A stretch of DNA of 64,000 nucleotides, taken from contig AP027304.1 in the NCBI GenBank assembly GCA_036322835.1, forward strand, positions 1,798,001 to 1,862,000, in the 5' to 3' direction. The stretch is from Tenuifilaceae bacterium CYCD. GTDB taxonomy: Bacteria; Bacteroidota; Bacteroidia; Bacteroidales; Tenuifilaceae. The notes beneath the pieces were generated by a model. It was not told the origin of the DNA and did no database searches. It was given only the letters and a program-made list of their open reading frames with translations. Below are positions 1 through 64,000 of the stretch, piece by piece. A program made the translations under genes and the position numbers. Position 1 is the first letter of the stretch. The number at the start of each line of letters is the position of its first letter.

Positions 1-294
1 GGACTGATCATCAGTGATTAGGGTGTCGATTTTTGGTTGGTTGCTGTTTTGTTTTTCAGTTTTTACGGGTAAACTATCAACTTTTGCAATGGTAATTGTT
101 GCAATGTGAATTAATGATGTGTCTTTTTTTAGAGCGATATCGCCAATTAGTTTGGCTTGAATCGATTGGAAGGTTGGGTATCGAAGTGCGAAATTCCCAA
201 TTTTGTAAACATTTTGTGGCACAAACCAAGCAATGCCTAAAAGCAATAGAAGTATTGCCGTAAGAAATCCTAAAATTTTATAAGGTTTTATCAT
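1..294 (-). CDS. N-terminal part of an unidentified membrane-anchored protein (cut by window edge)
   Basis: An open frame of 98 codons starts with ATG at 294 and runs leftward off the window without a stop. It begins with a short basic stretch followed by one hydrophobic segment (about residues 7-24), which fits an uncleaved signal anchor. After it come NVYKIGNFALRYPTF and a polar stretch rich in Lys, Asp and Thr. Short N-termini of this style are found in some Bacteroidales SGNH/GDSL-hydrolase-like secreted proteins, but the catalytic part lies outside the window, so the function is not assigned. It is divergent from the interrupted gene at 550. Confidence 0.6.
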   Translation of the reverse strand, partial: MIKPYKILGFLTAILLLLLGIAWFVPQNVYKIGNFALRYPTFQSIQAKLIGDIALKKDTSLIHIATITIAKVDSLPVKTEKQNSNQPKIDTLITDDQS

Positions 295-455
295 TATGGC
301 CTGCCTTTGTTGGATTTAATGCCAAACATTGGGTTAAAAATAGAATAAATTTATTAAAGCCAATTAAATACTGATTTTAAATGTGTTTAAAATTTAATAT
401 AGATTTAGATGGATTGGAATAATGAATTTGTTTTTGGCAAGATTGAAAATTATAA

Positions 456-470
456 AGTATTTGAAATACT
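456..470. promoter_or_regulatory. Short perfect palindrome in the divergent intergenic region
   Basis: AGTATTT-G-AAATACT forms a perfect inverted repeat with 7-base arms, about 80 bases upstream of the start at 550 and inside the 255-base gap between divergent genes. It could be an operator. Nothing else in the gap is recognisable. The gap is AT-rich, so chance is a real alternative. Confidence 0.25.
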
Positions 471-1464
471 CATATGTTATTATTTCCTTTGATATAAGCC
501 AATGGGCTTCATTTTATTTAAAAACAAAACATTAACCAACTATTATGATATGAAAAAGATAATGATTTTATTGCTTTTAGGAATGTTTCTTCTCCTTAAC
601 TTTCATTCAAATGCACAATTTGAAGGCATTAATTTGAATGCCTATAAACTTGCCGATTATAGGTATAATACGTTAGGTACTAGATTGAATGCTGGGAATC
701 AAGGGTATTGTTCTGATTATAAAGATAATATTGGGTCTTATTCATACAAAACAACGTCAAACCAGAATTACATAAACGGTGGTGGTAATGTGGATTTTTC
801 ATCAACCATTTGTAATCGGAAATACCTCGGCTATCATGATGTCCATTTTGGATTTAATACTGATTATAATGAACTCTCAAGTGATTATTCAAACCATGGT
901 TCTTGGTATAATAACGAGTCTTCATACAAATCATCTTCTAATAACTCTGCCTTACAGTTAAATGTTTTATCTGAGAATCGTTTTTATTTGAATTCCGGTT
1001 TTTTCTGGGGTGTTGCTTTGCGAGCGACTCAATCTTATGCACATTCTTACTCTAAAACTGAGGTTGATTCAGATGAAACAAGGCTGTTGGCTAATCTTTT
1101 TGAGTCTGAAAACTTTGCAGCCTTGCAGGTTGGAAAGGGCCGTATCGAGAATGTGACTGATGCTAGGTTGGCAGTTTATATTTTGGATGATCTGCTTAAG
1201 CAGGGGCGTTTGTCACGTACGCCGAACGAAGAGGAGGTGTTTGCTTTTGCTGATTTTATAACTAAAACCTTGAATAATCGGGTAATAGACTCACGCATTA
1301 AAAGAATAAAGGAGTATGTGGCTATTGATTCTTTTTTAGTTTCGAATGGACTATCTAGCAAACCCGATGGCCTTTATTTCGGATTAATTAATGATAACTG
1401 GAATTATGCTCGATCCCAAGCATGGAATACGGGTTCTGAGTGGTATGTAGAGGTTGCTCCGTTT

Positions 1465-1472
1465 TTAGATTA
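1465..1472. repeat. Left 8-bp target site duplication of the IS
   Basis: TTAGATTA directly precedes the left IS end and is repeated exactly at 2472-2479. Eight bases is the duplication length usual for IS1595-family elements. Confidence 0.85.
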
Positions 1473-2471
1473 TATGCATATCCGCTAATGTACCAAAATA
1501 ATTATCTTTACAAAAACACTTGAGATGAATTTTATCGATTTTGTAAAGAAATATCCAGATGAAGCCAGCTGCATAAGACACTTTCGAACCGTTAAGGAGC
1601 GAAAAGGAGTCGTCTGCAAGAAGTGTGGCAATACGCATCATTACTGGAACAAAACCTACAATTCGCACGATTGCAGCAGCTGTGGATACAGAACCACCTT
1701 ACGAAGCGGCACCGTTATGGAGTCATCGAAGCTACCTTTTCAGTACTGGTTGTACGCCATTTACCTGATGACCATGACCAAAAAAGGGATCTCTGCTGCT
1801 GAGGTTCAGCGGCAGCTTGGCCATAAGCGCTACGAACCGATTTGGGCCATGATGCACAAGATCAGATCGGTCATGGGATTGCGCGATGAGCGGTATGAAT
1901 TGGAGGGCGTTGTCGAGCTGGACGATGCCTTTTTCAGAACCCATGCAGAGGACGAAAATGACGAGCTGACCAAAAGAGGAAGAGGCAGTCAGCGGCAAAG
2001 CAAAGTTCTAGTTATGGCCAAAGTTGATCCCAGGCGGGGGCGACCTCGCAGGAACAAAAAGCCATCAGCATTCCGATACGTAAAGATGGTTGTCATTCCG
2101 GACTCTTCGTCGAAAACGATGAACAAAGTAGTCTCAGCGAGCACCAGCTCTTCATCGGTGATTAAGAGTGATGGCTGGCGTGGTTTTAACAAAATCAAAG
2201 AGATAAGCTCCAGACATATCAAAAAGATAGTACCACCCGAGGAGGCTTCAAGAGTACTCCCATGGGTGCATACCATGATTAGCAATGCAAAGAGAAACTT
2301 CTTAGGAGTCAATCACAAAATAAAAGACGTGTACCTGCAAAACTATCTGGACGAGTTTTGTTATAAAACCAATCGAAGATATTTTGGCAAAGAGTTGTTT
2401 GAACGACTTATGGTTGCTGCTGTAGAAGATACTTGGTATGGTAAAATAAGGTATAATTGCGGATAATCATA
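1473..2471 (+). mobile_element. Complete IS1595-family insertion sequence, 999 bp
   Basis: The element is bounded by TATGCATATCCGC at the left. The right end reads TATGATTATCCGC on the opposite strand. These are imperfect terminal inverted repeats whose similarity continues for about 22 bases. It holds one transposase gene (1525-2466) that ends five bases before the right end. The 8-bp flanking duplication and in-frame restoration of the host gene show a single clean insertion without later deletion, which suggests a fairly recent event. Codon use in the transposase is more GC-rich than in the split host gene. Confidence 0.88.
1525..2466 (+). CDS. IS1595-family transposase
   Basis: The 313-residue protein has the IS1595 (ISXO2-like) layout. 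An N-terminal zinc ribbon has CKKCGN at about residues 31-36 and CSSCGY at about 51-56. A helix-turn-helix-like region with GISAAEVQRQLGH follows, and then the DDE-type catalytic domain opening with VELDDAFF at about residues 130-137. Arg/Lys-rich stretches at about 150-180 fit DNA contact. It would cut and paste the surrounding 999-bp element. The frame is intact, so the element may still be active. It is the only gene of the element, and no passenger genes are present. Confidence 0.9.
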   Translation: MNFIDFVKKYPDEASCIRHFRTVKERKGVVCKKCGNTHHYWNKTYNSHDCSSCGYRTTLRSGTVMESSKLPFQYWLYAIYLMTMTKKGISAAEVQRQLGHKRYEPIWAMMHKIRSVMGLRDERYELEGVVELDDAFFRTHAEDENDELTKRGRGSQRQSKVLVMAKVDPRRGRPRRNKKPSAFRYVKMVVIPDSSSKTMNKVVSASTSSSSVIKSDGWRGFNKIKEISSRHIKKIVPPEEASRVLPWVHTMISNAKRNFLGVNHKIKDVYLQNYLDEFCYKTNRRYFGKELFERLMVAAVEDTWYGKIRYNCG

Positions 2472-2479
2472 TTAGATTA
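2472..2479. repeat. Right 8-bp target site duplication of the IS
   Basis: TTAGATTA immediately follows the right IS end and is identical to 1465-1472. The host reading frame resumes from here. Confidence 0.85.
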
Positions 2480-3036
2480 TATTAATAGATTCAATAAGTT
2501 AACACAGGCGTCTGTTACAAAAACAAGAGACGAGTTGTCGGAGTATGGCGTAAGTTTTAATGCAGGTTTCCGTTCAACGTGGATTTCGGGTTTAAAATGG
2601 CAGAAGGGATATAATGTAAATGCTTCGTTCAATATATTTAAGTACGATACTGTTGGTAGCTATTATAGTGGTTATGATTATAAGAGTTTGGAAGGGAAGG
2701 CTAATTATTATATGCTGTATATTCCTAATACTAGAACGGAATTTAGGGGTAGTGCTTATGTTAATATGATTAAGTATTTAAGTGATGATTATAATGATAG
2801 GCTGATTTTAAATCCAGGTGTTTCTGGTTCTTGTAATTACTATTTTTCCGAAAAGTTGCGTTTGGGTGTTGGTGCAAATGTTTTCTATTCATTTAATAAA
2901 GGATATGATCCAACGTCAACTGGCAAGGGAATAGGGTATAGTCTGAGTGCAACTCTCTATTACTATATCTTCTAATTTATTAGTAGACTCTTATTCAAAT
3001 TTGACTCACATTGCACTACAAGTATATTTTTAGTAT

Positions 3037-3057
3037 CTTTCACCAAATTTGTGAAAG
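3037..3057 (+). promoter_or_regulatory. Inverted repeat abutting the start codon of the ArsC-like gene
   Basis: CTTTCAC at 3037-3043 and GTGAAAG at 3051-3057 are perfect 7-base arms around a 7-base loop. The right arm ends one base before the ATG at 3058. In RNA it would form a hairpin covering the ribosome-binding region. As DNA it could be an operator. Confidence 0.35.
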
Positions 3058-3402
3058 ATGCTAAAGATATACCATAACCCACGTTGTAGGAAAAGTAGAG
3101 AGGGATTGGAATACTTGAAAGCCAGGTCGAAAGAATATAAAGTTGTGAACTATTTAACCGATGGCCTAAAAGTTGAAGATATTAAGGAGATACTCTTAAA
3201 ATCGAATTTGAAGCCTATGCAGTTGGTTCGCTTGCAGGAGGATTACTATAAAACCTATTTGAAGGATAAAAATTTTACCGAGGATGAATGGGTGCAAATT
3301 ATCGTGGAGAACCCCAAAATTCTACAGCGTCCCATCGTGGTTGGTAATCATAAGGCAGTATTGGCAAATCCACCCGAAAATATCGATAAACTCATTAAAT
3401 AG
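3058..3402 (+). CDS. ArsC/Spx-family thioredoxin-fold protein (arsenate reductase-like)
   Basis: The protein has 114 residues, the usual size for the ArsC/YffB glutaredoxin-like family. The N-terminal beta-strand leads to NPRCRKSREG, with the single active-site cysteine at residue 10, matching NPxCxxSR of ArsC. PIVVGNHKAVLANPPENI near the C-terminus corresponds to the conserved RP-containing end (ILQRPIVV). The family includes glutathione- or thioredoxin-dependent arsenate reductases and uncharacterised YffB-like members. No ars genes are nearby, so arsenate as substrate is not supported by context. The CAP-domain gene starts eight bases after the stop, so the two are probably co-transcribed. 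Confidence 0.8.
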   Translation: MLKIYHNPRCRKSREGLEYLKARSKEYKVVNYLTDGLKVEDIKEILLKSNLKPMQLVRLQEDYYKTYLKDKNFTEDEWVQIIVENPKILQRPIVVGNHKAVLANPPENIDKLIK

Positions 3403-3409
3403 ATTGGCC

Positions 3410-4264
3410 ATGTTAAGGTATTTCTTATTTTCATTCTTGATGATTTTTGTTCTTAATTGTCAGGTTAACGCTCAAGAAGGTGCAGATGCTTCAGCGTTGG
3501 AGCAGGAAGTTTATGGCATTATCAATAAGCATAGAGTGAGCTTAGGTTTGCGCGAACTTAAAATTAACGATGCCATAAGGGTTGAGGCGGTGAATCATTC
3601 TAAGAATATGGCATCGGGCAAAGTCCCTTTTAGTCATAAGGGATTCGATGAGCGTTTTAATAAATTGGCGACAATTTTTAATATTTCTTCTGGATCGGAG
3701 AATGTTGCGAATGGCCCGGCTGAGGCTCAGAAAATTGTTGAGGGATGGTTGGCTGTGCCTAAGTACAAGGAGAATATCGAGGGCGATTTTAATATGACAG
3801 GAATTGGGGTTGCACAGGCAAAGAACGGATCATTTTTTTATACCCAGATATTTGTTAAAAGTCCGGAAAAGCCTAAGATTGTTGTTGATGAGTTTGAAAA
3901 TGAACTTTTAAGGTTGATTAACGATCATCGAAAAGAGTTAGGGTTAACGGGTTTTACTAAGAATGAACTTATAAAAACAGAGGCCATAAAGTACTCCGAA
4001 CAGATGGCTGCAGGGAAAGTACCAATTGGCCCTCCGAGTTTCGATAGCCCAATTCGTAGGCTTGTTCCTAATATGAATGCTCGGGCCATGGAGGTTGTTG
4101 TTGGTTATGGTTTTAGTACACCAAAAGAGGTTTACGATAGTTGGATGGCCAGTTCTAAGCAGCGCGAAATTATTGAGGGGAGTTTCGATTTAACGGGTAT
4201 TGGCATTACCCAATCGAAGGATGGAAAGGTGTTTGTAACTCAGGTTTTTATTTTAAGCCGATAG
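3410..4264 (+). CDS. Secreted protein with two tandem CAP (SCP/PR-1) domains
   Basis: From the ATG at 3410 the protein has 284 residues with an N-terminal signal peptide ending near VNAQ. An in-frame start further upstream would overlap the ArsC-like gene and lacks a signal. Two repeats of about 125 residues follow. Each starts with E-x-I/L-N-x-HR-x-x-LGL and carries an alpha-helix with the ASGKVP/AAGKVP signature. The first includes FSHKGF, which keeps the CAP histidine; in the second that position reads GPPSFD. Bacterial CAP proteins are extracytoplasmic with mostly unknown function. The duplicated architecture and divergence of the second active site are notable. The gene lies 17 bases before fumarase. 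Confidence 0.8.
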
Positions 4265-4281
4265 TCACCAAAATAGATATC

Positions 4282-5904
4282 ATGGCAACTCCTGATTTTT
4301 ACTATCAGGATCGATTTCCCTTGGGAGACGATCAAACAGAATATTACCTTTTAACCAAGGAGTTTGTTTCGCTATCGAAGTTCGAAGGTGAGGAGATTCT
4401 AAAGGTTGATCCAGAAGGTATGGCTGTCCTTGCTAAGGCTGCAATGCACGATACCTCATTTATGCTGCGTACGGAGCATATAAAACAGGTGGCTGCAATA
4501 CTTCAAGATCCAGAGGCCAGCAGAAACGACAAGTTTGTAGCGTTGGTAATTCTTCGAAATGCCGAAATCTCTGCAAAAGGCATCCTTCCGTTTTGCCAGG
4601 ATACTGGAACTGCTACAGTTGTGGCTAAAAAGGGACAAAGAGTTTGGACTGGAGGGAATGACGCTGAGGCTATATCCCGAGGAATTTACAAAACCTATAC
4701 ATTGGAGAATCTTCGTTATTCTCAAACAGTCCCATTGGATATGTACACTGAGAAAAATTCAGGGACAAACCTTCCTGCTCAAATTGACATTTATGCCACA
4801 AAAGGCAATGAGTATGAGTTTATGTTTGTGGCTAAAGGTGGAGGATCTGCCAATAAAAGTATGCTGTTTCAGGAAACAAAGGCATTGCTTAATCCCGAAA
4901 AACTTGAGGCATATTTAATCGATAAAATAAAGAATCTTGGCACTGCAGCCTGCCCTCCATACCATATAGCATTTGTAATTGGCGGAACATCGGCAGAGGA
5001 TACGCTTAAAACGGTAAAACTGGCATCGGCAAAGTATCTTGACACTTTACCAACAAAAGGAAATGAGCACGGACAAGCATTCCGAGATGTTGAACTTGAA
5101 GAAAAAATACTGAAAGCAACTTACGGTATAGGACTTGGCGCTCAGTTTGGCGGTAAGTACATGGCTTTGGATATTAGGATTATTCGATTGCCACGCCACG
5201 GCGCTTCGTGCCCTGTTGGTATTGGTGTTTCGTGTATTGCTGATAGGAATATTAAGGCCAAAATTAACCGCGATGGTATTTGGATTGAGAAATTAGAAAA
5301 CAATCCAGGGCGGTTTATTCCAGAGCAATGGCGTAAGCCCGATGAAAGTGGAGCCGTAAAGGTTGATTTGAATTTGCCAATGCCTAAAATCCTTGCCGAG
5401 TTAAGTAAACATCCTGTTGGAACAAGGCTATCACTGAATGGGACTATAATTGTAGGTCGCGATATTGCTCACGCAAAACTGAAAGAACGAATCGATAAAG
5501 GCGAAGACTTACCCGAATATATCAAAAATCATCCAATTTACTATGCTGGTCCAGCAAAAACACCAGCTGGGATGCCTTCTGGTTCATTTGGACCAACTAC
5601 CGCAGGGCGTATGGATTCATATGTGGATTTATTCCAATCGCAAGGTGGAAGTCTTATTATGATTGCCAAGGGCAACCGTAATCAAGCGGTAACCGATGCC
5701 TGCAAAAAGTACGGTGGATTTTACTTGGGAAGCATTGGTGGTCCTGCAGCTATCCTTGCCGAGGAGAATATCAAAAAGGTTGAACTTATTGAGTACCCTG
5801 AATTGGGAATGGAAGCGATCTACAGAATTGAAGTAGTTGGCTTCCCTGCGTTTATCCTTGTTGATGATAAGGGCAACGATTTCTACAAGCAGGTGATGAA
5901 GTAA
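4282..5904 (+). CDS. Class I (iron-sulfur) fumarate hydratase
   Basis: The 540-residue protein matches the one-chain class I fumarase (FumA/FumB type), which interconverts fumarate and malate with an oxygen-sensitive [4Fe-4S] cluster. Cysteines in the expected settings are visible: [12 protein letters not shown] near residue 112, [15 protein letters not shown] near 230, and [12 protein letters not shown] near 310. The C-terminal beta domain contains [24 protein letters not shown] in two consecutive stretches, then the family's closing AIYRIEV segment. This enzyme would serve a reductive or complete citric-acid branch together with sucCD at 26.6-28.7 kb. ATG start with the preceding gene 17 bases away. 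Confidence 0.95.
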
Positions 5905-5931
5905 CGCATCGATATTAGAATACAATGTTAG

Positions 5932-5946
5932 ACATAAGACTTATGT
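5932..5946. promoter_or_regulatory. Perfect palindrome upstream of mtnA
   Basis: ACATAAG-A-CTTATGT is an inverted repeat with 7-base arms and a one-base centre. It ends 11 bases before the TATCTTTG box at 5958-5965, so it would overlap or touch the -33 region of a mtnA promoter. That placement suits a repressor or activator site. Confidence 0.35.
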
Positions 5947-5957
5947 ACTTAGAGTTG

Positions 5958-5965
5958 TATCTTTG
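5958..5965 (+). promoter_or_regulatory. Candidate Bacteroidota -7 box for mtnA
   Basis: TATCTTTG fits the Bacteroidota -7 consensus TAnnTTTG and lies 40 bases upstream of the mtnA start. No convincing TTTG -33 box was found at 19-21 bases, so the call rests on one box. Confidence 0.35.
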
Positions 5966-6005
5966 TCTGATATCTCGTGTCTAAATTCTAAAATCTACAT
6001 TTATT

Positions 6006-7112
6006 TTGAAAGTTAACGGAAAGCATTACAGGACAATTTGGTTAGAGAAAGGAAATGCGCCTTGCGTGAAAATTATCGACCAGCGTTTTTTACCGCATCA
6101 ATTTGTAATTGAGGACATAGCCAACTTCAACCAAATGGTTGTGGCAATTAAAGATATGCACCTCCGAGGTGCAGGATTAATTGGGGTTGCTGCAGCCTAT
6201 GGTATTTACTTGGCCATTTTAGAGTCTACTAAGACCGATAATTTTGATACAAATCTAACTAGACTAGCCAAAGAACTTGCGGAAACTCGACCCACTGCGG
6301 TAAATCTGATTTGGGCAATTGATAGACAGTTGACCGAAATTGCAAAAGTCAACTCTGCTGATGACAAGATTAAAGTGGCAAAGCAAACTGCCCAGCTAAT
6401 TGCCGATGAAGATGCAAACAGTAGTCAAAGCATAGGCGTATTTGGTGTTGAAATCATTGAGCAAATTAGTAAGGCTAAAAACGGCGATGTTGTAAATATT
6501 CTTACTCATTGTAACGCAGGTTGGCTGGCTTTTGCCGATTATGGCACTGCCACAGCCCCAATTTATGAGGCTCATAAACGAGGAATAAAAGTGCACGTTT
6601 GGGTCGACGAAACCCGACCACGGAATCAGGGCGCATCACTAACAGCCTGGGAGTTGTTGAACGAGGGCGTTCCTCATACCTTAATTCCCGATAATACGGG
6701 AGGTCATCTTATGCAGCACGGAATGGTCGATATGGTTATAACTGGCGCAGACAGGGTAACAAACAATGGCGATGCTGCCAATAAAATTGGCACATACCTT
6801 AAAGCATTGGCCGCTGCCGACAATAAAATTCCTTTTTACATTGCAGCACCATCGTCATCGTTCGATTGGATTTTGACCGATGGTGTTAAGCAAATTCCCA
6901 TTGAGCAACGTCACCCTAACGAGGTTCGTTATATTTCCGGCTTATCAAACGGAAAGGTTGAAGAGGTGTTGATTTGTCCGGAGAATACACCTGTGACCAA
7001 TTACGGCTTTGACGTCACTCCTGCTCGTTTAATAACGGGAATTATAACCGAACGCGGCATTTGCAGTGCAACAACCGAATCTATCCGTTCACTTTATCCC
7101 GAAAAGTTCTAG
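6006..7112 (+). CDS. mtnA: S-methyl-5-thioribose-1-phosphate isomerase
   Basis: The 368-residue protein isomerises methylthioribose-1-phosphate to methylthioribulose-1-phosphate in salvage of methylthioadenosine. It shows the eIF2B-like fold signatures: LRGAGLIGVAAAYG near residue 56, RPTAVNLIWAID, the catalytic cysteine in THCNAGWLA near residue 168, and the catalytic aspartate in ITGADRVTNNGDAANKIGTY. The start is TTG, because no in-frame ATG precedes the conserved VNGKHYRTIWLE N-terminus. The next gene, a class II aldolase, starts three bases after the stop, so the two are a translational unit. No mtnK or deoxyadenosine nucleosidase gene lies alongside. Confidence 0.93.
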   Translation: MKVNGKHYRTIWLEKGNAPCVKIIDQRFLPHQFVIEDIANFNQMVVAIKDMHLRGAGLIGVAAAYGIYLAILESTKTDNFDTNLTRLAKELAETRPTAVNLIWAIDRQLTEIAKVNSADDKIKVAKQTAQLIADEDANSSQSIGVFGVEIIEQISKAKNGDVVNILTHCNAGWLAFADYGTATAPIYEAHKRGIKVHVWVDETRPRNQGASLTAWELLNEGVPHTLIPDNTGGHLMQHGMVDMVITGADRVTNNGDAANKIGTYLKALAAADNKIPFYIAAPSSSFDWILTDGVKQIPIEQRHPNEVRYISGLSNGKVEEVLICPENTPVTNYGFDVTPARLITGIITERGICSATTESIRSLYPEKF

Positions 7113-7115
7113 TTT

Positions 7116-7721
7116 ATGCAGGAGGGAGTTATAAAATTTACCTGTAACTGGACAAAGGCAGAGCCTTTTGCTCCAGAAATCATTGCAGAACTTAACCATT
7201 GGCGTCAGATTCTATATGCAAAAGGCTTAATTGGTCTCGATAAACAGGGAATTGGCTATGGAAACATCAGCATCAGGTATCAGCAAAATCAATTCATTAT
7301 AAGTGGCTCTGGGACTGGACGATTCTCTGAATTAACCAATGAACATTATACCCTGGTGACTGATTTTAATGTTCACGGGAACACAGTCAATGCCGTTGGG
7401 CCAATTATTGCATCGTCTGAATCGATGACACACGCAATACTTTACCAATGCGATCCAAGCATTAATGCTGTTGTACACATTCATCACCGGGTGTTGTGGA
7501 GAAGTTTGATGCACAAAGTGCCTACAACTGATAAAAAGGCAGAGTATGGAACTCCCGAAATGGCCAAGGAGATGGTTCGACTTTACAATAAAACCGAATT
7601 GCCAAAATCAAAATTGTTAGTTATGGAAGGGCACGAGGAGGGTATGGTTTCGTTTGGAGCAGATGTTGAATCTGCCACAAAGATTATTCTCGATAAAATG
7701 ATTGAATTAGGAATTGAATAA
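7116..7721 (+). CDS. Class II aldolase/adducin-family protein, probably acting on methylthioribulose-1-phosphate
   Basis: The 201-residue protein has the class II aldolase/MtnB fold. The zinc-binding residues are all visible: glutamate in SSESMTH, the HIHH pair near residue 126, and a third histidine in MEGHEEGM near residue 171. GYGNISIRY is the phosphate-binding N-terminal motif. Known relatives either dehydrate methylthioribulose-1-phosphate (MtnB) or cleave it to dihydroxyacetone phosphate and a methylthio-aldehyde (Ald2 of the DHAP shunt). Sequence alone does not separate them. The three-base spacing to mtnA strongly ties it to that substrate. No mtnC/mtnD genes are next to it, which slightly favours the aldolase route. 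Confidence 0.8.
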   Translation: MQEGVIKFTCNWTKAEPFAPEIIAELNHWRQILYAKGLIGLDKQGIGYGNISIRYQQNQFIISGSGTGRFSELTNEHYTLVTDFNVHGNTVNAVGPIIASSESMTHAILYQCDPSINAVVHIHHRVLWRSLMHKVPTTDKKAEYGTPEMAKEMVRLYNKTELPKSKLLVMEGHEEGMVSFGADVESATKIILDKMIELGIE

Positions 7722-7736
7722 AAAATTTAATAATTT

Positions 7737-7760
7737 TATAGTTAGTATATTCTAACTATA
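7737..7760. promoter_or_regulatory. Palindromic operator in front of the MarR gene
   Basis: TATAGTTAG at 7737-7745 and CTAACTATA at 7752-7760 are perfect 9-base arms with a 6-base spacer, ending eight bases before the GTG start at 7769. The core TAGTTAG-N6-CTAACT recurs with identical spacing at 8199-8217. It is probably the MarR protein's own binding site. Confidence 0.7.
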
Positions 7761-7768
7761 TTTGATGC

Positions 7769-8185
7769 GTGAATGAACTGGAAAAAATAATATCGAAGTT
7801 ATCCAATATGATGACTCAGGTTGAGGAATCGTCCAAGGAACAATTTGGCCTTTCGGAACTTACCCTCACCCAGATGAATTATTTGGAAACCATCAATCAA
7901 CTCGAAAATCCCAACATAACAGAGTTGGCTACAGCCTTGAAGTTGACTAAGCCAACAGTTACAGTTGCCATCGATAAGTTGATTGAGAAGGAGTATGTTT
8001 ACAAGGTACAATCCGATGAGGATAGGCGAAGTTCTCATTTACACCTTACCGAGAAAGGTAAGAAGATAAATCAAATGCACGATTTTGCTCACAAGCAAAT
8101 AGCCGAATCGGTAGGCAAGAAACTCAGCAAAACTGAAAGGGAAATACTTGTGGTTCTTTTAAATAGAGTTCTATCAAATAAATAA
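7769..8185 (+). CDS. MarR-family transcriptional regulator
   Basis: The 138-residue protein has the MarR winged-helix layout: N-terminal dimerisation helix, a recognition segment NITELATALKLTKPTVTVAIDKLIEK split over residues about 49-75, and the wing with SDEDRRSSHLHLTEKGK, including the DxRS motif, at about 83-100. The start is GTG; the nearby ATGs are out of frame. Its own promoter and that of the P-type ATPase 47 bases downstream carry the same palindrome. It is therefore likely an autoregulated repressor of the ATPase operon. The ligand is unknown. Confidence 0.88.
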   Translation: MNELEKIISKLSNMMTQVEESSKEQFGLSELTLTQMNYLETINQLENPNITELATALKLTKPTVTVAIDKLIEKEYVYKVQSDEDRRSSHLHLTEKGKKINQMHDFAHKQIAESVGKKLSKTEREILVVLLNRVLSNK

Positions 8186-8198
8186 TTTTTTATCAAAT

Positions 8199-8217
8199 TA
8201 GTTAGTATGTACTAACT
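8199..8217. promoter_or_regulatory. Second copy of the MarR operator, in front of the P-type ATPase
   Basis: AGTTAGTA at 8200-8207 and TACTAACT at 8210-8217 form a perfect inverted repeat. It shares the TAGTTAG-N6-CTAACT core with the site at 7737-7760. It ends 15 bases before the ATPase ATG at 8233, in the 47-base gap after marR. Confidence 0.7.
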
Positions 8218-8232
8218 TAAAATTTTTGAATT

Positions 8233-10776
8233 ATGGAGAGTAAATCGCACAACGAAAAGTATTTTGGTTTAACCGACCAAGAGGTTGCTGCCAAACAAGC
8301 CAGCGAAGGATTCAATGAATTGCCTTCATCCAAACCAAAAAATGTTTTGGAGATTGCCATTGGTGTTGTAAAAGAACCAATGTTTTTATTGCTTGTAGCC
8401 TGCGGTACTTTATATCTTATTCTTGGCGATATCCAGGAAGGCTTAATGCTTCTTGGTTTTGTGTTTGTAATTATGGGCATTGAGTTTTATCAGGAGAAAA
8501 AAACAGAAAAAGCGCTTGATGCTCTTAAAGATCTGGCCAGCCCAAGAGCTCTTGTAATTCGTAATGGTCAAACAATTCGTATTTCTGGGAAAGAGGTTGT
8601 TACAGATGATATAATTATCCTACAGGAGGGCGATAGAGTTCCTGCCGACGCAATAGTGCTCGATTGTAATAATTTGATGGCTGACGAATCGCTTTTAACT
8701 GGCGAATCGGTTCCTGTTAGAAAAAGGGAATGGAACGATGGTGATAAGGATTTTATTCCTGGAGGCGATGATATTCCTTGGGTTTACTCAGGGTCTATGA
8801 TTATTCAGGGTAATGGTATTGCAAGGGTAAGACACGTTGGCGTAAATACCGAGATTGGTAAAATTGGTAAAGCTTTAGAATCGGTTGAGGAGGAGCCAAC
8901 CCAACTTAAGAGAGAAATGGGTATACTGGTAAAGCGCCTTGCAATAATTGGAATTGCATTGTGTGTCCTAGTTATTGTAGTGTTCACCTTAACTCGCGGC
9001 GATTTGCTAAAAGGATTCCTTGCCGGTATTACGCTTGCAATGGCTATGTTACCCGAGGAGTTCCCTGTTGTTCTAACAGTCTTTCTGGCTTTAGGCGCTT
9101 GGCGCATATCTAAAAAAAGTGTATTAACCCGGAAGCCTGCCGCAATTGAAACTTTAGGCTCGGCAACAGTGCTTTGTACCGATAAAACAGGTACTCTTAC
9201 TCAAAATAAAATGACCATTACCAAACTATACAATGGCAATGGGTTCATCGATATATCATCTAAAACTGATTTTCCAGAACCTTACCACTTAGTTATTGAG
9301 TATGGTATTTTGGCCAGCCAGGTTAATCCTTTCGACCCAATGGAAAGTGCCATTACAAGGATAGGTGAGGAGTACTTATTGAACACTGAGCATATTCATA
9401 TAGATTGGGTAATGGAGAAGGAGTATCCTTTGTCTAAGGATTTGCTCGCGATGTCGAGAGTATTTACCAATACTGGAACCCATAAAAAAGTAATTGCGGC
9501 AAAGGGTGCACCAGAGGCAATTTTCGACTTGTGCCATTTACAAGGCGAAACTCTTTCGCAGTATCAAAATGCAGTGGCTCAAATGGCCTCCGAAGGCTTG
9601 AGGGTTTTGGGAGTTGCAAAGGCTGCCATCGACAATGGCGATTTACCATTAATTCAGCACGATTTTGATTTTGAGTTTATAGGTTTAATAGGCCTTTCCG
9701 ACCCAATTCGTGAGACTGTGCCTATGGCCGTGGCAGAATGTTACCGTGCAGGCATTAGGGTAATTATGATTACTGGCGATTATCCTGTAACTGCAATGAA
9801 CATTGGTAAAGATATTGGGCTACATAATTACGATAAATGTATTACTGGTCCTGAGTTACAGCAGATGACCGAGGAGGAACTATCCGAGAGAATTAAGGAT
9901 GTGAATATTTTTGCAAGGGTTGTACCCGAGCAAAAACTCAAAATTGTGAATGCGCTTAAGCGCAATGGCGAAATTGTTGCAATGACAGGCGATGGCGTTA
10001 ACGATGCACCTGCATTAAAGGCCGCCAACATTGGAATTGCAATGGGTGAAAAGGGTACCGACGTAGCTCGCGAGGCCTCATCTCTGGTTCTTATGGACGA
10101 TAATTTTGCATCAATTGTGGGCGCAGTTAAAATGGGACGAAGAATTTTCGATAATCTTCAAAAGGCTCTTGGGTACATTTTTGCTATTCACGTGCCAATT
10201 GCCGGTTTATCGTTAATACCTGTTTTGTTTGCAGATCTGCCCTTGATTTTATGGCCTGTACATATTGTATTTCTAGAGTTGATTATCGACCCAGCTTGCT
10301 CAATTGTTTTTGAGGCTGAACCTGAAGAGAAAAATGTAATGGAAAGGCCTCCACGAAATATAAACGAACCATTCTTTGGGGCTAAGAAGATATTCCTGAG
10401 TTGTATGCAGGGAGTTGGAATACTTGTAATTGGGTTACTCGTTTATTTCATTGGTTACAAAATGGGATATTCCGAGAAGGCTGTTCGTACCTTTACATTT
10501 ATTTCATTGATTGCTTCGAATATTGCAGTAATTCTATCGAACCGTTCTTGGTCTAATAGTATTTTTAAAATTATGGTTACGCCCAATAAAGCTGTACGAT
10601 GGGTTGTTGGTGGCGCCATTCTTTTCTTGATTTTAATTTTGAACGTTCCGTTTCTGATAGATTTATTCCAGTTCGAGAAGGTAACATTTGTGCAACAAAT
10701 AATTTGTGCAACGGCAGGTTTTGCAAGTATAACTTGGTTTGAATTGTATAAGATTTTTCACAAGCAGAATATTTGA
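8233..10776 (+). CDS. P2-type cation-transporting ATPase
   Basis: This 847-residue ATP-driven cation pump sits in the inner membrane. Motifs in order: actuator TGES near residue 156, TM4 PEEFP at 274-278, phosphorylation motif DKTGTLT at D317, nucleotide-domain KGAPEAIF near 422, hinge GDGVNDAP near 586, then four C-terminal membrane segments. There is no N-terminal metal-binding domain, so it is not a P1B heavy-metal pump. The TM4 motif is PEEFP rather than the PEGLP of calcium pumps. TM6 reads LELIIDPACSIVFE where NxxTD is usual, so the ion is not predictable. It heads an operon under MarR-type control with a methyltransferase six bases downstream. Confidence 0.9.
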   Translation: MESKSHNEKYFGLTDQEVAAKQASEGFNELPSSKPKNVLEIAIGVVKEPMFLLLVACGTLYLILGDIQEGLMLLGFVFVIMGIEFYQEKKTEKALDALKDLASPRALVIRNGQTIRISGKEVVTDDIIILQEGDRVPADAIVLDCNNLMADESLLTGESVPVRKREWNDGDKDFIPGGDDIPWVYSGSMIIQGNGIARVRHVGVNTEIGKIGKALESVEEEPTQLKREMGILVKRLAIIGIALCVLVIVVFTLTRGDLLKGFLAGITLAMAMLPEEFPVVLTVFLALGAWRISKKSVLTRKPAAIETLGSATVLCTDKTGTLTQNKMTITKLYNGNGFIDISSKTDFPEPYHLVIEYGILASQVNPFDPMESAITRIGEEYLLNTEHIHIDWVMEKEYPLSKDLLAMSRVFTNTGTHKKVIAAKGAPEAIFDLCHLQGETLSQYQNAVAQMASEGLRVLGVAKAAIDNGDLPLIQHDFDFEFIGLIGLSDPIRETVPMAVAECYRAGIRVIMITGDYPVTAMNIGKDIGLHNYDKCITGPELQQMTEEELSERIKDVNIFARVVPEQKLKIVNALKRNGEIVAMTGDGVNDAPALKAANIGIAMGEKGTDVAREASSLVLMDDNFASIVGAVKMGRRIFDNLQKALGYIFAIHVPIAGLSLIPVLFADLPLILWPVHIVFLELIIDPACSIVFEAEPEEKNVMERPPRNINEPFFGAKKIFLSCMQGVGILVIGLLVYFIGYKMGYSEKAVRTFTFISLIASNIAVILSNRSWSNSIFKIMVTPNKAVRWVVGGAILFLILILNVPFLIDLFQFEKVTFVQQIICATAGFASITWFELYKIFHKQNI

Positions 10777-10782
10777 TAAAGT

Positions 10783-11415
10783 ATGAAAGTTTCAAATAAA
10801 GGGGTATGGATATGGGATAAATTTGCAAAGCATTATAGTGGATTTATCAAAAGAAACCTAGCCGATGCATATACTGAATTATATCGTCAGATTAAAGCAG
10901 ATGTTGAGGGAGTTAACTCTGTTTTGGAAGTAGCAACGGGTCCAGGCCTAATAGCATTCGAGATTTCTTATGTAGTTAACCATATTGATGCTGTAGACCT
11001 ATCGGCGCAGATGATTGAGGTCGCAAAGGAAGTTCAGTGCCAGAAGGGCGTGCAGAACATCAATTTTGCCTGTTGCGATGCCTACAACTTACCCTTTACT
11101 GATGGTAAGTTCGATAGAGTAATCGCATCGAACCTGCTGCATTTGCTTAAGGAGCCAAACGTTGCACTAGTGGAGATGAAAAGAGTGCTTAAAGCTGATG
11201 GGAAAATTATTCTTCCGACATTTTGCCACGGCGAGAGTTTTAAGTCAAAGTTTATCTCATTTTTTATGAGTTTATCGGGGTTTAAGGCCGAAAATAAGTG
11301 GAGCGTGAAAGATTATGAGGAGTATATCGGTAATAGTGGTTTCAAAATTATCGACAAAAGAATAATATCAGGAAAAATTCCTTTAGTATATTTAATGGTA
11401 GAAAATCAAAACTAG
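10783..11415 (+). CDS. Class I SAM-dependent methyltransferase
   Basis: The 210-residue protein has a Rossmann methyltransferase fold of the UbiE/methyltransferase-11 kind. Motif I is VLEVATGPGLIAF near residue 47, motif II is the acidic end of VDLSAQMIEVAK, and DGKFDRVIASNLLHLLKEP forms motifs III-IV. The substrate is not indicated by sequence. It lies six bases after the P-type ATPase and five bases before a cytochrome b-like gene, so it belongs to the MarR-controlled unit. Confidence 0.85.
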   Translation: MKVSNKGVWIWDKFAKHYSGFIKRNLADAYTELYRQIKADVEGVNSVLEVATGPGLIAFEISYVVNHIDAVDLSAQMIEVAKEVQCQKGVQNINFACCDAYNLPFTDGKFDRVIASNLLHLLKEPNVALVEMKRVLKADGKIILPTFCHGESFKSKFISFFMSLSGFKAENKWSVKDYEEYIGNSGFKIIDKRIISGKIPLVYLMVENQN

Positions 11416-11420
11416 AAACT

Positions 11421-12116
11421 ATGAAAACTTATGTATGGAGCATCCCAACAAGGGCATTTCATTGGTTACTTGTATTGGGGATCATTGTATCGTTTATAAG
11501 CATTGAGGTTGCGGATTCTATTTCGATACACGTTATTTCTGGTTTAACCATTGGTATAATTATTCTTTTTAGATTATTATGGGGTTTTTTAGGTCCTCGT
11601 TACTCACATTTTAAAGATTTTGTTCTTAACCCAAGGGTGATTGTTGGCTTTCTTCGGAATGCTAATCATAAACAATACATAGGGCACAATCCATTAGCCT
11701 CACCTGTGATGATGGCGATTATAGTAGTTGTTTTCCTTATGGTATTATCGGGAATTATGCTATTGTCCTTAAGCCCAGATATAACTTTGTTATTATCCGT
11801 AAACATTGAGTATCATGAGTTATTTATGGAAATACATGAGATTTTATTCTCGTTGCTTATGGTACTAGCTGGAATGCATATACTAGGATTGATATTAGAT
11901 AGAATTAAGAATAGGGAGGCAGGAACACTAATGTCTATTTTTACTGGATATAAGACTATTGATGGCGAGGGTGTAAAACTGAATAAAGGACAGAGGGTTA
12001 TCTCTATTATCTTTGGTGTACTATTGATATTATCCTTGGTTTTGATGATTGGAAATAAGCAAATTCCTTCAATTCAATTGGAAGATCAGGATACAGAAAT
12101 GGTTGATGAAGATTAA
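11421..12116 (+). CDS. Cytochrome b561-like (Ni/Fe-hydrogenase b-type) membrane protein
   Basis: The 231-residue protein has four to five hydrophobic segments and candidate haem-ligand histidines: RAFHWLLV (residue 14), SIHVISG (about 38), YHELFMEIHE and GMHILG in the later helices. RLLWGFLGPRYSHF is the typical link between helices 2 and 3 of the diheme cytochrome b561 family. Such proteins pass electrons between quinol and a periplasmic partner. No partner enzyme is adjacent; the neighbours are a methyltransferase (five bases upstream) and a GNAT protein (18 bases downstream). Confidence 0.82.
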   Translation: MKTYVWSIPTRAFHWLLVLGIIVSFISIEVADSISIHVISGLTIGIIILFRLLWGFLGPRYSHFKDFVLNPRVIVGFLRNANHKQYIGHNPLASPVMMAIIVVVFLMVLSGIMLLSLSPDITLLLSVNIEYHELFMEIHEILFSLLMVLAGMHILGLILDRIKNREAGTLMSIFTGYKTIDGEGVKLNKGQRVISIIFGVLLILSLVLMIGNKQIPSIQLEDQDTEMVDED

Positions 12117-12134
12117 AACTTCCGAAATACTATA

Positions 12135-12566
12135 ATGGTAAATATTCGAAAAGCCACAATCGACGACCTAGATTCAGTTTATAGTTTGATATATGACCTT
12201 GAAAATCAGAAACTAGACAGAATCGTTTTTGAAACAATCTACGGATTCAATATCGAGAATAATGAAACCATATATTTGGTTGCCGAGGTAGATGGTTCTG
12301 TTGTGGGCTTCTTAAGCATTCATATTCAGCATATACTTCATCATTCAAAGCCAACCTGCGAGTTGCAGGAGTTAAACGTTTTTAACGAGTATCGTTCTCT
12401 TGGAGTTGGAACCACATTAATGTATGAGGCCGAGAAAATTGCCAGAGGATTAGGGCTTGATGAGATTGAATTAACTACAAAAGTATTCCGAAAAAGAGCA
12501 CAGGAATTCTATACCCGATTGGGCTATGTTAATACGCATTTGAAGTTTGTTAAGAAAATAGAGTAG
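12135..12566 (+). CDS. GNAT-family N-acetyltransferase
   Basis: The 143-residue protein shows the GNAT acetyl-CoA-binding motif A as LNVFNEYRSLGVGTTLMYEAE (in two consecutive parts) at about residues 90-110, and motif B ending in FYTRLGYVNTHLKF near the C-terminus. The substrate is unknown. It is the last gene of the rightward unit that begins with marR and converges on the CHU_C gene, whose stop is only seven bases away. Confidence 0.87.
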   Translation: MVNIRKATIDDLDSVYSLIYDLENQKLDRIVFETIYGFNIENNETIYLVAEVDGSVVGFLSIHIQHILHHSKPTCELQELNVFNEYRSLGVGTTLMYEAEKIARGLGLDEIELTTKVFRKRAQEFYTRLGYVNTHLKFVKKIE

Positions 12567-12572
12567 TGCTAT

Positions 12573-13223
12573 TTACTTTTTTGCACCATAGATGTATACA
12601 AAGCCTGTTGCGGGTTCGTATAGACCCGACGAATCTTCTATAACATAGTAGTATATGCCATCAGGCAAAGTGTTTCCCTGTTCATTTTTGCCATCCCACA
12701 TAATTGTTTCCGCTTCGGTTTGGTAGAGTAATGCTCCAGAACGAGAGAAAATTCGCAACGTAAACCAGGGCGTTCCGGTGGATGTGAACGTGAAAAAGTC
12801 GTTTGAGCCGTCCTCGTTTGGTGTAAAAACATTGGGGATATTGGCCAGTACATCTTTAGTTGCCTTGGTTAATGGGATTTTTCGTGTTTCAGTAAAGGAT
12901 GAATCGTTTAATGTGTATGTGAGCGTTACGTTGATGAACTCATTTTTGCTGGTGCTATTAAATGTATAGGTTGGAGACATTTCTGTAGTAGTGGTATTCC
13001 CGAACTCCCAGTTTACAACATTTATATCTGTACGTGGACTAAACTTTATGGCAGATTGAAAGGATGGATCGGTTGATTTAACCGAATTCCATGTGAAAGC
13101 AGAATTATTCTCAATTTTACCAAAGTTTTTTGATACAGATTGAGCCATTGTGCGGCTAATCTTTGTTGTGGCAATAAATAGTAGTACTACAGATACGTTT
13201 ATGATAATAGTTTTGCTCATCAT
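12573..13223 (-). CDS. Secreted protein with C-terminal gliding-motility-type (CHU_C) sorting domain
   Basis: From the ATG pair at 13223/13220 the protein has about 216 residues with a signal peptide ending near MAQ. The middle holds an immunoglobulin/PKD-like stretch (TDINVVNWEFGN). The C-terminus has the CHU_C signature: NVFTPNEDGSNDFFTF, then LRIFSRSGALLYQ, MWDGKNEQGNTLPDGIYYYVI. This domain is a type B signal for export and surface attachment by the type IX secretion system, consistent with porQ in this window. The protein is short for the class, with little beyond the sorting domain and one fold. Confidence 0.85.
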   Translation of the reverse strand: MMSKTIIINVSVVLLFIATTKISRTMAQSVSKNFGKIENNSAFTWNSVKSTDPSFQSAIKFSPRTDINVVNWEFGNTTTTEMSPTYTFNSTSKNEFINVTLTYTLNDSSFTETRKIPLTKATKDVLANIPNVFTPNEDGSNDFFTFTSTGTPWFTLRIFSRSGALLYQTEAETIMWDGKNEQGNTLPDGIYYYVIEDSSGLYEPATGFVYIYGAKK

Positions 13224-13265
13224 TGAAAAATTTACTGTAAATATATGCAAAAGCTAATATAGACT

Positions 13266-14369
13266 TTAAATCTTTTCGGTTAATTTTTGAACTACCCTAA
13301 AGTTATTAAAAAATTCCTTGGCAAAAACTCTAAGAACGGTATAGCTGGGTATTGCAAGTAGCATTCCTAAAATTCCTGCAATGCTACCTGCAATTAGCAA
13401 AACTAAAAATATCTCTAGCGGATGTGCTTTAATGCTATTTCCGTAGATAATTGGCTGTAAAACAATGTCATCAATTAGCTTGATGATTAAGAATGCCATG
13501 AGGATTAAAAAAGCAAGGTGTAACAGCTGCGAGTTGTCCATTAAGTTGATATTGGTTGTTAGTCCGATTAAGACACCAATTATAGCGCCTACTAATGGTC
13601 CAATGTATGGAATCACGTTTAGGATTGCTGAAATTAAACCAATAACAATTGCCGTTTGAAAATTTATGCCAATTAGGGATAATCCAATTGTATCAAGAAT
13701 CATTATTGCAATACTTTCCAGCATCAGTCCAATAAAATACCTTCGGAGTAAGATGTTGATGCTCGATAATGCATGATCTATTTGCTTCTCAAATTTTTCG
13801 GGGAAAAGAATGGTGATACCTTCGTAAAACAGGGAGTCATCTTTTAGGAAGAAGTAGGTGATGAATGAAATGGCAAATAGAGCAATGAATAGATTGACCA
13901 TTAAGTTAGCCGTTGAGCTAAAAAAACTAGTTATCATTGACACGCTAAAAAAGGTGGTTATTTTTGATGTGATAAAGATTTTTAATGAGAAGTTTTGTGC
14001 GCTTGCTGGCAAATATTTTTGGATTAAGAGTTGGAGTTTATCAATAGGTTGGGAAAAACTATCAACCATGGCGTTAACATCAACGGTGCCAAGTTCGTTG
14101 AACTGACTTACCACAAGCGGTATCATAATCCGAAAGAAGGCGATAAAAAACATCCAAATAGCAATAAGTGCAATAGCAGCACCTAGCGATCGAGGAATTC
14201 CCCAGCCTTTTATTTTAATTCGGCATAATCCGTCCACAATGGGCTTTCCCATAAGGCTAAGTACCGCCGAAATTAGTATGTATGTTACTATAGAGGAAAA
14301 ATACCATAGCAGGAATGCTACAACAGCAACAATTACTCCAATAATAATGTACCGTACCAGCTGGTTCAT
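13266..14369 (-). CDS. AI-2E/PerM-family membrane transporter
   Basis: The protein has 367 residues from the ATG at 14369; a longer frame to 14471 adds a non-hydrophobic extension and is disfavoured. Eight hydrophobic segments surround a central loop with the family pattern. The signatures GINFQTAIVIGLISAILNVIPYIGP (in two consecutive parts) and LKAHP-like NSIKAHPLEIFLVLLIAG are visible near residues 230-350. Members include TqsA and sodium/proton antiporters. The substrate is not predictable here. It is upstream of, and in the same direction as, the CHU_C gene. Confidence 0.85.
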   Translation of the reverse strand: MNQLVRYIIIGVIVAVVAFLLWYFSSIVTYILISAVLSLMGKPIVDGLCRIKIKGWGIPRSLGAAIALIAIWMFFIAFFRIMIPLVVSQFNELGTVDVNAMVDSFSQPIDKLQLLIQKYLPASAQNFSLKIFITSKITTFFSVSMITSFFSSTANLMVNLFIALFAISFITYFFLKDDSLFYEGITILFPEKFEKQIDHALSSINILLRRYFIGLMLESIAIMILDTIGLSLIGINFQTAIVIGLISAILNVIPYIGPLVGAIIGVLIGLTTNINLMDNSQLLHLAFLILMAFLIIKLIDDIVLQPIIYGNSIKAHPLEIFLVLLIAGSIAGILGMLLAIPSYTVLRVFAKEFFNNFRVVQKLTEKI

Positions 14370-14521
14370 AAACAAAATTTTATCAAACCTACAGCAATTA
14401 ATGGAATTATCAAAGAATTCGGATGTGGAAATTTTGTAGATTGGTCGTCTTGTAAAAAGACTATATGCCATTAAACCATGTAGCGTTAATTTGCTCTAAA
14501 CAATAGTTTAAAAATTGATCA

Positions 14522-15445
14522 ATGAATTTTATTAGCAGTTATCCCGGGGAGTTGTCTGCCCTGCTCACAGCAGTTTTTTGGACAGTAACAGCATTGGCAT
14601 TCGAGTCGGCGAGCCGTAAAGTAGGATCACTTTCAGTTAACCTTATTCGACTTTTTACAGCATTCATTTTTCTCAGTTTATATTCTTGGGCGGTAAGGGG
14701 TATTGCATTCCCTGTTGATGCGGGTTCGCATCAGTGGATTTGGTTATCTTTATCGGGTTTGGTTGGGTTTGTGCTGGGTGATCTGTTCCTATTTCAGTCG
14801 TATGTGGTAATGAATGCCCGTGTTTCCATGCTAATAATGTCGTTGGCCCCACCGTTGGCAGCCGCCATCGGCTGGTTTACAATGGGAGAAACACTTACCT
14901 TAAAGCAGGGGCTGGGAATGCTACTTATAATTATTGGAATAGCATTAGTAATTCTAAAGCGTGAAATTCCTGATGAGAATGGCAATGGAAATGGACGCAA
15001 AATAAAGTTAAACTATCCAGTAGCTGGCCTTCTTTTGGCATTTGGCGGTGCTTTAGGACAGGCTGGAGGATTGGTGCTTAGCAAGTATGGCATGCAAACC
15101 TACGATGTGGTTGCATCGGTGCAGATTCGTGTAATTACCGGGATTGTTGGTTTTGCATTTATCTTTTTAGTTTTGAATAGATGGAACATGCTCTTTGCTG
15201 CCTTGAAGAATGGCAAGGCTATGGGAAGACTAACCGTTGGGGCTTTTTTTGGTCCATTCTTGGGCGTGTCCTTTTCGCTATTGGCCGTTCGCTATACTAC
15301 AACAGGCGTTGCATCGGCTCTAATGTCAATTGTTCCTGTGCTTATTATTGCTCCGTCAGTTCTGGTTTTTAAAGAAAAAGTTAATGTGAAGGAGATGGTT
15401 GGGGCAGTAATTGCTGTTATGGGTGTGGTTACATTTTTCCTCTAA
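14522..15445 (+). CDS. EamA/DMT-superfamily transporter
   Basis: The 307-residue protein has ten predicted membrane helices arranged as two EamA repeats. The first repeat has GELSALLTAVFWTVTALAFE and SMLIMSLAPPLAAAIGWFTMGE, and the second closes with ASALMSIVPVLIIAPSVLVFKEKV, the typical end of each repeat. Such proteins export metabolites or amino acids; the substrate is unknown. It is divergent from the AI-2E-type gene with about 150 bases between starts. Confidence 0.87.
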   Translation: MNFISSYPGELSALLTAVFWTVTALAFESASRKVGSLSVNLIRLFTAFIFLSLYSWAVRGIAFPVDAGSHQWIWLSLSGLVGFVLGDLFLFQSYVVMNARVSMLIMSLAPPLAAAIGWFTMGETLTLKQGLGMLLIIIGIALVILKREIPDENGNGNGRKIKLNYPVAGLLLAFGGALGQAGGLVLSKYGMQTYDVVASVQIRVITGIVGFAFIFLVLNRWNMLFAALKNGKAMGRLTVGAFFGPFLGVSFSLLAVRYTTTGVASALMSIVPVLIIAPSVLVFKEKVNVKEMVGAVIAVMGVVTFFL

Positions 15446-15502
15446 ATTACATTTAGTTTTAGTGCTTCTTTATTGCGAAACTTTTGGTTTGGTTTATTTG
15501 GT

Positions 15503-15510
15503 TAAATTTG
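15503..15510 (+). promoter_or_regulatory. Candidate -7 box for the lipoprotein gene at 15533
   Basis: TAAATTTG matches TAnnTTTG and ends 22 bases before the ATG. TTTG sequences occur at 15483 and 15488, but the spacing is shorter than the usual 19-21 bases. Confidence 0.35.
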
Positions 15511-15532
15511 TAGATACACAAAAATTTTTACC

Positions 15533-16051
15533 ATGAAAATCAAAGGAATGATTATTTTGCTTGGCATTGTGGCATTGGGCGGACAGGCGTGTAAAAGTAC
15601 ACACGATCTATACACAACGCCAGCGGCTTCAATTTCTTCAGAAAAATTTCTCAAATCACCTTTTGGCCACGATGAGAGTATCGCATCTTTTAGCAAAACT
15701 TTACCTACGCAAACAACTACAAAAAAACTAGTGCGACGCAATAAACATTATCCTGAAAAATCGGACACTATATACCAGTTTAAGTATAAGGAAAGCGAAA
15801 TTTTTGTTTATAAATCGTATTTCAATAAAGAAATATTAATGGCTGGCACTGTTGCTAATCCTCAGATTGAACTTGCCAATGGACTTAAAACTGGGATTAC
15901 CCGTGAGCAACTATATAAAACAGTAAGCGGAGTAAAACAATCAGAGGCCGACACTTTAAAGTTATCGACCCCTGAAAATGATAGGATATTCTCGTTTATC
16001 TTTAAGAAGGGCAAGCTTAAGAAAATAACCTTTGCCTCCTATTACGATTAA
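15533..16051 (+). CDS. Hypothetical lipoprotein
   Basis: The 172-residue protein has a lipobox (GGQAC, cysteine at residue 20) after a short hydrophobic core, so it should be lipid-anchored. The mature part includes LVRRNKHYPEKSDTIYQFKY and ends in FSFIFKKGKLKKITFASYYD, an alternating strand pattern. LKTGITREQLYKTV resembles small outer-membrane lipoprotein folds of the SmpA/BamE kind, but the similarity is too weak to assign. Its stop lies two bases from the stop of the convergent psd gene. Confidence 0.75.
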   Translation: MKIKGMIILLGIVALGGQACKSTHDLYTTPAASISSEKFLKSPFGHDESIASFSKTLPTQTTTKKLVRRNKHYPEKSDTIYQFKYKESEIFVYKSYFNKEILMAGTVANPQIELANGLKTGITREQLYKTVSGVKQSEADTLKLSTPENDRIFSFIFKKGKLKKITFASYYD

Positions 16052-16053
16052 GT

Positions 16054-16716
16054 CTATTTTTTGCTTGCAACTACTGCTATAACCGATTTGTTGCCTGTAA
16101 CCTTTTGGTTAATCTTTACTTGGATATTGGCATCTAGCGGCAAAAAGAGATCAACCCTTGAGCCAAATTTAATGAATCCCATTTGGGAGCATTGCTCAAC
16201 ACTTTTTCCTTCCTCGGCGTAGCATACTATTCGACGAGCAACAGCGCCTGCAATTTGACGGAACAGAACACGAACGCCATCGTTACGCTCAACAACAACA
16301 GTGGTTCTTTCGTTATGTGTTGATGATTTTGGATGCCATGCCACTAGGTATTCCCCTGGGTGGTATTTGTAGTATTTTACAACGCCTTTAATTGGAAACC
16401 AATTGATATGCACATTCCATACCGACATAAATACAGAAACCTGTATGCAGCGCGTTTTTAGAAATTCATCTTCAACAACCTCCTCAATAGCAACAACAGT
16501 ACCATCGGCTGGAGAATAAACGGCATTTTCGTCAGTGATGATTTCTCTTTTAGGAACCCTGAAGAATCGAAGCAAAAAGAGCATCAAAAGCAATGATGCT
16601 GGTAGCGTGAAATAATAAAAAATCAAATGACTAAATACATATGTAACGAAGTTTAGCGCCAGTAGCACACAAAAACTAACCAGTAAAATGGTGTAACCTT
16701 CCTTATGAATTCTCAT
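16054..16716 (-). CDS. psd: Phosphatidylserine decarboxylase proenzyme (short type)
   Basis: The 220-residue protein converts phosphatidylserine to phosphatidylethanolamine in the inner membrane. An N-terminal double hydrophobic segment (about 8-52) is followed by YSPADGTVV near residue 67, FMSVWNVHINWFP near 96, and the self-cleavage site GS at residues 185-186 in KFGSRVDLFLP, which yields the pyruvoyl alpha chain. The length fits the short bacterial/archaeal-like type. It is the last gene of the rsfS-ftsH-DUF2007-cdsA-psd operon, 21 bases after cdsA, placing two phospholipid-synthesis steps together. Confidence 0.93.
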   Translation of the reverse strand: MRIHKEGYTILLVSFCVLLALNFVTYVFSHLIFYYFTLPASLLLMLFLLRFFRVPKREIITDENAVYSPADGTVVAIEEVVEDEFLKTRCIQVSVFMSVWNVHINWFPIKGVVKYYKYHPGEYLVAWHPKSSTHNERTTVVVERNDGVRVLFRQIAGAVARRIVCYAEEGKSVEQCSQMGFIKFGSRVDLFLPLDANIQVKINQKVTGNKSVIAVVASKK

Positions 16717-16737
16717 TATTTAAATTATTGATTGTTT

Positions 16738-17565
16738 TTAAATTATCATCATCACAGTTAAATAGGCATAAACAACAGGGATAACCATGATTAATGCATC
16801 GAATCGGTCAAGCAGACCTCCATGCCCAGGAAGAAACTTGCCCGAATCCTTTACCCCGATACTACGCTTAAACATCGATTCAACTAAATCACCAAAAACG
16901 CCCATCAATGCTGAGATTAATCCAATAACTAGCCAATGCTTAAAGTTGATTTCGGTAAAAAATGCTGCAATTATCCAAGCAACAATTGCAGTAATAACTA
17001 AACCACCCAAAAAGCCTTCCCAACTTTTTTTCGGAGAAATTCTGGGAAACATTTTGTGCTTTCCCATGCTTACTCCAAATAGGTATGCACCTGTATCGTT
17101 GCCCCACACTAGGAAGAGTATTCCTAACAGGATTTTGGGCGTATATGTCATTTGAAATGATGAGCCATTTATTACCATGAAGTTAAGAAGAGCAAATGGC
17201 AATGCTATATATACGAGTCCTAAAATTGTATATGCTATATTGTGAATGGGTTTGTGCTGCGCACGGTAAAGTTCCACAATAAATATACCTACAATTAAAG
17301 GGATAAACCCAAAAATGGTAATGCGTTCAATTTCGCCAGAAGCGTAGAGGTACGACCATACAAACAGTGCGATTCCAATAAAAATACCAAGTAACGCTTG
17401 AGGTCTAATTTTAGCCTTAAGGCCAAGAATGTAGAATTCATACATACAAGCGGCCATTAATCCTAGAAAGACTATAAAGAAGGTTATGTGGCTGATAAGG
17501 ATTGCCCCCACAATAGTTATTACAAATAGAACTCCACTTATGGTTCTTTTAAGAAACTCGCTCAA
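16738..17565 (-). CDS. cdsA: Phosphatidate cytidylyltransferase (CDP-diglyceride synthase)
   Basis: The 275-residue membrane protein makes CDP-diacylglycerol from phosphatidate and CTP. Eight hydrophobic segments are visible. The C-terminal signature reads RISPKKSWEGFLGG followed by FGDLVESMFKRSIGVKDSGKFLPGHGGLLDRFD in consecutive parts, which matches the CdsA family pattern S-x-x-KR-x4-KD-x-G-x2-PGHGG-x2-DR. The start is TTG at 17565, overlapping the TGA of the DUF2007 gene as TTGA; no upstream ATG fits. The overlap implies coupled translation. Confidence 0.93.
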   Translation of the reverse strand: MSEFLKRTISGVLFVITIVGAILISHITFFIVFLGLMAACMYEFYILGLKAKIRPQALLGIFIGIALFVWSYLYASGEIERITIFGFIPLIVGIFIVELYRAQHKPIHNIAYTILGLVYIALPFALLNFMVINGSSFQMTYTPKILLGILFLVWGNDTGAYLFGVSMGKHKMFPRISPKKSWEGFLGGLVITAIVAWIIAAFFTEINFKHWLVIGLISALMGVFGDLVESMFKRSIGVKDSGKFLPGHGGLLDRFDALIMVIPVVYAYLTVMMII

Positions 17566-17765
17566 TTGTCAATATTTTTAATTAGTTCTTTTGCTTTTTC
17601 AACGTTGCAAATATCAACATAAACCTCTGCTTCGCCAAATAGATAGCTGGAATCTTGTTTGTTAATTACAACGGCAGCAATGCCGTTCTCTTCCAGAACC
17701 TGTTTGGCAATTTCGGCTTGCCATGGTTTGCTGGTTGAGTAAACAACTATCCAGTTTTCGTCCAT
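17562..17765 (-). CDS. DUF2007-type small signal-transducing-like protein
   Basis: This 67-residue protein begins MDENWIVVYSTSKPWQAEI and continues with a GlnB-like alpha/beta pattern (AKQVLEENGIAAVVINKQDS), as in DUF2007 'putative signal transducing proteins'. No biochemical role is known. It sits between ftsH (two bases after its stop) and cdsA (four-base overlap). Confidence 0.8.
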   Translation of the reverse strand: MDENWIVVYSTSKPWQAEIAKQVLEENGIAAVVINKQDSSYLFGEAEVYVDICNVEKAKELIKNIDN

Positions 17766-17767
17766 GA

Positions 17768-19783
17768 TTATGCTTCGGGTTTAGTTTTGTGCGATTCCTC
17801 ATCGAGTTCTTTAACAAGTTCTTGCTCGCGGCTTAAAGTTTTACGGGGTCCGAAAATGTGCTCCAAATCCTCGCTGAATATTACCTCGCGTTCTAGGAGT
17901 AATTCTGCCAGTTTGGTGTGACCCTCTAAATTCTCGATAAGTATTTTCTTCGCGTTTTCGTATGCTCTATCAATAATTTCTTTAACCTCCTTGTCGATTT
18001 GCTCCGCGGTTTTTTCGCTGTAAGGCTTGCTAAAGGCAAACTCATTCTGTCCCGATGAGTCGTAATAACTTATATTGCCGACTGCTTTGCCCATTCCGAA
18101 GTATGCAATCATGGCGTAAGCTTGTTTTGTAACTCGCTCAAGGTCGTTAAGTGCCCCTGTGGAAATTTTGCCAAAAGTAACCTCTTCGGCTGCTCTACCA
18201 CCAAGTGTTGCACACATTTCGTCGAACATTTGCTCAGTTGTGGTTATCTGCCGTTCCTCGGGTAAATACCATGCAGCACCAAGCGAACGACCGCGAGGAA
18301 TAATTGAAACCTTTAGCAGTGGGTTTGCATGTTCCAACAGCCAGCTAACTGTGGCATGCCCTGCTTCGTGGAAAGCAATGGTTCGCTTCTCTTCCTTCGA
18401 TATAATCTTATTTTTCTTCTCTAAACCGCCAATTATTCTATCTATAGCATCAAGGAAATCTTGGCGTTCTACTGATTGTTTGTTTTTACGGGCTGCAATT
18501 AAGGCAGCTTCGTTACATACGTTAGCAATATCAGCGCCAGAGAAACCAGGAGTTTGCTTTGCTAGAAATGTGATATCGAAGTCGGCCTCAATTTTGATTG
18601 GTCGAAGGTGTACCTTGAAAATTTCGAGACGCTCCTTGTAGTCCGGTAACTCAACATGTATTTGACGGTCGAATCGTCCCGCGCGGAGCAAAGCTCTGTC
18701 AAGAATATCTGCGCGGTTTGTGGCTGCCATGATAATAACGCCTTGATTCGATGCAAAACCGTCCATTTCTGTTAGTAACTGATTTAGCGTGTTTTCACGC
18801 TCATCGTTACCCGAGAAACTTGGATTTTTTCCACGGGCTCTTCCTATTGCATCAATTTCATCAATAAAAACAATACATGGGGCTTTTTCCTTGGCTTGAC
18901 GGAATAAATCGCGTACGCGTGATGCTCCAACACCAACAAACATCTCAACAAAGTCCGAACCCGACATGCTGAAGAATGGAACATTGGCTTCGCCAGCAAC
19001 CGCTTTTGCCAGTAAGGTTTTTCCAGTACCCGGAGGGCCTACAAGTAGCGCACCCTTTGGGATTTTACCACCTAAATCGGTGTATTTTTTTGGATTTTTT
19101 AGGAATTCAACAATTTCCATAACTTCCACCTTGGCTTCCTCCAATCCAGCAACATCTTTAAAATCAACCTTTGCAGTTGACTCCTTGTCAAAAAGTTGTG
19201 CTTTAGATTTTCCAACACTGAATATGTTACCTGCACCACCTGGACCACCACCACGGCTCATTCGGCGGAATATAAATACCCATAATCCAACAATAAGCAA
19301 AAGGGGTAGAACCCATGTGAGCAGTTCTGCAAAATAGTTGGGCCGTTCTACATAGTCGGGATATATTTTTTCTTCCTCGGGAGTGTTTACTTGCGCATCT
19401 TTAAGCTGGCTGTCGAAAGTTTCGATAGAGCCAATGGTGAACGAGAAGTGAGGACCCGATTTGGGTACACTGTTAAATCCACTTCCTAATCTATCCTTAT
19501 ACTTATCAAGTTTGTCCTCCTTTAGGTAAACTTCTACTTTCCCTTGATTCCTGATAACTACCAGTTTTTTTATCTCCTTGTTGGCAAGCATTTGGTTTTT
19601 AACTTCCTGCCACGAGGTAACTACAGCATTCTTTCCAGAGTAGAAGAACTGCAGAAAGATTATGCCAGCAATAATCAAAATATAAACCCAGTACACATTG
19701 AACTTTGGCGCTTTTGGTCTATTTTCCCCTTCGCCAAATATTGGGTCTATATCTTTTCCTTTATTCTTTTTATTATTATCCAT
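17768..19783 (-). CDS. ftsH: ATP-dependent zinc metalloprotease FtsH
   Basis: The 671-residue membrane-anchored AAA+ protease degrades misfolded and regulatory proteins. One hydrophobic helix lies near residues 30-48, then a periplasmic domain and a second helix near 150-170. The AAA domain has Walker A GPPGTGKT near 247 and Walker [12 protein letters not shown], with the second-region-of-homology arginines in [20 protein letters not shown] (split). The zinc site HEAGH is near residue 471, followed by the usual C-terminal metalloprotease region and a short charged tail. It lies downstream of rsfS with a 55-base gap. Confidence 0.97.
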
Positions 19784-19838
19784 AATGCTGAAAATTCTTA
19801 ATTCAGATGAGTAACGTTACACTGTTGAAAATGTTCCA

Positions 19839-20246
19839 TTATACGTTAAAATTGTACGGTGACGATGTTTCTTGCTCGCCATGTTGCGAAATTTTTGCAT
19901 CAGACCACAAATCCTCAAGTTTGTAAAAATTTCTCCACTCGGTTTGGAATACGTGCACTACAACGTCAACGTAATCGAGCACTATCCAAATTGCGTTTTC
20001 GTAGCCTGCAGAGCGGTAAACCTTTTCGTTTAGTTTTTCTATGGCTTTATCCTCAATATTATCGGCAATTGCGCTGACTTGAGTGGTTGAATCGGCATTG
20101 CATATAACAAAATGACTGCACACTGCATTGGGTAAACTGCCTATTTCGAGCGAGATTAAATTTTTCCCTTTTTTCTCCTGAATTGCATCAATAATACAAG
20201 TTAGCAACTCATTGGAATTGTTTGTTTTCTTCTTTTTTACGGCCAT
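19839..20246 (-). CDS. rsfS: Ribosomal silencing factor RsfS
   Basis: The 135-residue protein binds ribosomal protein L14 and blocks subunit joining in slow growth. The core shows LLTCIIDAIQEKKGKNLISLEI, NAVCSHFVICNADSTTQVSAIA and AIWIVLDYVDVVVHVFQTEWR in consecutive short parts, ending in the conserved FYKLEDLWSDA. A lysine-rich N-terminus precedes the domain. It is first in the operon with ftsH, cdsA and psd, and a TACCTTTG box on the minus strand lies just upstream of the start. Confidence 0.93.
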   Translation of the reverse strand: MAVKKKKTNNSNELLTCIIDAIQEKKGKNLISLEIGSLPNAVCSHFVICNADSTTQVSAIADNIEDKAIEKLNEKVYRSAGYENAIWIVLDYVDVVVHVFQTEWRNFYKLEDLWSDAKISQHGEQETSSPYNFNV

Positions 20247-20267
20247 TTAAATTTCATCTATAAGCCA

Positions 20268-20275
20268 CAAAGGTA
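20268..20275 (-). promoter_or_regulatory. Candidate -7 box for the rsfS-ftsH-cdsA-psd operon
   Basis: On the minus strand TACCTTTG fits TAnnTTTG, 21 bases upstream of the rsfS ATG. No clear -33 TTTG was found. Confidence 0.4.
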
Positions 20276-20353
20276 ATTATTTTTAGACTCTTTAAAAATG
20301 GTGCTATATGATAATATGACAATAGAAAAAGGAGTAAAGCTAAAAATGGTTAT

Positions 20354-20386
20354 AAAAAAGGCTGTCCGCTACGAACAGCCTTTTTT
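20354..20386 (-). terminator. Rho-independent terminator after the DUF4412-like gene
   Basis: AAAAAAGGCTGT and ACAGCCTTTTTT are perfect 12-base arms around a 9-base loop (CCGCTACGA). On the minus strand the hairpin follows the stop at 20404 by 18 bases and ends in a T-run. The symmetry would let it act in both directions. Confidence 0.85.
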
Positions 20387-20403
20387 ATTTGTTCGTTGTA
20401 CGA

Positions 20404-21351
20404 TTACTGTTTTGTTTTATCTCCGCCAATTCCAATTATTTGATAATCGGAAATGTTGAATGATTTTGATGTGTTTGTGTTGATTTCTTTCACAAAAAGA
20501 TCGGAGCGAGCATTGGAATCGCTATCCTTGAAGTGCATTTCCAGAACAGTTCCCATTAAGTAGGCTCCAGCTCCGCCAGTGGCAAGGGCTTGGAGTCCGC
20601 CCATTTGTCCGTATGCGTTGGAGTAATCATACTTAATATCATTTGTTGCCCATATCTCTGCTTTCCCTTCGGGATTTTCGTATGTGTACTCTTTGCAATT
20701 ATACCCGGCAATGTTTTTTGTACGACCAGTAGCCTTATAGTACATATTGTAATTCGAAAGATCTTCTTGTTCGGCTGTTTCTGTTTGTTGGGTTTCAGCA
20801 TCAGTTTCCGTTTGTGCCTGTGACGAATCTATTGGCATTGCCATGCCACTTTTTTCACCATCCTTTTCCGAGAGAATTAGCATTGCTAAGTTTTTGTAAT
20901 CGAAAATCATCAGGGATTTCTGCGATTGGCCGGATTCTTTGTCTACGCTTTCGAACTCCATGGCAAAGTTTTTCGAATTCTTGTCAAAGTAAGTTGTGTA
21001 AGTGCCTTTGTTTACTTCGGTTGATGCAGAGTCAACAGATTCTATATCCATTTTCATGCTCGATGTGTAGCTGTAGTTCAAATCGTATTTCACGTTATTG
21101 AATCCCATCATACCCATCATTTTTTGCTGCATAAAACTGTTGGCAGGATCGGTTTGTTTTTGAGATTTTTGCTCCTGTTTGGGTTGTTGCTCTTGCTGTT
21201 CCTCTTCAATTTTTTCGTTGTTGTTGTTTTTAAGTCCTTTGACAACAGCTTTTTGTGCTTTATCTTTTATAAAACTTCCGATTTGTGCTTTCGATTCTAT
21301 AGCACTAATAACCATTATTGCAACTATTATTGCGATGACTCTTTTGCTCAT
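20404..21351 (-). CDS. Secreted DUF4412-like protein of unknown function
   Basis: From the ATG at 21351 the protein has 315 residues; a TTG two codons earlier is less likely. A signal peptide ends near ESKAQ. A Gln/Glu/Lys-rich low-complexity stretch (about residues 45-70) is followed by MMGMMGFNNVKYDLNYSYTS and a domain of repeated strands containing TGRTKNIAGYNCKEYTYE, the pattern of DUF4412 (periplasmic, unknown function). It is divergent from hydF with about 185 bases between, and ends before a strong terminator. Confidence 0.72.
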   Translation of the reverse strand: MSKRVIAIIVAIMVISAIESKAQIGSFIKDKAQKAVVKGLKNNNNEKIEEEQQEQQPKQEQKSQKQTDPANSFMQQKMMGMMGFNNVKYDLNYSYTSSMKMDIESVDSASTEVNKGTYTTYFDKNSKNFAMEFESVDKESGQSQKSLMIFDYKNLAMLILSEKDGEKSGMAMPIDSSQAQTETDAETQQTETAEQEDLSNYNMYYKATGRTKNIAGYNCKEYTYENPEGKAEIWATNDIKYDYSNAYGQMGGLQALATGGAGAYLMGTVLEMHFKDSDSNARSDLFVKEINTNTSKSFNISDYQIIGIGGDKTKQ

Positions 21352-21536
21352 TCTCAATTAGTTTTAGTTTAACAGTGTTTTTCAATATCAAATTGTATGC
21401 AAGTTAGTAATCTTTTAGCACAGTTAATATTGATGCCTAAAAATATGTAGGTGAACATGATTGCCGTTGGTTTGTTGATTGGATAACCATTACGTGATGA
21501 TTTCTGATATATTTGCAGGTAGTTAATTCGATTAAT

Positions 21537-22766
21537 ATGACAAGAGGGAAGGAGTCTAAGCCTCATATTGGTATTTTTGGGCGTAGAAACAACGGTAAAA
21601 GCTCGTTGATTAATCTGCTTGCCGGTCAAAATGTGGCTATTGTTTCGGATTTTGCAGGTACAACAACCGATCCTGTAAAAAAAACGTTCGAGATTACAGG
21701 TTTTGGGCCAGTTGTACTTATTGATACTGCGGGTATAGACGATGTTGGAGAACTTGGGAAAAAAAGGGTGGAGAAAACTTTAGAGTCGATTAAGCAAGTC
21801 GATTTGGCAATTCTGGTAACTACTGGAAATATTTGGGGAGAATTTGAGGATATGCTTGTTGCTGAGTTTTCTAAAACCGATACTCCCTTTGTTTTAGTCC
21901 ACAGTAAAGCCGATGTCGAGAAGGTTTCGGCAAGTTTCCGGGAGGTTATCAATGCAAAAAATCACAAAGGCTTTATCGAAACCACAACAAAGGATACATC
22001 CTGTACAGGTGTTTTGGTTGAGTTGATCCGTAGTGCAATTCCAGAATCATCGTACAAAACTCCAACATTATTAGGTGATTTGGTTAACTATGGTGATTTG
22101 GTGCTGCTTATCACTCCAATTGATGTTGAAGCACCCGCCGGTCGTTTAATTTTACCACAGGTGCAGGCCATACGAGATATATTGGATAATGATGCAGTTG
22201 CCATTGTACTAAAGGAGCGCGAAGTGGATGCCTTTTTACGTAAAACAAACATAAAACCAGCATTGGCTATCACCGATAGCCAAATATTTGTTAAGGCCGA
22301 TGCTTCAATCCCAAAGGATATTCCGTTAACTAGTTTTAGTATTCTGCTTGCTCGGTTTAAGGGCGATTTTGATAATTATATCAAGGGAACTCCAAAGATT
22401 TCGGAGCTGAAGGATGGCGATAGAGTTCTTCTGCTCGAGAGCTGTAACCACCATACTTCGTGCGATGATATTGGTAGGGTGAAGATTCCGCGTTGGATCT
22501 CTAATTTTACAGGAAAAAAGTTGGAGTACGAGGTTGTTGCGGGCCTAGATGCGTTGCCCTGTGATATTAAGGAATACGCATTGGTGATTCAGTGCGGTGG
22601 ATGCATGATTACCCGTAAGCAAATTGTCAATAGGTTGCGCCCTGCCATTGAAGCCGGAATACCTGTAACCAATTACGGAATGGCAATTGCCTACGTGCAG
22701 GGCATATACCAAAGAGCCATTGCTCCGTTTACTGCAAGTGCTATTTCAAAAGCTGATTACTTATAG
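21537..22766 (+). CDS. hydF: [FeFe]-hydrogenase maturation GTPase HydF
   Basis: The 409-residue protein is the scaffold GTPase on which the hydrogenase H-cluster precursor is built. The GTPase domain has G1 GRRNNGKSS at 15-23, GTTTDPV, G3 DTAGIDD and G4 HSKAD. The C-terminal cluster site shows CNHHTSC near residue 300 and CGGC near 350, the HydF C-x-H…C-x-x-C pattern. I chose the ATG at 21537 over an upstream TTG. HydE, HydG and the hydrogenase itself are not in the window. HydF does not mature [NiFe] enzymes, so it is not linked to the operon at 44-53 kb. Confidence 0.94.
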   Translation: MTRGKESKPHIGIFGRRNNGKSSLINLLAGQNVAIVSDFAGTTTDPVKKTFEITGFGPVVLIDTAGIDDVGELGKKRVEKTLESIKQVDLAILVTTGNIWGEFEDMLVAEFSKTDTPFVLVHSKADVEKVSASFREVINAKNHKGFIETTTKDTSCTGVLVELIRSAIPESSYKTPTLLGDLVNYGDLVLLITPIDVEAPAGRLILPQVQAIRDILDNDAVAIVLKEREVDAFLRKTNIKPALAITDSQIFVKADASIPKDIPLTSFSILLARFKGDFDNYIKGTPKISELKDGDRVLLLESCNHHTSCDDIGRVKIPRWISNFTGKKLEYEVVAGLDALPCDIKEYALVIQCGGCMITRKQIVNRLRPAIEAGIPVTNYGMAIAYVQGIYQRAIAPFTASAISKADYL

Positions 22767-22836
22767 TGAAAGTTGACCACGGGTTGTTGTTAGCTGATAT
22801 AAAGAGATGAATATTAAAGGTAAACAGCCATTGATA

Positions 22837-25308
22837 TTACTGTGGGTCAACATCCACCGATACTACTAGGGCATATAGTTCCTTGCGTTGTTTCAATATG
22901 TGTGTGTAGTAGTTTATTAGTTCCTTAATTCGGTTTGGAGCTAATTCTCGGTTTATTTTTACCATGATATTCATTATGTGAAGACCCTGAACTCTTCCAA
23001 TTAGCGGAGTTTCCGGTCCTAAAATATTTTCGCCTAGGCTATGGCGTAAACCATTTGCTACGAGTTCCGATGCCTGTGCAAGGAGTTCTTTATCCTTGTG
23101 TTTTAACGATATGCTAATTAGTCTGTAGAATGGAGGGTAATGGAAATTTTTCCTCTCTTCAATTTGAGAGGCGTAGTGTTCCAAATAATCGTGCTTTATT
23201 ATTTGATGGATAATAGGATGCTCAGGCTGAGAAGTTTGAAGTATTACAAGGCCCTGCTTCCCTTTCCGTCCTGCGCGTCCGCCTACCTGCGACATAAGTT
23301 GGTAACTTCTTTCAAACGCTCTAAAGTCTGGGAAGTTTAGCATATTGTCGGCATTCAGAATGCCAACCAGGCTAACGTTATCGAAATCCAATCCCTTGGT
23401 GATCATTTGTGTGCCTATTAGAATGTTTATGTGGCCAGACTCAAAATCACCAATAATCCTTTCGTAAGCAGTGCGGGAACGAGTTGAGTCTAAGTCTATT
23501 CGCTCAATAACCGCATTGGGAAAGAAAATGCCAAGTTCATCTTCCACTTTTTCGGTGCCAAATCCTTTAGGCTGAAGATTGCTGCTTCCGCAGGCAAGGC
23601 ATTCGTGCGGTTGCTGATAGGAGTATCCGCAGTAGTGGCAAACTAGCTGGTTGGTTGCTTTGTGGTAGGTGAGGGTAACATCACAATGCTCGCAATGAGG
23701 AATCCATCCGCATTCCCCACATTCGATGAACGGAGCAAAACCCCGTCGGTTCTGGAAGAGAATAATTTGCTCTTTGTTGTTCAGCGCTTTATCAATTGCA
23801 TTCAGCAGTGTGTCGCTAAAATGCGATCTCATCTGCTTTCGCTTACGGGCATCCTTAATGTCTACTATCTTAATCTCGGGAAGTTCAATTCCTCGGTAGC
23901 GTTCATTTAGTTCAACCAGTCCGTACTTTCCGGTTCGAGCGTTAAAGCATGTTTCGATGGCTGGAGTTGCTGTGCCAAGTAAAACCTTTGCGTTATGGAT
24001 TGATGCCAGAACAATTGCCGCATCGCGGGCGTTGTAGCGTGGCGCTGGATTGTATTGCTTGTAGGTGTTTTCGTGTTCCTCGTCAACAATTATCAACCCT
24101 AAATTTTTGTAGGGCAGAAATACTGAAGACCTAACACCAAGGATGATATCGAATTTGGCTAGGTTTGTTTTCGATTCAAGAACTCCATTGTAAACCTCAA
24201 CCCTTTGCGAATCGTTGAATTTGGAGTGGTAAACACCAACCCTGTTACCGAATATCTTGCGGAGTCGATTTATTATTTGCGCTGTAAGCGCTATTTCGGG
24301 CAGTAGGTAAAGAACTTGCTTGCCTTCGTCGATTGTTTTTTGAATTTGATGTATGTAGATTTCGGTCTTTCCGCTCGATGTTACCCCATGCAGCAAAACC
24401 ACATTATGGGTTTCGAATTTATCCTGAATTTGGTCGTATGCCATTTTCTGAGCCTTGTTTAAAGTGGCTGGGCTATACACCTCGTTATCAGAATTCGATA
24501 GTCGCGAAACGGTTTGCTCTTCCTGAATAAGAATTCCTTTCTGAATTAGCGCGGTTAGTATGCTTGGGCTAACATCAACCTTTTCGAGAATACTCTTCTT
24601 GGCAATTTTAAAGTTTAAAATATCCGATTTGTTTTCTGTTAACGATAGTAATGCAAGTATTAACCTTTGCTGAGCAGGTGCTCGTTTCATGCTATCGAGT
24701 AGGCTGTTCAGGTTGTCGTTGTTTTGATATTCCTGAGCAAGTGATATAAAAAATTCAGTTTTAGGTTGATATTCATTTTCGATTTCCTCGGTGATGCTCA
24801 GCGCCTGCTTGTTAAGTAGCGATTTTATTACCCCCATGGGATTCTTAAAATCTACCTTGCCAATAATTTCCTGAATGGTTAATTTTTTTTTGCTGTCGAG
24901 CAGGTGGACTATGATGTGCTCATTATCGGAGAGTTCAATTTCATCGTAGTCAGTTTTGCTAACATAGGTGTCACTTTCCATTTTTAACGCCGAAGGCAAG
25001 GCTGCTTTCATTACTTCGCCAATGGTACACATGTAGTACTCGGCAATCCATTCCCAGAATTTTAGCTGAGTATTCAGGACAATTGGCTCCTCATCGATGA
25101 ACTGAAGAATTTCTTTGGTCTCATATTTTTCGGGGACTTGTTGATGAATTTTGAATACCAGTGCTGCATATAGTTTCTTTTTTCCGAACGAAACTATAAC
25201 CCGCATGCCAATCCTAATATCGCCTACAAAATTTTTTGGAATTGAGTAAGTGTAGGATCGGGGTAGCGCAAGTGGAAGGATAACATCAACATACCAACTC
25301 TCTGCCAT
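22837..25308 (-). CDS. priA: Primosomal replication-restart helicase PriA
   Basis: The 823-residue SF2 helicase restarts stalled replication forks. The N-terminal DNA-binding domain begins SWYVDVILPLALPRSYTY. The helicase core shows Walker A HGVTSSGKTEIY near residue 305 and DEEH, then the zinc-binding inserts CGECGWIPHCEHCD and CHYCGY…CLACGSS. These are followed by the C-terminal helicase motifs GTQMITKGLDFDNV and QVGGRAGRK. ATG at 25308 is chosen over a TTG six codons upstream. It is convergent with hydF and separated from it by 70 bases. Confidence 0.96.
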   Translation of the reverse strand: MAESWYVDVILPLALPRSYTYSIPKNFVGDIRIGMRVIVSFGKKKLYAALVFKIHQQVPEKYETKEILQFIDEEPIVLNTQLKFWEWIAEYYMCTIGEVMKAALPSALKMESDTYVSKTDYDEIELSDNEHIIVHLLDSKKKLTIQEIIGKVDFKNPMGVIKSLLNKQALSITEEIENEYQPKTEFFISLAQEYQNNDNLNSLLDSMKRAPAQQRLILALLSLTENKSDILNFKIAKKSILEKVDVSPSILTALIQKGILIQEEQTVSRLSNSDNEVYSPATLNKAQKMAYDQIQDKFETHNVVLLHGVTSSGKTEIYIHQIQKTIDEGKQVLYLLPEIALTAQIINRLRKIFGNRVGVYHSKFNDSQRVEVYNGVLESKTNLAKFDIILGVRSSVFLPYKNLGLIIVDEEHENTYKQYNPAPRYNARDAAIVLASIHNAKVLLGTATPAIETCFNARTGKYGLVELNERYRGIELPEIKIVDIKDARKRKQMRSHFSDTLLNAIDKALNNKEQIILFQNRRGFAPFIECGECGWIPHCEHCDVTLTYHKATNQLVCHYCGYSYQQPHECLACGSSNLQPKGFGTEKVEDELGIFFPNAVIERIDLDSTRSRTAYERIIGDFESGHINILIGTQMITKGLDFDNVSLVGILNADNMLNFPDFRAFERSYQLMSQVGGRAGRKGKQGLVILQTSQPEHPIIHQIIKHDYLEHYASQIEERKNFHYPPFYRLISISLKHKDKELLAQASELVANGLRHSLGENILGPETPLIGRVQGLHIMNIMVKINRELAPNRIKELINYYTHILKQRKELYALVVSVDVDPQ

Positions 25309-25388
25309 GACTTTTTCCAATATCAAGCGCTAAGATAGAAAATTTAGTTGACGGTTGTTAAACTGGTAGTGATGATTATTCCGAATGC

Positions 25389-25865
25389 TTAATCGAAATC
25401 CGCCACTTCTATTTTTACAATTTCGTATCCTTTCATTACCTCTTTGGTGGCGTAGGCAACACCTGCAAAAACAAATAATAGTCCAATGAAGAATAGAACT
25501 GTTGCTAGAAAACCGTATGAATTTTCGTTATGCGAAAGGGAGTTTATACCAATTACAATGCAGTTTATAATGAAAAATGCAACGGCAACCGTGTAGGAAA
25601 CTACAGCATTACGTACCAATTTAACTCGGTATGTGAGTTTGCCTATCTGCTTGTTGATGCTGGCTAGTCTTTTTGTTTCGTGCTCGGATAATTTGCCTGA
25701 GTGCTGAGTTACTATTAATTTTCTTTTCTCTTCATCCAAACTTCTAATTCTGCCAACAACAACGGAGTATTTGTTATTCATCCCAAGTAAAAAAAGGCCA
25801 CAGCTGTTAACCATAACTCCAGGAGCAAGCATTAACTTAATAATTTCCACTGCATCCATATCCAT
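25389..25865 (-). CDS. DUF2721-family membrane protein
   Basis: The 158-residue protein has an N-terminal hydrophobic segment with MLAPGVMVNSCGLFLLGMNN followed by the arginine-containing VVGRIRSLDEE, then two C-terminal hydrophobic helices. This matches DUF2721 integral membrane proteins, whose function is unknown. A CAAATTTA (minus strand TAAATTTG) box at 25889-25896 suggests its own promoter. Confidence 0.78.
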   Translation of the reverse strand: MDMDAVEIIKLMLAPGVMVNSCGLFLLGMNNKYSVVVGRIRSLDEEKRKLIVTQHSGKLSEHETKRLASINKQIGKLTYRVKLVRNAVVSYTVAVAFFIINCIVIGINSLSHNENSYGFLATVLFFIGLLFVFAGVAYATKEVMKGYEIVKIEVADFD

Positions 25866-26043
25866 CCATTTAAAAGCGTTTAAGAGTGCAAATTTAGCAT
25901 AAATAGGATGTTTGGTTTAATGTAAATTCAGCAACATTCAATAAATGTATCGAAAAACGATTTAATTGTATGAATATCAATTTATTGATGACTTGATGTT
26001 GTTGAGCACAATCCTGTATGTTTTTTAGTATCAGAGTCGATTG

Positions 26044-26628
26044 CTAGTTTGCAATCATGATTTCCAGATTTGTGGCGAACATTTTAACAGAGATAGCCAA
26101 CAGCATAACACCAAAGAATTTTCTGAGTATGAAAATTACTGTACTGCCAATTATATGCTCAACTTTGTCGATATACCGTATTATGAAATAAACTATCACC
26201 ATATTAAGGATTAGCCCAGTAATGTTGTTCACAATATGGTACTCGGAGCGGAGCGAAAGAAAAGTTGTTAAAGCGCCGGGGCCTGCAATTAGCGGAAAGG
26301 CCACAGGAACAATGGTTGCCGTTTTCTGATTACCTTCATTTTTTATAATATCGATACCCAAAATCATCTCAAGTGCAAGGATAAAAATCACGAGTGAGCC
26401 TGCTAGGGCAAACGAGGCAACATCAATGTTGAATAGCCTAAGCAAGGTTTCTCCTGCAAAGAAAAATAGGATAAACATTACAAATGAAACGATGCATGCT
26501 TTCCCTGCTTCAATTTGCCTTTGATTGTTCTTTAAGCTCAAAAAAACGGGTATAGCGCCCAGTATATCTATTATTGCAAATAGAATGATGAATGCGCTGG
26601 CAATTTCGGTGATATTTAGATTGCTCAT
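26044..26628 (-). CDS. MarC-family (UPF0056) membrane protein
   Basis: The 194-residue protein has six hydrophobic segments. The MarC signatures FIILFAIIDILGAIPVFLSL near the N-terminus and PVAFPLIAGPGALTTFLSL near residue 110 are visible. MarC was once linked to multiple antibiotic resistance, but that role was not upheld and the substrate is unknown. It starts 13 bases after sucD, so it is probably in the sucC-sucD transcript. Confidence 0.88.
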   Translation of the reverse strand: MSNLNITEIASAFIILFAIIDILGAIPVFLSLKNNQRQIEAGKACIVSFVMFILFFFAGETLLRLFNIDVASFALAGSLVIFILALEMILGIDIIKNEGNQKTATIVPVAFPLIAGPGALTTFLSLRSEYHIVNNITGLILNMVIVYFIIRYIDKVEHIIGSTVIFILRKFFGVMLLAISVKMFATNLEIMIAN

Positions 26629-26641
26629 TTTATGGTGCTTG

Positions 26642-27517
26642 TCAAATTTTTATCAGTTTATCGTGAATGGTTTTTCCAATTTGTGCAAGTTGCGTTATAA
26701 CTGTAATTCCTGCATCCGTAAATGCAGCATCCTTCGACTCAACCGTTCCCGTGTTTCCCATGATGATTGCGCCAGCATGTCCCATTCTTTTTCCCTGTGG
26801 CGCCGATCGGCCCGCAATAAAGGCAAATACTGGTTTTTTTATATTTTTCTTGATGTATGCAGCAGCGCGTTCCTCCATGTCTCCTCCAATTTCACCAATT
26901 AACACTATCGCATCGGTTTCGGAATTGGCCTCAAATTGGTTGAGCCAGTACATGTAGTCGGTTCCAACTATAGGATCGCCACCAATTCCTAGTGCAGTAG
27001 AGATTCCTAGTCCGCTTCGTACAACTTGGTCGGCTGCTTCGTAAAGTAAAGTTCCGCTCCGCGAAATCATTCCAATTTTTCCTTTTTTGAATATATGTCC
27101 AGGCATGATACCGGCTTTGGCAAGGCCAGGAACTATTATGCCTGGGCAGTTGGGGCCTATTAAAGTCACCTTATAGGTGTCGACAATGCGTTTCACTTTA
27201 ATCATGTCGTGAACAGGGATTCCCTCTGTTATGCAGATAATGGTCTTTATTCCGGCGAACACCGATTCAAGAATTGCATCGCAGGCATAAATAGATGGAA
27301 CAAATATCAAACTGACGTTTGCCCCGTTAATCTCAACACTTTCGGCTATGGTGTTGTAAACTGGGATGTGTTTAAACTTGGTTCCGCCTTTTCCGGGCGA
27401 TACTCCCGCAACGATATTGGTTCCATAGTCTAAACATAGTTCTGCATGAAGGCTCCCTTCTTTTCCGGTGATACCTTGCACTACTATTCGGCTCGTATCC
27501 GTTAATCCTACTGACAT
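26642..27517 (-). CDS. sucD: Succinyl-CoA synthetase alpha subunit
   Basis: The 291-residue protein is the CoA-binding and phospho-histidine subunit, interconverting succinyl-CoA and succinate with nucleotide phosphorylation. It shows [14 protein letters not shown] at the N-terminus, [22 protein letters not shown] near residue 122, and the active histidine in [12 protein letters not shown] near residue 246. Its start is 11 bases downstream of sucC, so both subunits are made together. With fumarase it supports a reductive or oxidative succinate branch. Confidence 0.95.
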
Positions 27518-27528
27518 TTCCCTTGATG

Positions 27529-28686
27529 TTAATGTGAAACCATTCTGTTGATGATATCCTTTGCTTGCTCTACTGTGTATGCAGGATGGAAGTTCCCCTT
27601 TGCATTATTAAGTATTTTCCAGCCCTCTTCCACATTCGATCCCGAAAGGCGTATGATTATTGGCAGTGTGACATTGCTTTTCTTTGTGGCCTGAATGATA
27701 CCATTGGCCACCTTGTCGCAGCGAACTATACCTCCAAAAATATTTACAAATATGGCCTTGAGCGATTGCTCCCGGGTTAGTATTTCGAAACCGTGGCTTA
27801 TTGTTTCGGGGGTTGCCACTCCACCAACATCTAAGAAGTTGGCCGGACTGCCGCCAGCTTGCTTTATAAAGTCCATAGTAGCCATTGCCAATCCTGCACC
27901 ATTAACCATACAGCCTATATTCCCATCTAGTTTGATGAAATTGAGACCGTAAAAGCGGGCTTCAACCTCATCCTCGTCCATCTCGGATAGGTCGCGCAAA
28001 CGAACAATATCTTTTTGGCGAATTAGAGCATTATCGTCAACATCAATTTTAACATCTAGGGGAACAAGTCGCCCTTGTTGAGTGATAACCAATGGGTTAA
28101 TCTCGAGCAAAGTGCACTCCTTCTCCATAAAAATGTGGTACAGTTTGCTGAAAAGGGTGTGAATTTCCGATATCTTTGTTTCAAGATTTAGGAATCCAGC
28201 AATTGCTCTGGCGTGGAAGGGGAGAAATCCTGCGTAGGGATTAATAAGTATTTTATTGATTAGATGGGGCGATTTTGCTGATAGTTCCTCGATCTCCATT
28301 CCTCCTTCTTTGGAGATGATTAAAGCTATGGCTGCTGATTTTTGATCGATAACGAATGAAACATAAAATTCCTTTTCGTATTCAAGCGCTTTCTCAACAA
28401 GTACCTTTCGTATTTTAAGTCCTTCAGTTCCACTTTGCTTTGTTTTAAGAACTGTTCCAAACATAAGTTGGCTTTGGGTGCGAACTTCCTCGGCAGAGTT
28501 ACACTTTTTAATACCTCCCGATTTTCCGCGTCCTCCAGCTAAAACTTGTGCTTTTAGCATCACCGGATATCCAATATCCATGGAAATCATCCATGCTTCT
28601 TCGGGAAAATATGACACTCTACTTTCAGGAATATCTACACCTTCGCTTCGTAGCAAGGTTTTTCCTTGGTACTCGTGTAATTTCAT
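27529..28686 (-). CDS. sucC: Succinyl-CoA synthetase beta subunit
   Basis: The 385-residue ATP-grasp subunit begins MKLHEYQGKTLLRSEGV, with KAQVLAGGRGKSGGI near residue 45 for nucleotide binding. It also has LLEINPLVI near residue 192, NGAGLAMATMDFI near 262, and FVNIFGGIVRCD near 312, all conserved in SucC. The length matches the family (about 385-390). It is the first gene of sucC-sucD-marC. Confidence 0.95.
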   Translation of the reverse strand: MKLHEYQGKTLLRSEGVDIPESRVSYFPEEAWMISMDIGYPVMLKAQVLAGGRGKSGGIKKCNSAEEVRTQSQLMFGTVLKTKQSGTEGLKIRKVLVEKALEYEKEFYVSFVIDQKSAAIALIISKEGGMEIEELSAKSPHLINKILINPYAGFLPFHARAIAGFLNLETKISEIHTLFSKLYHIFMEKECTLLEINPLVITQQGRLVPLDVKIDVDDNALIRQKDIVRLRDLSEMDEDEVEARFYGLNFIKLDGNIGCMVNGAGLAMATMDFIKQAGGSPANFLDVGGVATPETISHGFEILTREQSLKAIFVNIFGGIVRCDKVANGIIQATKKSNVTLPIIIRLSGSNVEEGWKILNNAKGNFHPAYTVEQAKDIINRMVSH

Positions 28687-28786
28687 GCTTTTGGCTTAAA
28701 TTAACAATGTGATAAATTTAAGAACAAAGTTTTATTCTGTACATGTCTAAACCAAAAATGGTATGGATAAACACATAGAAGGACAA

Positions 28787-29674
28787 TTAGTCTGATATTG
28801 ATGCAATCTCTTCGATTTTTTGTGCAACTTTCTCCATTAGCCACTGGGGCGTTGATGTGGCGCCTCCAATTCCAACGGTTTTGACATTTTTAAACCATTC
28901 GGGTTGCAACTCGTTAGGCGATGATACAAAGTAGGAGCGTGGATTCGACTGCTTACAGGATTCAAAAAGCATCTTCCCATTCGAACTTTTTATTCCACTA
29001 ACAAAGATTATTAGGTCATGCTTTGCCGCAAAGTCCGCGAGTTCCTTTTTACGGTTTGCAACTTGTCCACATATGGTATTGTTGATTTTTAAAGGAATAT
29101 TAGCGTTGACAAAGTTTTTGCTCATTCGCATCTTTATTTCATCAACTATTTTAGCGAAAACATCAGGTTCCTTTGTGGTTTGTGAGAATATTGTAACCGG
29201 TGCGGAGAAGTTGATGGTGTCCAGATCGTTTATAGATTCAACCACGGTTGCTTCGCCGTTGGTTTGTCCTACTAACCCTATAACTTCAGCGTGTCCCTTT
29301 TTGCCATAGATTATTATAGTTCCGTTGCATTCTTTCATTTCTAGCCATGCCTTATGCACCCTTTGCTGGAGCTTAAGTACAACAGGGCAGGTGGCATCAA
29401 TTATCTCGATGTTGTTTTCTTTTGCTTCCCTGTATGTTGATGGTGGTTCGCCATGTGCTCTGATGAGCACTTTTTCCCCTTTCAGTTTAACTAGCAGATC
29501 GTGCGATGTTACTTTTAGCCCAAGTTCCTCCAGTCTTCTTACTTCTTCCTCGTTGTGGACAATGTCGCCTAAACAGTACAGCTCTCCGCTGTTTTCAATT
29601 TGTTGCTCAGCAGTTTGGATGGCCTTAACTACACCAAAGCAAAACCCAGATCTGGTATCTATCTCAATTTTCAT
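28787..29674 (-). CDS. ispH: 4-hydroxy-3-methylbut-2-enyl diphosphate reductase
   Basis: The 295-residue enzyme performs the last step of the MEP isoprenoid pathway, producing IPP and DMAPP. The three cluster-ligand cysteines are visible at residues 12 (GFCFGV), 96 (DATCPVV) and 202 (NTICGQVANR). The active-site glutamate region NGTIIIYGKKGHAEVIGL follows at about 117-134. The gene is 52 bases downstream of cmk; fusions or neighbourhoods of cmk with ispH are common in bacteria, so they are likely co-transcribed. Confidence 0.94.
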   Translation of the reverse strand: MKIEIDTRSGFCFGVVKAIQTAEQQIENSGELYCLGDIVHNEEEVRRLEELGLKVTSHDLLVKLKGEKVLIRAHGEPPSTYREAKENNIEIIDATCPVVLKLQQRVHKAWLEMKECNGTIIIYGKKGHAEVIGLVGQTNGEATVVESINDLDTINFSAPVTIFSQTTKEPDVFAKIVDEIKMRMSKNFVNANIPLKINNTICGQVANRKKELADFAAKHDLIIFVSGIKSSNGKMLFESCKQSNPRSYFVSSPNELQPEWFKNVKTVGIGGATSTPQWLMEKVAQKIEEIASISD

Positions 29675-29726
29675 ATTATCTGAAGGCGCTAATTATACAT
29701 GGAAAACAAAAGACTTTAAACAAAGT

Positions 29727-30416
29727 TTACTGGATCCGTTCCTTTACCAAGTTTTCAACCCATTCCATTTGCTCATCAACCGTCATGTGGCTATTGTCAA
29801 GTATAATTGCATCATCGGCTTTGCGCAAGGGCGAAACATTCCGTGTTTGATCTAAATGATCGCGTTCGCGGATATTATCCAACACTTCGTCCAGCGTTAT
29901 GCTTATTCCTTTTTCAATCAATTCTTTAAGCCTTCGCTCTGCTCGGATTACGGGATCGGCTGTCATAAATAATTTAAGTTCGGCATTAGGGAATACAACC
30001 GTTCCAATATCGCGACCATCCATTACAATTCCCTTTTTCTCACCGAGTTTTCGCTGTAGTTCAACCATGCGTTCTCGTACTTCGGGGATTGCAGCAACAA
30101 TGCTTACAAGATTTGCAATTTCGGGTTTTCTGATCTCGTTTTCAACCACTTTCCCATCCAGGGTTATTTCATAAATTGATTTGGATGAGTTAAGGCTAAA
30201 GCCAACCTCGATTTTCGAGAGTATTTTTGAGTATTTATTAGGATCAACCTTTCCGTTCTCAATTATTTTATGCTGTAAAAATGCCAGAGTTACAGCGCGG
30301 TACATTGCGCCGCTATCAATAAAAAGATAGTTGAGTTTTTTTGCTATTTGCTTTGCAAAGGTGCTTTTTCCGCATGATGAGAATCCGTCGATTGCTATTA
30401 CAATATTTTTACCCAT
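29727..30416 (-). CDS. cmk: Cytidylate kinase
   Basis: The 229-residue enzyme phosphorylates CMP/dCMP. The P-loop GFSSCGKSTFAK is at about residues 10-21, IDSGAMYRAVTL at 35-46, MDGRDIGTVVFPNAELKLFM near 136-155, and RDHLDQTRNVSPLRKADDA near 190, all typical of Cmk. A minus-strand TACCTTTG box at 30436-30443 lies 19 bases before the ATG. It is divergent from the phosphate-transport genes. Confidence 0.94.
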   Translation of the reverse strand: MGKNIVIAIDGFSSCGKSTFAKQIAKKLNYLFIDSGAMYRAVTLAFLQHKIIENGKVDPNKYSKILSKIEVGFSLNSSKSIYEITLDGKVVENEIRKPEIANLVSIVAAIPEVRERMVELQRKLGEKKGIVMDGRDIGTVVFPNAELKLFMTADPVIRAERRLKELIEKGISITLDEVLDNIRERDHLDQTRNVSPLRKADDAIILDNSHMTVDEQMEWVENLVKERIQ

Positions 30417-30435
30417 TTTAGTTCAATTTGAACTG

Positions 30436-30443
30436 CAAAGGTA
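30436..30443 (-). promoter_or_regulatory. Candidate -7 box for cmk-ispH
   Basis: CAAAGGTA reads TACCTTTG on the minus strand and fits TAnnTTTG. The same octamer precedes rsfS and porQ in this window. No -33 box at normal spacing was identified. Confidence 0.38.
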
Positions 30444-30542
30444 AAAAACAGATCAAAAATAACTTGCCGACATATTTAAATGATAACAGAATAAATGTTA
30501 AGTATCAACAAATTAATGATTTATATGTTGTTAAATAATATG

Positions 30543-30570
30543 TTAACCAAAAGTTAACAATAACTTAACA
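30543..30570 (+). promoter_or_regulatory. Pho-box-like direct repeats before the DUF47-pit phosphate operon
   Basis: TTAACC at 30543, TTAACA at 30554 and TTAACA at 30565 repeat with an exact 11-base period, and a weaker TTAAAT lies at 30531. An 11-base spacing of hexamers such as TTAACA is the layout of PhoP-type binding sites in other phyla. The repeats end about 54 bases before the DUF47 start. Regulator identity is inferred only from spacing and gene context. Confidence 0.45.
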
Positions 30571-30623
30571 TTGATTTGTGGACTTTAATAGACTTTTGTG
30601 CAGTTAAAATAAATTTAATTAGT

Positions 30624-31271
30624 ATGGGTTTAAATCGATTTTTTCAAATTTTAGTTCCAAAGGACACAACCTTTTATCCACATTTTAAGAAGGCTGCTGA
30701 GAACTTGGTTAACACATCTGTATTGCTTCAAAACATGATGAAGACAGATACATGGGAGGAGCGTACAAAGATTAAGGATCAGATAAAAGAGTTGGAGCGC
30801 AATGGCGATAATATGACCCACGAGATGTTCGATTTGCTCAACCAATCGTTTATAACACCGTTTGATCGTGAGGATATAAACGCGCTTATCTCGTCTATTG
30901 ACGATGTGGTAGACTACATAAATGGAACCGCTCAGCGAATAATTATGTACAAACCCCAAACTATGCCAGCCGAATTTGGCAAGTTGGCCGATTTAATCCA
31001 TGAGGGTTCTGTATCCTTAAAGTATGCAATCGATCATATTGAGGAGATTAAAAAGCCAACCAAAATAAAGGAGGCTTGCATTAGAATTAACGAGATAGAA
31101 AATCTTTCGGACGATATTTACCATCAGGGTATATCTCAACTATTCGAAATAGAAACAAATACTATTGAATTAATTAAGAAGAAGGAAATATACTTAATCT
31201 TGGAAGAAGCAACCGATAAGTTGGAAGATGCATCGGATGTTTTGAAATCAATCTCAATTAAACAGGCTTAG
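30624..31271 (+). CDS. DUF47-family (PhoU-like) phosphate-transport accessory protein
   Basis: From the ATG at 30624 the protein has 215 residues. It begins GLNRFFQILVPKDTTFYPHFKKAA and continues as long helices with TPFDREDINALISSIDDVVDYI near residue 82, the DUF47 signature. DUF47 proteins are PhoU-like helical bundles encoded next to Pit transporters, where they are thought to modulate transport. The pit gene starts three bases after the stop. Confidence 0.9.
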   Translation: MGLNRFFQILVPKDTTFYPHFKKAAENLVNTSVLLQNMMKTDTWEERTKIKDQIKELERNGDNMTHEMFDLLNQSFITPFDREDINALISSIDDVVDYINGTAQRIIMYKPQTMPAEFGKLADLIHEGSVSLKYAIDHIEEIKKPTKIKEACIRINEIENLSDDIYHQGISQLFEIETNTIELIKKKEIYLILEEATDKLEDASDVLKSISIKQA

Positions 31272-31274
31272 TGT

Positions 31275-32264
31275 ATGACCATTCTAGTAATTACTATAAT
31301 TGCAATAGCTCTTGTTTACGATTTCCTGAATGGAATGAACGATGCGGCAAACTCGGTGGCCACTATTGTTGCCACTCGGGTACTATCTCCATTCATGGCA
31401 GTGCTATGGGCGGCTTTCTTCAACTTTGCTGCGTATTTCCTTTTTGGTCTACATATAGCGAATACAATGGGTAAAGGTATTGTCGATCCGCATGTTATTG
31501 AGCCGTGGTTTGTTTTTTCGGCTCTAATTGGCGCTGCGCTTTGGGTTTATATATGTACCCATTTTGGCCTTCCAATTAGCGTTTCGCATGCACTTATTGG
31601 TGGAATGGTTGGGCCTGCTTGGTTTTTCTATGGAGCAAATGCAGTTGTTGTTTCAGGGATAACTAAAGTGGCAATATTCATTTTTGTTTCGCCTATTGTT
31701 GGTTTTGTTTTAGGGTACTTATTGATGGTTCTTACGTATTGGCTACTTCGTAAATCGAAACCAGGAAAGGTGGATCATTTGTTTAGAATTTTGCAGTTGG
31801 CTTCATCTGCCTTTTTCAGCCTTGGCCATGGCGGTAACGATGCTCAAAAAACAATGGGTATTATAGCAGTGCTGCTGTTTAGTACAGGTTATTTAGGCGC
31901 AGAGTTTTATGTTCCAGAGTGGGTTGTAATAGCATGTTACAGTGCTATAGGACTTGGGACTTTGACTGGTGGATGGAAAGTGATAAAGACAATGGGGGTA
32001 AACCTTACAGATCTAAAACCTGTTCATGGATTCAGCGCAGAAACTGCTGGTGCTATAACTTTAGCAATGTCTTCGTTTATGGGAATACCTGTAAGTACCA
32101 CCCATACAATTTCAGGGGCAATTATGGGCGTTGGAATTACCCGTAGGGTTTCGGCAGTTCGTTGGAAGGTTGCACAGGGAATAATTGGTGCTTGGGTGCT
32201 GACAATCCCTATGACAATGGTTGTTTCGGGATTGCTTTACTTATTAATAAAACAGTTTGTGTAA
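31275..32264 (+). CDS. pit: Inorganic phosphate transporter, Pit family
   Basis: The 329-residue protein has about ten hydrophobic segments in two inverted halves. The Pit repeats are clear: YDFLNGMNDAANSVATIVAT at about residues 15-34 and FFSLGHGGNDAQKTMGIIAV at about 178-197. VSHALIGGMVG and VSTTHTISGAIMGVG are the paired helix motifs. It would import phosphate (as metal phosphate) using the proton or sodium gradient. It is co-transcribed with DUF47 and followed by a terminator. Confidence 0.94.
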   Translation: MTILVITIIAIALVYDFLNGMNDAANSVATIVATRVLSPFMAVLWAAFFNFAAYFLFGLHIANTMGKGIVDPHVIEPWFVFSALIGAALWVYICTHFGLPISVSHALIGGMVGPAWFFYGANAVVVSGITKVAIFIFVSPIVGFVLGYLLMVLTYWLLRKSKPGKVDHLFRILQLASSAFFSLGHGGNDAQKTMGIIAVLLFSTGYLGAEFYVPEWVVIACYSAIGLGTLTGGWKVIKTMGVNLTDLKPVHGFSAETAGAITLAMSSFMGIPVSTTHTISGAIMGVGITRRVSAVRWKVAQGIIGAWVLTIPMTMVVSGLLYLLIKQFV

Positions 32265-32286
32265 ATAACTTGGGTTAAATATGTCG

Positions 32287-32323
32287 CCCTGCCTGATTAG
32301 TCAATGGGCAGGGTCTTTTTTTT
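32287..32323 (+). terminator. Rho-independent terminator of the DUF47-pit operon
   Basis: CCCTGCC (32287-32293) pairs with GGCAGGG (32307-32313), followed by a T-run. It begins 23 bases after the pit stop. The hairpin overlaps the final codons of porQ on the other strand, whose stop is at 32297-32299. Confidence 0.75.
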
Positions 32324-33367
32324 GCCAAAAAAATTGTCGAGATCCGTAGTTATTGCGAAGTGGTTGGTTGATCCTGCAAGATGCAGTGTGGCCCTGCTGT
32401 AATTAATCTGAAATTTCGAAATTTTTATTCCTATACCCCAGCTAAATCCAACTGCCGAGACTTTCTCCTGTATTTTGAGTTCATTCCTTCGTTGGTAGTT
32501 ATACCCAACCCTTAAGTAGAAGTTCCGCACAGGAACAAATTCCGCACCTATAATTAAGTGGCTCATAAACTCTTTTCCTATTCTTGATGCCAAACTCGGC
32601 GAGGAATCTTGGGTGTCATCAAGTGTTGATTCTTCTGTAAAGGTGTCCGTCTCATAGTAGAGATCAGGGTTTTGGATTTGCTGGAAGGTGATTAAGAATC
32701 GGAACGGAGCGTGCGCCAATTTTTTGCTGATACCCGCAACTATTTCAAACGGAAGGGGTTCTCTGGTTTCGGATGTGTACGCTTTAACCATTGAGCCAAT
32801 ATTTCTAAAAACAATGCCGGCAGAGAATAATCCATTCTTAGAGTGATAACTGCCTGCTATATCAGCCGCAATTCCCCACGATGTGTATTTTTCAAGATGC
32901 GAGTATATCGGTTTAAAATTTATCCCAACGCTAAAGCATGTGTCAATAACTCTTGCGTAGGAAAAAACAAATGCCATTTCCGATGCTGTAAATGTCCCTT
33001 GGGTTGTGCCTGTTTCATCGGCGCGAGTGAAGTCTCCGTATCCTATTCTTTGTCCGCCAATTGCAAACGTGCCCAAGTTTTTGTATTGTCGGGCATATGA
33101 AAAAGAACCATACTTAACTCCTGCATAGTATCCAACGTACGATAGCATAAGGTTGTTGTGCATGCTCGAGTCGAGCAGGGCTGGGTTTTGAAATACTACA
33201 GAAAGATCCGATTCATCTAATGCAGCTGTTTTTCCTCCCAGAGCAGTTGTTCGTGCAGATGTTGGCAGGTTCAAGAATTGATAGGTTCCTCTCCCGCTAA
33301 CCTGCGCAAGCAGAATGTTAGCAGTGAGATTCAGAATGATTAGTAATGAAAGACGTTTCTTTTGCAT
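32297..33367 (-). CDS. porQ: Type IX secretion system outer-membrane protein PorQ
   Basis: From the ATG at 33367 the protein has 356 residues with a signal peptide ending near LLAQ. It continues GRGTYQFLNLPTSARTTALG, then DLSVVFQNPALL near residue 55, both typical of the PorQ/PorV-like 14-strand barrels of type IX secretion. The rest alternates in strands up to FAITTDLDNFFG. PorQ is reported in P. gingivalis to act with PorZ in surface attachment of cargo. Two cargo-type sorting domains (12.6 kb and 62-63 kb) fit a working system. A TTG three codons upstream is a possible alternative start. Confidence 0.88.
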   Translation of the reverse strand: MQKKRLSLLIILNLTANILLAQVSGRGTYQFLNLPTSARTTALGGKTAALDESDLSVVFQNPALLDSSMHNNLMLSYVGYYAGVKYGSFSYARQYKNLGTFAIGGQRIGYGDFTRADETGTTQGTFTASEMAFVFSYARVIDTCFSVGINFKPIYSHLEKYTSWGIAADIAGSYHSKNGLFSAGIVFRNIGSMVKAYTSETREPLPFEIVAGISKKLAHAPFRFLITFQQIQNPDLYYETDTFTEESTLDDTQDSSPSLASRIGKEFMSHLIIGAEFVPVRNFYLRVGYNYQRRNELKIQEKVSAVGFSWGIGIKISKFQINYSRATLHLAGSTNHFAITTDLDNFFGKKKTLPID

Positions 33368-33384
33368 CGGCTTCAAGTTCGCGG

Positions 33385-33392
33385 CAAAGGTA
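33385..33392 (-). promoter_or_regulatory. Candidate -7 box for porQ
   Basis: CAAAGGTA reads TACCTTTG on the minus strand, 17 bases upstream of the porQ ATG. It matches the boxes in front of rsfS and cmk. Confidence 0.38.
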
Positions 33393-33444
33393 ATTAATTT
33401 GAAGTATGTTTATTAAACAGTTTAATTACAAAAATATTGTATTG

Positions 33445-33532
33445 GTGCAATAGAATATAGCGTGTCGCTATTATCTATAAACAACGAAAGTTTGATTGTG
33501 CAATTTGTAGCATAAAAGTGATGCTATTGCAC
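33445..33532. repeat. Cluster of nested inverted repeats between lipid kinase and porQ
   Basis: GTGCAATAG (33445-33453) is perfectly inverted as CTATTGCAC (33524-33532). Inside lie ATAGCG-TGT-CGCTAT (33457-33471) and a second GTGCAAT (33498-33504) that can pair with the same right arm, helped by AGCAT/ATGCT. The region could form two alternative hairpins. It sits in a 180-base non-coding gap downstream of the lipid kinase gene and upstream of porQ. Confidence 0.45.
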
Positions 33533-33547
33533 TAAGTTTTTTATGCC

Positions 33548-34528
33548 TTAATTTATATTGCTTGGTATTAACTCCGTTTCGTGCTTTGGCTTGGAATTGT
33601 AGGTTTTGCTTACAACAACGTTGATGGCCTCTGGCAGTATCGTAAAGTGGAATGGCGATTCTCCTAATGATTCTCCATCGGCCTCAAGTTTAATTGGGGG
33701 ATTACTTGTTATTTTGATCTCTTTCCCTCTGTAACTCGATATTTTGGGATGCTTTAGAATTGATCCATCGTATAGCCTGTGAATATTTCTTAACACGCCA
33801 AGTACGCTTATTTTTTTGATTATCGTTATGTCGAATAAGCCATCATTTACAACAGCATTGGGAACTTGCATCATGCCCGCTCCATTGTAACAGCCAATGC
33901 CAATGGTTAAACTTAAAATGCGTTCCTGAATTTCAGTGCTATCAACAGTTATGTTTACTTTAGTGTGATGATAGCCTATTAAACTCTTTAGTAGGCTGAA
34001 CATATAAAGCAGCGTTCCTCTGCGTCCAACATCTTTCAGTTTGTTTGTTTGCAGTGCCACTTCTGCATCAAAACCAATCCCTGCTGCATTCACAAAATAT
34101 CGCGTATGCTTTACCATCGATTCACAGAACTCCACTTGGCCAACATCTTGTTTAAATACGCATTCCGATTGAATGGCTCTAATGCATTCCTCGTAATCAT
34201 GTGTGGTGCTGTACATCCTGAGCCAATCGTTACCAGTTCCAACTGCAATAACCCCGATTGTGATTTCGGATGGAGTTATGATTTTTTGGATAAATATCCC
34301 ATTTACAACTTCATTGAGCGTACCATCGCCTCCCACTGCAATTATTTTCCTGTAACCATTCTTGATGGCTTTAACCGTAATCTCAATTGCGTGGTATTTG
34401 TGCTCGGTAAACTCGTGGGTGAAGTTAATCCTGTACTTGGCTAGCAGACATTCAATTATGGGCCAGTCAGTACTTCCTTTCCCACCGCCAGCGCGGGGGT
34501 TTATAACTATAAACCAACTATCGTTCAA
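33548..34528 (-). CDS. Diacylglycerol/lipid kinase (DagK/YegS family)
   Basis: The 326-residue protein has VINPRAGGGKG at the N-terminus, the catalytic GGDGTLNEVVNGI near residue 64, and GTGNDWLRM near residue 97, all defining the DAGK catalytic domain. The C-terminal beta-sandwich closes with LEADGESLGESPFHF. It would phosphorylate diacylglycerol or a related lipid at the membrane. The start appears to be TTG at 34528, since an in-frame stop lies six codons upstream with no ATG between. Confidence 0.9.
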   Translation of the reverse strand: MNDSWFIVINPRAGGGKGSTDWPIIECLLAKYRINFTHEFTEHKYHAIEITVKAIKNGYRKIIAVGGDGTLNEVVNGIFIQKIITPSEITIGVIAVGTGNDWLRMYSTTHDYEECIRAIQSECVFKQDVGQVEFCESMVKHTRYFVNAAGIGFDAEVALQTNKLKDVGRRGTLLYMFSLLKSLIGYHHTKVNITVDSTEIQERILSLTIGIGCYNGAGMMQVPNAVVNDGLFDITIIKKISVLGVLRNIHRLYDGSILKHPKISSYRGKEIKITSNPPIKLEADGESLGESPFHFTILPEAINVVVSKTYNSKPKHETELIPSNIN

Positions 34529-34632
34529 TAATTTGAATATTTATGCATCGAGAATTAGCGTGCAAATATAATACTTAGATTAAATAGTTAATCCCAATTT
34601 TAATTTCGGGCATGATATTTAAAAAGATTTTC

Positions 34633-34640
34633 TATTTTTG
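34633..34640 (+). promoter_or_regulatory. Candidate -7 box upstream of parA
   Basis: TATTTTTG fits TAnnTTTG and lies about 140 bases before the parA ATG, which would give a long leader. The 251-base gap between the lipid kinase and parA holds only this and a leftward TATATTTG box at 34563-34570 for the kinase. Confidence 0.35.
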
Positions 34641-34779
34641 CAGATGCTACAGGTTTTTTGGAGGATTGTTAATAACCTGTTAGTAATACGCCAATTTTTG
34701 TTCATATTCAAATCGTTTCGAACTTGGATTGGTGGTTTAAGGTTGTGTAATTTTGACCCCTGTTTTAAAAACATAGAAA

Positions 34780-35580
34780 ATGGCAAAAGTAATTGCATTA
34801 GCAAACCAAAAGGGCGGAGTTGGTAAAACCACTTCTGCTATTAACCTTGCTGCCAGTCTTGCAGTTTTAGAAAAAAGAATTTTACTGATTGATGCTGACC
34901 CTCAGGCAAATGCGACTTCAGGAACTGGATTTGATCTGAGAAATATCAAGACTAGCATTTATGAGTGCATGGTGGACGATGTAAATCCAAACGATATCAT
35001 TCTCAATAGTGAAATCAAAGGGTTGGATCTAATCCCTTCGCATATTGACCTTGTTGGTGCGGAAATAGAGATGCTTAATATGCCTAATCGCGAGAAAATT
35101 CTGAAAGGAGTTATTGAGAAAGTAAAAGATAAATACGATTTCATATTTATTGATTGTTCTCCTTCTTTAGGTTTGATTACGGTTAATGCGCTTAGTGCTG
35201 CCGATTCAGTTATTATTCCAGTTCAGTGTGAGTACTTTGCACTTGAAGGTCTTGGAAAATTGTTGAATACCGTTAAGATTATTCAAACTAGACTGAATCC
35301 AGAACTTCAGATCGAAGGATTCCTACTCACCATGTACGATGCACGTTTGCGCTTATCGAATCAGGTGGTTGAGGAGGTTAAGAAACACTTCCAGCAAATG
35401 GTTTTCGAAACTATAATCCAACGTAATATCAAACTAAGCGAAGCTCCAAGTTACGGGAAACCAGTTATTCTTTACGATGCAGCATCTACTGGATCGGCTA
35501 ACTATATCAATTTAGCCCGTGAATTATTGCAGAAGAATAATATGGCCGGTGGTAATTACGATCCAAAAGTAGCAGAATAG
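34780..35580 (+). CDS. parA: Chromosome-partitioning ATPase ParA (Soj)
   Basis: The 266-residue protein opens with the deviant Walker A motif NQKGGVGKTTSAINLA at residues 8-23, then IDADPQANATSG near 39 and FIDCSPSLGLITVNAL near 124. It binds ATP and DNA and moves ParB-bound origin regions. ParB starts 28 bases downstream. The absence of plasmid genes and presence of core genes on both sides points to the chromosomal copy. No parS site was recognised in the window. Confidence 0.95.
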   Translation: MAKVIALANQKGGVGKTTSAINLAASLAVLEKRILLIDADPQANATSGTGFDLRNIKTSIYECMVDDVNPNDIILNSEIKGLDLIPSHIDLVGAEIEMLNMPNREKILKGVIEKVKDKYDFIFIDCSPSLGLITVNALSAADSVIIPVQCEYFALEGLGKLLNTVKIIQTRLNPELQIEGFLLTMYDARLRLSNQVVEEVKKHFQQMVFETIIQRNIKLSEAPSYGKPVILYDAASTGSANYINLARELLQKNNMAGGNYDPKVAE

Positions 35581-35608
35581 TAATATATTTAGGTAAGGAG
35601 AGTTAGTT

Positions 35609-36514
35609 ATGTCAAAGAAAATGGCTTTAGGTAGAGGGTTAGGAGCACTTATTGAGGATGCTGCTGTTGATACTTCAAAAACTGGCGGCGAGGAAACCGT
35701 AAAGCATGTTGTGAAGGAATTGGTTAATGAGATTGAGGTAGAAAAGATAGATCTTAACCCTTATCAACCAAGAACGCATTTTGATGAGGATGCGCTTAAG
35801 GAGTTATCCGATTCTATTCAAAAGTTAGGAGTTATTCAGCCAATTACTGTTCGTGCGGTTGATGGTCGATACCAGCTTATTTCTGGTGAACGTCGCTTAA
35901 GGGCAGTGAAACTTGCTGGACTTAAAACCGTTCCTGCATTTACCCGTACCACCGATGATCAGGGCATGCTGGAGATGGCCTTGGTGGAAAACATCCAACG
36001 TGAGGATCTTAATGCCATAGAGGTTGCTATAAGTTATCAGCGATTAATCGATGAGTGTGCCTTAACTCAGGAATCATTGGCCGACAGGGTTGGAAAGAAA
36101 CGTGCAACCATAACAAACTATATTCGTTTGCTTAAGCTTCCCGCAGAAATTCAGGTTGGAATTAGCGAATCCAAAATATCGATGGGTCATGCACGTGCTC
36201 TCATTAGTATTGATGATAAGTCCTTACAGATTAGTATTTATAATAAGATTATTAACGAGGATCTTTCGGTTCGCAGAGTAGAAGAACTGGTCAGAGACTC
36301 TCAGAATCATAAAGCCCCCAAAGAGGCTAAACCTAAGAATAATTTTGATTTAGCCGATACAGAAGTTATGCTTCGCGAACATTTAACCAACAGGTTGGGT
36401 CTTCGTGCGGATGTTAAGCCCGGTGGAAAGGGTGATGGTAAGATTGTTATCTCCTACAATAACCCTGAGGAATTAGACGTTATACTGGAGAAGTTTATAA
36501 AAATTGATGAGTAG
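35609..36514 (+). CDS. parB: Chromosome-partitioning protein ParB
   Basis: The 301-residue protein begins with the ParB N-terminal ALGRGLGALIED, followed by the CTP-binding region NPYQPRTHF near residue 50 and SGERRLRAVKLAG near 92. The box II ENIQREDLNAIE is near 128, then a helix-turn-helix (ESLADRVGKKRATITNYIRLL) and a C-terminal dimerisation domain. It binds parS sites and spreads as a sliding clamp. It partners the adjacent parA. Confidence 0.95.
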   Translation: MSKKMALGRGLGALIEDAAVDTSKTGGEETVKHVVKELVNEIEVEKIDLNPYQPRTHFDEDALKELSDSIQKLGVIQPITVRAVDGRYQLISGERRLRAVKLAGLKTVPAFTRTTDDQGMLEMALVENIQREDLNAIEVAISYQRLIDECALTQESLADRVGKKRATITNYIRLLKLPAEIQVGISESKISMGHARALISIDDKSLQISIYNKIINEDLSVRRVEELVRDSQNHKAPKEAKPKNNFDLADTEVMLREHLTNRLGLRADVKPGGKGDGKIVISYNNPEELDVILEKFIKIDE

Positions 36515-36533
36515 TTTTTAATCCGAAAGGGAT

Positions 36534-37448
36534 TTGAAGACAATTGCTATTATAAATGAACAAGGCCGACGAACTTTAATAGGAAAGTCGGCCATTCTGA
36601 TTTTAATGCTTTCGCTTGTTAGCATTGGTGTATTTCCGCAGGAGGTTCAAAAGGAAAAAACGCCACCCAGAGACTTTACGGCTCGCGTCTGGCTTGGATC
36701 ACAGTTATTGCCAGGATACGGTCAGGTTGTAAATAGAGAATACTGGAAGTTGCCAGTGTTCTATGGAGGAATGGGAAGTATGCTCTACCTAGGAGTCAAT
36801 GCCAATAAAAACTATTTGCATCGGTTGTATGCATACAACTTGGCATCGGATGGCTCGCCAGATAAGGAGACGCTTAAGCAGAGAATGGTTGAGCAACGCC
36901 AGATACGTAATTTATACTATGCTGCTGCTGGTGCATTCTATGTGGCAAGCGTTGTGGATGCATTAAATGTGTACAATAAGGGAAAGCATTCGCCGGTTGC
37001 TGCTACAATTTTTTCTACTATTGTTCCAGGTTTAGGCCAAACCTATAACCAGAAATACTGGAAGGTTCCCGTAATTTACGGTGGATTATCAACGTTTTAC
37101 TTTATGGCAAGTTGGAACAATCGGGGCTACAAAAGATTTAAGACGGCATTGAAATACAAGATAGATGATGACGAATCTACTGTTGATGAGTTTGGCGGAG
37201 CACGAACTGACACCGAGTTACGTTATTACATGAATTCTTATAAAAGGAATAGAAATTTATGTGTTCTAGGATTTACCGCGGTTTATATATTGAATATTTT
37301 AGATGCCAATGTTGATGCCCATCTTTATGATTGGAATGTTGATGACGATTTAAGCTTTAAGGTTGAACCTGCGTTGATAAATTCTGATCAGGCTATGTCT
37401 GGTTCAAGTGCCCCAGTAATAGGACTTTCGTGTAGTCTTACTTTTTAG
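36534..37448 (+). CDS. DUF5683-domain membrane/outer-membrane protein
   Basis: The 304-residue protein has a hydrophobic export signal near residues 18-35, then two similar blocks. The first block contains SQLLPGYGQVVNREYWKLPV and the second contains TIVPGLGQTYNQKYWKVPVI, the internal duplication of DUF5683. Tyr/Gly-rich hydrophobic stretches suggest envelope location. The start appears to be TTG at 36534 preceded by AAAGGG; the next in-frame ATG is inside the signal. In Bacteroidota this family commonly follows parB and precedes an MltD-type gene, as here. Confidence 0.8.
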   Translation: MKTIAIINEQGRRTLIGKSAILILMLSLVSIGVFPQEVQKEKTPPRDFTARVWLGSQLLPGYGQVVNREYWKLPVFYGGMGSMLYLGVNANKNYLHRLYAYNLASDGSPDKETLKQRMVEQRQIRNLYYAAAGAFYVASVVDALNVYNKGKHSPVAATIFSTIVPGLGQTYNQKYWKVPVIYGGLSTFYFMASWNNRGYKRFKTALKYKIDDDESTVDEFGGARTDTELRYYMNSYKRNRNLCVLGFTAVYILNILDANVDAHLYDWNVDDDLSFKVEPALINSDQAMSGSSAPVIGLSCSLTF

Positions 37449-37472
37449 AGGAATCAGAAATACTGTTTTTTA

Positions 37473-37505
37473 TTTGTATTTATTGTTACATGCTTGCTAT
37501 ATTTG
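37473..37505 (+). promoter_or_regulatory. Bacteroidota-type promoter for the transglycosylase gene
   Basis: TTTG at 37473-37476 and TATATTTG at 37498-37505 are separated by 21 bases. This matches the -33 TTTG and -7 TAnnTTTG consensus with normal spacing. The box ends 36 bases before the ATG at 37542. Confidence 0.65.
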
Positions 37506-37541
37506 TAGTACAGAAAGTTAACCAACCAGAACTCTTAAAAT

Positions 37542-38873
37542 ATGAGGAATATATCTATTGCAATAGTGCTAATGCTTGCTGTAATTGGTGTTGAAGCACA
37601 AAATAACAACCAGATTCTTCCGGATACGATAGTTGGAGATACTATTTTAGATAACGAGATAAACGGAAATCTTGATAGTCTTTTAAACCTTTGGTATGTT
37701 CAACAATCCGTTGATTCCAATAGCCTTGTGGCCGGGATTGAGGCTGACAGTATCGGTTTATCCGATTATCCAGACTCGTTCTATATTAAACGCTTACAGG
37801 GCATAAATTCATTGATCGATTTGCCATATAATCAAATTGTTAAAAATTTTATCAATGTTTATACCCAGAAGAAGAAAGAAAAGGTAGAGATAATGCTGGG
37901 TTTGACTGATTACTATTTCCCGATTTTTGAGGAGATACTTGATCAGTACCAACTTCCTCAGGAGTTAAGATTCTTGCCAGTTATTGAGTCCGCGTTGAAT
38001 CCTAGAGCAGTTTCGAGAGCTGGTGCTACCGGACTTTGGCAGTTTATGTATGGAACAGGAAGACGGTATAACTTAACCATTAATTCGTACGTTGATGAGC
38101 GTCGCGATCCTATTGCTGCAAGCCATGCTGCCGCACGTTTTCTGAAGGATCTCTACTCTATTTATAATGATTGGACACTTGTTATTGCAGCCTACAACTG
38201 TGGCCCAGGAAATGTAAACAAGGCAATTCGTCGGTCGGGCGGGAAGAGGAACTACTGGGATATATATTACTATCTCCCTAGAGAAACAAGAGGTTATGTG
38301 CCAGCCTTTATTGCAGCGAATTATACATACTACTACTATCGCGATCACAACTTAAAACCACAGCCAATTAATATTCCTCCAACTACCGATACTTTGATGG
38401 TTAAGGATATGCTACACTTACAGCAGGTGGCCGAGGTGCTTAATTTGCCTATTGATATGATTCGCGATTTGAATCCACAGTATAAGATGGATGTGATTCC
38501 GGCCAAGGATCGTTCATTCATTCTTCGTTTACCCTTAGATGCAGTGAGTGATTATATCGATAGCGAAAAGGAAATTTTTGCGTACAAGGATAGTGTTTAC
38601 TTTAATCCTAAAAACGTAGTAACACCATCGCGCTACAACGCATCTTACCAGTACGATGTTCCCCCTGGATCGATTCGATTTGTTTATAAAGTGAACGAAG
38701 GCGATGTTTTGGGCTCAATTGCAGAGAGGTATTCTGTGTCGGTTGGCCAATTACGGTCTTGGAATAATATCCGACGAAACCTCATTCGGGTTGGCCAAAA
38801 GTTAGTGATATATATTCCTGAACGTACCGCCAATAAAATGGGAATTAAAGGCGATAAAAATAAAACCTCCTAG
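37542..38873 (+). CDS. MltD-like membrane-bound lytic murein transglycosylase with LysM
   Basis: The 443-residue protein has a signal peptide ending near VEAQ. The transglycosylase domain shows LRFLPVIESALNPRAVSRAG with the catalytic glutamate at residue 149, then ATGLWQFM, RDPIAASHAAARFLKDLY and VIAAYNCGPGNVNKAIRR. A C-terminal LysM repeat (VNEGDVLGSIAERYSVSVGQ…KLVIYIP, about residues 385-430) binds peptidoglycan. It cleaves glycan strands in the periplasm during growth. It has its own promoter and a following terminator. Confidence 0.93.
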   Translation: MRNISIAIVLMLAVIGVEAQNNNQILPDTIVGDTILDNEINGNLDSLLNLWYVQQSVDSNSLVAGIEADSIGLSDYPDSFYIKRLQGINSLIDLPYNQIVKNFINVYTQKKKEKVEIMLGLTDYYFPIFEEILDQYQLPQELRFLPVIESALNPRAVSRAGATGLWQFMYGTGRRYNLTINSYVDERRDPIAASHAAARFLKDLYSIYNDWTLVIAAYNCGPGNVNKAIRRSGGKRNYWDIYYYLPRETRGYVPAFIAANYTYYYYRDHNLKPQPINIPPTTDTLMVKDMLHLQQVAEVLNLPIDMIRDLNPQYKMDVIPAKDRSFILRLPLDAVSDYIDSEKEIFAYKDSVYFNPKNVVTPSRYNASYQYDVPPGSIRFVYKVNEGDVLGSIAERYSVSVGQLRSWNNIRRNLIRVGQKLVIYIPERTANKMGIKGDKNKTS

Positions 38874-38896
38874 TTCTTTAGGATAGATATTTATTT

Positions 38897-38927
38897 AGAG
38901 ACGAACTTTTGTTTCGTCTCTTTTTTT
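38897..38927 (+). terminator. Rho-independent terminator after the transglycosylase gene
   Basis: AGAGACGAA (38897-38905) pairs with TTCGTCTCT (38913-38921) around a 7-base loop, followed by a run of T. It lies 24 bases after the stop at 38873. Confidence 0.85.
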
Positions 38928-38963
38928 ATCGGAATTATCAAAATGATCTATTGAATATAATTC

Positions 38964-38971
38964 TATATTTG
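38964..38971 (+). promoter_or_regulatory. Candidate -7 box for the lipoprotein gene at 38991
   Basis: TATATTTG matches TAnnTTTG and ends 19 bases before the ATG. No good -33 box was seen. Confidence 0.4.
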
Positions 38972-38990
38972 TATGAATTAATTGATTAGC

Positions 38991-39563
38991 ATGAAAAACT
39001 TACTTCATAAATTATTTATTGGGTCTTTGGCAATAATATCGTTGCAGGCCTGTAACACCAAAAAGATATCGAATGATTTTTCGGTTCCTAAAGATCAATT
39101 TGCTTTTATTGAGTACTACCAAACCACCGACGGGCGGATTATTCAAGGTCAGAAATTACCTGGCAAGCGAATTGATCTGCCAACCTATACTTTTGATCTG
39201 GAGTCTAAGGTAATACGCAGTCGTAATGATCTTAATTTTAGTGGAGATACTGTCCAAGTATTGCTTGGAACTGGGAAGGTATTGAAAGGGGCTGCAGGAA
39301 GTGGTGTGTCTTCAGTTCTTATAGGAATAAAGAAACTACCATACAGTTATTCCGAATTGGAGATAGTTGCTGTTGATTCTAAAACAATGTCTATTAAGTA
39401 TGGAGGAGAAAATATTACCCTTGCAGTAGGGGAGGAGTTGAAACGGGTTATTACCACTAGGGATACTATTCATTTAGATGAAATTGTAATTGTTGAAAAG
39501 ACGGTTGAGAATCGCATTGTTTTCCATGGTTTTATTCCCAAATCATCACTGAATAGGAAATAA
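38991..39563 (+). CDS. Hypothetical lipoprotein
   Basis: From the ATG at 38991 the protein has 190 residues with a lipobox (SLQAC, cysteine near residue 21), so it is likely lipid-anchored. The mature part has TTDGRIIQGQKLPGKRIDLP and a Gly/Ser/Ala-rich segment GKVLKGAAGSGVSSVLIG near residue 98. It ends with strand-like stretches around TRDTIHLDEIVIVEKTVENR. No family was recognised. It stands alone between two terminators. Confidence 0.72.
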   Translation: MKNLLHKLFIGSLAIISLQACNTKKISNDFSVPKDQFAFIEYYQTTDGRIIQGQKLPGKRIDLPTYTFDLESKVIRSRNDLNFSGDTVQVLLGTGKVLKGAAGSGVSSVLIGIKKLPYSYSELEIVAVDSKTMSIKYGGENITLAVGEELKRVITTRDTIHLDEIVIVEKTVENRIVFHGFIPKSSLNRK

Positions 39564-39583
39564 TTATACTCACGTTAATCAAA

Positions 39584-39611
39584 AAAAAGGCCTCTATTTA
39601 GAGACCTTTTT
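39584..39611. terminator. Bidirectional terminator between lipoprotein gene and pgi
   Basis: AAAAAGG-C-CTCT pairs with AGAG-A-CCTTTTT with one mismatch and a short loop. The A-run and T-run on either side allow use from both directions, and the hairpin lies between the stops of two convergent genes (39563 and 39627). Confidence 0.75.
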
Positions 39612-39626
39612 GATATAGATATCACT

Positions 39627-40973
39627 TTATAGACCTAATCGTTTTCTTAAAGTTTTACTTTGCTCTTCGAATCCTGGTTTTCCTAGTAACGCAAACATGT
39701 TCTTTTTGTATGCTTCAACGCCAGGCTGATCAAAAGGATTAACATCAAGTACATATCCACTAATAGCGCATGCTCGCTCAAAGAAGTACAGCGTATAGCC
39801 AACCCAGTATGCCGATAGTTCTGGAATGCTAATAGAAATGCAAGGAACTCCACCATCGTTATGGGCAACAATAGTTCCTAGTTCGGCCATTTTGTTAACT
39901 TCGGAGTAACGCTTCCCTGAAAGGAAATTGAGTTGATCTAAGTTCTCTGGGTCATTAGGAATAGTTAGTTTATGTGTTGGATTCTCGACCGAAATAACGG
40001 TTTCGAAAATCAAGCGCTCGCCTTCCTGAATATATTGTCCCATAGAGTGAAGATCGGATGTAAAGTCTACTCCGGCAGGGAAAATTCCTTTGTTTTCCTT
40101 CCCTTCACTTTCGCCGTAAAGTTGTTTCCACCATTCGGTTAAGAAGTGAAGCTTTGGAGTGTAGTTCACCATGATTTCAATATTCTTACCCTTTTTGTAA
40201 AGGGCATTGCGCGCTGCAACGTATACACACGCAGGGTTTTGCTCAAATGCAATTTTTGATGAAGTATTTTTTTCTGCATTTACAGCACCTTCAACTAGTT
40301 TTTTAATATCGAAACCTGCGATAGCAATTGGCAGAAGACCTACAGGAGTTAAGACAGAGTAACGTCCTCCAACGTCATCGGGTATTATAAAAGTTCTATA
40401 GCCTTCAGCGTTGGCAAGTTTTCTCAATGCACCTTTCGATTCGTCAGTTATTGCTACAATACGGTTAGCGGCTTCCGATTTCCCTACTTTATCCTCTAAG
40501 TGTTGCTTTAGCAATCTAAATGCAATGGCTGGTTCGGTGGTTGTCCCTGATTTTGATATCACAACAATTGAATAGTTTTTATTATTCAAAAGTTGAAGGA
40601 GTTCTGAGTGGTAATCCTCGCAAATGTTTTGTCCAGCAAAAATTACATGAGGATTGCCGTTATTTTGAAGTTGAGAGAAACTATTTCCCATTGCTTCAAT
40701 TACGGCCTTTGCTCCTAGGTACGATCCTCCAATTCCGATTACTACTACAATATCGCTTTTACTGCGTAGGTCTTGTGCAACCTTTTCAATTTCCGAAAGT
40801 TGGGCATTTGTAATGCTGCTGGGTAGGGTCAGCCAACCCAAAAAGTCGTTGCCTTTGCCAGACTTATTCTCCAACTTAATTTGACTCTCCTCTATTCTTG
40901 CTTTGAAAGAGTTCACCTCCTCTTTGCTCACAAAGTCGAAGATGTTGTTGAGATTAACTTTTAGTTCACCCAT
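39627..40973 (-). CDS. pgi: Glucose-6-phosphate isomerase
   Basis: From the ATG at 40973 the protein has 448 residues, the length of the shorter bacterial Pgi type. It shows [20 protein letters not shown] near residue 70, [19 protein letters not shown] near 138, [17 protein letters not shown] near 198, and the catalytic region [20 protein letters not shown] (about 285-305). A longer TTG-initiated frame adds 15 unconserved residues. It is last in the leftward group lipoprotein-gpsA-hypothetical-pgi. Confidence 0.95.
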
Positions 40974-41028
40974 TTTATAAATGTTATGGTTTAAAATATC
41001 TTCGTTGATACTCCTCAAATATGGTCTT

Positions 41029-41628
41029 TTAGTTCTCTATATTTCTCTTGATGTCTTCCTGCAGCTCCTTATAGTATTCCAGTAGATCATATTCACTAGA
41101 GACAATTTTGGTTGTTAAGAAGTCTCTCAGATCCAAGAAAAATTTTTTATTTTTTCTAATATCCTGCTCCGATTCAAATGATTGATTAAATGTGGTGCCC
41201 AGCACATACTGCTTAACGGTTGATGTATAGTAATCCTGATATTCATATATACCTGCTATTTCAGAAACAATCTTTATATCCATGTGGGCAATTGCCTGCG
41301 TGAGTTTTGCTGTTTCCCAAGCCGTTGAATTGATCAACTGGAAATTTAATCCTCCCATGCTATCCATAGGTATTTTACCATGATCAATATGTGCTAGTAT
41401 ATTTTCAACTTTTGACAATAAAAATTGGTGAGAATCCAACATTTTTTGAACTTTTTTGGAATTGTTTTCAATTTCAATGCTTATATTTTCGAGGGATTGT
41501 GCTACTAATTTTCTGCTATTATAACTATCTCTCCATTGATTGAGCATTAATCCCAAGAAAACTGCAAACGAGACAGATATAAACTCGAATAGAAGTTTTT
41601 TGTATGCTATATTGCGTTTATCTTTCAT
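41029..41628 (-). CDS. Hypothetical membrane-anchored coiled-coil-like protein
   Basis: The 199-residue protein has one hydrophobic segment ([19 protein letters not shown], about residues 14-32) followed by [20 protein letters not shown] and a long mostly helical, charged region with heptad-like spacing. It ends in [12 protein letters not shown]. This arrangement occurs in small membrane-anchored Bacteroidota proteins of unknown function, and no family is assigned. It lies 25 bases after gpsA and 55 bases before pgi, so it is probably co-transcribed. Confidence 0.65.
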
Positions 41629-41653
41629 TTAGATATGTTGGTTTTCTCAATAT

Positions 41654-42646
41654 TTACTTGAGTTTATCGGTTAGCAGTTTCATTTCAATTGCAGGCGAAA
41701 TGTTTTCGTAAAGAATATTGTAAACTGCTTCGGCTATTGGCATCTTCACATTGTACTTTGAGTTTATCTCCTTAATACATTTTGACGCATTGTAACCCTC
41801 GGCAACCATATTCATTTCCATGATGGTTGATTTTACGGAGTAGCCTTTGCCAATCATAGCGCCAAAGGTCCGGTTACGGCTAAACTGCGAGTAGGCGGTA
41901 ACAAGTAAATCTCCAAGATAAGCCGATGTGCTCATGTGACGGTTGCCGGGGTGAGTTTCTTTAAGAAATCGTTCAATTTCTAGTTGTGCGTTGCTTATGA
42001 GTACCGATAGAAAATTATCACCGTAGCCTAAACCGTGAGCAATTCCTGCAGCTAGCGCGTAAATATTTTTTAGTACAGCACTATATTCTGTGCCATATAT
42101 ATCAGTGCCCACGTTGGTTTTTATGTAATGGCTTTCGAATAATGCTGCAATTTCCTTTGCATGATTTATATCCTTGCAGGAGAATGTAAGGTACGAGAGG
42201 CGTTCCAATGCAACTTCTTCGGCATGGCTCGGGCCGCTAATAATACCTATCCGATCGAAAGGAATATTGTACGTGCGGTTAAAAAATTCGGCAATTGTGC
42301 TATCATCTTCGGGGACAATTCCCTTAATGGCCGATACAATAAATTTATTATCGAAGTTGACTTTAAGGGGTTCAAGCCAAACTTTGATATATGATGCGGG
42401 AACAACAAAAACCAGAACGTCTGATTTTTTGATTGTTTCGTTTATGTCGTTGCTAATCTTCAGTTTTTTTAGATCAAACTGAACCGAACTCAGATAGTAA
42501 GGATTGTTTCGGTGTTTTTTGAGATGATCAATAATCTCTGTCTCGCGAATATACCAACCAATAGGTTGTGCTTCGTGAAGAATTTTGGCGATAGCCGTTG
42601 CCCAACTACCGCTGCCAATGACTGAAACTCTTTTTTTGTTTTCCAT
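41654..42646 (-). CDS. gpsA: NAD(P)H-dependent glycerol-3-phosphate dehydrogenase
   Basis: The 330-residue enzyme reduces dihydroxyacetone phosphate to glycerol-3-phosphate for phospholipid synthesis. The Rossmann motif GSGSWATAIAKIL is at about residues 11-23, FVVPASYIKVWL near 84, and GIISGPSHAEEVALERLSYL near 138. The catalytic lysine region EYSAVLKNIYALAAGIAHGLG follows at about 188-208. An RNRTFG segment and EGYNASKCIKEI are near the C-terminus. The start lies four bases after the preceding lipoprotein stop. Confidence 0.95.
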   Translation of the reverse strand: MENKKRVSVIGSGSWATAIAKILHEAQPIGWYIRETEIIDHLKKHRNNPYYLSSVQFDLKKLKISNDINETIKKSDVLVFVVPASYIKVWLEPLKVNFDNKFIVSAIKGIVPEDDSTIAEFFNRTYNIPFDRIGIISGPSHAEEVALERLSYLTFSCKDINHAKEIAALFESHYIKTNVGTDIYGTEYSAVLKNIYALAAGIAHGLGYGDNFLSVLISNAQLEIERFLKETHPGNRHMSTSAYLGDLLVTAYSQFSRNRTFGAMIGKGYSVKSTIMEMNMVAEGYNASKCIKEINSKYNVKMPIAEAVYNILYENISPAIEMKLLTDKLK

Positions 42647-42650
42647 TTCT

Positions 42651-42866
42651 TTAGCCTAAGTAAGAGATATTTTGATTTTTAAAATGGTAATTATCGAGAG
42701 CAATTTTTTTGTTTTTTCCACAATTACATCTAGTCTTCTTCCTCTTGATAGTTTTGTCGGTGCTCGAAGGTGCCGTCTTTTTGTTGCATCCGGTTAATTG
42801 AATGGTGCATAGGCCGACAAATAAAAATAAAATAAGTGTAATTTTGCCAAATCGTTTTTTCAGCAT
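42651..42866 (-). CDS. Small lipoprotein
   Basis: The 71-residue protein has a basic start (MLKKRFGKI), a hydrophobic core and a lipobox LTGC with cysteine near residue 27. A Lys/Thr/Ser-rich mature part follows, with a CNC pair (KKTRCNCGKNKK). A purine-rich AAGAAAAGAG precedes the ATG. The tight four-base spacing to gpsA supports a real gene. Function unknown; similar tiny Lys-rich lipoproteins are frequent in Bacteroidales. Confidence 0.6.
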   Translation of the reverse strand: MLKKRFGKITLILFLFVGLCTIQLTGCNKKTAPSSTDKTIKRKKTRCNCGKNKKIALDNYHFKNQNISYLG

Positions 42867-42994
42867 GCTCTTTTCTTCTTAAAGATGCGAAGGTACAAAG
42901 ATTTTTAAGCAATATGAAGCCTTATGTCTTAATAAACTTTAGAGCGAGCCCGTAAGTATTGATTTATAACGTTTGTTGTAGACCTGTTTTTTTG

Positions 42995-44035
42995 ATGGAA
43001 GTTATGGATGCACGTTTTTTAGTGGGGCAGGAGTTAGATTCGTTAACGAATATTTTGATTAACGAGGGTGGCTCTGCCAGTCATGCCCAAAAACTTTCGC
43101 GGTGGCTTTACCGGAAACGGTTATCTGATCTTCGAACAATTGACAATATTCCAAAAATATTACTCGAGAAGGTTTGCTTGCGTTATGGAGTAGGCTACTA
43201 TCAACCAATCGAAACGTTTAATGCTGCCGATGGATCACGGAAGTATTTGTTTCAAAATGATAATGGCCAGCGATTTGAGTCTTTATTAATGAAGTCTCTG
43301 AGGAGAACCACGCTTTGCGTTTCGTCGCAATCGGGATGCCGGATGGGGTGTAAATTTTGCATGACAGGGAGCATAGGGTTTAAGGGTAACTTAACGGCTC
43401 ATGATATTTTAAACCAGTTGTTGTCGATTCCTGATAGCAAGAGTGTGAACAGAATTGTAATTATGGGAATGGGGGAGCCTTTCGATAATTCCGATGAGGT
43501 TTTAAGAGCGATAAGAATACTTACTGCCGATTGGGGCTGCGCATTTGGAAAGTCGAATATAACTCTATCTAGCGTTGGGATACTGGATGAACTGGAAATC
43601 TTTTTAAAGAATCCCATTTGTAATTTGGCTATCAGTTTACATTCGCCTTTTCCTGAAGAACGCAAGAGTTTGATGCCGATTGAGATGGCGAATCCTATAG
43701 CAACGGTAATCGATTTAATAAAAAAGTATCCATTGCCAAAACCCTTAAGGGTATCTTTTGAATATGTGGCTTTAGGGGGTATTAATTTGAGTGAACAACA
43801 TGCTGAGGCAATATCGAAACTGCTACAGGGGATTCAATGTCACTTGAATATTATTCCTTGGAATTCGCATGAAAATGCTCTGTTCAACACCCCTAATGAT
43901 GATGAACTGCAAGTTTTCATCAATCTTTTAAACTCGCTAGGGGTGTTAACCACCATTCGTAAGTCGATGGGGGGCGAAATTGCTGCAGCCTGTGGACAAA
44001 TGGCTGGAAAGCATTCCGGAGTAAGCCGGCTTTAG
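42995..44035 (+). CDS. RlmN-like radical SAM rRNA/tRNA methyltransferase
   Basis: From the ATG at 42995 the protein has 346 residues, matching RlmN, which methylates C2 of A2503 in 23S rRNA (and A37 of some tRNAs). It shows the radical-SAM motif as SSQSGCRMGCKFCMTGSIGF near residue 110, then IVIMGMGEPFDN, NITLSSVGI, LAISLHSP and NIIPWNSHENALF. The C-terminal methyl-carrying cysteine is in EIAAACGQMAG. The sequence is somewhat divergent, so it could be a second paralogue rather than the housekeeping RlmN. It is tail-to-tail with the hydrogenase-related operon, seven bases between stops. Confidence 0.83.
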   Translation: MEVMDARFLVGQELDSLTNILINEGGSASHAQKLSRWLYRKRLSDLRTIDNIPKILLEKVCLRYGVGYYQPIETFNAADGSRKYLFQNDNGQRFESLLMKSLRRTTLCVSSQSGCRMGCKFCMTGSIGFKGNLTAHDILNQLLSIPDSKSVNRIVIMGMGEPFDNSDEVLRAIRILTADWGCAFGKSNITLSSVGILDELEIFLKNPICNLAISLHSPFPEERKSLMPIEMANPIATVIDLIKKYPLPKPLRVSFEYVALGGINLSEQHAEAISKLLQGIQCHLNIIPWNSHENALFNTPNDDELQVFINLLNSLGVLTTIRKSMGGEIAAACGQMAGKHSGVSRL

Positions 44036-44042
44036 CGTATTG

Positions 44043-44795
44043 CTACCGCTTTTTTCTAGTTAAATCCAATAATCCATTTATGATGGTGAGCGGATGTGTA
44101 GGATTTCCTGGAATATAAAGGTCAACCTTGTGATTCTCCAAGAAACTTCTATCCAAGGCTGGGCTTCCAGCAAAAATTCCTCCACTTATGGCATCTGTGC
44201 CAACCAGCACAATTACTTTCGGATCGGGTGTTGCGTTGTATGCAATCTCTAGGGCTTTTGCCATATTTTGGGTGATAGGGCCTGTTATTGCAATTCCGTC
44301 GGCATGGCGGGGCGATGCTACAAACTCAATACCAAAACGGCTCATGTCAAACTGAACGTTATTAGCCGCATTTAGCTCCCACTCGCAACTGTTATCGCCA
44401 CCAGCGCTTACCTGCCTCAATTTTAAAGATTTTCCAAATATTTGTCTAATTTCTTTACGAACAGCTGCAGGGTTAACTTCTATTGCGAAATCATCACCCT
44501 CCTTAACAATAAGTCTTTCCCGTTCGTTTGTGGAAATTTTATAATCGGTGGTGAACTTAATTTTTTCGGGATATTGTAACGCGCATTCCCCGCAAAAGGT
44601 ACACTTGCCTAAGTCAATTGCAACCGGATTGCTGCTAATCGCATGCATGGGGCAAAGGTTAGCCAATTCAGTTTCGTTTACCTTTTGGGTACTAATAATG
44701 GGTCTTCCCCTAAATATTCCGGGAACCTTAGCGGTTTTTACATTTGGGATGAATTGCTTTCCCTGATGGTATAATATTTTTAGATTATCTAGCAT
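44043..44795 (-). CDS. Fused ferredoxin + HyfI/NuoB-like small subunit lacking most cluster ligands
   Basis: The 250-residue protein joins two modules. Residues about 40-80 are a reduced HyfH-like ferredoxin with C48P and CTFCGEC (C65, C68, C71), enough for one [4Fe-4S] cluster where HyfH/NuoI have two. Residues about 115-250 are a HyfI/NuoB-like domain with the conserved FVASPRHADGIAITGP (158-173). Of the four cysteines that bind the proximal/N2 cluster in relatives, only C137 (SCEWE) remains. D134 stands in the first position, D201 (GTDAISGGIF) in the third and N231 (YIPGNP) in the fourth. The proximal cluster is therefore unlikely to form. It is the last gene of the seven-gene operon, 11 bases after the large subunit. 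Confidence 0.85.
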   Translation of the reverse strand: MLDNLKILYHQGKQFIPNVKTAKVPGIFRGRPIISTQKVNETELANLCPMHAISSNPVAIDLGKCTFCGECALQYPEKIKFTTDYKISTNERERLIVKEGDDFAIEVNPAAVRKEIRQIFGKSLKLRQVSAGGDNSCEWELNAANNVQFDMSRFGIEFVASPRHADGIAITGPITQNMAKALEIAYNATPDPKVIVLVGTDAISGGIFAGSPALDRSFLENHKVDLYIPGNPTHPLTIINGLLDLTRKKR

Positions 44796-44806
44796 GGCAA
44801 ATAGTT

Positions 44807-46306
44807 TTAGAGGTCATGACCGCAGTACGATAGGTTAAAACTCTTATTACAAATCGGGAAATCGGAAATTTCGTTATTGCGAACTGCAAGTGCAAGTGCA
44901 AGCCAGTTGTGGAATGATGGATCTTTTACCTTATAAACCGCAAGGTCTCCATCTGAGTCAGTAATGGCGCAATGGCAAATTTCGCCTCTCCAGCCCTCAA
45001 CCAATGATATTGAGAATGCGTTTGGCTGAAGTTTATTGGGCATATCGTAGTTGGTCTTGCTTTTGGGAATATTCTTTAGCAATTGCCGAATATAGGACAT
45101 CGATTGCCATATCTCTTCCCTACGGATTTGTGCCCGGGAGTATACATCGCCATGATGTTTTAGGATTGGCTCATGGTTTAGCTGTGGATATAAAGCGTAT
45201 GGGTGTGAAGTTCTAATATCTCTGGTTAGTCCACTCATGCGGGCAGACATTCCAACAGTTCCAATACTTAGAACATCTTCGTATGAAACAATGCCGGTAC
45301 GTTCTAACCGCGATAAGGCACTTGGTAGTTTGAATAGTTCCGTGCACATCTCGTTGAAATCTGGCTCGTAAGTGTTTAATACTTCATTGAGCCTATCACC
45401 AAGTTCCTTTGTGAATGGGAATTGCGTTTTTCCTGGTCTTATCAAACCTTTAGAGAGCCTGTTGCCTCCCCATTCCTGGGTAAAATTTATTATAGGAGTT
45501 CTTAATCGGCCAAAAACTGAACTGCCTAACTGGTAAGCAATATCAGTGCATATGGCGCTTAAATCGCCAGTATGTATTGCAATTCGTTCTAGTTCTAGTG
45601 CCAGGGTTCTGTAAAAGTCGATCTCTGGCTTTGGATCGCAACCGCTTAAACTTTCCCAAAGGTAGCAGAATGCTGATGTGTGACCTGCAACTGTATCGCC
45701 TGCTATGCTTTCGGCAAGAGTTACCCGTTGAAGTAGATTCTTTTTTTGTAGGAATAGATCCTCAAGACCTCTATGCTGATATCCAAGTTGAATTTCAAGA
45801 TGGAGTATTTGCTCTCCGTTGCAGATAAATCGGAAATGCCCTGGCTCAATAACACCTGCGTGAATTGGCCCAACACCAACCTCGTGGAGTTCTTCGCTAT
45901 CGATGTTGAAAAATGGGTAATTATCCATAACGCTGGACTTGTCGGCTCTGTTATAGGAGTATCGAACCGGTTTCATCCATGGATGATTCACAAAGGTTAT
46001 TCCGAAGTTTTCGGATAGTTCCCGTTCAAACCTCTCGAAGCAAAGTAGTTTGCTCGACATCGATTCAAACTTTTTGGATGGATCCACTATGCAGGAACTG
46101 ATGCAAATTTCGTGCGTGGAGTCATCGGCAATGCAGCAGATAAGTTTGATGCTATTGCCTTGGGCGTACCCAAAATAGTTTACGCAATGCCGATCGGAAT
46201 GCTTGATTAGCAGTGAAATATTTGTTTCACGGAATTGCTGATAGTCCAACACTGGAATATCGGCAATTGGAACGGTTTGGTTATTTTTAATTGATATGTA
46301 GTTCAT
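44807..46306 (-). CDS. HyfG/NuoCD-like large subunit without nickel-binding cysteines
   Basis: The 499-residue protein has an N-terminal NuoC-like domain (about 1-125) and a NuoD/HyfG-like domain (about 140-499). Family signatures: VGPIHAGVIEPGHFRF (145-160), LGYQHRGLEDLF (174-185), ELERIAIHTGDL, and RGEICHCAITD near 440. The first nickel motif, RxCGxC in hydrogenases, reads ESIAGDTVAGH (199-209), with Ala202 and Thr205 in the cysteine places. The C-terminal motif, normally DPCxxC, reads NKSFNLSYCGHDL with one displaced cysteine at 495. It therefore cannot bind a standard [NiFe] centre. The N-terminal domain holds six cysteines (41, 57, 58, 68, 72, 89), which is unusual. Confidence 0.87.
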   Translation of the reverse strand: MNYISIKNNQTVPIADIPVLDYQQFRETNISLLIKHSDRHCVNYFGYAQGNSIKLICCIADDSTHEICISSCIVDPSKKFESMSSKLLCFERFERELSENFGITFVNHPWMKPVRYSYNRADKSSVMDNYPFFNIDSEELHEVGVGPIHAGVIEPGHFRFICNGEQILHLEIQLGYQHRGLEDLFLQKKNLLQRVTLAESIAGDTVAGHTSAFCYLWESLSGCDPKPEIDFYRTLALELERIAIHTGDLSAICTDIAYQLGSSVFGRLRTPIINFTQEWGGNRLSKGLIRPGKTQFPFTKELGDRLNEVLNTYEPDFNEMCTELFKLPSALSRLERTGIVSYEDVLSIGTVGMSARMSGLTRDIRTSHPYALYPQLNHEPILKHHGDVYSRAQIRREEIWQSMSYIRQLLKNIPKSKTNYDMPNKLQPNAFSISLVEGWRGEICHCAITDSDGDLAVYKVKDPSFHNWLALALAVRNNEISDFPICNKSFNLSYCGHDL

Positions 46307-46311
46307 TTCTA

Positions 46312-47736
46312 TTATGATAAGAACATTACACTCTCTTTAATTAGCTGAACAAAAGAATCGGGTGGGGTTAGCCCTAGGTATATCGAAAGGAATAGTAGTG
46401 CGTACTGCGAGTACGATTCCCATGGCTTTATAACCGGAACGTTGCTTTCGTCGAAGTTAACCACAGGTGTAAATAGCACTTTAAGAATATTCTTTGCAAA
46501 AGCCCAGATAATTATGGTCAGCAGTAGAAGAACGGCTATAAGTATGAAAATTTGATGCCCTTCGAATAGTGCCCTAAAAATAAGGAATTCACTCACAAAT
46601 AGACCGGATGGAGGCATTGCAGTTCCGCAGATAAATCCAATTAAAACTACAATTGCTCCGGTTGGGTTGTACTTAAAGTAGTTGCCAATGTGGTAGATGC
46701 TTTTATCTTGATAAACTCTATATATTTGGTTGTACTGAAAGAAAAGGCTCGATTTTACAAAGGCATGAAGCACAATGTGTAGTATTGCAGCGTAGTAGCC
46801 TATTCCACCGACTGATATTGCAAGCATTACCAATCCCATGTGCTCGATGCTTGAGTAGGCAAACATACGCTTAATGTTTTTTACCTTGATCATGTAAACC
46901 GTAGCCACAAAAATTGAAAGAACGGCCGAAATACCAATCACCAGGTTTGCCCAATGCTGCAGAGGTGTGCTTGCAATAATCTTGTAAATCCTAAAAATAC
47001 CAACTACGCCCATATTCATAAGTACGCTCGATAGTAGTGCTGCTGCGGGTCCAGGTGCTTTGTCTTTTGCATCTACACCAGCGGTAAACATAGGAACAAG
47101 TCCTGCCTTGGCGGTAAAACCAGCAAAAATGAAAAGAAATGCCAACTTTAACCAGAATTGGTTGAGGCTTGCGCTATGGGTCATTAGGTATTGGTACGAT
47201 AGATCGTCGGAGCTGGCTTTCCCTAAGGAAAGACTTAAGAATAGAATTCCAATAAAGATGAATGTAACGCTTATTGCACAAATGAAAACATACTTCCAGG
47301 TACCTTCAAGGGCTAGCTTATTGCGGTGATGGTAAATTAATGCCGATGCTGCCAGCGTTGTAATTTCGGTGAAAATCCACATCACCGCGATATGGTTCGA
47401 AAGGTAGGCAACGCCTATTGCCGCAATTAAAATTGTCATTGAGGTGAAATAAATTGCACGCGATTTGGCGGGCTCATCGTGTAGGTCAACGTAACGATGG
47501 CTGTGGAAAATTGCTGGAATTGAGATTATACTCAAAACGAGAAGCAGTAGAACTCCTAGCGAATCGAAGGTGAAGTATTCGGCCTCGGTTACATTTAAAT
47601 GGAAATATGCATATATGGTAAAACCCCACTGCAGAACAATGAACAGTAAGGTTAGCATATAATTGACCATTTTATTCCTATTGATGAACAGTCCGGTTCC
47701 TATTAATAATGCCCCTATTAAGTATGGAATAGTCAT
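46312..47736 (-). CDS. HyfF/NuoN-like membrane subunit
   Basis: The 474-residue protein has about 13-14 hydrophobic segments and the antiporter-like core shared by NuoL/M/N, MrpA/D and HyfB/D/F. MWIFTEITTLAASALIYHH (about 118-136) carries the TM5 glutamate. GFTAKAGLVPMFTAGVDAKD carries the TM7 lysine. FAYSSIEHMGLVMLAISVGG follows near 290. The length and motif variants are closest to HyfF. It should form a proton- or sodium-conducting part of the complex. It lies 20 bases after the HyfE-like gene and five bases before the large subunit. Confidence 0.87.
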   Translation of the reverse strand: MTIPYLIGALLIGTGLFINRNKMVNYMLTLLFIVLQWGFTIYAYFHLNVTEAEYFTFDSLGVLLLLVLSIISIPAIFHSHRYVDLHDEPAKSRAIYFTSMTILIAAIGVAYLSNHIAVMWIFTEITTLAASALIYHHRNKLALEGTWKYVFICAISVTFIFIGILFLSLSLGKASSDDLSYQYLMTHSASLNQFWLKLAFLFIFAGFTAKAGLVPMFTAGVDAKDKAPGPAAALLSSVLMNMGVVGIFRIYKIIASTPLQHWANLVIGISAVLSIFVATVYMIKVKNIKRMFAYSSIEHMGLVMLAISVGGIGYYAAILHIVLHAFVKSSLFFQYNQIYRVYQDKSIYHIGNYFKYNPTGAIVVLIGFICGTAMPPSGLFVSEFLIFRALFEGHQIFILIAVLLLLTIIIWAFAKNILKVLFTPVVNFDESNVPVIKPWESYSQYALLFLSIYLGLTPPDSFVQLIKESVMFLS

Positions 47737-47756
47737 TTAGAATAAGTTTAGATTGA

Positions 47757-48389
47757 TTAATAGTCCTTAAGATTGCTTAATTCGTCCACATCGATAGTTT
47801 TGAATACGTCGCCAATTTTATTCAGGAATATTCCCAGAATCAGAACGCTGGCAAAAATGTCGAGCATCACGCCTAGGTTAACAAGCATCGGCATTTCGTT
47901 CCCCACGGCAAGCGATAGAACGAATACGCCATTTTCGATAACCAGATACCCCATAACGTGAGTGATAATCTTTCTGCGCGAGGCTATGATATATAAACCC
48001 ACAAAAATTGTAGATAGGGCTACGACAAAGAATATTTTGTCGAGGTTGGGATCGACAATGGTTCCCGAAAGAAGGATTGTTGTTACCACTATCAATGTTG
48101 ATATAATTAGCGAAACAAAGTTTGGAACGTACGGCTCGGCCTCGCGTGTTATCTTGTTTCTTTTTAGGACATGTGCCAGAAATATTGGAACTGCTACCGA
48201 TTTAAAAACTATAGTTTCTAGCAAAATCAATATCAGGTTTAGGGTGTTGAGCTCATGGAGCTGCATAAATGCCACAGCAAACAAAATCGCCCCTTGAAAT
48301 GCCAATACTTTCAGGTATGTCAGCAGTCGATTTGCAATCGACATGTAAAGCAGCGTGATTAGAAATGTTATTAGCAGTACGTTTATCAT
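47757..48389 (-). CDS. HyfE/NuoK-like membrane subunit
   Basis: The 210-residue protein has about six hydrophobic helices, with LLTYLKVLAFQGAILFAVAF, ILLETIVFKSVAVPIFLAHV (glutamate and lysine in one helix) and VMGYLVIENGVFVLSLAVG. These are the HyfE features, twice the size of NuoK. It belongs to the proton/sodium channel region of the complex. It lies 20 bases downstream of the HyfC-like gene. Confidence 0.85.
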   Translation of the reverse strand: MINVLLITFLITLLYMSIANRLLTYLKVLAFQGAILFAVAFMQLHELNTLNLILILLETIVFKSVAVPIFLAHVLKRNKITREAEPYVPNFVSLIISTLIVVTTILLSGTIVDPNLDKIFFVVALSTIFVGLYIIASRRKIITHVMGYLVIENGVFVLSLAVGNEMPMLVNLGVMLDIFASVLILGIFLNKIGDVFKTIDVDELSNLKDY

Positions 48390-48409
48390 TGTATGTATAT
48401 TTTTTTGAT

Positions 48410-49315
48410 TTATATGAATTTCCCGATTAGGAGTAGTACCCCAAAGAATATCAGCAGTGTAACCGATGTGAGTACCACAATAAACTGTGGGTTATGGCTC
48501 ATCCTGAAACGTGCCATGAACGATTCCACCAAGCCCATAAATACTGCCAAAATAAACTGAGTTAGAAAGAATAGCGGAATGGAGTACTGGTAATGTATGG
48601 TTCCAACAAAAAGGTTGAAAACAATTGCTGCATAGATGGCAAACTTTAAATATCCGGCAGTAAGAATTAAGCCAAGATCGAAACCACTGTTATCTAGAAT
48701 CATAACCTCGTGAATCATGGTTAGCTCTAGGTGCGTTTTAGGATCGTCGATAGGCATTCGACTGTTCTCAATCATCGAAATCATCACAAGTACAAATGCT
48801 CCTAAAACAGCAATGGCATAAGTGGTATATGATCCTAGGTGCAATGCTGCAAAAATCTCGTGAAACGAGGTGTGCCCTGTGAGTAATGCCAGGGAGCCCA
48901 TCAAAATAAAAAATGCAGGCTCCGCAAATAGGGAGAATAAGGCTTCGCGGCTTGCACCCATTCCCTCGAAGCTGCTGCCAGTATCCAATGCTGCAATTAT
49001 GCTGAAGAATTTTCCTAAGGCTAGAATGTAGGCAAAAAGAATAAAATCGCCCTGAAAACTAAATAATCCTTTGGAATCGCCAAAGGGAACGAGCAGCATG
49101 GCTATTACTACTGTAGAGAAATAGATGGTTGGCGCAATTTGAAAAACAAAACTGGTGGTGTTGCTGTAAACAGCCCCTTTCCTAAAAAGCCTAATGGCAT
49201 CGGCTAGGTGCTGGAATAGACCAGGCCCTTTTCGTCCCGATGCTATACTTTTTGTCCTGTTAATTATACCCGTATAGAATATTGCCGCCAAAATAATCAG
49301 TATTGCACTTAGCAT
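48410..49315 (-). CDS. HyfC/NuoH-like membrane subunit
   Basis: The 301-residue protein corresponds to NuoH/HyfC/HycD, which anchors the peripheral arm and lines the quinone or electron-entry chamber of relatives. It has the signature SGRKGPGLFQHLADAIRLFRKG at about residues 26-47 and EMTMIHEVMILDNSG-like LTMIHEVMILDNSGFDL near residue 205. SRMPIDDPKTHLELT precedes it. Eight hydrophobic segments are visible. Its start lies two bases after the second HyfB-like gene. Confidence 0.9.
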   Translation of the reverse strand: MLSAILIILAAIFYTGIINRTKSIASGRKGPGLFQHLADAIRLFRKGAVYSNTTSFVFQIAPTIYFSTVVIAMLLVPFGDSKGLFSFQGDFILFAYILALGKFFSIIAALDTGSSFEGMGASREALFSLFAEPAFFILMGSLALLTGHTSFHEIFAALHLGSYTTYAIAVLGAFVLVMISMIENSRMPIDDPKTHLELTMIHEVMILDNSGFDLGLILTAGYLKFAIYAAIVFNLFVGTIHYQYSIPLFFLTQFILAVFMGLVESFMARFRMSHNPQFIVVLTSVTLLIFFGVLLLIGKFI

Positions 49316-49317
49316 GA

Positions 49318-51345
49318 TTATAGATGTTTAAGTATATCAATGAGTTGTAATAGTTTCTCGTAAATCAGCGGAATAGCAATTATTGCTAGAATAAATGTTA
49401 CTCCGTATATAATGTAGTACTGTAGCCTTCCATTCTGCAGGAAGGTGAACTTGCTCATGAAAAATCGTATCGACTGTATCGGTTTATCAATTAGAGTCCT
49501 TTCGATTTTGTCGTAGGGACTTGATTCAAACTCGGCATGCGATGGAAAAACATCTTCCACAGCTTTTTCTTTTTTGAAGATTAAAAGAATGAATCGGAAT
49601 AGTTTTGAGTACGAACGGGCAAAGGAGTTTGCCGTGTACTGCAGCTTTGCTGTTTCGCCAGTGTAACCGCATCCCCACGTTTCATCACTAGAGATTATGT
49701 GTCGCTTCTGAACCATTCGTCTAATGCCAAATACTATAGCAGAGAACACAAGCAATGATGCGAATGAGATCGAAATCATTTGAAGAATTTCAGAACTCTC
49801 GCTAATATTTGCGTTGGCGTAGCCCTGATTTAGTGCGATGAACAGATTCAGCGGTTTGTTAACTATGGCCAAAAACGCATTAGGGAAAAGTCCAATTGAC
49901 ACTATTAGGGCTGTAATAAAGTAAAGCGGAAGAATTTGACCAAAGGGAGCCTCGGTAATTTGTTGCTTAAAGTGATGTCGAGGATTTCCTAGGAAAACAA
50001 CTCCAAATGCTTTGGTAAAGCAAAGTAGTGCTAGTCCACCAATTAGTACCAGCGCAAGAACCGAGAATATTACTGTGATTAGTATGCCGCCAGCTGCGCT
50101 TGGAAGCCAGTTGTATAACCCGCTGTAAATTAAGAATTCGGATATAAAACCGTTGAATGGCGGAAGGCCCGATATTGCAAGCGCCGCAATAAGGAATAGG
50201 AATGCTGTTTGGGGCATCTTTTTTATTAAACCGCCCAGTTTTTCGATCTGAACCGTGTGGGTTGCCTGGTAAACAATGCCTGCCGAAAAGAAAAGTTGAG
50301 ATTTAAAAAGCGAGTGGTTCAGAGTGTGGAGTAGTGCCCCTGCAAAACCAAGCGATGCTACCGCTGAGTTTTGTGTGCCTAGCCCAACGCAACCAATTCC
50401 GATTCCTAATCCTATTATTCCAATGTTTTCGATACTGTGGTATGCCAGTAATCGTTTTAAATTATGCTGAAGAATAGCCAGCATTACACCATAAATCCCT
50501 GATATTGCAGAAAATGCTATTATTATGTATCCAATTACCTCAAGGTTGGTGTTCTGCAGTAGTATAATGCGGAGAATTCCGTATATCCCAATTTTAATCA
50601 ATACTCCAGACATAATACCTGAAACATGGGCAGGCGCTGCTGGATGTGCATAGGGTAGCCACGTGTGAAAAGGGACAAAGCCTGACTTAATGGCAAATCC
50701 TATAAAAAAGAATATGAACAGCATTAGTGATACAGAGCTACTATTCTCGTGCGAAAACTGAGATATTGCCTCAAAATCGTAGCTCCCTGTTTTTGCTGAA
50801 ACCCATACAAAACCTAGTAGTAAAAATATTATAGATACGTGCGATTGTATGAGATAATTAATCCCTGCTTTTATGGTAGAAACCTTGTTGTGCTCGAATA
50901 TAACCAGCACAAATGCGCTGAGAGCCATTATTTCCCACGCCAGTAGAAATACTATTGAATTTTGTAATCCGCAAAGGCTCAGCAGTGCCGTTTGGAGCAA
51001 TATGAATGCCACAATGTGTAGGTTGATGCTGTTGCGCATGGTTAAATACTCTCTCATATAGTAAATCCCATACAAGCCACCTGTTAAAATGGTGAAGTTG
51101 ATTATTAGTATAAACCATGCCGAGAGTGCATCAATTCTAACAGGAATTTCGCCTGTTACTGCGTTGCCAGAGAATACAAATTGGTAGTTTTCTCCACCTA
51201 AAACGTCTATAGCAACATACGATGATAGGATAGCATTAAGTATTACTGCAATGTATGCAACTATTCCTCGCCATTTTATACTCACAAATGGCATTGCGGC
51301 AAAGGCAATTAGAGGTATAGTTAGAAATAATCTTAATGCTTCCAT
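49318..51345 (-). CDS. HyfB/NuoL-like antiporter subunit (second copy)
   Basis: From the ATG at 51345 the protein has 675 residues with about 15-16 hydrophobic segments. It shows LLAWEIMALSAFVLVIFEH (about 131-149), the TM5 glutamate. FVPFHTWLPYAHPAAPAHVS and GVLIKIGIYGILR carry the conserved histidine and lysine, and LLAYHSIENIGIIGLGIG follows. A C-terminal extension has SSDETWGCGYTGETAKLQY, the HyfB hallmark, and ends in one further membrane helix. It is about as similar in plan to the preceding gene as one paralogue to another. Start codon choice: a TTG one codon upstream is less likely. Confidence 0.9.
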   Translation of the reverse strand: MEALRLFLTIPLIAFAAMPFVSIKWRGIVAYIAVILNAILSSYVAIDVLGGENYQFVFSGNAVTGEIPVRIDALSAWFILIINFTILTGGLYGIYYMREYLTMRNSINLHIVAFILLQTALLSLCGLQNSIVFLLAWEIMALSAFVLVIFEHNKVSTIKAGINYLIQSHVSIIFLLLGFVWVSAKTGSYDFEAISQFSHENSSSVSLMLFIFFFIGFAIKSGFVPFHTWLPYAHPAAPAHVSGIMSGVLIKIGIYGILRIILLQNTNLEVIGYIIIAFSAISGIYGVMLAILQHNLKRLLAYHSIENIGIIGLGIGIGCVGLGTQNSAVASLGFAGALLHTLNHSLFKSQLFFSAGIVYQATHTVQIEKLGGLIKKMPQTAFLFLIAALAISGLPPFNGFISEFLIYSGLYNWLPSAAGGILITVIFSVLALVLIGGLALLCFTKAFGVVFLGNPRHHFKQQITEAPFGQILPLYFITALIVSIGLFPNAFLAIVNKPLNLFIALNQGYANANISESSEILQMISISFASLLVFSAIVFGIRRMVQKRHIISSDETWGCGYTGETAKLQYTANSFARSYSKLFRFILLIFKKEKAVEDVFPSHAEFESSPYDKIERTLIDKPIQSIRFFMSKFTFLQNGRLQYYIIYGVTFILAIIAIPLIYEKLLQLIDILKHL

Positions 51346-51354
51346 CAATATAGT

Positions 51355-53304
51355 TTAAACTGAAAATAAGTTTAATGCTGAAAGAATAAAAATGGCCAAT
51401 ATAAAAACTATTCCATACAACACGTAGGTCTGTATTCGCCCATTCTGAATGAATCTAAAGTAATTCGCCGTGAAAAGAATACGTTGGGTTACTAGGTTAA
51501 TGAATCGAGTTTCGAAAAAGTCAGTGTAGAATGATGAGTATTCCCTTTTTTGCGGGAAGATTTCCCCGCTACTTAGTTCGTTATACTTTTTCTTTTCTAT
51601 CAAAAAGAAGTTGAATATTTTTCCCAGTTGCTTCGAGAACGACTTTCCGGTGTATTGTATGCGAGGTGTTGGGTTTGTATATCCGCAGCCCCATGTCTCG
51701 TCTGCTAAAATTGATTTATTTCTTGTCACCATTTTCCTAATACCCCATACTACAAGTATCACGGCAAAGACTGCGAGAGAGAAAACCATTATGGATTTTA
51801 GCGTGTCCGAAAAATCATTTGAAAATGTTGGGTTTATTGCCAGTCCGTTTGAGAAATCCTTGATTATGGAGTTTATCGTGTTTACATAGAATGATGGTAA
51901 AAATGCGACGCTTAGCATGGCCGCAATTATTGCCAGTTGCGGAACTATCATTAGGTTTGATACTTCATGGGGCTTGTGATCGAGACTAGTTCTAGGTGTC
52001 CCAGAGAATATCACTCCATAAGTTTTTGTAAATGTCAATAGCGATAAACCTCCAATTATGCTTAATCCAGCAAAGGATAAGATTAAGAGAATTGTTAATC
52101 CATTATCGCCAATGCCAAATCCATTTACCAACCCGCTATAGATTATGAATTCTGATACAAAGCCGTTGAAAGGAGGAAGTCCTGCAATTGCAACTGCTCC
52201 AATCAAAAACAGGAACGCTGTTTTGGGCATATATTTGGACAATCCGCCCAGTTTATCCATGTCCCTTGTGTGTGTTTGTTGGTAAATCGAACCTGCCGAG
52301 TAAAATAGTAACGATTTAAACAAGGAGTGATTTAGTACATGGAGCAGGGCTCCTCCAAAACCTAGAAAATATAATATATCTGATTTTATACCAATGCCAA
52401 CAAGCCCAACACCAATCCCTATTCCAATTATTCCAATATTCTCGATTGTGCAGTATGCAAGCATGCGTTTAAAATCCCGATGTGCAGCCGCATTCAAAAT
52501 GCCATAAATTCCAGTGAGAATGGAGATTGAAATAACAATTTCACCTAAAAGCAGATGATTGTTGGTGAGGTATGAGGCAACTCTAATTATGCCGTAAATA
52601 CCCATTTTAACTATCACGCCCGACATTACACCCGATACATGCGAAGGTGCGGAGGGGTGAGCGTGTGGTAGCCAGCTATGTAGTGGAATAAATCCAGCCT
52701 TAAGTCCAAAGCCAGCGAAGAATACAAGGAATAACCATATGTTATTATTGCCGATGAAGAATGGTTGTAATGAGTCAAAATTAAAAGAGCCAGTAGTTGC
52801 GTATAACCATATAAAACCAATGGTTAAAAATACTATGCTGATGTGCATCTGCACAAGGTAATTTATGCCAGCCTTAAGCGTTTTAGGATTATGACCATCA
52901 AACATTACTAGCATTGCCGAAGATAAAGACATAATCTCCCAAATTACCAGAAACACAAACCCATTCTGAACAATGCAAACCAAAACCATTGAAAGATGGA
53001 ATATGGCAAACATTATCCAATGTAAATTCAACTTGGCTGAAGGATTTGAGTAGCCTTTTAGGTAACCTAATCCATAGAATGCTCCAGTTATTGAGGTGAA
53101 ATTAACGATTAGCAAAAACCAAGCAGAAAGCCCGTCTATTTTTATTGGAACGGATCCTATTGCTAACCCTAAATTTAACTGATACGCCAGAGTATTCCCC
53201 ATCAACGCAGACAAAGCCATCCAACTGCTAATCAATGCAACAATTACAACTGTAATTATTGCTACTATACCACCATTGCTCCTATTGCTATTGATATAAG
53301 CCAT
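51355..53304 (-). CDS. HyfB/NuoL-like antiporter subunit (first copy)
   Basis: The 649-residue protein is the first gene of the operon. It has LVIWEIMSLSSAMLVMFDGH (about 118-137), FIPLHSWLPHAHPSAPSHVS, GVIVKMGIYGIIRVA and RMLAYCTIENIGIIGIGIG, the shared core of proton-pumping NuoL/M-like proteins. The C-terminal DETWGCGYTNPTPRIQYTG matches the same hallmark in the next gene. Tandem HyfB-like copies most likely arose by duplication. Together with the HyfF-like subunit the complex has three antiporter-like modules. Confidence 0.9.
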   Translation of the reverse strand: MAYINSNRSNGGIVAIITVVIVALISSWMALSALMGNTLAYQLNLGLAIGSVPIKIDGLSAWFLLIVNFTSITGAFYGLGYLKGYSNPSAKLNLHWIMFAIFHLSMVLVCIVQNGFVFLVIWEIMSLSSAMLVMFDGHNPKTLKAGINYLVQMHISIVFLTIGFIWLYATTGSFNFDSLQPFFIGNNNIWLFLVFFAGFGLKAGFIPLHSWLPHAHPSAPSHVSGVMSGVIVKMGIYGIIRVASYLTNNHLLLGEIVISISILTGIYGILNAAAHRDFKRMLAYCTIENIGIIGIGIGVGLVGIGIKSDILYFLGFGGALLHVLNHSLFKSLLFYSAGSIYQQTHTRDMDKLGGLSKYMPKTAFLFLIGAVAIAGLPPFNGFVSEFIIYSGLVNGFGIGDNGLTILLILSFAGLSIIGGLSLLTFTKTYGVIFSGTPRTSLDHKPHEVSNLMIVPQLAIIAAMLSVAFLPSFYVNTINSIIKDFSNGLAINPTFSNDFSDTLKSIMVFSLAVFAVILVVWGIRKMVTRNKSILADETWGCGYTNPTPRIQYTGKSFSKQLGKIFNFFLIEKKKYNELSSGEIFPQKREYSSFYTDFFETRFINLVTQRILFTANYFRFIQNGRIQTYVLYGIVFILAIFILSALNLFSV

Positions 53305-53635
53305 AATAAGTAATCAAATTCAAAATTAAAAAAAAGATACTATAACTTTACTTTGATGTTAATGTTCTATTTACGTTAACGTTCCGGTGTGTTCTGTCGA
53401 ATAAGAATTAACGCCTTAGTAAAATATTAAAATACGTTAGGGTTATATATGTTATAAAACTTTAGGTAAAGTTACAGTATTAAAATTTTTTATAAAATAA
53501 TGTGCAAAGTAAACTAATTATGGAATACATTATTCTTGTATATGGTATATTGTTTAACATGTGATAATTTGAAATATATTTATATAATTCATTAAAATTA
53601 TTTATCGTTGAAAATCATTGATTTAAATAGTGATT
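53305..53635. other. 331-bp non-coding gap between hydrogenase-related operon and nitroreductase
   Basis: This divergent, strongly AT-rich gap holds no convincing gene. It contains a palindrome ACGTTAACGT (53373-53382) and the inverted repeat AACTTTA-GG-TAAAGTT (53458-53473). CAAAATTA at 53321-53328 reads TAATTTTG on the minus strand and is a possible -7 box for the operon. No -33 box at proper distance was found. Confidence 0.5.
53458..53473. promoter_or_regulatory. Perfect inverted repeat upstream of the hydrogenase-related operon
   Basis: AACTTTA and TAAAGTT are perfect 7-base arms around GG, about 154 bases upstream of the first operon gene and 163 bases before the nitroreductase start. 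It could be an operator serving either direction, or chance in an AT-rich region. Confidence 0.3.
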
Positions 53636-54160
53636 ATGGAAATGAATGATGGTGTAAGGCTCATAATGAGCAGAAAGAGCGTGAGAAGTTTTGGAAACAT
53701 TACAGTGACAAAGTCTCAACTCGAGTTAATTGTTAAGGCAGGTATGGCTGCTCCGTCTGCCAGAAATCTTCAACCCTGGTCGTTTATTATTGTTACCGAT
53801 CGCAATCTTTTGGATCAGTTGGCGGTAAGATTGCCATTTGCCAAAATGCTATACGAGGCATCCGCTGCAATAGTGGTTTGTGGCGTTCCCGAAATGGCTG
53901 GTGATAGCCCCGAAGGATACTGGGTGCAGGATTGCTCGGCGGCTTCGCAAAATATTCTACTGGCAATAGAGTCGATGGGATTGGGCGCGGTATGGACTGG
54001 CGTTTATCCGCGTGAGGATAGAGTTGAAATAGTAAGGGATGTGCTCAAAATTCCAAGTAATGTATTTCCTTTAAATGTAATACCCGTTGGATATCCCAAA
54101 GGTGAATATCAACCTAAAGATAAATTTAAGCCAGAGAATATTCATTGGGATAAATGGTAG
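53636..54160 (+). CDS. Nitroreductase-family protein
   Basis: From the ATG at 53636 the protein has 174 residues; a GTG two codons earlier is possible. RKSVRSFGNITVTKSQLELIV at the N-terminus and AGMAAPSARNLQPWSFIIV near residue 38 are the FMN-binding motifs. VQDCSAASQNILLAIESMGLG near 103 and VIPVGYPKGE near 158 complete the short nitroreductase fold. It probably reduces nitro compounds or quinones with NAD(P)H; the physiological substrate is unknown. It converges on the YihY gene, five bases between stops. Confidence 0.9.
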   Translation: MEMNDGVRLIMSRKSVRSFGNITVTKSQLELIVKAGMAAPSARNLQPWSFIIVTDRNLLDQLAVRLPFAKMLYEASAAIVVCGVPEMAGDSPEGYWVQDCSAASQNILLAIESMGLGAVWTGVYPREDRVEIVRDVLKIPSNVFPLNVIPVGYPKGEYQPKDKFKPENIHWDKW

Positions 54161-54164
54161 ATCG

Positions 54165-55517
54165 CTAGATATCTCCCAGCAGCGTGTCTTTAGTCATACT
54201 GCGATAGTTTGCCGTAAAGTTATCGCAAGTGCTTTTTACGTGCTTCATTTCTTGTATGTTGGGCTCTATGCTTAATCCATAATTATCCAACTTATCCTCC
54301 ACGTATGCCAGTGTAAGTTGCTCGATGTGACGAGCTGGCTGATAGGCTAGATTTTTAGATTCTTTGAGCACGACTTCGTTAAGCAAACCGCTGTCGAGCA
54401 TCAAGCCTAGCAGGTTCCTCATTAATCGTTGTGGAATATGTAACGATTTGGAAAGTTCGAGGCTGGTTAGCGGTTTTTCACCATCTTTGAATCGCTTAAT
54501 AATTGTTGTGAGAATTAGGATAGAAAGTACCTTTCGGTTGTTGTGACTTATATAGTCGGTTTCCTCCTCGAATTCGTACATCTCCACATTCTGGTAGGCA
54601 AACGATATTTCTGCACCAAACAACACTATCAACCAGCTGGTTTGTAGCCAGATTAAGAATAATGGCAGGGCGGCAAAACTTCCGTAAATGGCATTGTATT
54701 TCGAAACCCCAACCTGTAGGAATACATACCCCCATTGAACAATTATGAATCCAGAACCTGAAATAATCCCCGCAACAATCCCCGATGGATACGATACTTT
54801 TGTGTTAGGCATTGCAATGAATATGAAGCTGAAAAGAACCCATATTAAAAGGTATGGCAGGAACTGCAGAATAAACATCAGCAGCGGACCTATGTAACTA
54901 AGCAGTTCGTGCTTTGCAGCAATAGTATTTATTTGTGTTGTAAGGAATATGTTGATACTACTTGACGATATGAGTAGGATAGGGGCTATAAGCATGATGG
55001 ACAGGTAGTCCGTAAATTTTCTGGTATATGTTCTGGGCTTTTCAATTTGCCAGATATCGTTGAATGAATTTTCGATGTTGGTTAACACTTTCATTACCGA
55101 CCAGAATAGCAGCACAATACCTATACCGGCAATAATTCCACCGCCGGTGCGGGCAAGAAGCGAGTTGGCGAATGTGATTACCTGATTCATAACTTCCTCT
55201 TGCCCCTTAAAATTGGCGATTATTTGTTCCTCGAGGTATTTGTCGAAACCAAAACCCTTAGCAATTCCGAATGCCATTGCAAATACTGGAACAATTGACA
55301 TTAGCGAGTAGTATGTCAAGGCCGAGGCTTTAATTTGAACCTTATCCTCGTTAAACCTACGCAGGGCAAGCAATATCACCCTTAAGTATTTTAATGGATT
55401 CCTTAATTTAGGCGGAAGATCATCAATGTGAGTGCTCCAAACATCATGAGTGATGAATTTTTGAACCTTTTTAAATAGTGCTATCAATCTTTTAATGATT
55501 CCGTTTTTCTTATCCAT
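54165..55517 (-). CDS. YihY/BrkB-family inner-membrane protein
   Basis: The 450-residue protein has six hydrophobic segments in the region 60-315. It includes KASALTYYSLMSIVPVFAMAFG near residue 62, SVMKVLTNIENSFNDIWQ near 143, and YNAIYGSFAALPLFLIWLQTSW (in consecutive parts) near 283, the YihY signature. A C-terminal cytoplasmic domain of about 110 residues with LTSLELSKSLHIPQRLMRNLL looks like a winged helix. The family was once called ribonuclease BN by mistake; its true role is unknown. Confidence 0.88.
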   Translation of the reverse strand: MDKKNGIIKRLIALFKKVQKFITHDVWSTHIDDLPPKLRNPLKYLRVILLALRRFNEDKVQIKASALTYYSLMSIVPVFAMAFGIAKGFGFDKYLEEQIIANFKGQEEVMNQVITFANSLLARTGGGIIAGIGIVLLFWSVMKVLTNIENSFNDIWQIEKPRTYTRKFTDYLSIMLIAPILLISSSSINIFLTTQINTIAAKHELLSYIGPLLMFILQFLPYLLIWVLFSFIFIAMPNTKVSYPSGIVAGIISGSGFIIVQWGYVFLQVGVSKYNAIYGSFAALPLFLIWLQTSWLIVLFGAEISFAYQNVEMYEFEEETDYISHNNRKVLSILILTTIIKRFKDGEKPLTSLELSKSLHIPQRLMRNLLGLMLDSGLLNEVVLKESKNLAYQPARHIEQLTLAYVEDKLDNYGLSIEPNIQEMKHVKSTCDNFTANYRSMTKDTLLGDI

Positions 55518-55540
55518 AGGTATTTTTTTCGAAGTTACAT

Positions 55541-56668
55541 TTACATTGTGTTTAATGCAAATATTTTTCCGGGTTTGCTGCTAATAACACCCGAAAACTC
55601 AAGATTCAACAGTGAGGAAAGGGCTTTGGCCATTGGAATACCTGTTTGAATAGAAATGATATCAATAGAGGCCTCGCCTTGAGCCTGTTCCTGCAAGTAA
55701 TTTATGATTGACTTTTCTTCGGGGGAAAAGTCGTTAAAATTAATTTGTGTTTGTCTTGGTGTATTCTTTAAATTAGGTTTCCATCCCAGTAAAAATTCAA
55801 TATCCTCGGCGGTTTCAATTAATGCAGCTTTGTTTTGCTTAATAAGTTGATTGCAACCTCTGGAGTATGTGGAGGTTACATTTCCGGGTATGGCAAGAAC
55901 TTCCCTGTTGTATGAGTTTGCAATATCGGCAGTAACTAAGGCTCCTCCTTCCTCTGCGCTTTCAACAATTAATGTGGCATCAGACAGTCCTGCAATAATT
56001 CTATTCCGGCGCAAAAAATTGTTGCGATCAAAAGGCGTTTCAGAGGTAAAATCGGTTACCAGTGCCCCATTACTGACAATTTCCTTGGCTACATTTCTGT
56101 GAGCGCTTGGATAGATTATGTCTAGCCCATGACCTAAAACCGCAATTGTGGGCAAATTGTTCTTTATTGCGGCTTTATGGGCGGCAATGTCAATTCCGTA
56201 AGCTAATCCGCTTACAATTATTGGATTGTATCCTTTTTGTGCTAATCCTTCAACAATTTCATCGCAAATACTTTTCCCATAGTTGGTGGCTTTTCTTGTG
56301 CCTACAATGCTAATAACCTTGTCCGTGCTGAAGTCTATATCTCTGATAGATTTTGTAAACAGCACCACAGGCCCATCCTCGCATTGCTTTAGCCGATTGG
56401 GGTAGTTTGCATCTAAAAAATAAAGTGTTTTAATATCGTATTTCTGAATAAATTTTAGTTCAGTTTCGGCCTTGGCCAAAACTTTTTGGTTTGCTATCTC
56501 TGTGGCAATAATTTCCCCAATGCCGGGTATTCTAGTAAGATTCTTTTTTGATTCTTTAAAAATAGCTTCCGCGCTTCCACAGTAGGCAATTAATTTCTTA
56601 GCATTTATGCTGCCTACTTTTGGAATTAACTCTACGCCAATTTTGTATATGAGTTCAGGATCGTTCAA
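55541..56668 (-). CDS. dprA: DNA-processing protein DprA (Smf)
   Basis: The 375-residue protein loads RecA on incoming single-stranded DNA in transformation. A helix-hairpin-helix region (IPKVGSINAKKLIAYCGSAE, then RIPGIGEIIATEIAN) is at the N-terminus. The Rossmann core shows SIVGTRKATNYGKSICDEI near residue 120, VSGLAYGIDIAAHKAA near 155, GHGLDIIYPSAHR, and ALVTADIANSYNREVLAIPG near 244. A C-terminal winged helix ends the protein. The start is TTG at 56668, with AGAGAAG just upstream, one base after the preceding stop. Confidence 0.92.
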   Translation of the reverse strand: MNDPELIYKIGVELIPKVGSINAKKLIAYCGSAEAIFKESKKNLTRIPGIGEIIATEIANQKVLAKAETELKFIQKYDIKTLYFLDANYPNRLKQCEDGPVVLFTKSIRDIDFSTDKVISIVGTRKATNYGKSICDEIVEGLAQKGYNPIIVSGLAYGIDIAAHKAAIKNNLPTIAVLGHGLDIIYPSAHRNVAKEIVSNGALVTDFTSETPFDRNNFLRRNRIIAGLSDATLIVESAEEGGALVTADIANSYNREVLAIPGNVTSTYSRGCNQLIKQNKAALIETAEDIEFLLGWKPNLKNTPRQTQINFNDFSPEEKSIINYLQEQAQGEASIDIISIQTGIPMAKALSSLLNLEFSGVISSKPGKIFALNTM

Positions 56669-56669
56669 T

Positions 56670-57158
56670 TTACTTCTCTTTTACTTCGGCCAAGGAATTA
56701 AGCGTTTTAAAGAGTAGATCTTTTTGGTCGCTAGTTACGGATACTATTGAAATTGATGGGTATTTAAGTATTTTTTTTTCTTTTCGAACGTAAAAAATAA
56801 TTTCTTCCCTCAACCCCTTTTTATTTACTGTATACTTATAGAACTCGTTTTTAGGAATTTCGATAGACAGTTTCTTTGAGTTGAGTATTCCGATTTTAAA
56901 AGTGCGAATTATTATTTTTTTGCCCTCATCGTTATAAGAGAAGTAGGCCGATCCTTTAGCTATGAAATAAAAAAAGAAAAGTAAATATCCTCCAATTACA
57001 ATGCTCAAAGCCCATCCGGACGATATGCCAGTATTTCGCTCGATAAAATCAGGAAGTGATGTTATCAGCATAAGGATCAAAAAAATTAATACAAGTATGG
57101 CAAGTATTAGCTTGATGCTGTGGATACCGTAGATTGTTGATTCGTTATCGAGTTTCAC
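56670..57158 (-). CDS. Hypothetical membrane protein
   Basis: The 162-residue protein has two hydrophobic segments (about 14-38 and 48-66) followed by a C-terminal stretch of strands (KKIIIRTFKIGILNSKKLSIEI…LLFKTLNSLAE) that resembles a PH-like membrane-associated domain. No family is assigned. The start appears to be GTG at 57158, because no in-frame ATG precedes the hydrophobic region. Its stop is one base from the dprA start, so the two are translated together. Confidence 0.65.
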   Translation of the reverse strand: MKLDNESTIYGIHSIKLILAILVLIFLILMLITSLPDFIERNTGISSGWALSIVIGGYLLFFFYFIAKGSAYFSYNDEGKKIIIRTFKIGILNSKKLSIEIPKNEFYKYTVNKKGLREEIIFYVRKEKKILKYPSISIVSVTSDQKDLLFKTLNSLAEVKEK

Positions 57159-57206
57159 GGTCTTTGCAATTATTGGTTTTAGTTAGACAAAGGAAAAAGA
57201 TTTTTT

Positions 57207-58379
57207 CTATTCTTTCGCCTTTTTCCTTCGTTTAAGTTCTTTGTTGATATATTTTAATTCTCGGCTAGTCTCACCTTTTGCGGCAGAATTTTCTTGTATT
57301 CGCCGCATCAAGTAAGGTAAAACATCGTAAAATGGGCCGTATGGAATATACTTTACTACGTTGAAACCATCGTTGGCAAGATTAAAACTTATGTTATCGC
57401 TCATGCCATAAAGCTGGGAGAAGAAAATCCTGCTATCATTTTTGCTAATATTTAAACTTTCCATCAGCGATATCATGTAAAGGATGCTCTCTTCATTGTG
57501 AGTTCCACAGTAAAATGATAATGTATCGATATTCGAGATGCAGAATTTAACGGCTTTGTTGAAGGCGTGATCTGTTTCCTCTTTGGTTTCAAATATTGGC
57601 GATTTCAGGCCTAATTTTCTGGATCTAGTTCGTTCCTCTTCCATGTATGCTCCGCGAACTATCTTGGCTCCAAGTGTATAACTATTTTCTACAGCTTTTT
57701 TGTGGCTAGAGTAGAGTTTCTCAAGCATTCCTATGCGGTACATTTGAAAACATTCGTAAACAATGGCATTTTCTTGATTATACTTTGCCATCATTTCTTC
57801 AGCGAGTTCCTCTACTGCTGGCTGAAACCAGGATTCTTCTGCTTCAATAATAATCGGTTTGTTCCCGCTGTATGCAATTTTACAAAGGTTATTCACTCTT
57901 TCTTTAAATTCCGAAAATAAAACCTCGTCCTTTGCATTAAGCAACGATTTTTCCGATACCAACAATAAGATCCTAGGATCAATTAAACTTGATGGTTTAA
58001 AGTTGGTAAAGGCGATTCGATTATCCTTTGCAGCGGTTTTTAAAGTGGAAAGAAGTTCGTCGTAGTTGTTTAGTGAGGTTTCTTCATTTTTCTCGCATTC
58101 AACTGAGTAATTAATAATCGAAAATATTCTGTAACCCCAGAATTTATCAACAATAGCATTGCATTCTGCAATGTTTTTGCCGCCAACAAATTGAGCAGAT
58201 ATGGTATGTTTGGTTAGCCATCCTATAGGGATTCGAAGTCTAGCAAAAAGCATTACAAATAGATGCCAAAGTTTTGATACAATGGGATTAGGCATTACTA
58301 AAAAAATAAACTTTGCCCTATAAAGATTTCTCCTCGAAAGATGTGCAAATGCTATTTCAGTGTTTGTTAGCGAGATCAT
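57207..58379 (-). CDS. Proline dehydrogenase
   Basis: The 390-residue monofunctional enzyme oxidises proline to pyrroline-5-carboxylate with FAD. It has the Bacteroidota PRODH plan: an N-terminal helical part, then IAFTNFKPSSLIDPRILLLV near residue 125, IIIEAEESWFQPAVEELAEEM near 197, LGAKIVRGAYMEEERTRSRK near 240, SFYCGTHNEESILY near 290, FFSQLYGMSDNISFNLA near 323, and the closing YIPYGPFYDVLPYLMRRIQEN. The matching P5C dehydrogenase gene is not adjacent. Confidence 0.92.
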   Translation of the reverse strand: MISLTNTEIAFAHLSRRNLYRAKFIFLVMPNPIVSKLWHLFVMLFARLRIPIGWLTKHTISAQFVGGKNIAECNAIVDKFWGYRIFSIINYSVECEKNEETSLNNYDELLSTLKTAAKDNRIAFTNFKPSSLIDPRILLLVSEKSLLNAKDEVLFSEFKERVNNLCKIAYSGNKPIIIEAEESWFQPAVEELAEEMMAKYNQENAIVYECFQMYRIGMLEKLYSSHKKAVENSYTLGAKIVRGAYMEEERTRSRKLGLKSPIFETKEETDHAFNKAVKFCISNIDTLSFYCGTHNEESILYMISLMESLNISKNDSRIFFSQLYGMSDNISFNLANDGFNVVKYIPYGPFYDVLPYLMRRIQENSAAKGETSRELKYINKELKRRKKAKE

Positions 58380-58566
58380 CTAAATACAATTTCAGATTGT
58401 TTGAAATTATTTGTGAATATAGGCAAAAACTGAATATTATTAAAATCTTACAGTGAATTCAAAATAAATATAATGTATTGTTAAACCCTTTTTATTTTAG
58501 TTAGTTTAACTAATATTGTTGTTCCCAAGTATCATCGTTGTTCCATTTAAAAATTATAAAAAATAT

Positions 58567-61500
58567 ATGAAAAGATTTGTTTCAACTTTACTCTTTTGTG
58601 CATTGTATGTTTTTGTAAATGCACAGGTTTCGCCTAAATGGTTACGCTATCCATCAATTTCGCCCAATGGCGATAAAATAGCATTTGCCTACAAGGGCGA
58701 TATTTATGTAGTTTCCGCTCTAGGCGGCGTGGCCGTTCAGTTGACTTATAACGAGGCGCACGAGTATATGCCAGTATGGAGCCACGATGGGAAACAAATT
58801 GCTTTTGCATCGAATCGGCATGGCAATTTTGATGTTTATGTGGTAGATGCTGAGGGCGGAGAGCCATGCAGATTAACATTTCACTCAGCCGATGAAATTC
58901 CATATTCCTTTAGCATCAATGATAAGAATATAATTTTTGGGGCTTCTCGTCAGGACTTAGTTACGCACAGGCAGTACCCTACGGGTTCCCAGCCCGAATT
59001 GTACTCTATACCTACAGTTGGAGGTAGGGTTGAATTGGCGTTAACAACCCCAGCAGAGGCTGTTCAGTATTCATCCGATGGCAGTTTTATTCTTTATCAA
59101 GATAAAAAAGGTGGTGAGAATGAGTGGCGCAAGCATCATCAGTCATCTATTGCCCGCGACATTTGGATCTATGATTTTAAGAGCGGAAAGCATACCAAGG
59201 TTACAAACTTTAAGGGGGAGGACAGAAATCCTGTTCTTGCCGATAACAACTCTAGTATTTACTACCTAAGCGAGGAGAGTGGAAATTTCAACGTGTTCAA
59301 ACTCTCATTGAACAATCCGGATCAGAAGACTCAGATTACAACTTACGAGAAATACCCTGTACGTTTTCTTAGCATGAGCAAGAATCAAATACTTTGCTAC
59401 GGTTTCGATGGCGAAATATACACATTATCCGAAGGATCTTCACCCAAAAAGGTTGAGATAACAATAAAGGGCGAGGAGCAGCAGAATCGTGAGCAACTTA
59501 TCGGCATAAATGGGAATGTGAAGGAAATGGCGGTATCGCCCGATGGCAAGGAGGTTGCTTTCATCGCTCGGGGCGAGGTTTTTGTTTCGTCGGTTGACGG
59601 AAACTTTACGAAAAGGATAACATCAACCCCCGAACAGGAAAAGTTTGTTGCGTTTAGCCCCGACGGGAAATCGATAGTATACGCAAGCGAACGTAATGGC
59701 CGTTGGCAAATCTATAAGACTTCAAAAGTGCGAGCCGAGGAGCCTTACTTTTTTGCTTCGACCTTGATAAAGGAGGAGTTGTTAATTGATAATGAAAACG
59801 AAAACTCTCAGCCACAGTTTTCGCCTGACGGTAAAGAACTCGCTTATATCGAGAATAGAACAAACCTGAAGGTGCTAAACCTTGAAACCAAGCAGACGAG
59901 AACCCTACTAACTTCAAATGAACTTTACTACATGGGCGATGGCGGTCAGTACTTCACGTGGAGTCCCGATAGTAAATGGTTGCTGGTGGATTACTCTCCG
60001 GTTATGTCCAATGGCGAAATTGTTTTAGTTTCTGCCGATGGTAAAATCCCTTTCCAAAACCTAACCCAGAATGGACACGAAGATTTTGGCGCAAAATGGG
60101 TTAATGCTGGAAAACAGATGCTTTGGTTCTCGACCCGCGATGGTTTGCGTAGCTATGCTAACAGCGGAGAGCGACAATCCGATGTGTACTGTATGTTTTT
60201 TACCCGCGATGCATGGGATCGGTTTAAACTAAGCAAGGACGACTATGATTTGTTGAAGTCAATTGAGGAAAAGCAAAAGGAAACGCTTAAAGAAGGAGAC
60301 TCGTCAAAGAAAAAGGATGACGGTAAATCAAAGGATAAAAAGAAAAAGGATGATGAAACCAAGAAGGATAGCATCTTGAAATTCGATTGGGATAATTTGA
60401 ACGATCGTTGCGCCAGACTTACAATCAACTCTGCCTCTGTGGCCGATGCAGTTCTTTCTAAGGATGGAGAAACATTATACTATTTGGCAAGTTTTGAGAA
60501 GGGCTACAACCTGTGGAGCGTTAACGTTCGCACTAAAGAGGCAAAAATCGAGATTGAACTTGATGCAAATTCTGGCTCGTTTGAGTGGGATAAGGAGATG
60601 AAAAATCTTTTCCTACTAGCCGATGGGAAAATATACAAGGTGGATTTAGACAAGAGCAAAGCGGAATCAGTTAAAATTAATTCTGAAATAAAAATTGATA
60701 GGTATGCCGAACGAAAGGCAATGTTCGATCATGTTGTATTGCGGACCGAGAAGGGTTTTTATACAAAAAAATATCATGGTATAAACTGGAAAGAGCAGAC
60801 CCAGCACTACGAGCAGTATTTGCCTTACATTGGCGATGGGTTTGAGTTTTCTGAGATGTTGTCCGAGATGCTAGGCGAGCTGAATGGCTCGCACTCAGGA
60901 GCACGTTACTACTCACGCAGTTCCGATGGCGATCAAACTGCATCGCTGGGAATCTTTGCCGATTACTCCTATAAGGGCGAAGGCATTAAGGTTGCCGAGG
61001 TTTTAAAGGGTGGTCCGTTGGATAAGGCAAATATCGATGTTAAGGTTGGAAGTATAATCCAGAAGATTGATGGTGAAACAGTTTTCGCTAATATTGACTT
61101 TGCAACGTATCTTAACCGAAAGGTCGATAAGTTTACTTTGTTAGATGTTTTTGATCCTGCTACGGGTGTTTCTAAGCAGATAACTATTAAGCCCATATCG
61201 ATGGGCGACGAAAGCGACCTGTTGTACAAGCGCTGGGTTAAGAAAAATCAAGCAGAGGTTGATAGTTTGAGCAATGGCCTGTTGGGTTACGTTCATGTGG
61301 AAGGAATGGGTGATGGCCCATACCGCGATACCTACAGTGAGATGATGGGTAAGTACTACGATCGTAAAGGTGTAATTGTTGATACTCGTTTCAATGGTGG
61401 TGGCGATTTAGTTTCCGATTTGGCAATGTTTTTAACAGGCCGTAAGTATATCGAGTATCAGAACGATACCCGCGTGTTGGGCTCCGAGCCAACCTTCCGT

Positions 61501-61830
61501 TGGACAAAGCCAACAGTAGCCTTGGTTGGTGAGGCCAACTATAGCGATGCAAGTTGCTTTGCATGTGGTTACCAGCAGTTGGGTATAGGCAAGATGATTG
61601 GAATGCCTGTTCCTGGTACATGTAGTTTTGCTGGTTGGGAGCGATTGCAGGATGGAGAAACTCTTTGGGGAATGGTTCCTGTTAGTTCGAAGGACATGAA
61701 TGGAAACTGGATGGAGAATCTTGAGGCAGTTCCCGATTACGTGGTTAAGAACGATCCTGCTATAATTGCTACAGGCCACGATCAGCAATTGGAGAAGGCT
61801 GTGGAGGTATTGCTTCAAGAAGTGAAGTAG
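58567..61830 (+). CDS. Tricorn-like serine protease (S41) with beta-propeller and PDZ domains
   Basis: From the ATG at 58567 the protein has 1087 residues with a signal peptide ending near VNAQ. An N-terminal propeller is built of WD40-like PD40 repeats (YPSISPNGDKIAFAYKGDIY, MPVWSHDGKQIAFASN, VAFSPDGKSIVYASERNGRW). A lysine/aspartate-rich linker (about 575-605) separates a second propeller part. A tricorn C1-like region has NGSHSG with H776, a PDZ domain includes GIKVAEVLKGGPLDKANI near 805, and the S41 core has NYSDASCFACGYQQ, so the likely nucleophile is S993 or S996. WMENLEAVPD holds the conserved glutamate. It would act in the periplasm on peptides. It is followed by a strong terminator. 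Confidence 0.92.
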   Translation: MKRFVSTLLFCALYVFVNAQVSPKWLRYPSISPNGDKIAFAYKGDIYVVSALGGVAVQLTYNEAHEYMPVWSHDGKQIAFASNRHGNFDVYVVDAEGGEPCRLTFHSADEIPYSFSINDKNIIFGASRQDLVTHRQYPTGSQPELYSIPTVGGRVELALTTPAEAVQYSSDGSFILYQDKKGGENEWRKHHQSSIARDIWIYDFKSGKHTKVTNFKGEDRNPVLADNNSSIYYLSEESGNFNVFKLSLNNPDQKTQITTYEKYPVRFLSMSKNQILCYGFDGEIYTLSEGSSPKKVEITIKGEEQQNREQLIGINGNVKEMAVSPDGKEVAFIARGEVFVSSVDGNFTKRITSTPEQEKFVAFSPDGKSIVYASERNGRWQIYKTSKVRAEEPYFFASTLIKEELLIDNENENSQPQFSPDGKELAYIENRTNLKVLNLETKQTRTLLTSNELYYMGDGGQYFTWSPDSKWLLVDYSPVMSNGEIVLVSADGKIPFQNLTQNGHEDFGAKWVNAGKQMLWFSTRDGLRSYANSGERQSDVYCMFFTRDAWDRFKLSKDDYDLLKSIEEKQKETLKEGDSSKKKDDGKSKDKKKKDDETKKDSILKFDWDNLNDRCARLTINSASVADAVLSKDGETLYYLASFEKGYNLWSVNVRTKEAKIEIELDANSGSFEWDKEMKNLFLLADGKIYKVDLDKSKAESVKINSEIKIDRYAERKAMFDHVVLRTEKGFYTKKYHGINWKEQTQHYEQYLPYIGDGFEFSEMLSEMLGELNGSHSGARYYSRSSDGDQTASLGIFADYSYKGEGIKVAEVLKGGPLDKANIDVKVGSIIQKIDGETVFANIDFATYLNRKVDKFTLLDVFDPATGVSKQITIKPISMGDESDLLYKRWVKKNQAEVDSLSNGLLGYVHVEGMGDGPYRDTYSEMMGKYYDRKGVIVDTRFNGGGDLVSDLAMFLTGRKYIEYQNDTRVLGSEPTFRWTKPTVALVGEANYSDASCFACGYQQLGIGKMIGMPVPGTCSFAGWERLQDGETLWGMVPVSSKDMNGNWMENLEAVPDYVVKNDPAIIATGHDQQLEKAVEVLLQEVK

Positions 61831-61851
61831 TATTAAAAACAATACTTTTTG

Positions 61852-61886
61852 AATCCCGAACCTCAATAGGTTCGGGATTTTTATTT
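61852..61886 (+). terminator. Strong Rho-independent terminator after the tricorn-like protease
   Basis: AATCCCGAACCT (61852-61863) pairs perfectly with AGGTTCGGGATT (61868-61879) around a CAAT loop, followed by TTTATTT. It starts 22 bases after the stop at 61830. Confidence 0.9.
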
Positions 61887-61980
61887 GGCCAAAATTTTTT
61901 AGTGTGATAACTTAATTTTCTGGTAGGGTCAATTTCAATTAGGTTGTATTAGGGGTTATAATACAAAAATTAATCACTCT

Positions 61981-63180
61981 ATGAAAATTGGTATTTTAAA
62001 ATTGTGTGTTTTGCTTTTTTTATCAAATTCTATTTTGGGTCAAAATAAGTGGCGTTTTGCAGTTGTTGGCGATACTCATGTTGGATCGTCGGATACAATT
62101 GCTGAAATGGTGCCATACTTATTGGCCGATAGTGTTGATTTAGTTCTTCTTCCCGGAGATATTGTTGAGGCTGGCAAGGCTTGTTCTGGAGATCAACTTC
62201 TTGCACAACTAACAGCCTGGAAAGAATTGATGCAGCCATTGTACGATGAAGGTATTGGGGTTTACTCTATTCGTGGCAATCATGAGGCCGATGCTCATGA
62301 TAATTTGAATGTTTGGAATTCGTTTTTTTCAGGGTCGAATGCTTTACCCCAGAATGGCCCTTCCGCTGAGCAAAATTTAACTTATTCCTTTATCAACAAG
62401 AATGCATTATTTATAATGCTCGATAACTATGTGAATATTCACACTGTAAATCAGGAATGGCTTAACCTACAATTCGAAGAAAATAATCAACCCAATGTTT
62501 TTGTTTTGGGGCATGAGCAGGCCTTTAAAGTTTTTCATAGCGATTGTCTTGATGATTCAGTTTTACAGCGCAATACATTTTGGCAGAGCCTTATTGACAA
62601 TAGGGTTAAGGTTTACTTTTGCGGGCACGATCATTTCTTTGATGTTGCAAGGATTGGTAATGGCGATGGAAATGAGGATAACGATGTTTACCAGTACAAT
62701 ATTGGAACTGGCGGTGGTTGGCTAATGTCGCAGTTCAGTAACTATAATGGGAATAATACTCCATTTAGCCCTTCTCGTTTACATCACGAAACGGAGCATG
62801 GCTATGCGTTAGTGGAAGTGAGTGATGATAGCGCGAGTGGTAGCGATGTGACTATTACATGGAAAATGAGAGTTTGGAATTCTACAACTTCATCGTATCA
62901 GTATACCGCAACATCCTCCTTAATTCAGTATTCTACTAGCGCACCAACATCGGTTAATGAAACTTCTATAGAGGGATTTGACATTTATCCTAATCCAGCA
63001 TCTAGTTATATTACAATAGCCGGTTTTTCTGGAAATGTAAGGATATACAATATGCTTGGGAGGTTAATGTGGAATGGGCTAATTCAAGAATCTAAAACAC
63101 TAGATGTTTCACAATTTCAGGCTGGAATTTATATTGTTCAGTGCGATAATCTGAGCAAAAGAGTTATGGTTTTACAATAA
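61981..63180 (+). CDS. Secreted metallophosphoesterase with C-terminal type IX sorting tail
   Basis: The 399-residue protein has a signal peptide ending near ILGQ. The calcineurin-like metallophosphoesterase motifs are in order: GDTHVGS near residue 30, LPGDIVEAG near 58, RGNHEAD near 97, GHEQAF near 178, and the FCGHDHFFD pair near 212. A Por-type tail follows (SIEGFDIYPNPASSYITI, then IYNMLGRLMWNG and FQAGIYIVQ, about residues 325-399), the type A signal for type IX secretion. The next secreted gene starts 26 bases after the stop, so they may share a transcript. Substrate unknown. Confidence 0.9.
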   Translation: MKIGILKLCVLLFLSNSILGQNKWRFAVVGDTHVGSSDTIAEMVPYLLADSVDLVLLPGDIVEAGKACSGDQLLAQLTAWKELMQPLYDEGIGVYSIRGNHEADAHDNLNVWNSFFSGSNALPQNGPSAEQNLTYSFINKNALFIMLDNYVNIHTVNQEWLNLQFEENNQPNVFVLGHEQAFKVFHSDCLDDSVLQRNTFWQSLIDNRVKVYFCGHDHFFDVARIGNGDGNEDNDVYQYNIGTGGGWLMSQFSNYNGNNTPFSPSRLHHETEHGYALVEVSDDSASGSDVTITWKMRVWNSTTSSYQYTATSSLIQYSTSAPTSVNETSIEGFDIYPNPASSYITIAGFSGNVRIYNMLGRLMWNGLIQESKTLDVSQFQAGIYIVQCDNLSKRVMVLQ

Positions 63181-63206
63181 TTTTTAATCATACTAAAATA
63201 CTTAAT

Positions 63207-64000
63207 ATGAAAACCTTTACTAAACTTAGATTATTTGCATTATTTTTTTTGCTGCTGATTTTAGACTTGCATTCATTTAGCCAAACTCTCACCTATCCTA
63301 TTGTTGATACAGGAGTGCATGATTTTTATAGTAATACTGATGTTATTATTGCTCCTGCGGTGGGAGATCCATTTTACGGACAAGACGCCACTTATCAGGG
63401 GAACGAGCCATCCTATACGGACAATGGAGATGGGACTATAACCGATAATGTTACTGGTTTGATTTGGCAGAAGGATATGGTATCAAAAATAACTTACGAT
63501 GAGGCATTTGTCAAGGCCGATACAATGACGCTGGGTGGCTATGCCGATTGGCGTGTTCCATCAATCAAAGAATTGTATTCCTTAATGCTTTTTACTGGCC
63601 ACGTAAATGGAATGACTCCTATAAAATCATTTATAAATACCGATTACTTTATTCAGCCTCTCGGCGATACCGCAATAGGTGAGAGATTTATTGATGCTCA
63701 AACTTGGTCTGCAACTCAATATGTCGGTGTGACCATGAACAACGATGCCGCTGTTTTTGGGGTAAATTTTGTGGACGGTAGAATCAAAGGGTACCCTAAA
63801 TTGACTTATAGTTCAACTGTAGCGTCGAGGGTTGCCAACAAAATGTATTTCAGAATGGTTAGGGGAAACTCTGCATATGGCGTAAATAGTTTCGTGAATA
63901 ATTATGATGGAACCGTTACCGACAATGCCACTGGGTTAATGTGGCAGCAAGCCGATGATGGTGCTGCAAGGGATTGGGAGGACGCATTATCCTATGCGGA
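63207..64000 (+). CDS. DUF1566-type secreted protein (C-terminus beyond window)
   Basis: The 264 codons present start with ATG at 63207 and a signal peptide ending near SFSQ. Two repeats of the Lcl/DUF1566 pattern are visible. The first has NGDGTITDNVTGLIWQKD, then ADTMTLGGYADWRVPSIKEL and QTWSATQYV. The second has NYDGTVTDNATGLMWQQADD, in which the copy is cut at the window end. Such domains are surface- or periplasm-associated with lectin-like folds and unknown ligand. Further sorting domains may lie outside the window. Confidence 0.8.
   Translation, partial: MKTFTKLRLFALFFLLLILDLHSFSQTLTYPIVDTGVHDFYSNTDVIIAPAVGDPFYGQDATYQGNEPSYTDNGDGTITDNVTGLIWQKDMVSKITYDEAFVKADTMTLGGYADWRVPSIKELYSLMLFTGHVNGMTPIKSFINTDYFIQPLGDTAIGERFIDAQTWSATQYVGVTMNNDAAVFGVNFVDGRIKGYPKLTYSSTVASRVANKMYFRMVRGNSAYGVNSFVNNYDGTVTDNATGLMWQQADDGAARDWEDALSYA

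Follow-up and report, generated by a model that had tools for sequence, protein, structure and literature searches.

In a 64,000-nucleotide window of the genome of the Tenuifilaceae bacterium CYCD (contig AP027304.1; the whole stretch analysed is called the window here) we identified an energy-converting-hydrogenase-related (Ehr) complex whose small subunit carries two acids and an asparagine at ligand positions of the proximal iron-sulfur cluster, N2. More than 100 relatives keep acids in the place of this cluster, so the complex looks like a working ion pump that has been rebuilt without the usual electron path. Our tentative reading, drawn from sequence comparison, is that of an Ehr lineage without N2, N6a and the [NiFe] site, which may serve as an ion pump or antiporter in which acids replace the charge of N2. 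How N2 and quinone redox chemistry drives ion movement in complex I has long been argued over. A family in which the ion path and the polar surroundings of N2 persist, with carboxylates for ligands, would be a natural experiment on which coupling parts are needed without the cluster.

An Ehr complex encoded by a seven-gene operon

The genome around the window is a single contig of 3.92 Mb. The operon comprises seven genes on the minus strand, running from 53304 to 44043 with intergenic gaps of 2-20 bp, and encodes two HyfB-like proteins followed by HyfC, HyfE, HyfF, HyfG and, last, a ferredoxin fused to a HyfI-type small subunit (250 aa, ATG start; Table 1). The gene for the fused subunit is the sole Oxidored_q6 (PF01058) gene of the genome, and the closest named match to its product, among the matches listed, comes from a Bacteroidales MAG (92%).

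Table 1. Features of the operon in the window and of related plasmid loci
Feature	Location	Strand	Basis
Fused ferredoxin (HyfH/NuoI-like) and NuoB/HyfI-like small subunit	44043..44795	-	ORF; PF01058, 77 bits at 136-244; MbhJ/FHL subunit 7 alignment
Codons D134-N-S-C137, former CxxC loop of the N2/proximal cluster	44385..44396	-	Codons checked; PDB alignment
Codon D201, N2 ligand position three	44193..44195	-	Codons checked; PDB alignment
Codon N231, N2 ligand position four	44103..44105	-	Codons checked; PDB alignment
C48, C65, C68, C71, full ligand set for one [4Fe-4S] cluster (N6b position)	44583..44654	-	Codons checked
HyfG-like large subunit (NuoC+NuoD-like)	44807..46306	-	PF00346/PF00329; alignment to FHL subunit 5 and Mbh alpha
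Codons C444-H445-C446 of HyfG, possible alternative ligand pair	44969..44977	-	Place reckoned from the ORF
Codon C253 of HyfG	45548-45550	-	Clade-favoured cysteine
HyfF-like antiporter-type membrane subunit	46312..47736	-	PF00361
HyfE-like membrane subunit	47757..48389	-	PF00420; NCBIfam hydrogenase 4 membrane subunit below cut-off
HyfC/NuoH-like membrane subunit	48410..49315	-	PF00146
HyfB-like antiporter-type subunit, second copy	49318..51348	-	PF00361
HyfB-like antiporter-type subunit, first copy, first gene of the operon	51355..53304	-	PF00361
Fluoride riboswitches (RF01734) of four plasmid Ehr operons	L229:3858-3928, L225:3971-4041, L226:3863-3933, L224:3600-3673		

The assignment to Ehr follows from the large subunit, which is group 4 hydrogenase-like and lacks Ni-Fe CxxC pairs, and from the antiporter-like subunits in the same operon. 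Aligned to FHL subunit 5 and Mbh alpha, HyfG has AGDT in place of CGIC and Ser493 at the third ligand; the alignment stops before the fourth. A [NiFe] CxxC pair was found in none of 43 HyfG rows, which include both acid and four-cysteine groups (45 loci were fetched for this motif table, three of them without a full HyfG), and the window complex and the relatives examined are therefore Ehr complexes. Group 4 [NiFe] hydrogenases have four Ni-Fe cysteines and Hyp maturation; here the CxxC pairs are absent, and a search for HypD that matches 4 of 14 control genomes returned no match in the window genome (97% complete). A hydrogenase with unusual ligands was rejected on the absence of the CxxC pairs and of HypD. 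Four Rnf/Nqr-type matches were identified in the same genome.

The founding paper on Ehr complexes is said to be that of Marreiros et al. in 2013. The window operon shares with Ehr the HyfB, C, E, F, G and I gene types as well as the missing [NiFe] CxxC pairs, but it differs in having acids at the N2 ligand positions and in the loss of N6a; four cysteines are present in 34 of the 141 small subunits censused. No description of an Ehr complex without N2 was recognised in the literature searched, with Marreiros et al. 2013 outside that search. In published work Ehr function is treated as unknown or proposed, and an oxidoreductase activity coupled to ion transport appears as a proposal only (PMC6349859, PMC6728331, PMC10284858, PMC7894505).

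Among other known systems, Hyf/Hyc (7z0s) provides the best sequence match of a solved structure for the large subunit and the top Foldseek match for the small one. Unlike Hyf/Hyc, the window complex has neither Ni-Fe CxxC pairs nor N2, and its operon is adjoined not by formate dehydrogenase but by RlmN-like and nitroreductase genes, which recur only next to the operon in the single genome of the nearest relative (L078 and L112). The large subunit also lacks what we take to be the quinone-site Tyr motif of complex I. NuoB, NuoI and NuoCD of complex I (2fug, 7awt) are homologous to subunits of the window complex, but the single PF01058 gene of this genome lacks the N2 ligands that complex I has. 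A further likeness, by description only, is to the DAB inorganic-carbon pumps. According to one paper, DabA/DabB couple a NuoL-like ion path to a reaction other than electron transfer, and the cytoplasmic partner is a zinc protein, DabA, which sets them apart from the window complex (PMC13144422).

Acids at the N2 ligand positions

An earlier note on this DNA had placed D134, C137, D201 and N231 at the ligand positions of the cluster, within a framework otherwise kept, and both points stand. The four residues align onto the four proximal/N2-cluster cysteines of solved structures (MbhJ, 6cfw_J, E 2.3e-24; E. coli FHL subunit 7, 7z0s_G), a codon check agrees, and the frame around them (SPRHADG..TGP, GGIF and YIPG) is intact. 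The only cysteines of the subunit are 48, 65, 68, 71 and 137, and it lacks the four N2 cysteines of NuoB/HyfI small subunits. An AF2 model has a mean pLDDT of 86.6 and is least certain across blocks 131-140 (pLDDT 64) and 141-150 (55); its best Foldseek matches are FHL subunit 7 and, below it, MbhJ (6cfw_J; TMt 0.80, rmsd 1.9, 126 columns).

Homologues were gathered from 296 genomes of the phylum, 99 relatives of the window, 97 relatives of G009, a contig scan (best 80 of 580) and four plasmid proteins. After removal of rows identical over a 90-residue stretch, 135 distinct small subunits remained, the window's included; 29 have the four cysteines and 106 do not. The sampling favours sequences that resemble the window's, and the proportions of acid and cysteine rows are therefore uninformative on abundance. 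Nearly all of the 106 (104) belong to the window's clade, which includes records from Bacteroidota and Spirochaetota.

Three of the four positions are near-fixed in this clade. Residue 134 is D in 102 of the 104 sequences, with G and A in the other two, both of which have D137; residue 201 is D in 103 and E in one; and residue 231 is N in 103 and H in one. Position 137 is C in 82 sequences and otherwise A (11), T (3), N, G or D (2 each), S or V (1 each). The question raised beforehand, whether D/C/D/N are themselves conserved in homologues with the same fusion, is thereby answered positively for D134, for an acid at 201 (104/104) and for N231, but not for C137. The earlier statement that the subunit retains one of four ligands went too far: because C137 varies, with other residues in 22 of 104 rows, no N2 ligand is firmly retained.

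The same pattern is seen by locus. Among 80 named loci, DCDN occurs at 63, DADN at 6, DTDN at 3 and eight single types at the rest, and the ferredoxin cysteine set is present at all 80. Exceptions at 134, 201 and 231 are E201 in L116, H231 in L173, and a shift of the acid from 134 to 137 in L174 and L177. When 108 clade rows (not de-duplicated) were compared with 14 four-cysteine rows, the sharpest differences in the small subunit fell at L44, D134, D201 and N231, each of which is Cys in the four-cysteine rows.

The ferredoxin domain keeps one complete cluster site

The ferredoxin had been described as half of one. It does have four cysteines, at 48, 65, 68 and 71, but these form a complete set for one cluster: they correspond to C4, C5, C6 and C7 of the eight-cysteine relative L005, and C1-C3 and C8 are gone. 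A 2[4Fe-4S] ferredoxin has two full four-cysteine sets, of which the window protein has one whole and the other absent. Borrowing the labels of complex I, we take the full set to be the N6b position and the lost set to be N6a. All four N6b cysteines are kept in the 104 non-Cys rows that cover the ferredoxin, and in 105 of 105 in an enlarged set. N6a was counted as present when C8 was found together with three or more Cys among the 18 residues that precede C4. By this measure it is absent from 105 of 105 N2-less rows with a ferredoxin domain, versus 7 of 29 four-cysteine rows (141-row set).

The seven relatives that have kept the N2 cysteines while missing N6a are L065, L070, L006, L007, L073, L077 and L012. 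Such proteins are a possible first step toward a truncated chain.

Origins of the N2-less state

A tree of 74 small-subunit cores unites the 37 acid rows from the window's clade in a single group (97/92), and the sister of this group is a four-cysteine protein of G101 with the loop CNSC (88/76). Had the window copy been a lone variant among fused homologues with four cysteines, decay would have been suggested. Such homologues do exist, 24 of them on the window's side of this tree, but the window copy belongs to a large, separate clade.

Other trees place some of these sequences differently. A 63-row large-subunit tree recovers the clade (100/99), but with a four-cysteine row, L033 of G101, inside it (93/73). 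An 82-row core tree (129 columns, midpoint root, bootstrap unsettled) places 24 four-cysteine rows (99/94) within the acid rows, and the branches leading up to them have 87/60 and 98/88. For the core trees the DCDN group was thinned, so that 82 of 135 rows entered one tree and 74 of 141 the other. Since the trees disagree on the placement of G101 and of the four-cysteine rows, a single origin of the acids in the clade is likely, though unproved.

Three further N2-less sequences lie across a 100/100 branch from the window's clade in the 74-core tree, and each of these outside lineages is a single sequence. The small subunit on an Allomeiothermus silvanus plasmid has T/D/E/S at the N2 positions. 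That of a Mycobacterium branderi plasmid has N/D/D/A and groups with four-cysteine Burkholderia/Caballeronia rows (100/97). The third, from the MAG contig G333, has D/C/D/D and shares 58-59% identity with the four-cysteine proteins from G097 and G014, and 45% with the window protein. Both Allomeiothermus and G333 sit on long branches at an open fork. All three have an acid on the CxxC loop and another at the third ligand, with D, S or A at the fourth position, and in the two that carry a fused ferredoxin N6a is missing and N6b present. Changes of label on the 74-core tree number at least three, gains and losses together. If four cysteines were never regained, N2 would have been lost two or three times outside the clade and three or four times in all.

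The membrane arm and a possible role for fixed charge

The residues of the membrane arm, with roles that we assign by analogy with complex I, are invariant in each alignment (rows not de-duplicated). Specifically, E123, K202, K233 and K330 of HyfB are kept in 128 of 128 rows of a joint alignment of both copies; E124, K210 and K328 of HyfF in 98 of 98 (85 from the clade and 13 others); and E183, D190, D191, E197 and E203 of HyfC in 92 of 92 (78 from the clade and 14 others). Judged by these residues, the ion path is intact. In HyfG, R179 is present in 107 of 107 rows (93/93 in the clade) and H245 in 106 of 107 (92/93), and we take these two, by correspondence with complex I, to be conserved residues on the N2 side.

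An oxidised [4Fe-4S] cluster held by four thiolates carries a charge of about -2. The two acids would provide a fixed charge of about the same size, as in oxidised N2, next to the large-subunit residues Arg179 and His245, and the coupling route that leads from the acidic HyfC residues to the antiporter-like subunits could then stay workable without electrons reaching N2. The leftover N6b-type cluster may fold the ferredoxin domain or sense redox state. The lineage would be an old and maintained one in which, of three Fe-S clusters, N6a and N2 were given up along with the [NiFe] site and N6b was kept. We lean toward charge replacement because the acid pair was reached more than once, R179 and H245 are kept, and the ion path is intact.

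Some observations count against this reading. The N6b cysteines, kept in 105 of 105 rows, are what one would expect of a cluster that still carries electrons more than of one with a structural role only; the cysteines C444, C446 and, mostly, C253 of HyfG in the clade could hold another kind of centre; and, as far as the conservation pattern goes, the near-fixed N231 is needless under pure charge replacement. A broader proposition, that a complex-I-type machine moves ions without electron transfer to the coupling site, that fixed charges replace oxidised N2, that this state was reached three or four times, and that N6a is lost and N6b kept wherever the ferredoxin is fused, seems to us doubtful when taken as a whole.

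Alternative uses of the N2 site

Alternatively, the site may have been re-tooled for other redox chemistry. The pocket lined by D134, D201 and N231 would bind a hard-ligand metal ion or a small substrate, and reduced ferredoxin would pass electrons through the N6b-type cluster to this pocket and so drive the membrane arm. The complete retention of the N6b ligands points this way, as do the exchanges seen at the three positions, which are of the kind expected among metal ligands (D to E at 201, N to H at 231, and Asp moved from 134 to 137); moreover, at least three possible hard ligands are present in the clade and in each of the three N2-less sequences outside it. However, the fourth position, which is N in the clade but D, S or A elsewhere among these sequences, is loose for a metal site, and N6a, the usual entry cluster, was lost along with N2. 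The structural model is least certain in just the blocks (131-150) that would form part of the pocket. No shared partner enzyme, donor or acceptor gene stood out beside the clade operons among the 25 largest neighbour families listed. We regard this alternative as rather unlikely.

It is improbable that the centre was instead relocated, as a cluster or metal near the place of N2 held by C253, C444 and C446 of HyfG, perhaps together with C137 or with D134 and D201 of the small subunit. What suggests it is the distribution of cysteines in the large subunit. Among 89 distinct clade rows, C444 is present in 87, C253 in 84, C41 in 83 and C446 in 75; among 14 four-cysteine rows C444 and C253 are found in none, C41 in one and C446 in two. 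H40 is present in all 89 clade rows and, like R290 and K286, is among the other HyfG residues favoured in the clade. C444 directly follows the RGE motif, which presumably lies near the active site, as in hydrogenases, and C137 is available in 82 of 104 small subunits. Yet only 70 of the 89 rows hold C41, C253, C444 and C446 together, and 22 of 104 small subunits are without any cysteine at the N2 positions. C253 is likewise Cys in Ehr complexes of Rhizobium, Azospirillum and Burkholderia that have four N2 cysteines. In addition, of the N2-less outsiders, M. branderi has C253 but neither C444 nor C446, and Allomeiothermus has none of the three.

Decay, with the subunit on its way out or kept as a mere scaffold without selected chemistry, is very hard to credit and was rejected: two of three clusters are lost and C137 is variable, but for one pair (window versus L112) dN/dS is about 0.04 in the small-subunit gene (dN 0.040, dS 0.959) and 0.035 to 0.062 across all seven operon genes, a mark of strong purifying selection, three positions are near-fixed over 104 distinct sequences, the clade occurs in both Bacteroidota and Spirochaetota, and a like replacement is found elsewhere in the tree. 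The earlier note had held that electrons cannot take the N2 path and that selection for a new role is a better account than decay; conservation across the clade and the low dN/dS support this interpretation. The domain may then serve structure or a different ligand, as the note also proposed.

Gene neighbourhoods, fluoride riboswitches and possible physiology

Beside the charge-replacement reading that we tentatively prefer stands a proposal for physiology, which draws on gene neighbourhoods. An HTH/PTS EIIA-type gene lies upstream of HyfB at 13 of 14 four-cysteine loci (L034-L040 and L105-L110, not L033). It was seen at none of the clade's 108 loci, 62 of which extend 0.8 kb beyond the first HyfB on the upstream side. 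Genes for SulP anion transporters occur near the Ehr operon at seven loci, in about three lineages by tree. They are found just downstream (L184:10763-12490, L177:5989-8202 and L033:4611-6398), upstream behind the HTH-EIIA gene (L034:565-2289, L038:3759-5495 and L106:4668-6401; all coordinates stop-to-stop) and, in L174, ~7.7 kb downstream of the operon. Within the clade they are seen at 3 of 108 loci, 96 of which hold 1.5 kb downstream and 62 of which hold 0.8 kb upstream.

A fluoride riboswitch (RF01734) was identified 5' of the Ehr operon in four of six plasmid loci scanned, those of Burkholderia cenocepacia, B. multivorans, Caballeronia and the N2-less M. branderi (Table 1), and was absent from the Allomeiothermus and Variovorax plasmid loci scanned. 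In M. branderi a NUDIX gene lies between riboswitch and operon. Three annotated records have, near the riboswitch loci, DUF190 and enolase genes, or DUF190, crcB and pyrophosphatase genes. Scans found no fluoride riboswitch in the window, in 20 clade loci (19 of which reach the operon start) or in 8 four-cysteine loci, and fluoride control of the window operon was rejected on the result for the window.

We suggest that the complex may be an ion pump or cation/proton antiporter for pH or ion homeostasis, outside H2 metabolism. This role is proposed because of the riboswitches of plasmid Ehr operons, one of them in N2-less M. branderi, and because of SulP at seven loci. As riboswitches were unseen in the clade and SulP is present at only 3 of its 108 loci, the proposed physiology is borrowed from relatives. 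For some Ehr, H2 metabolism is made less likely by the four plasmid operons that follow fluoride riboswitches. In a review, formate hydrogen lyase is named among the common fluoride-riboswitch enzymes, and Na+/H+ antiporters are the next commonest class after exporters (PMC11139923). The large subunits of the four riboswitch-linked plasmid Ehr lack the Ni-Fe CxxC pair, so some "formate hydrogenlyase" of fluoride regulons may be Ehr.

The arrangement of subunit genes varies among relatives. The fused subunit has no adjoining HyfG at L101:13994-14764, L173:5040-5801, L176:9974-10729, L179:2461-3213 and L190:1704-2726; three of these five genomes carry a 55-56% HyfG elsewhere, and two have only distant HyfG matches. 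Other records hold two Ehr sets. On a MAG contig (L183) a four-cysteine set at 2-3388, cut at the locus start, is arranged head-to-tail with a set of the acid clade at 3418-10762. A plasmid of Variovorax sp. PBL-E5 (L192) encodes two different successive Ehr operons, at 9466-16750 and 20162-27346, one with and one without a fused ferredoxin.
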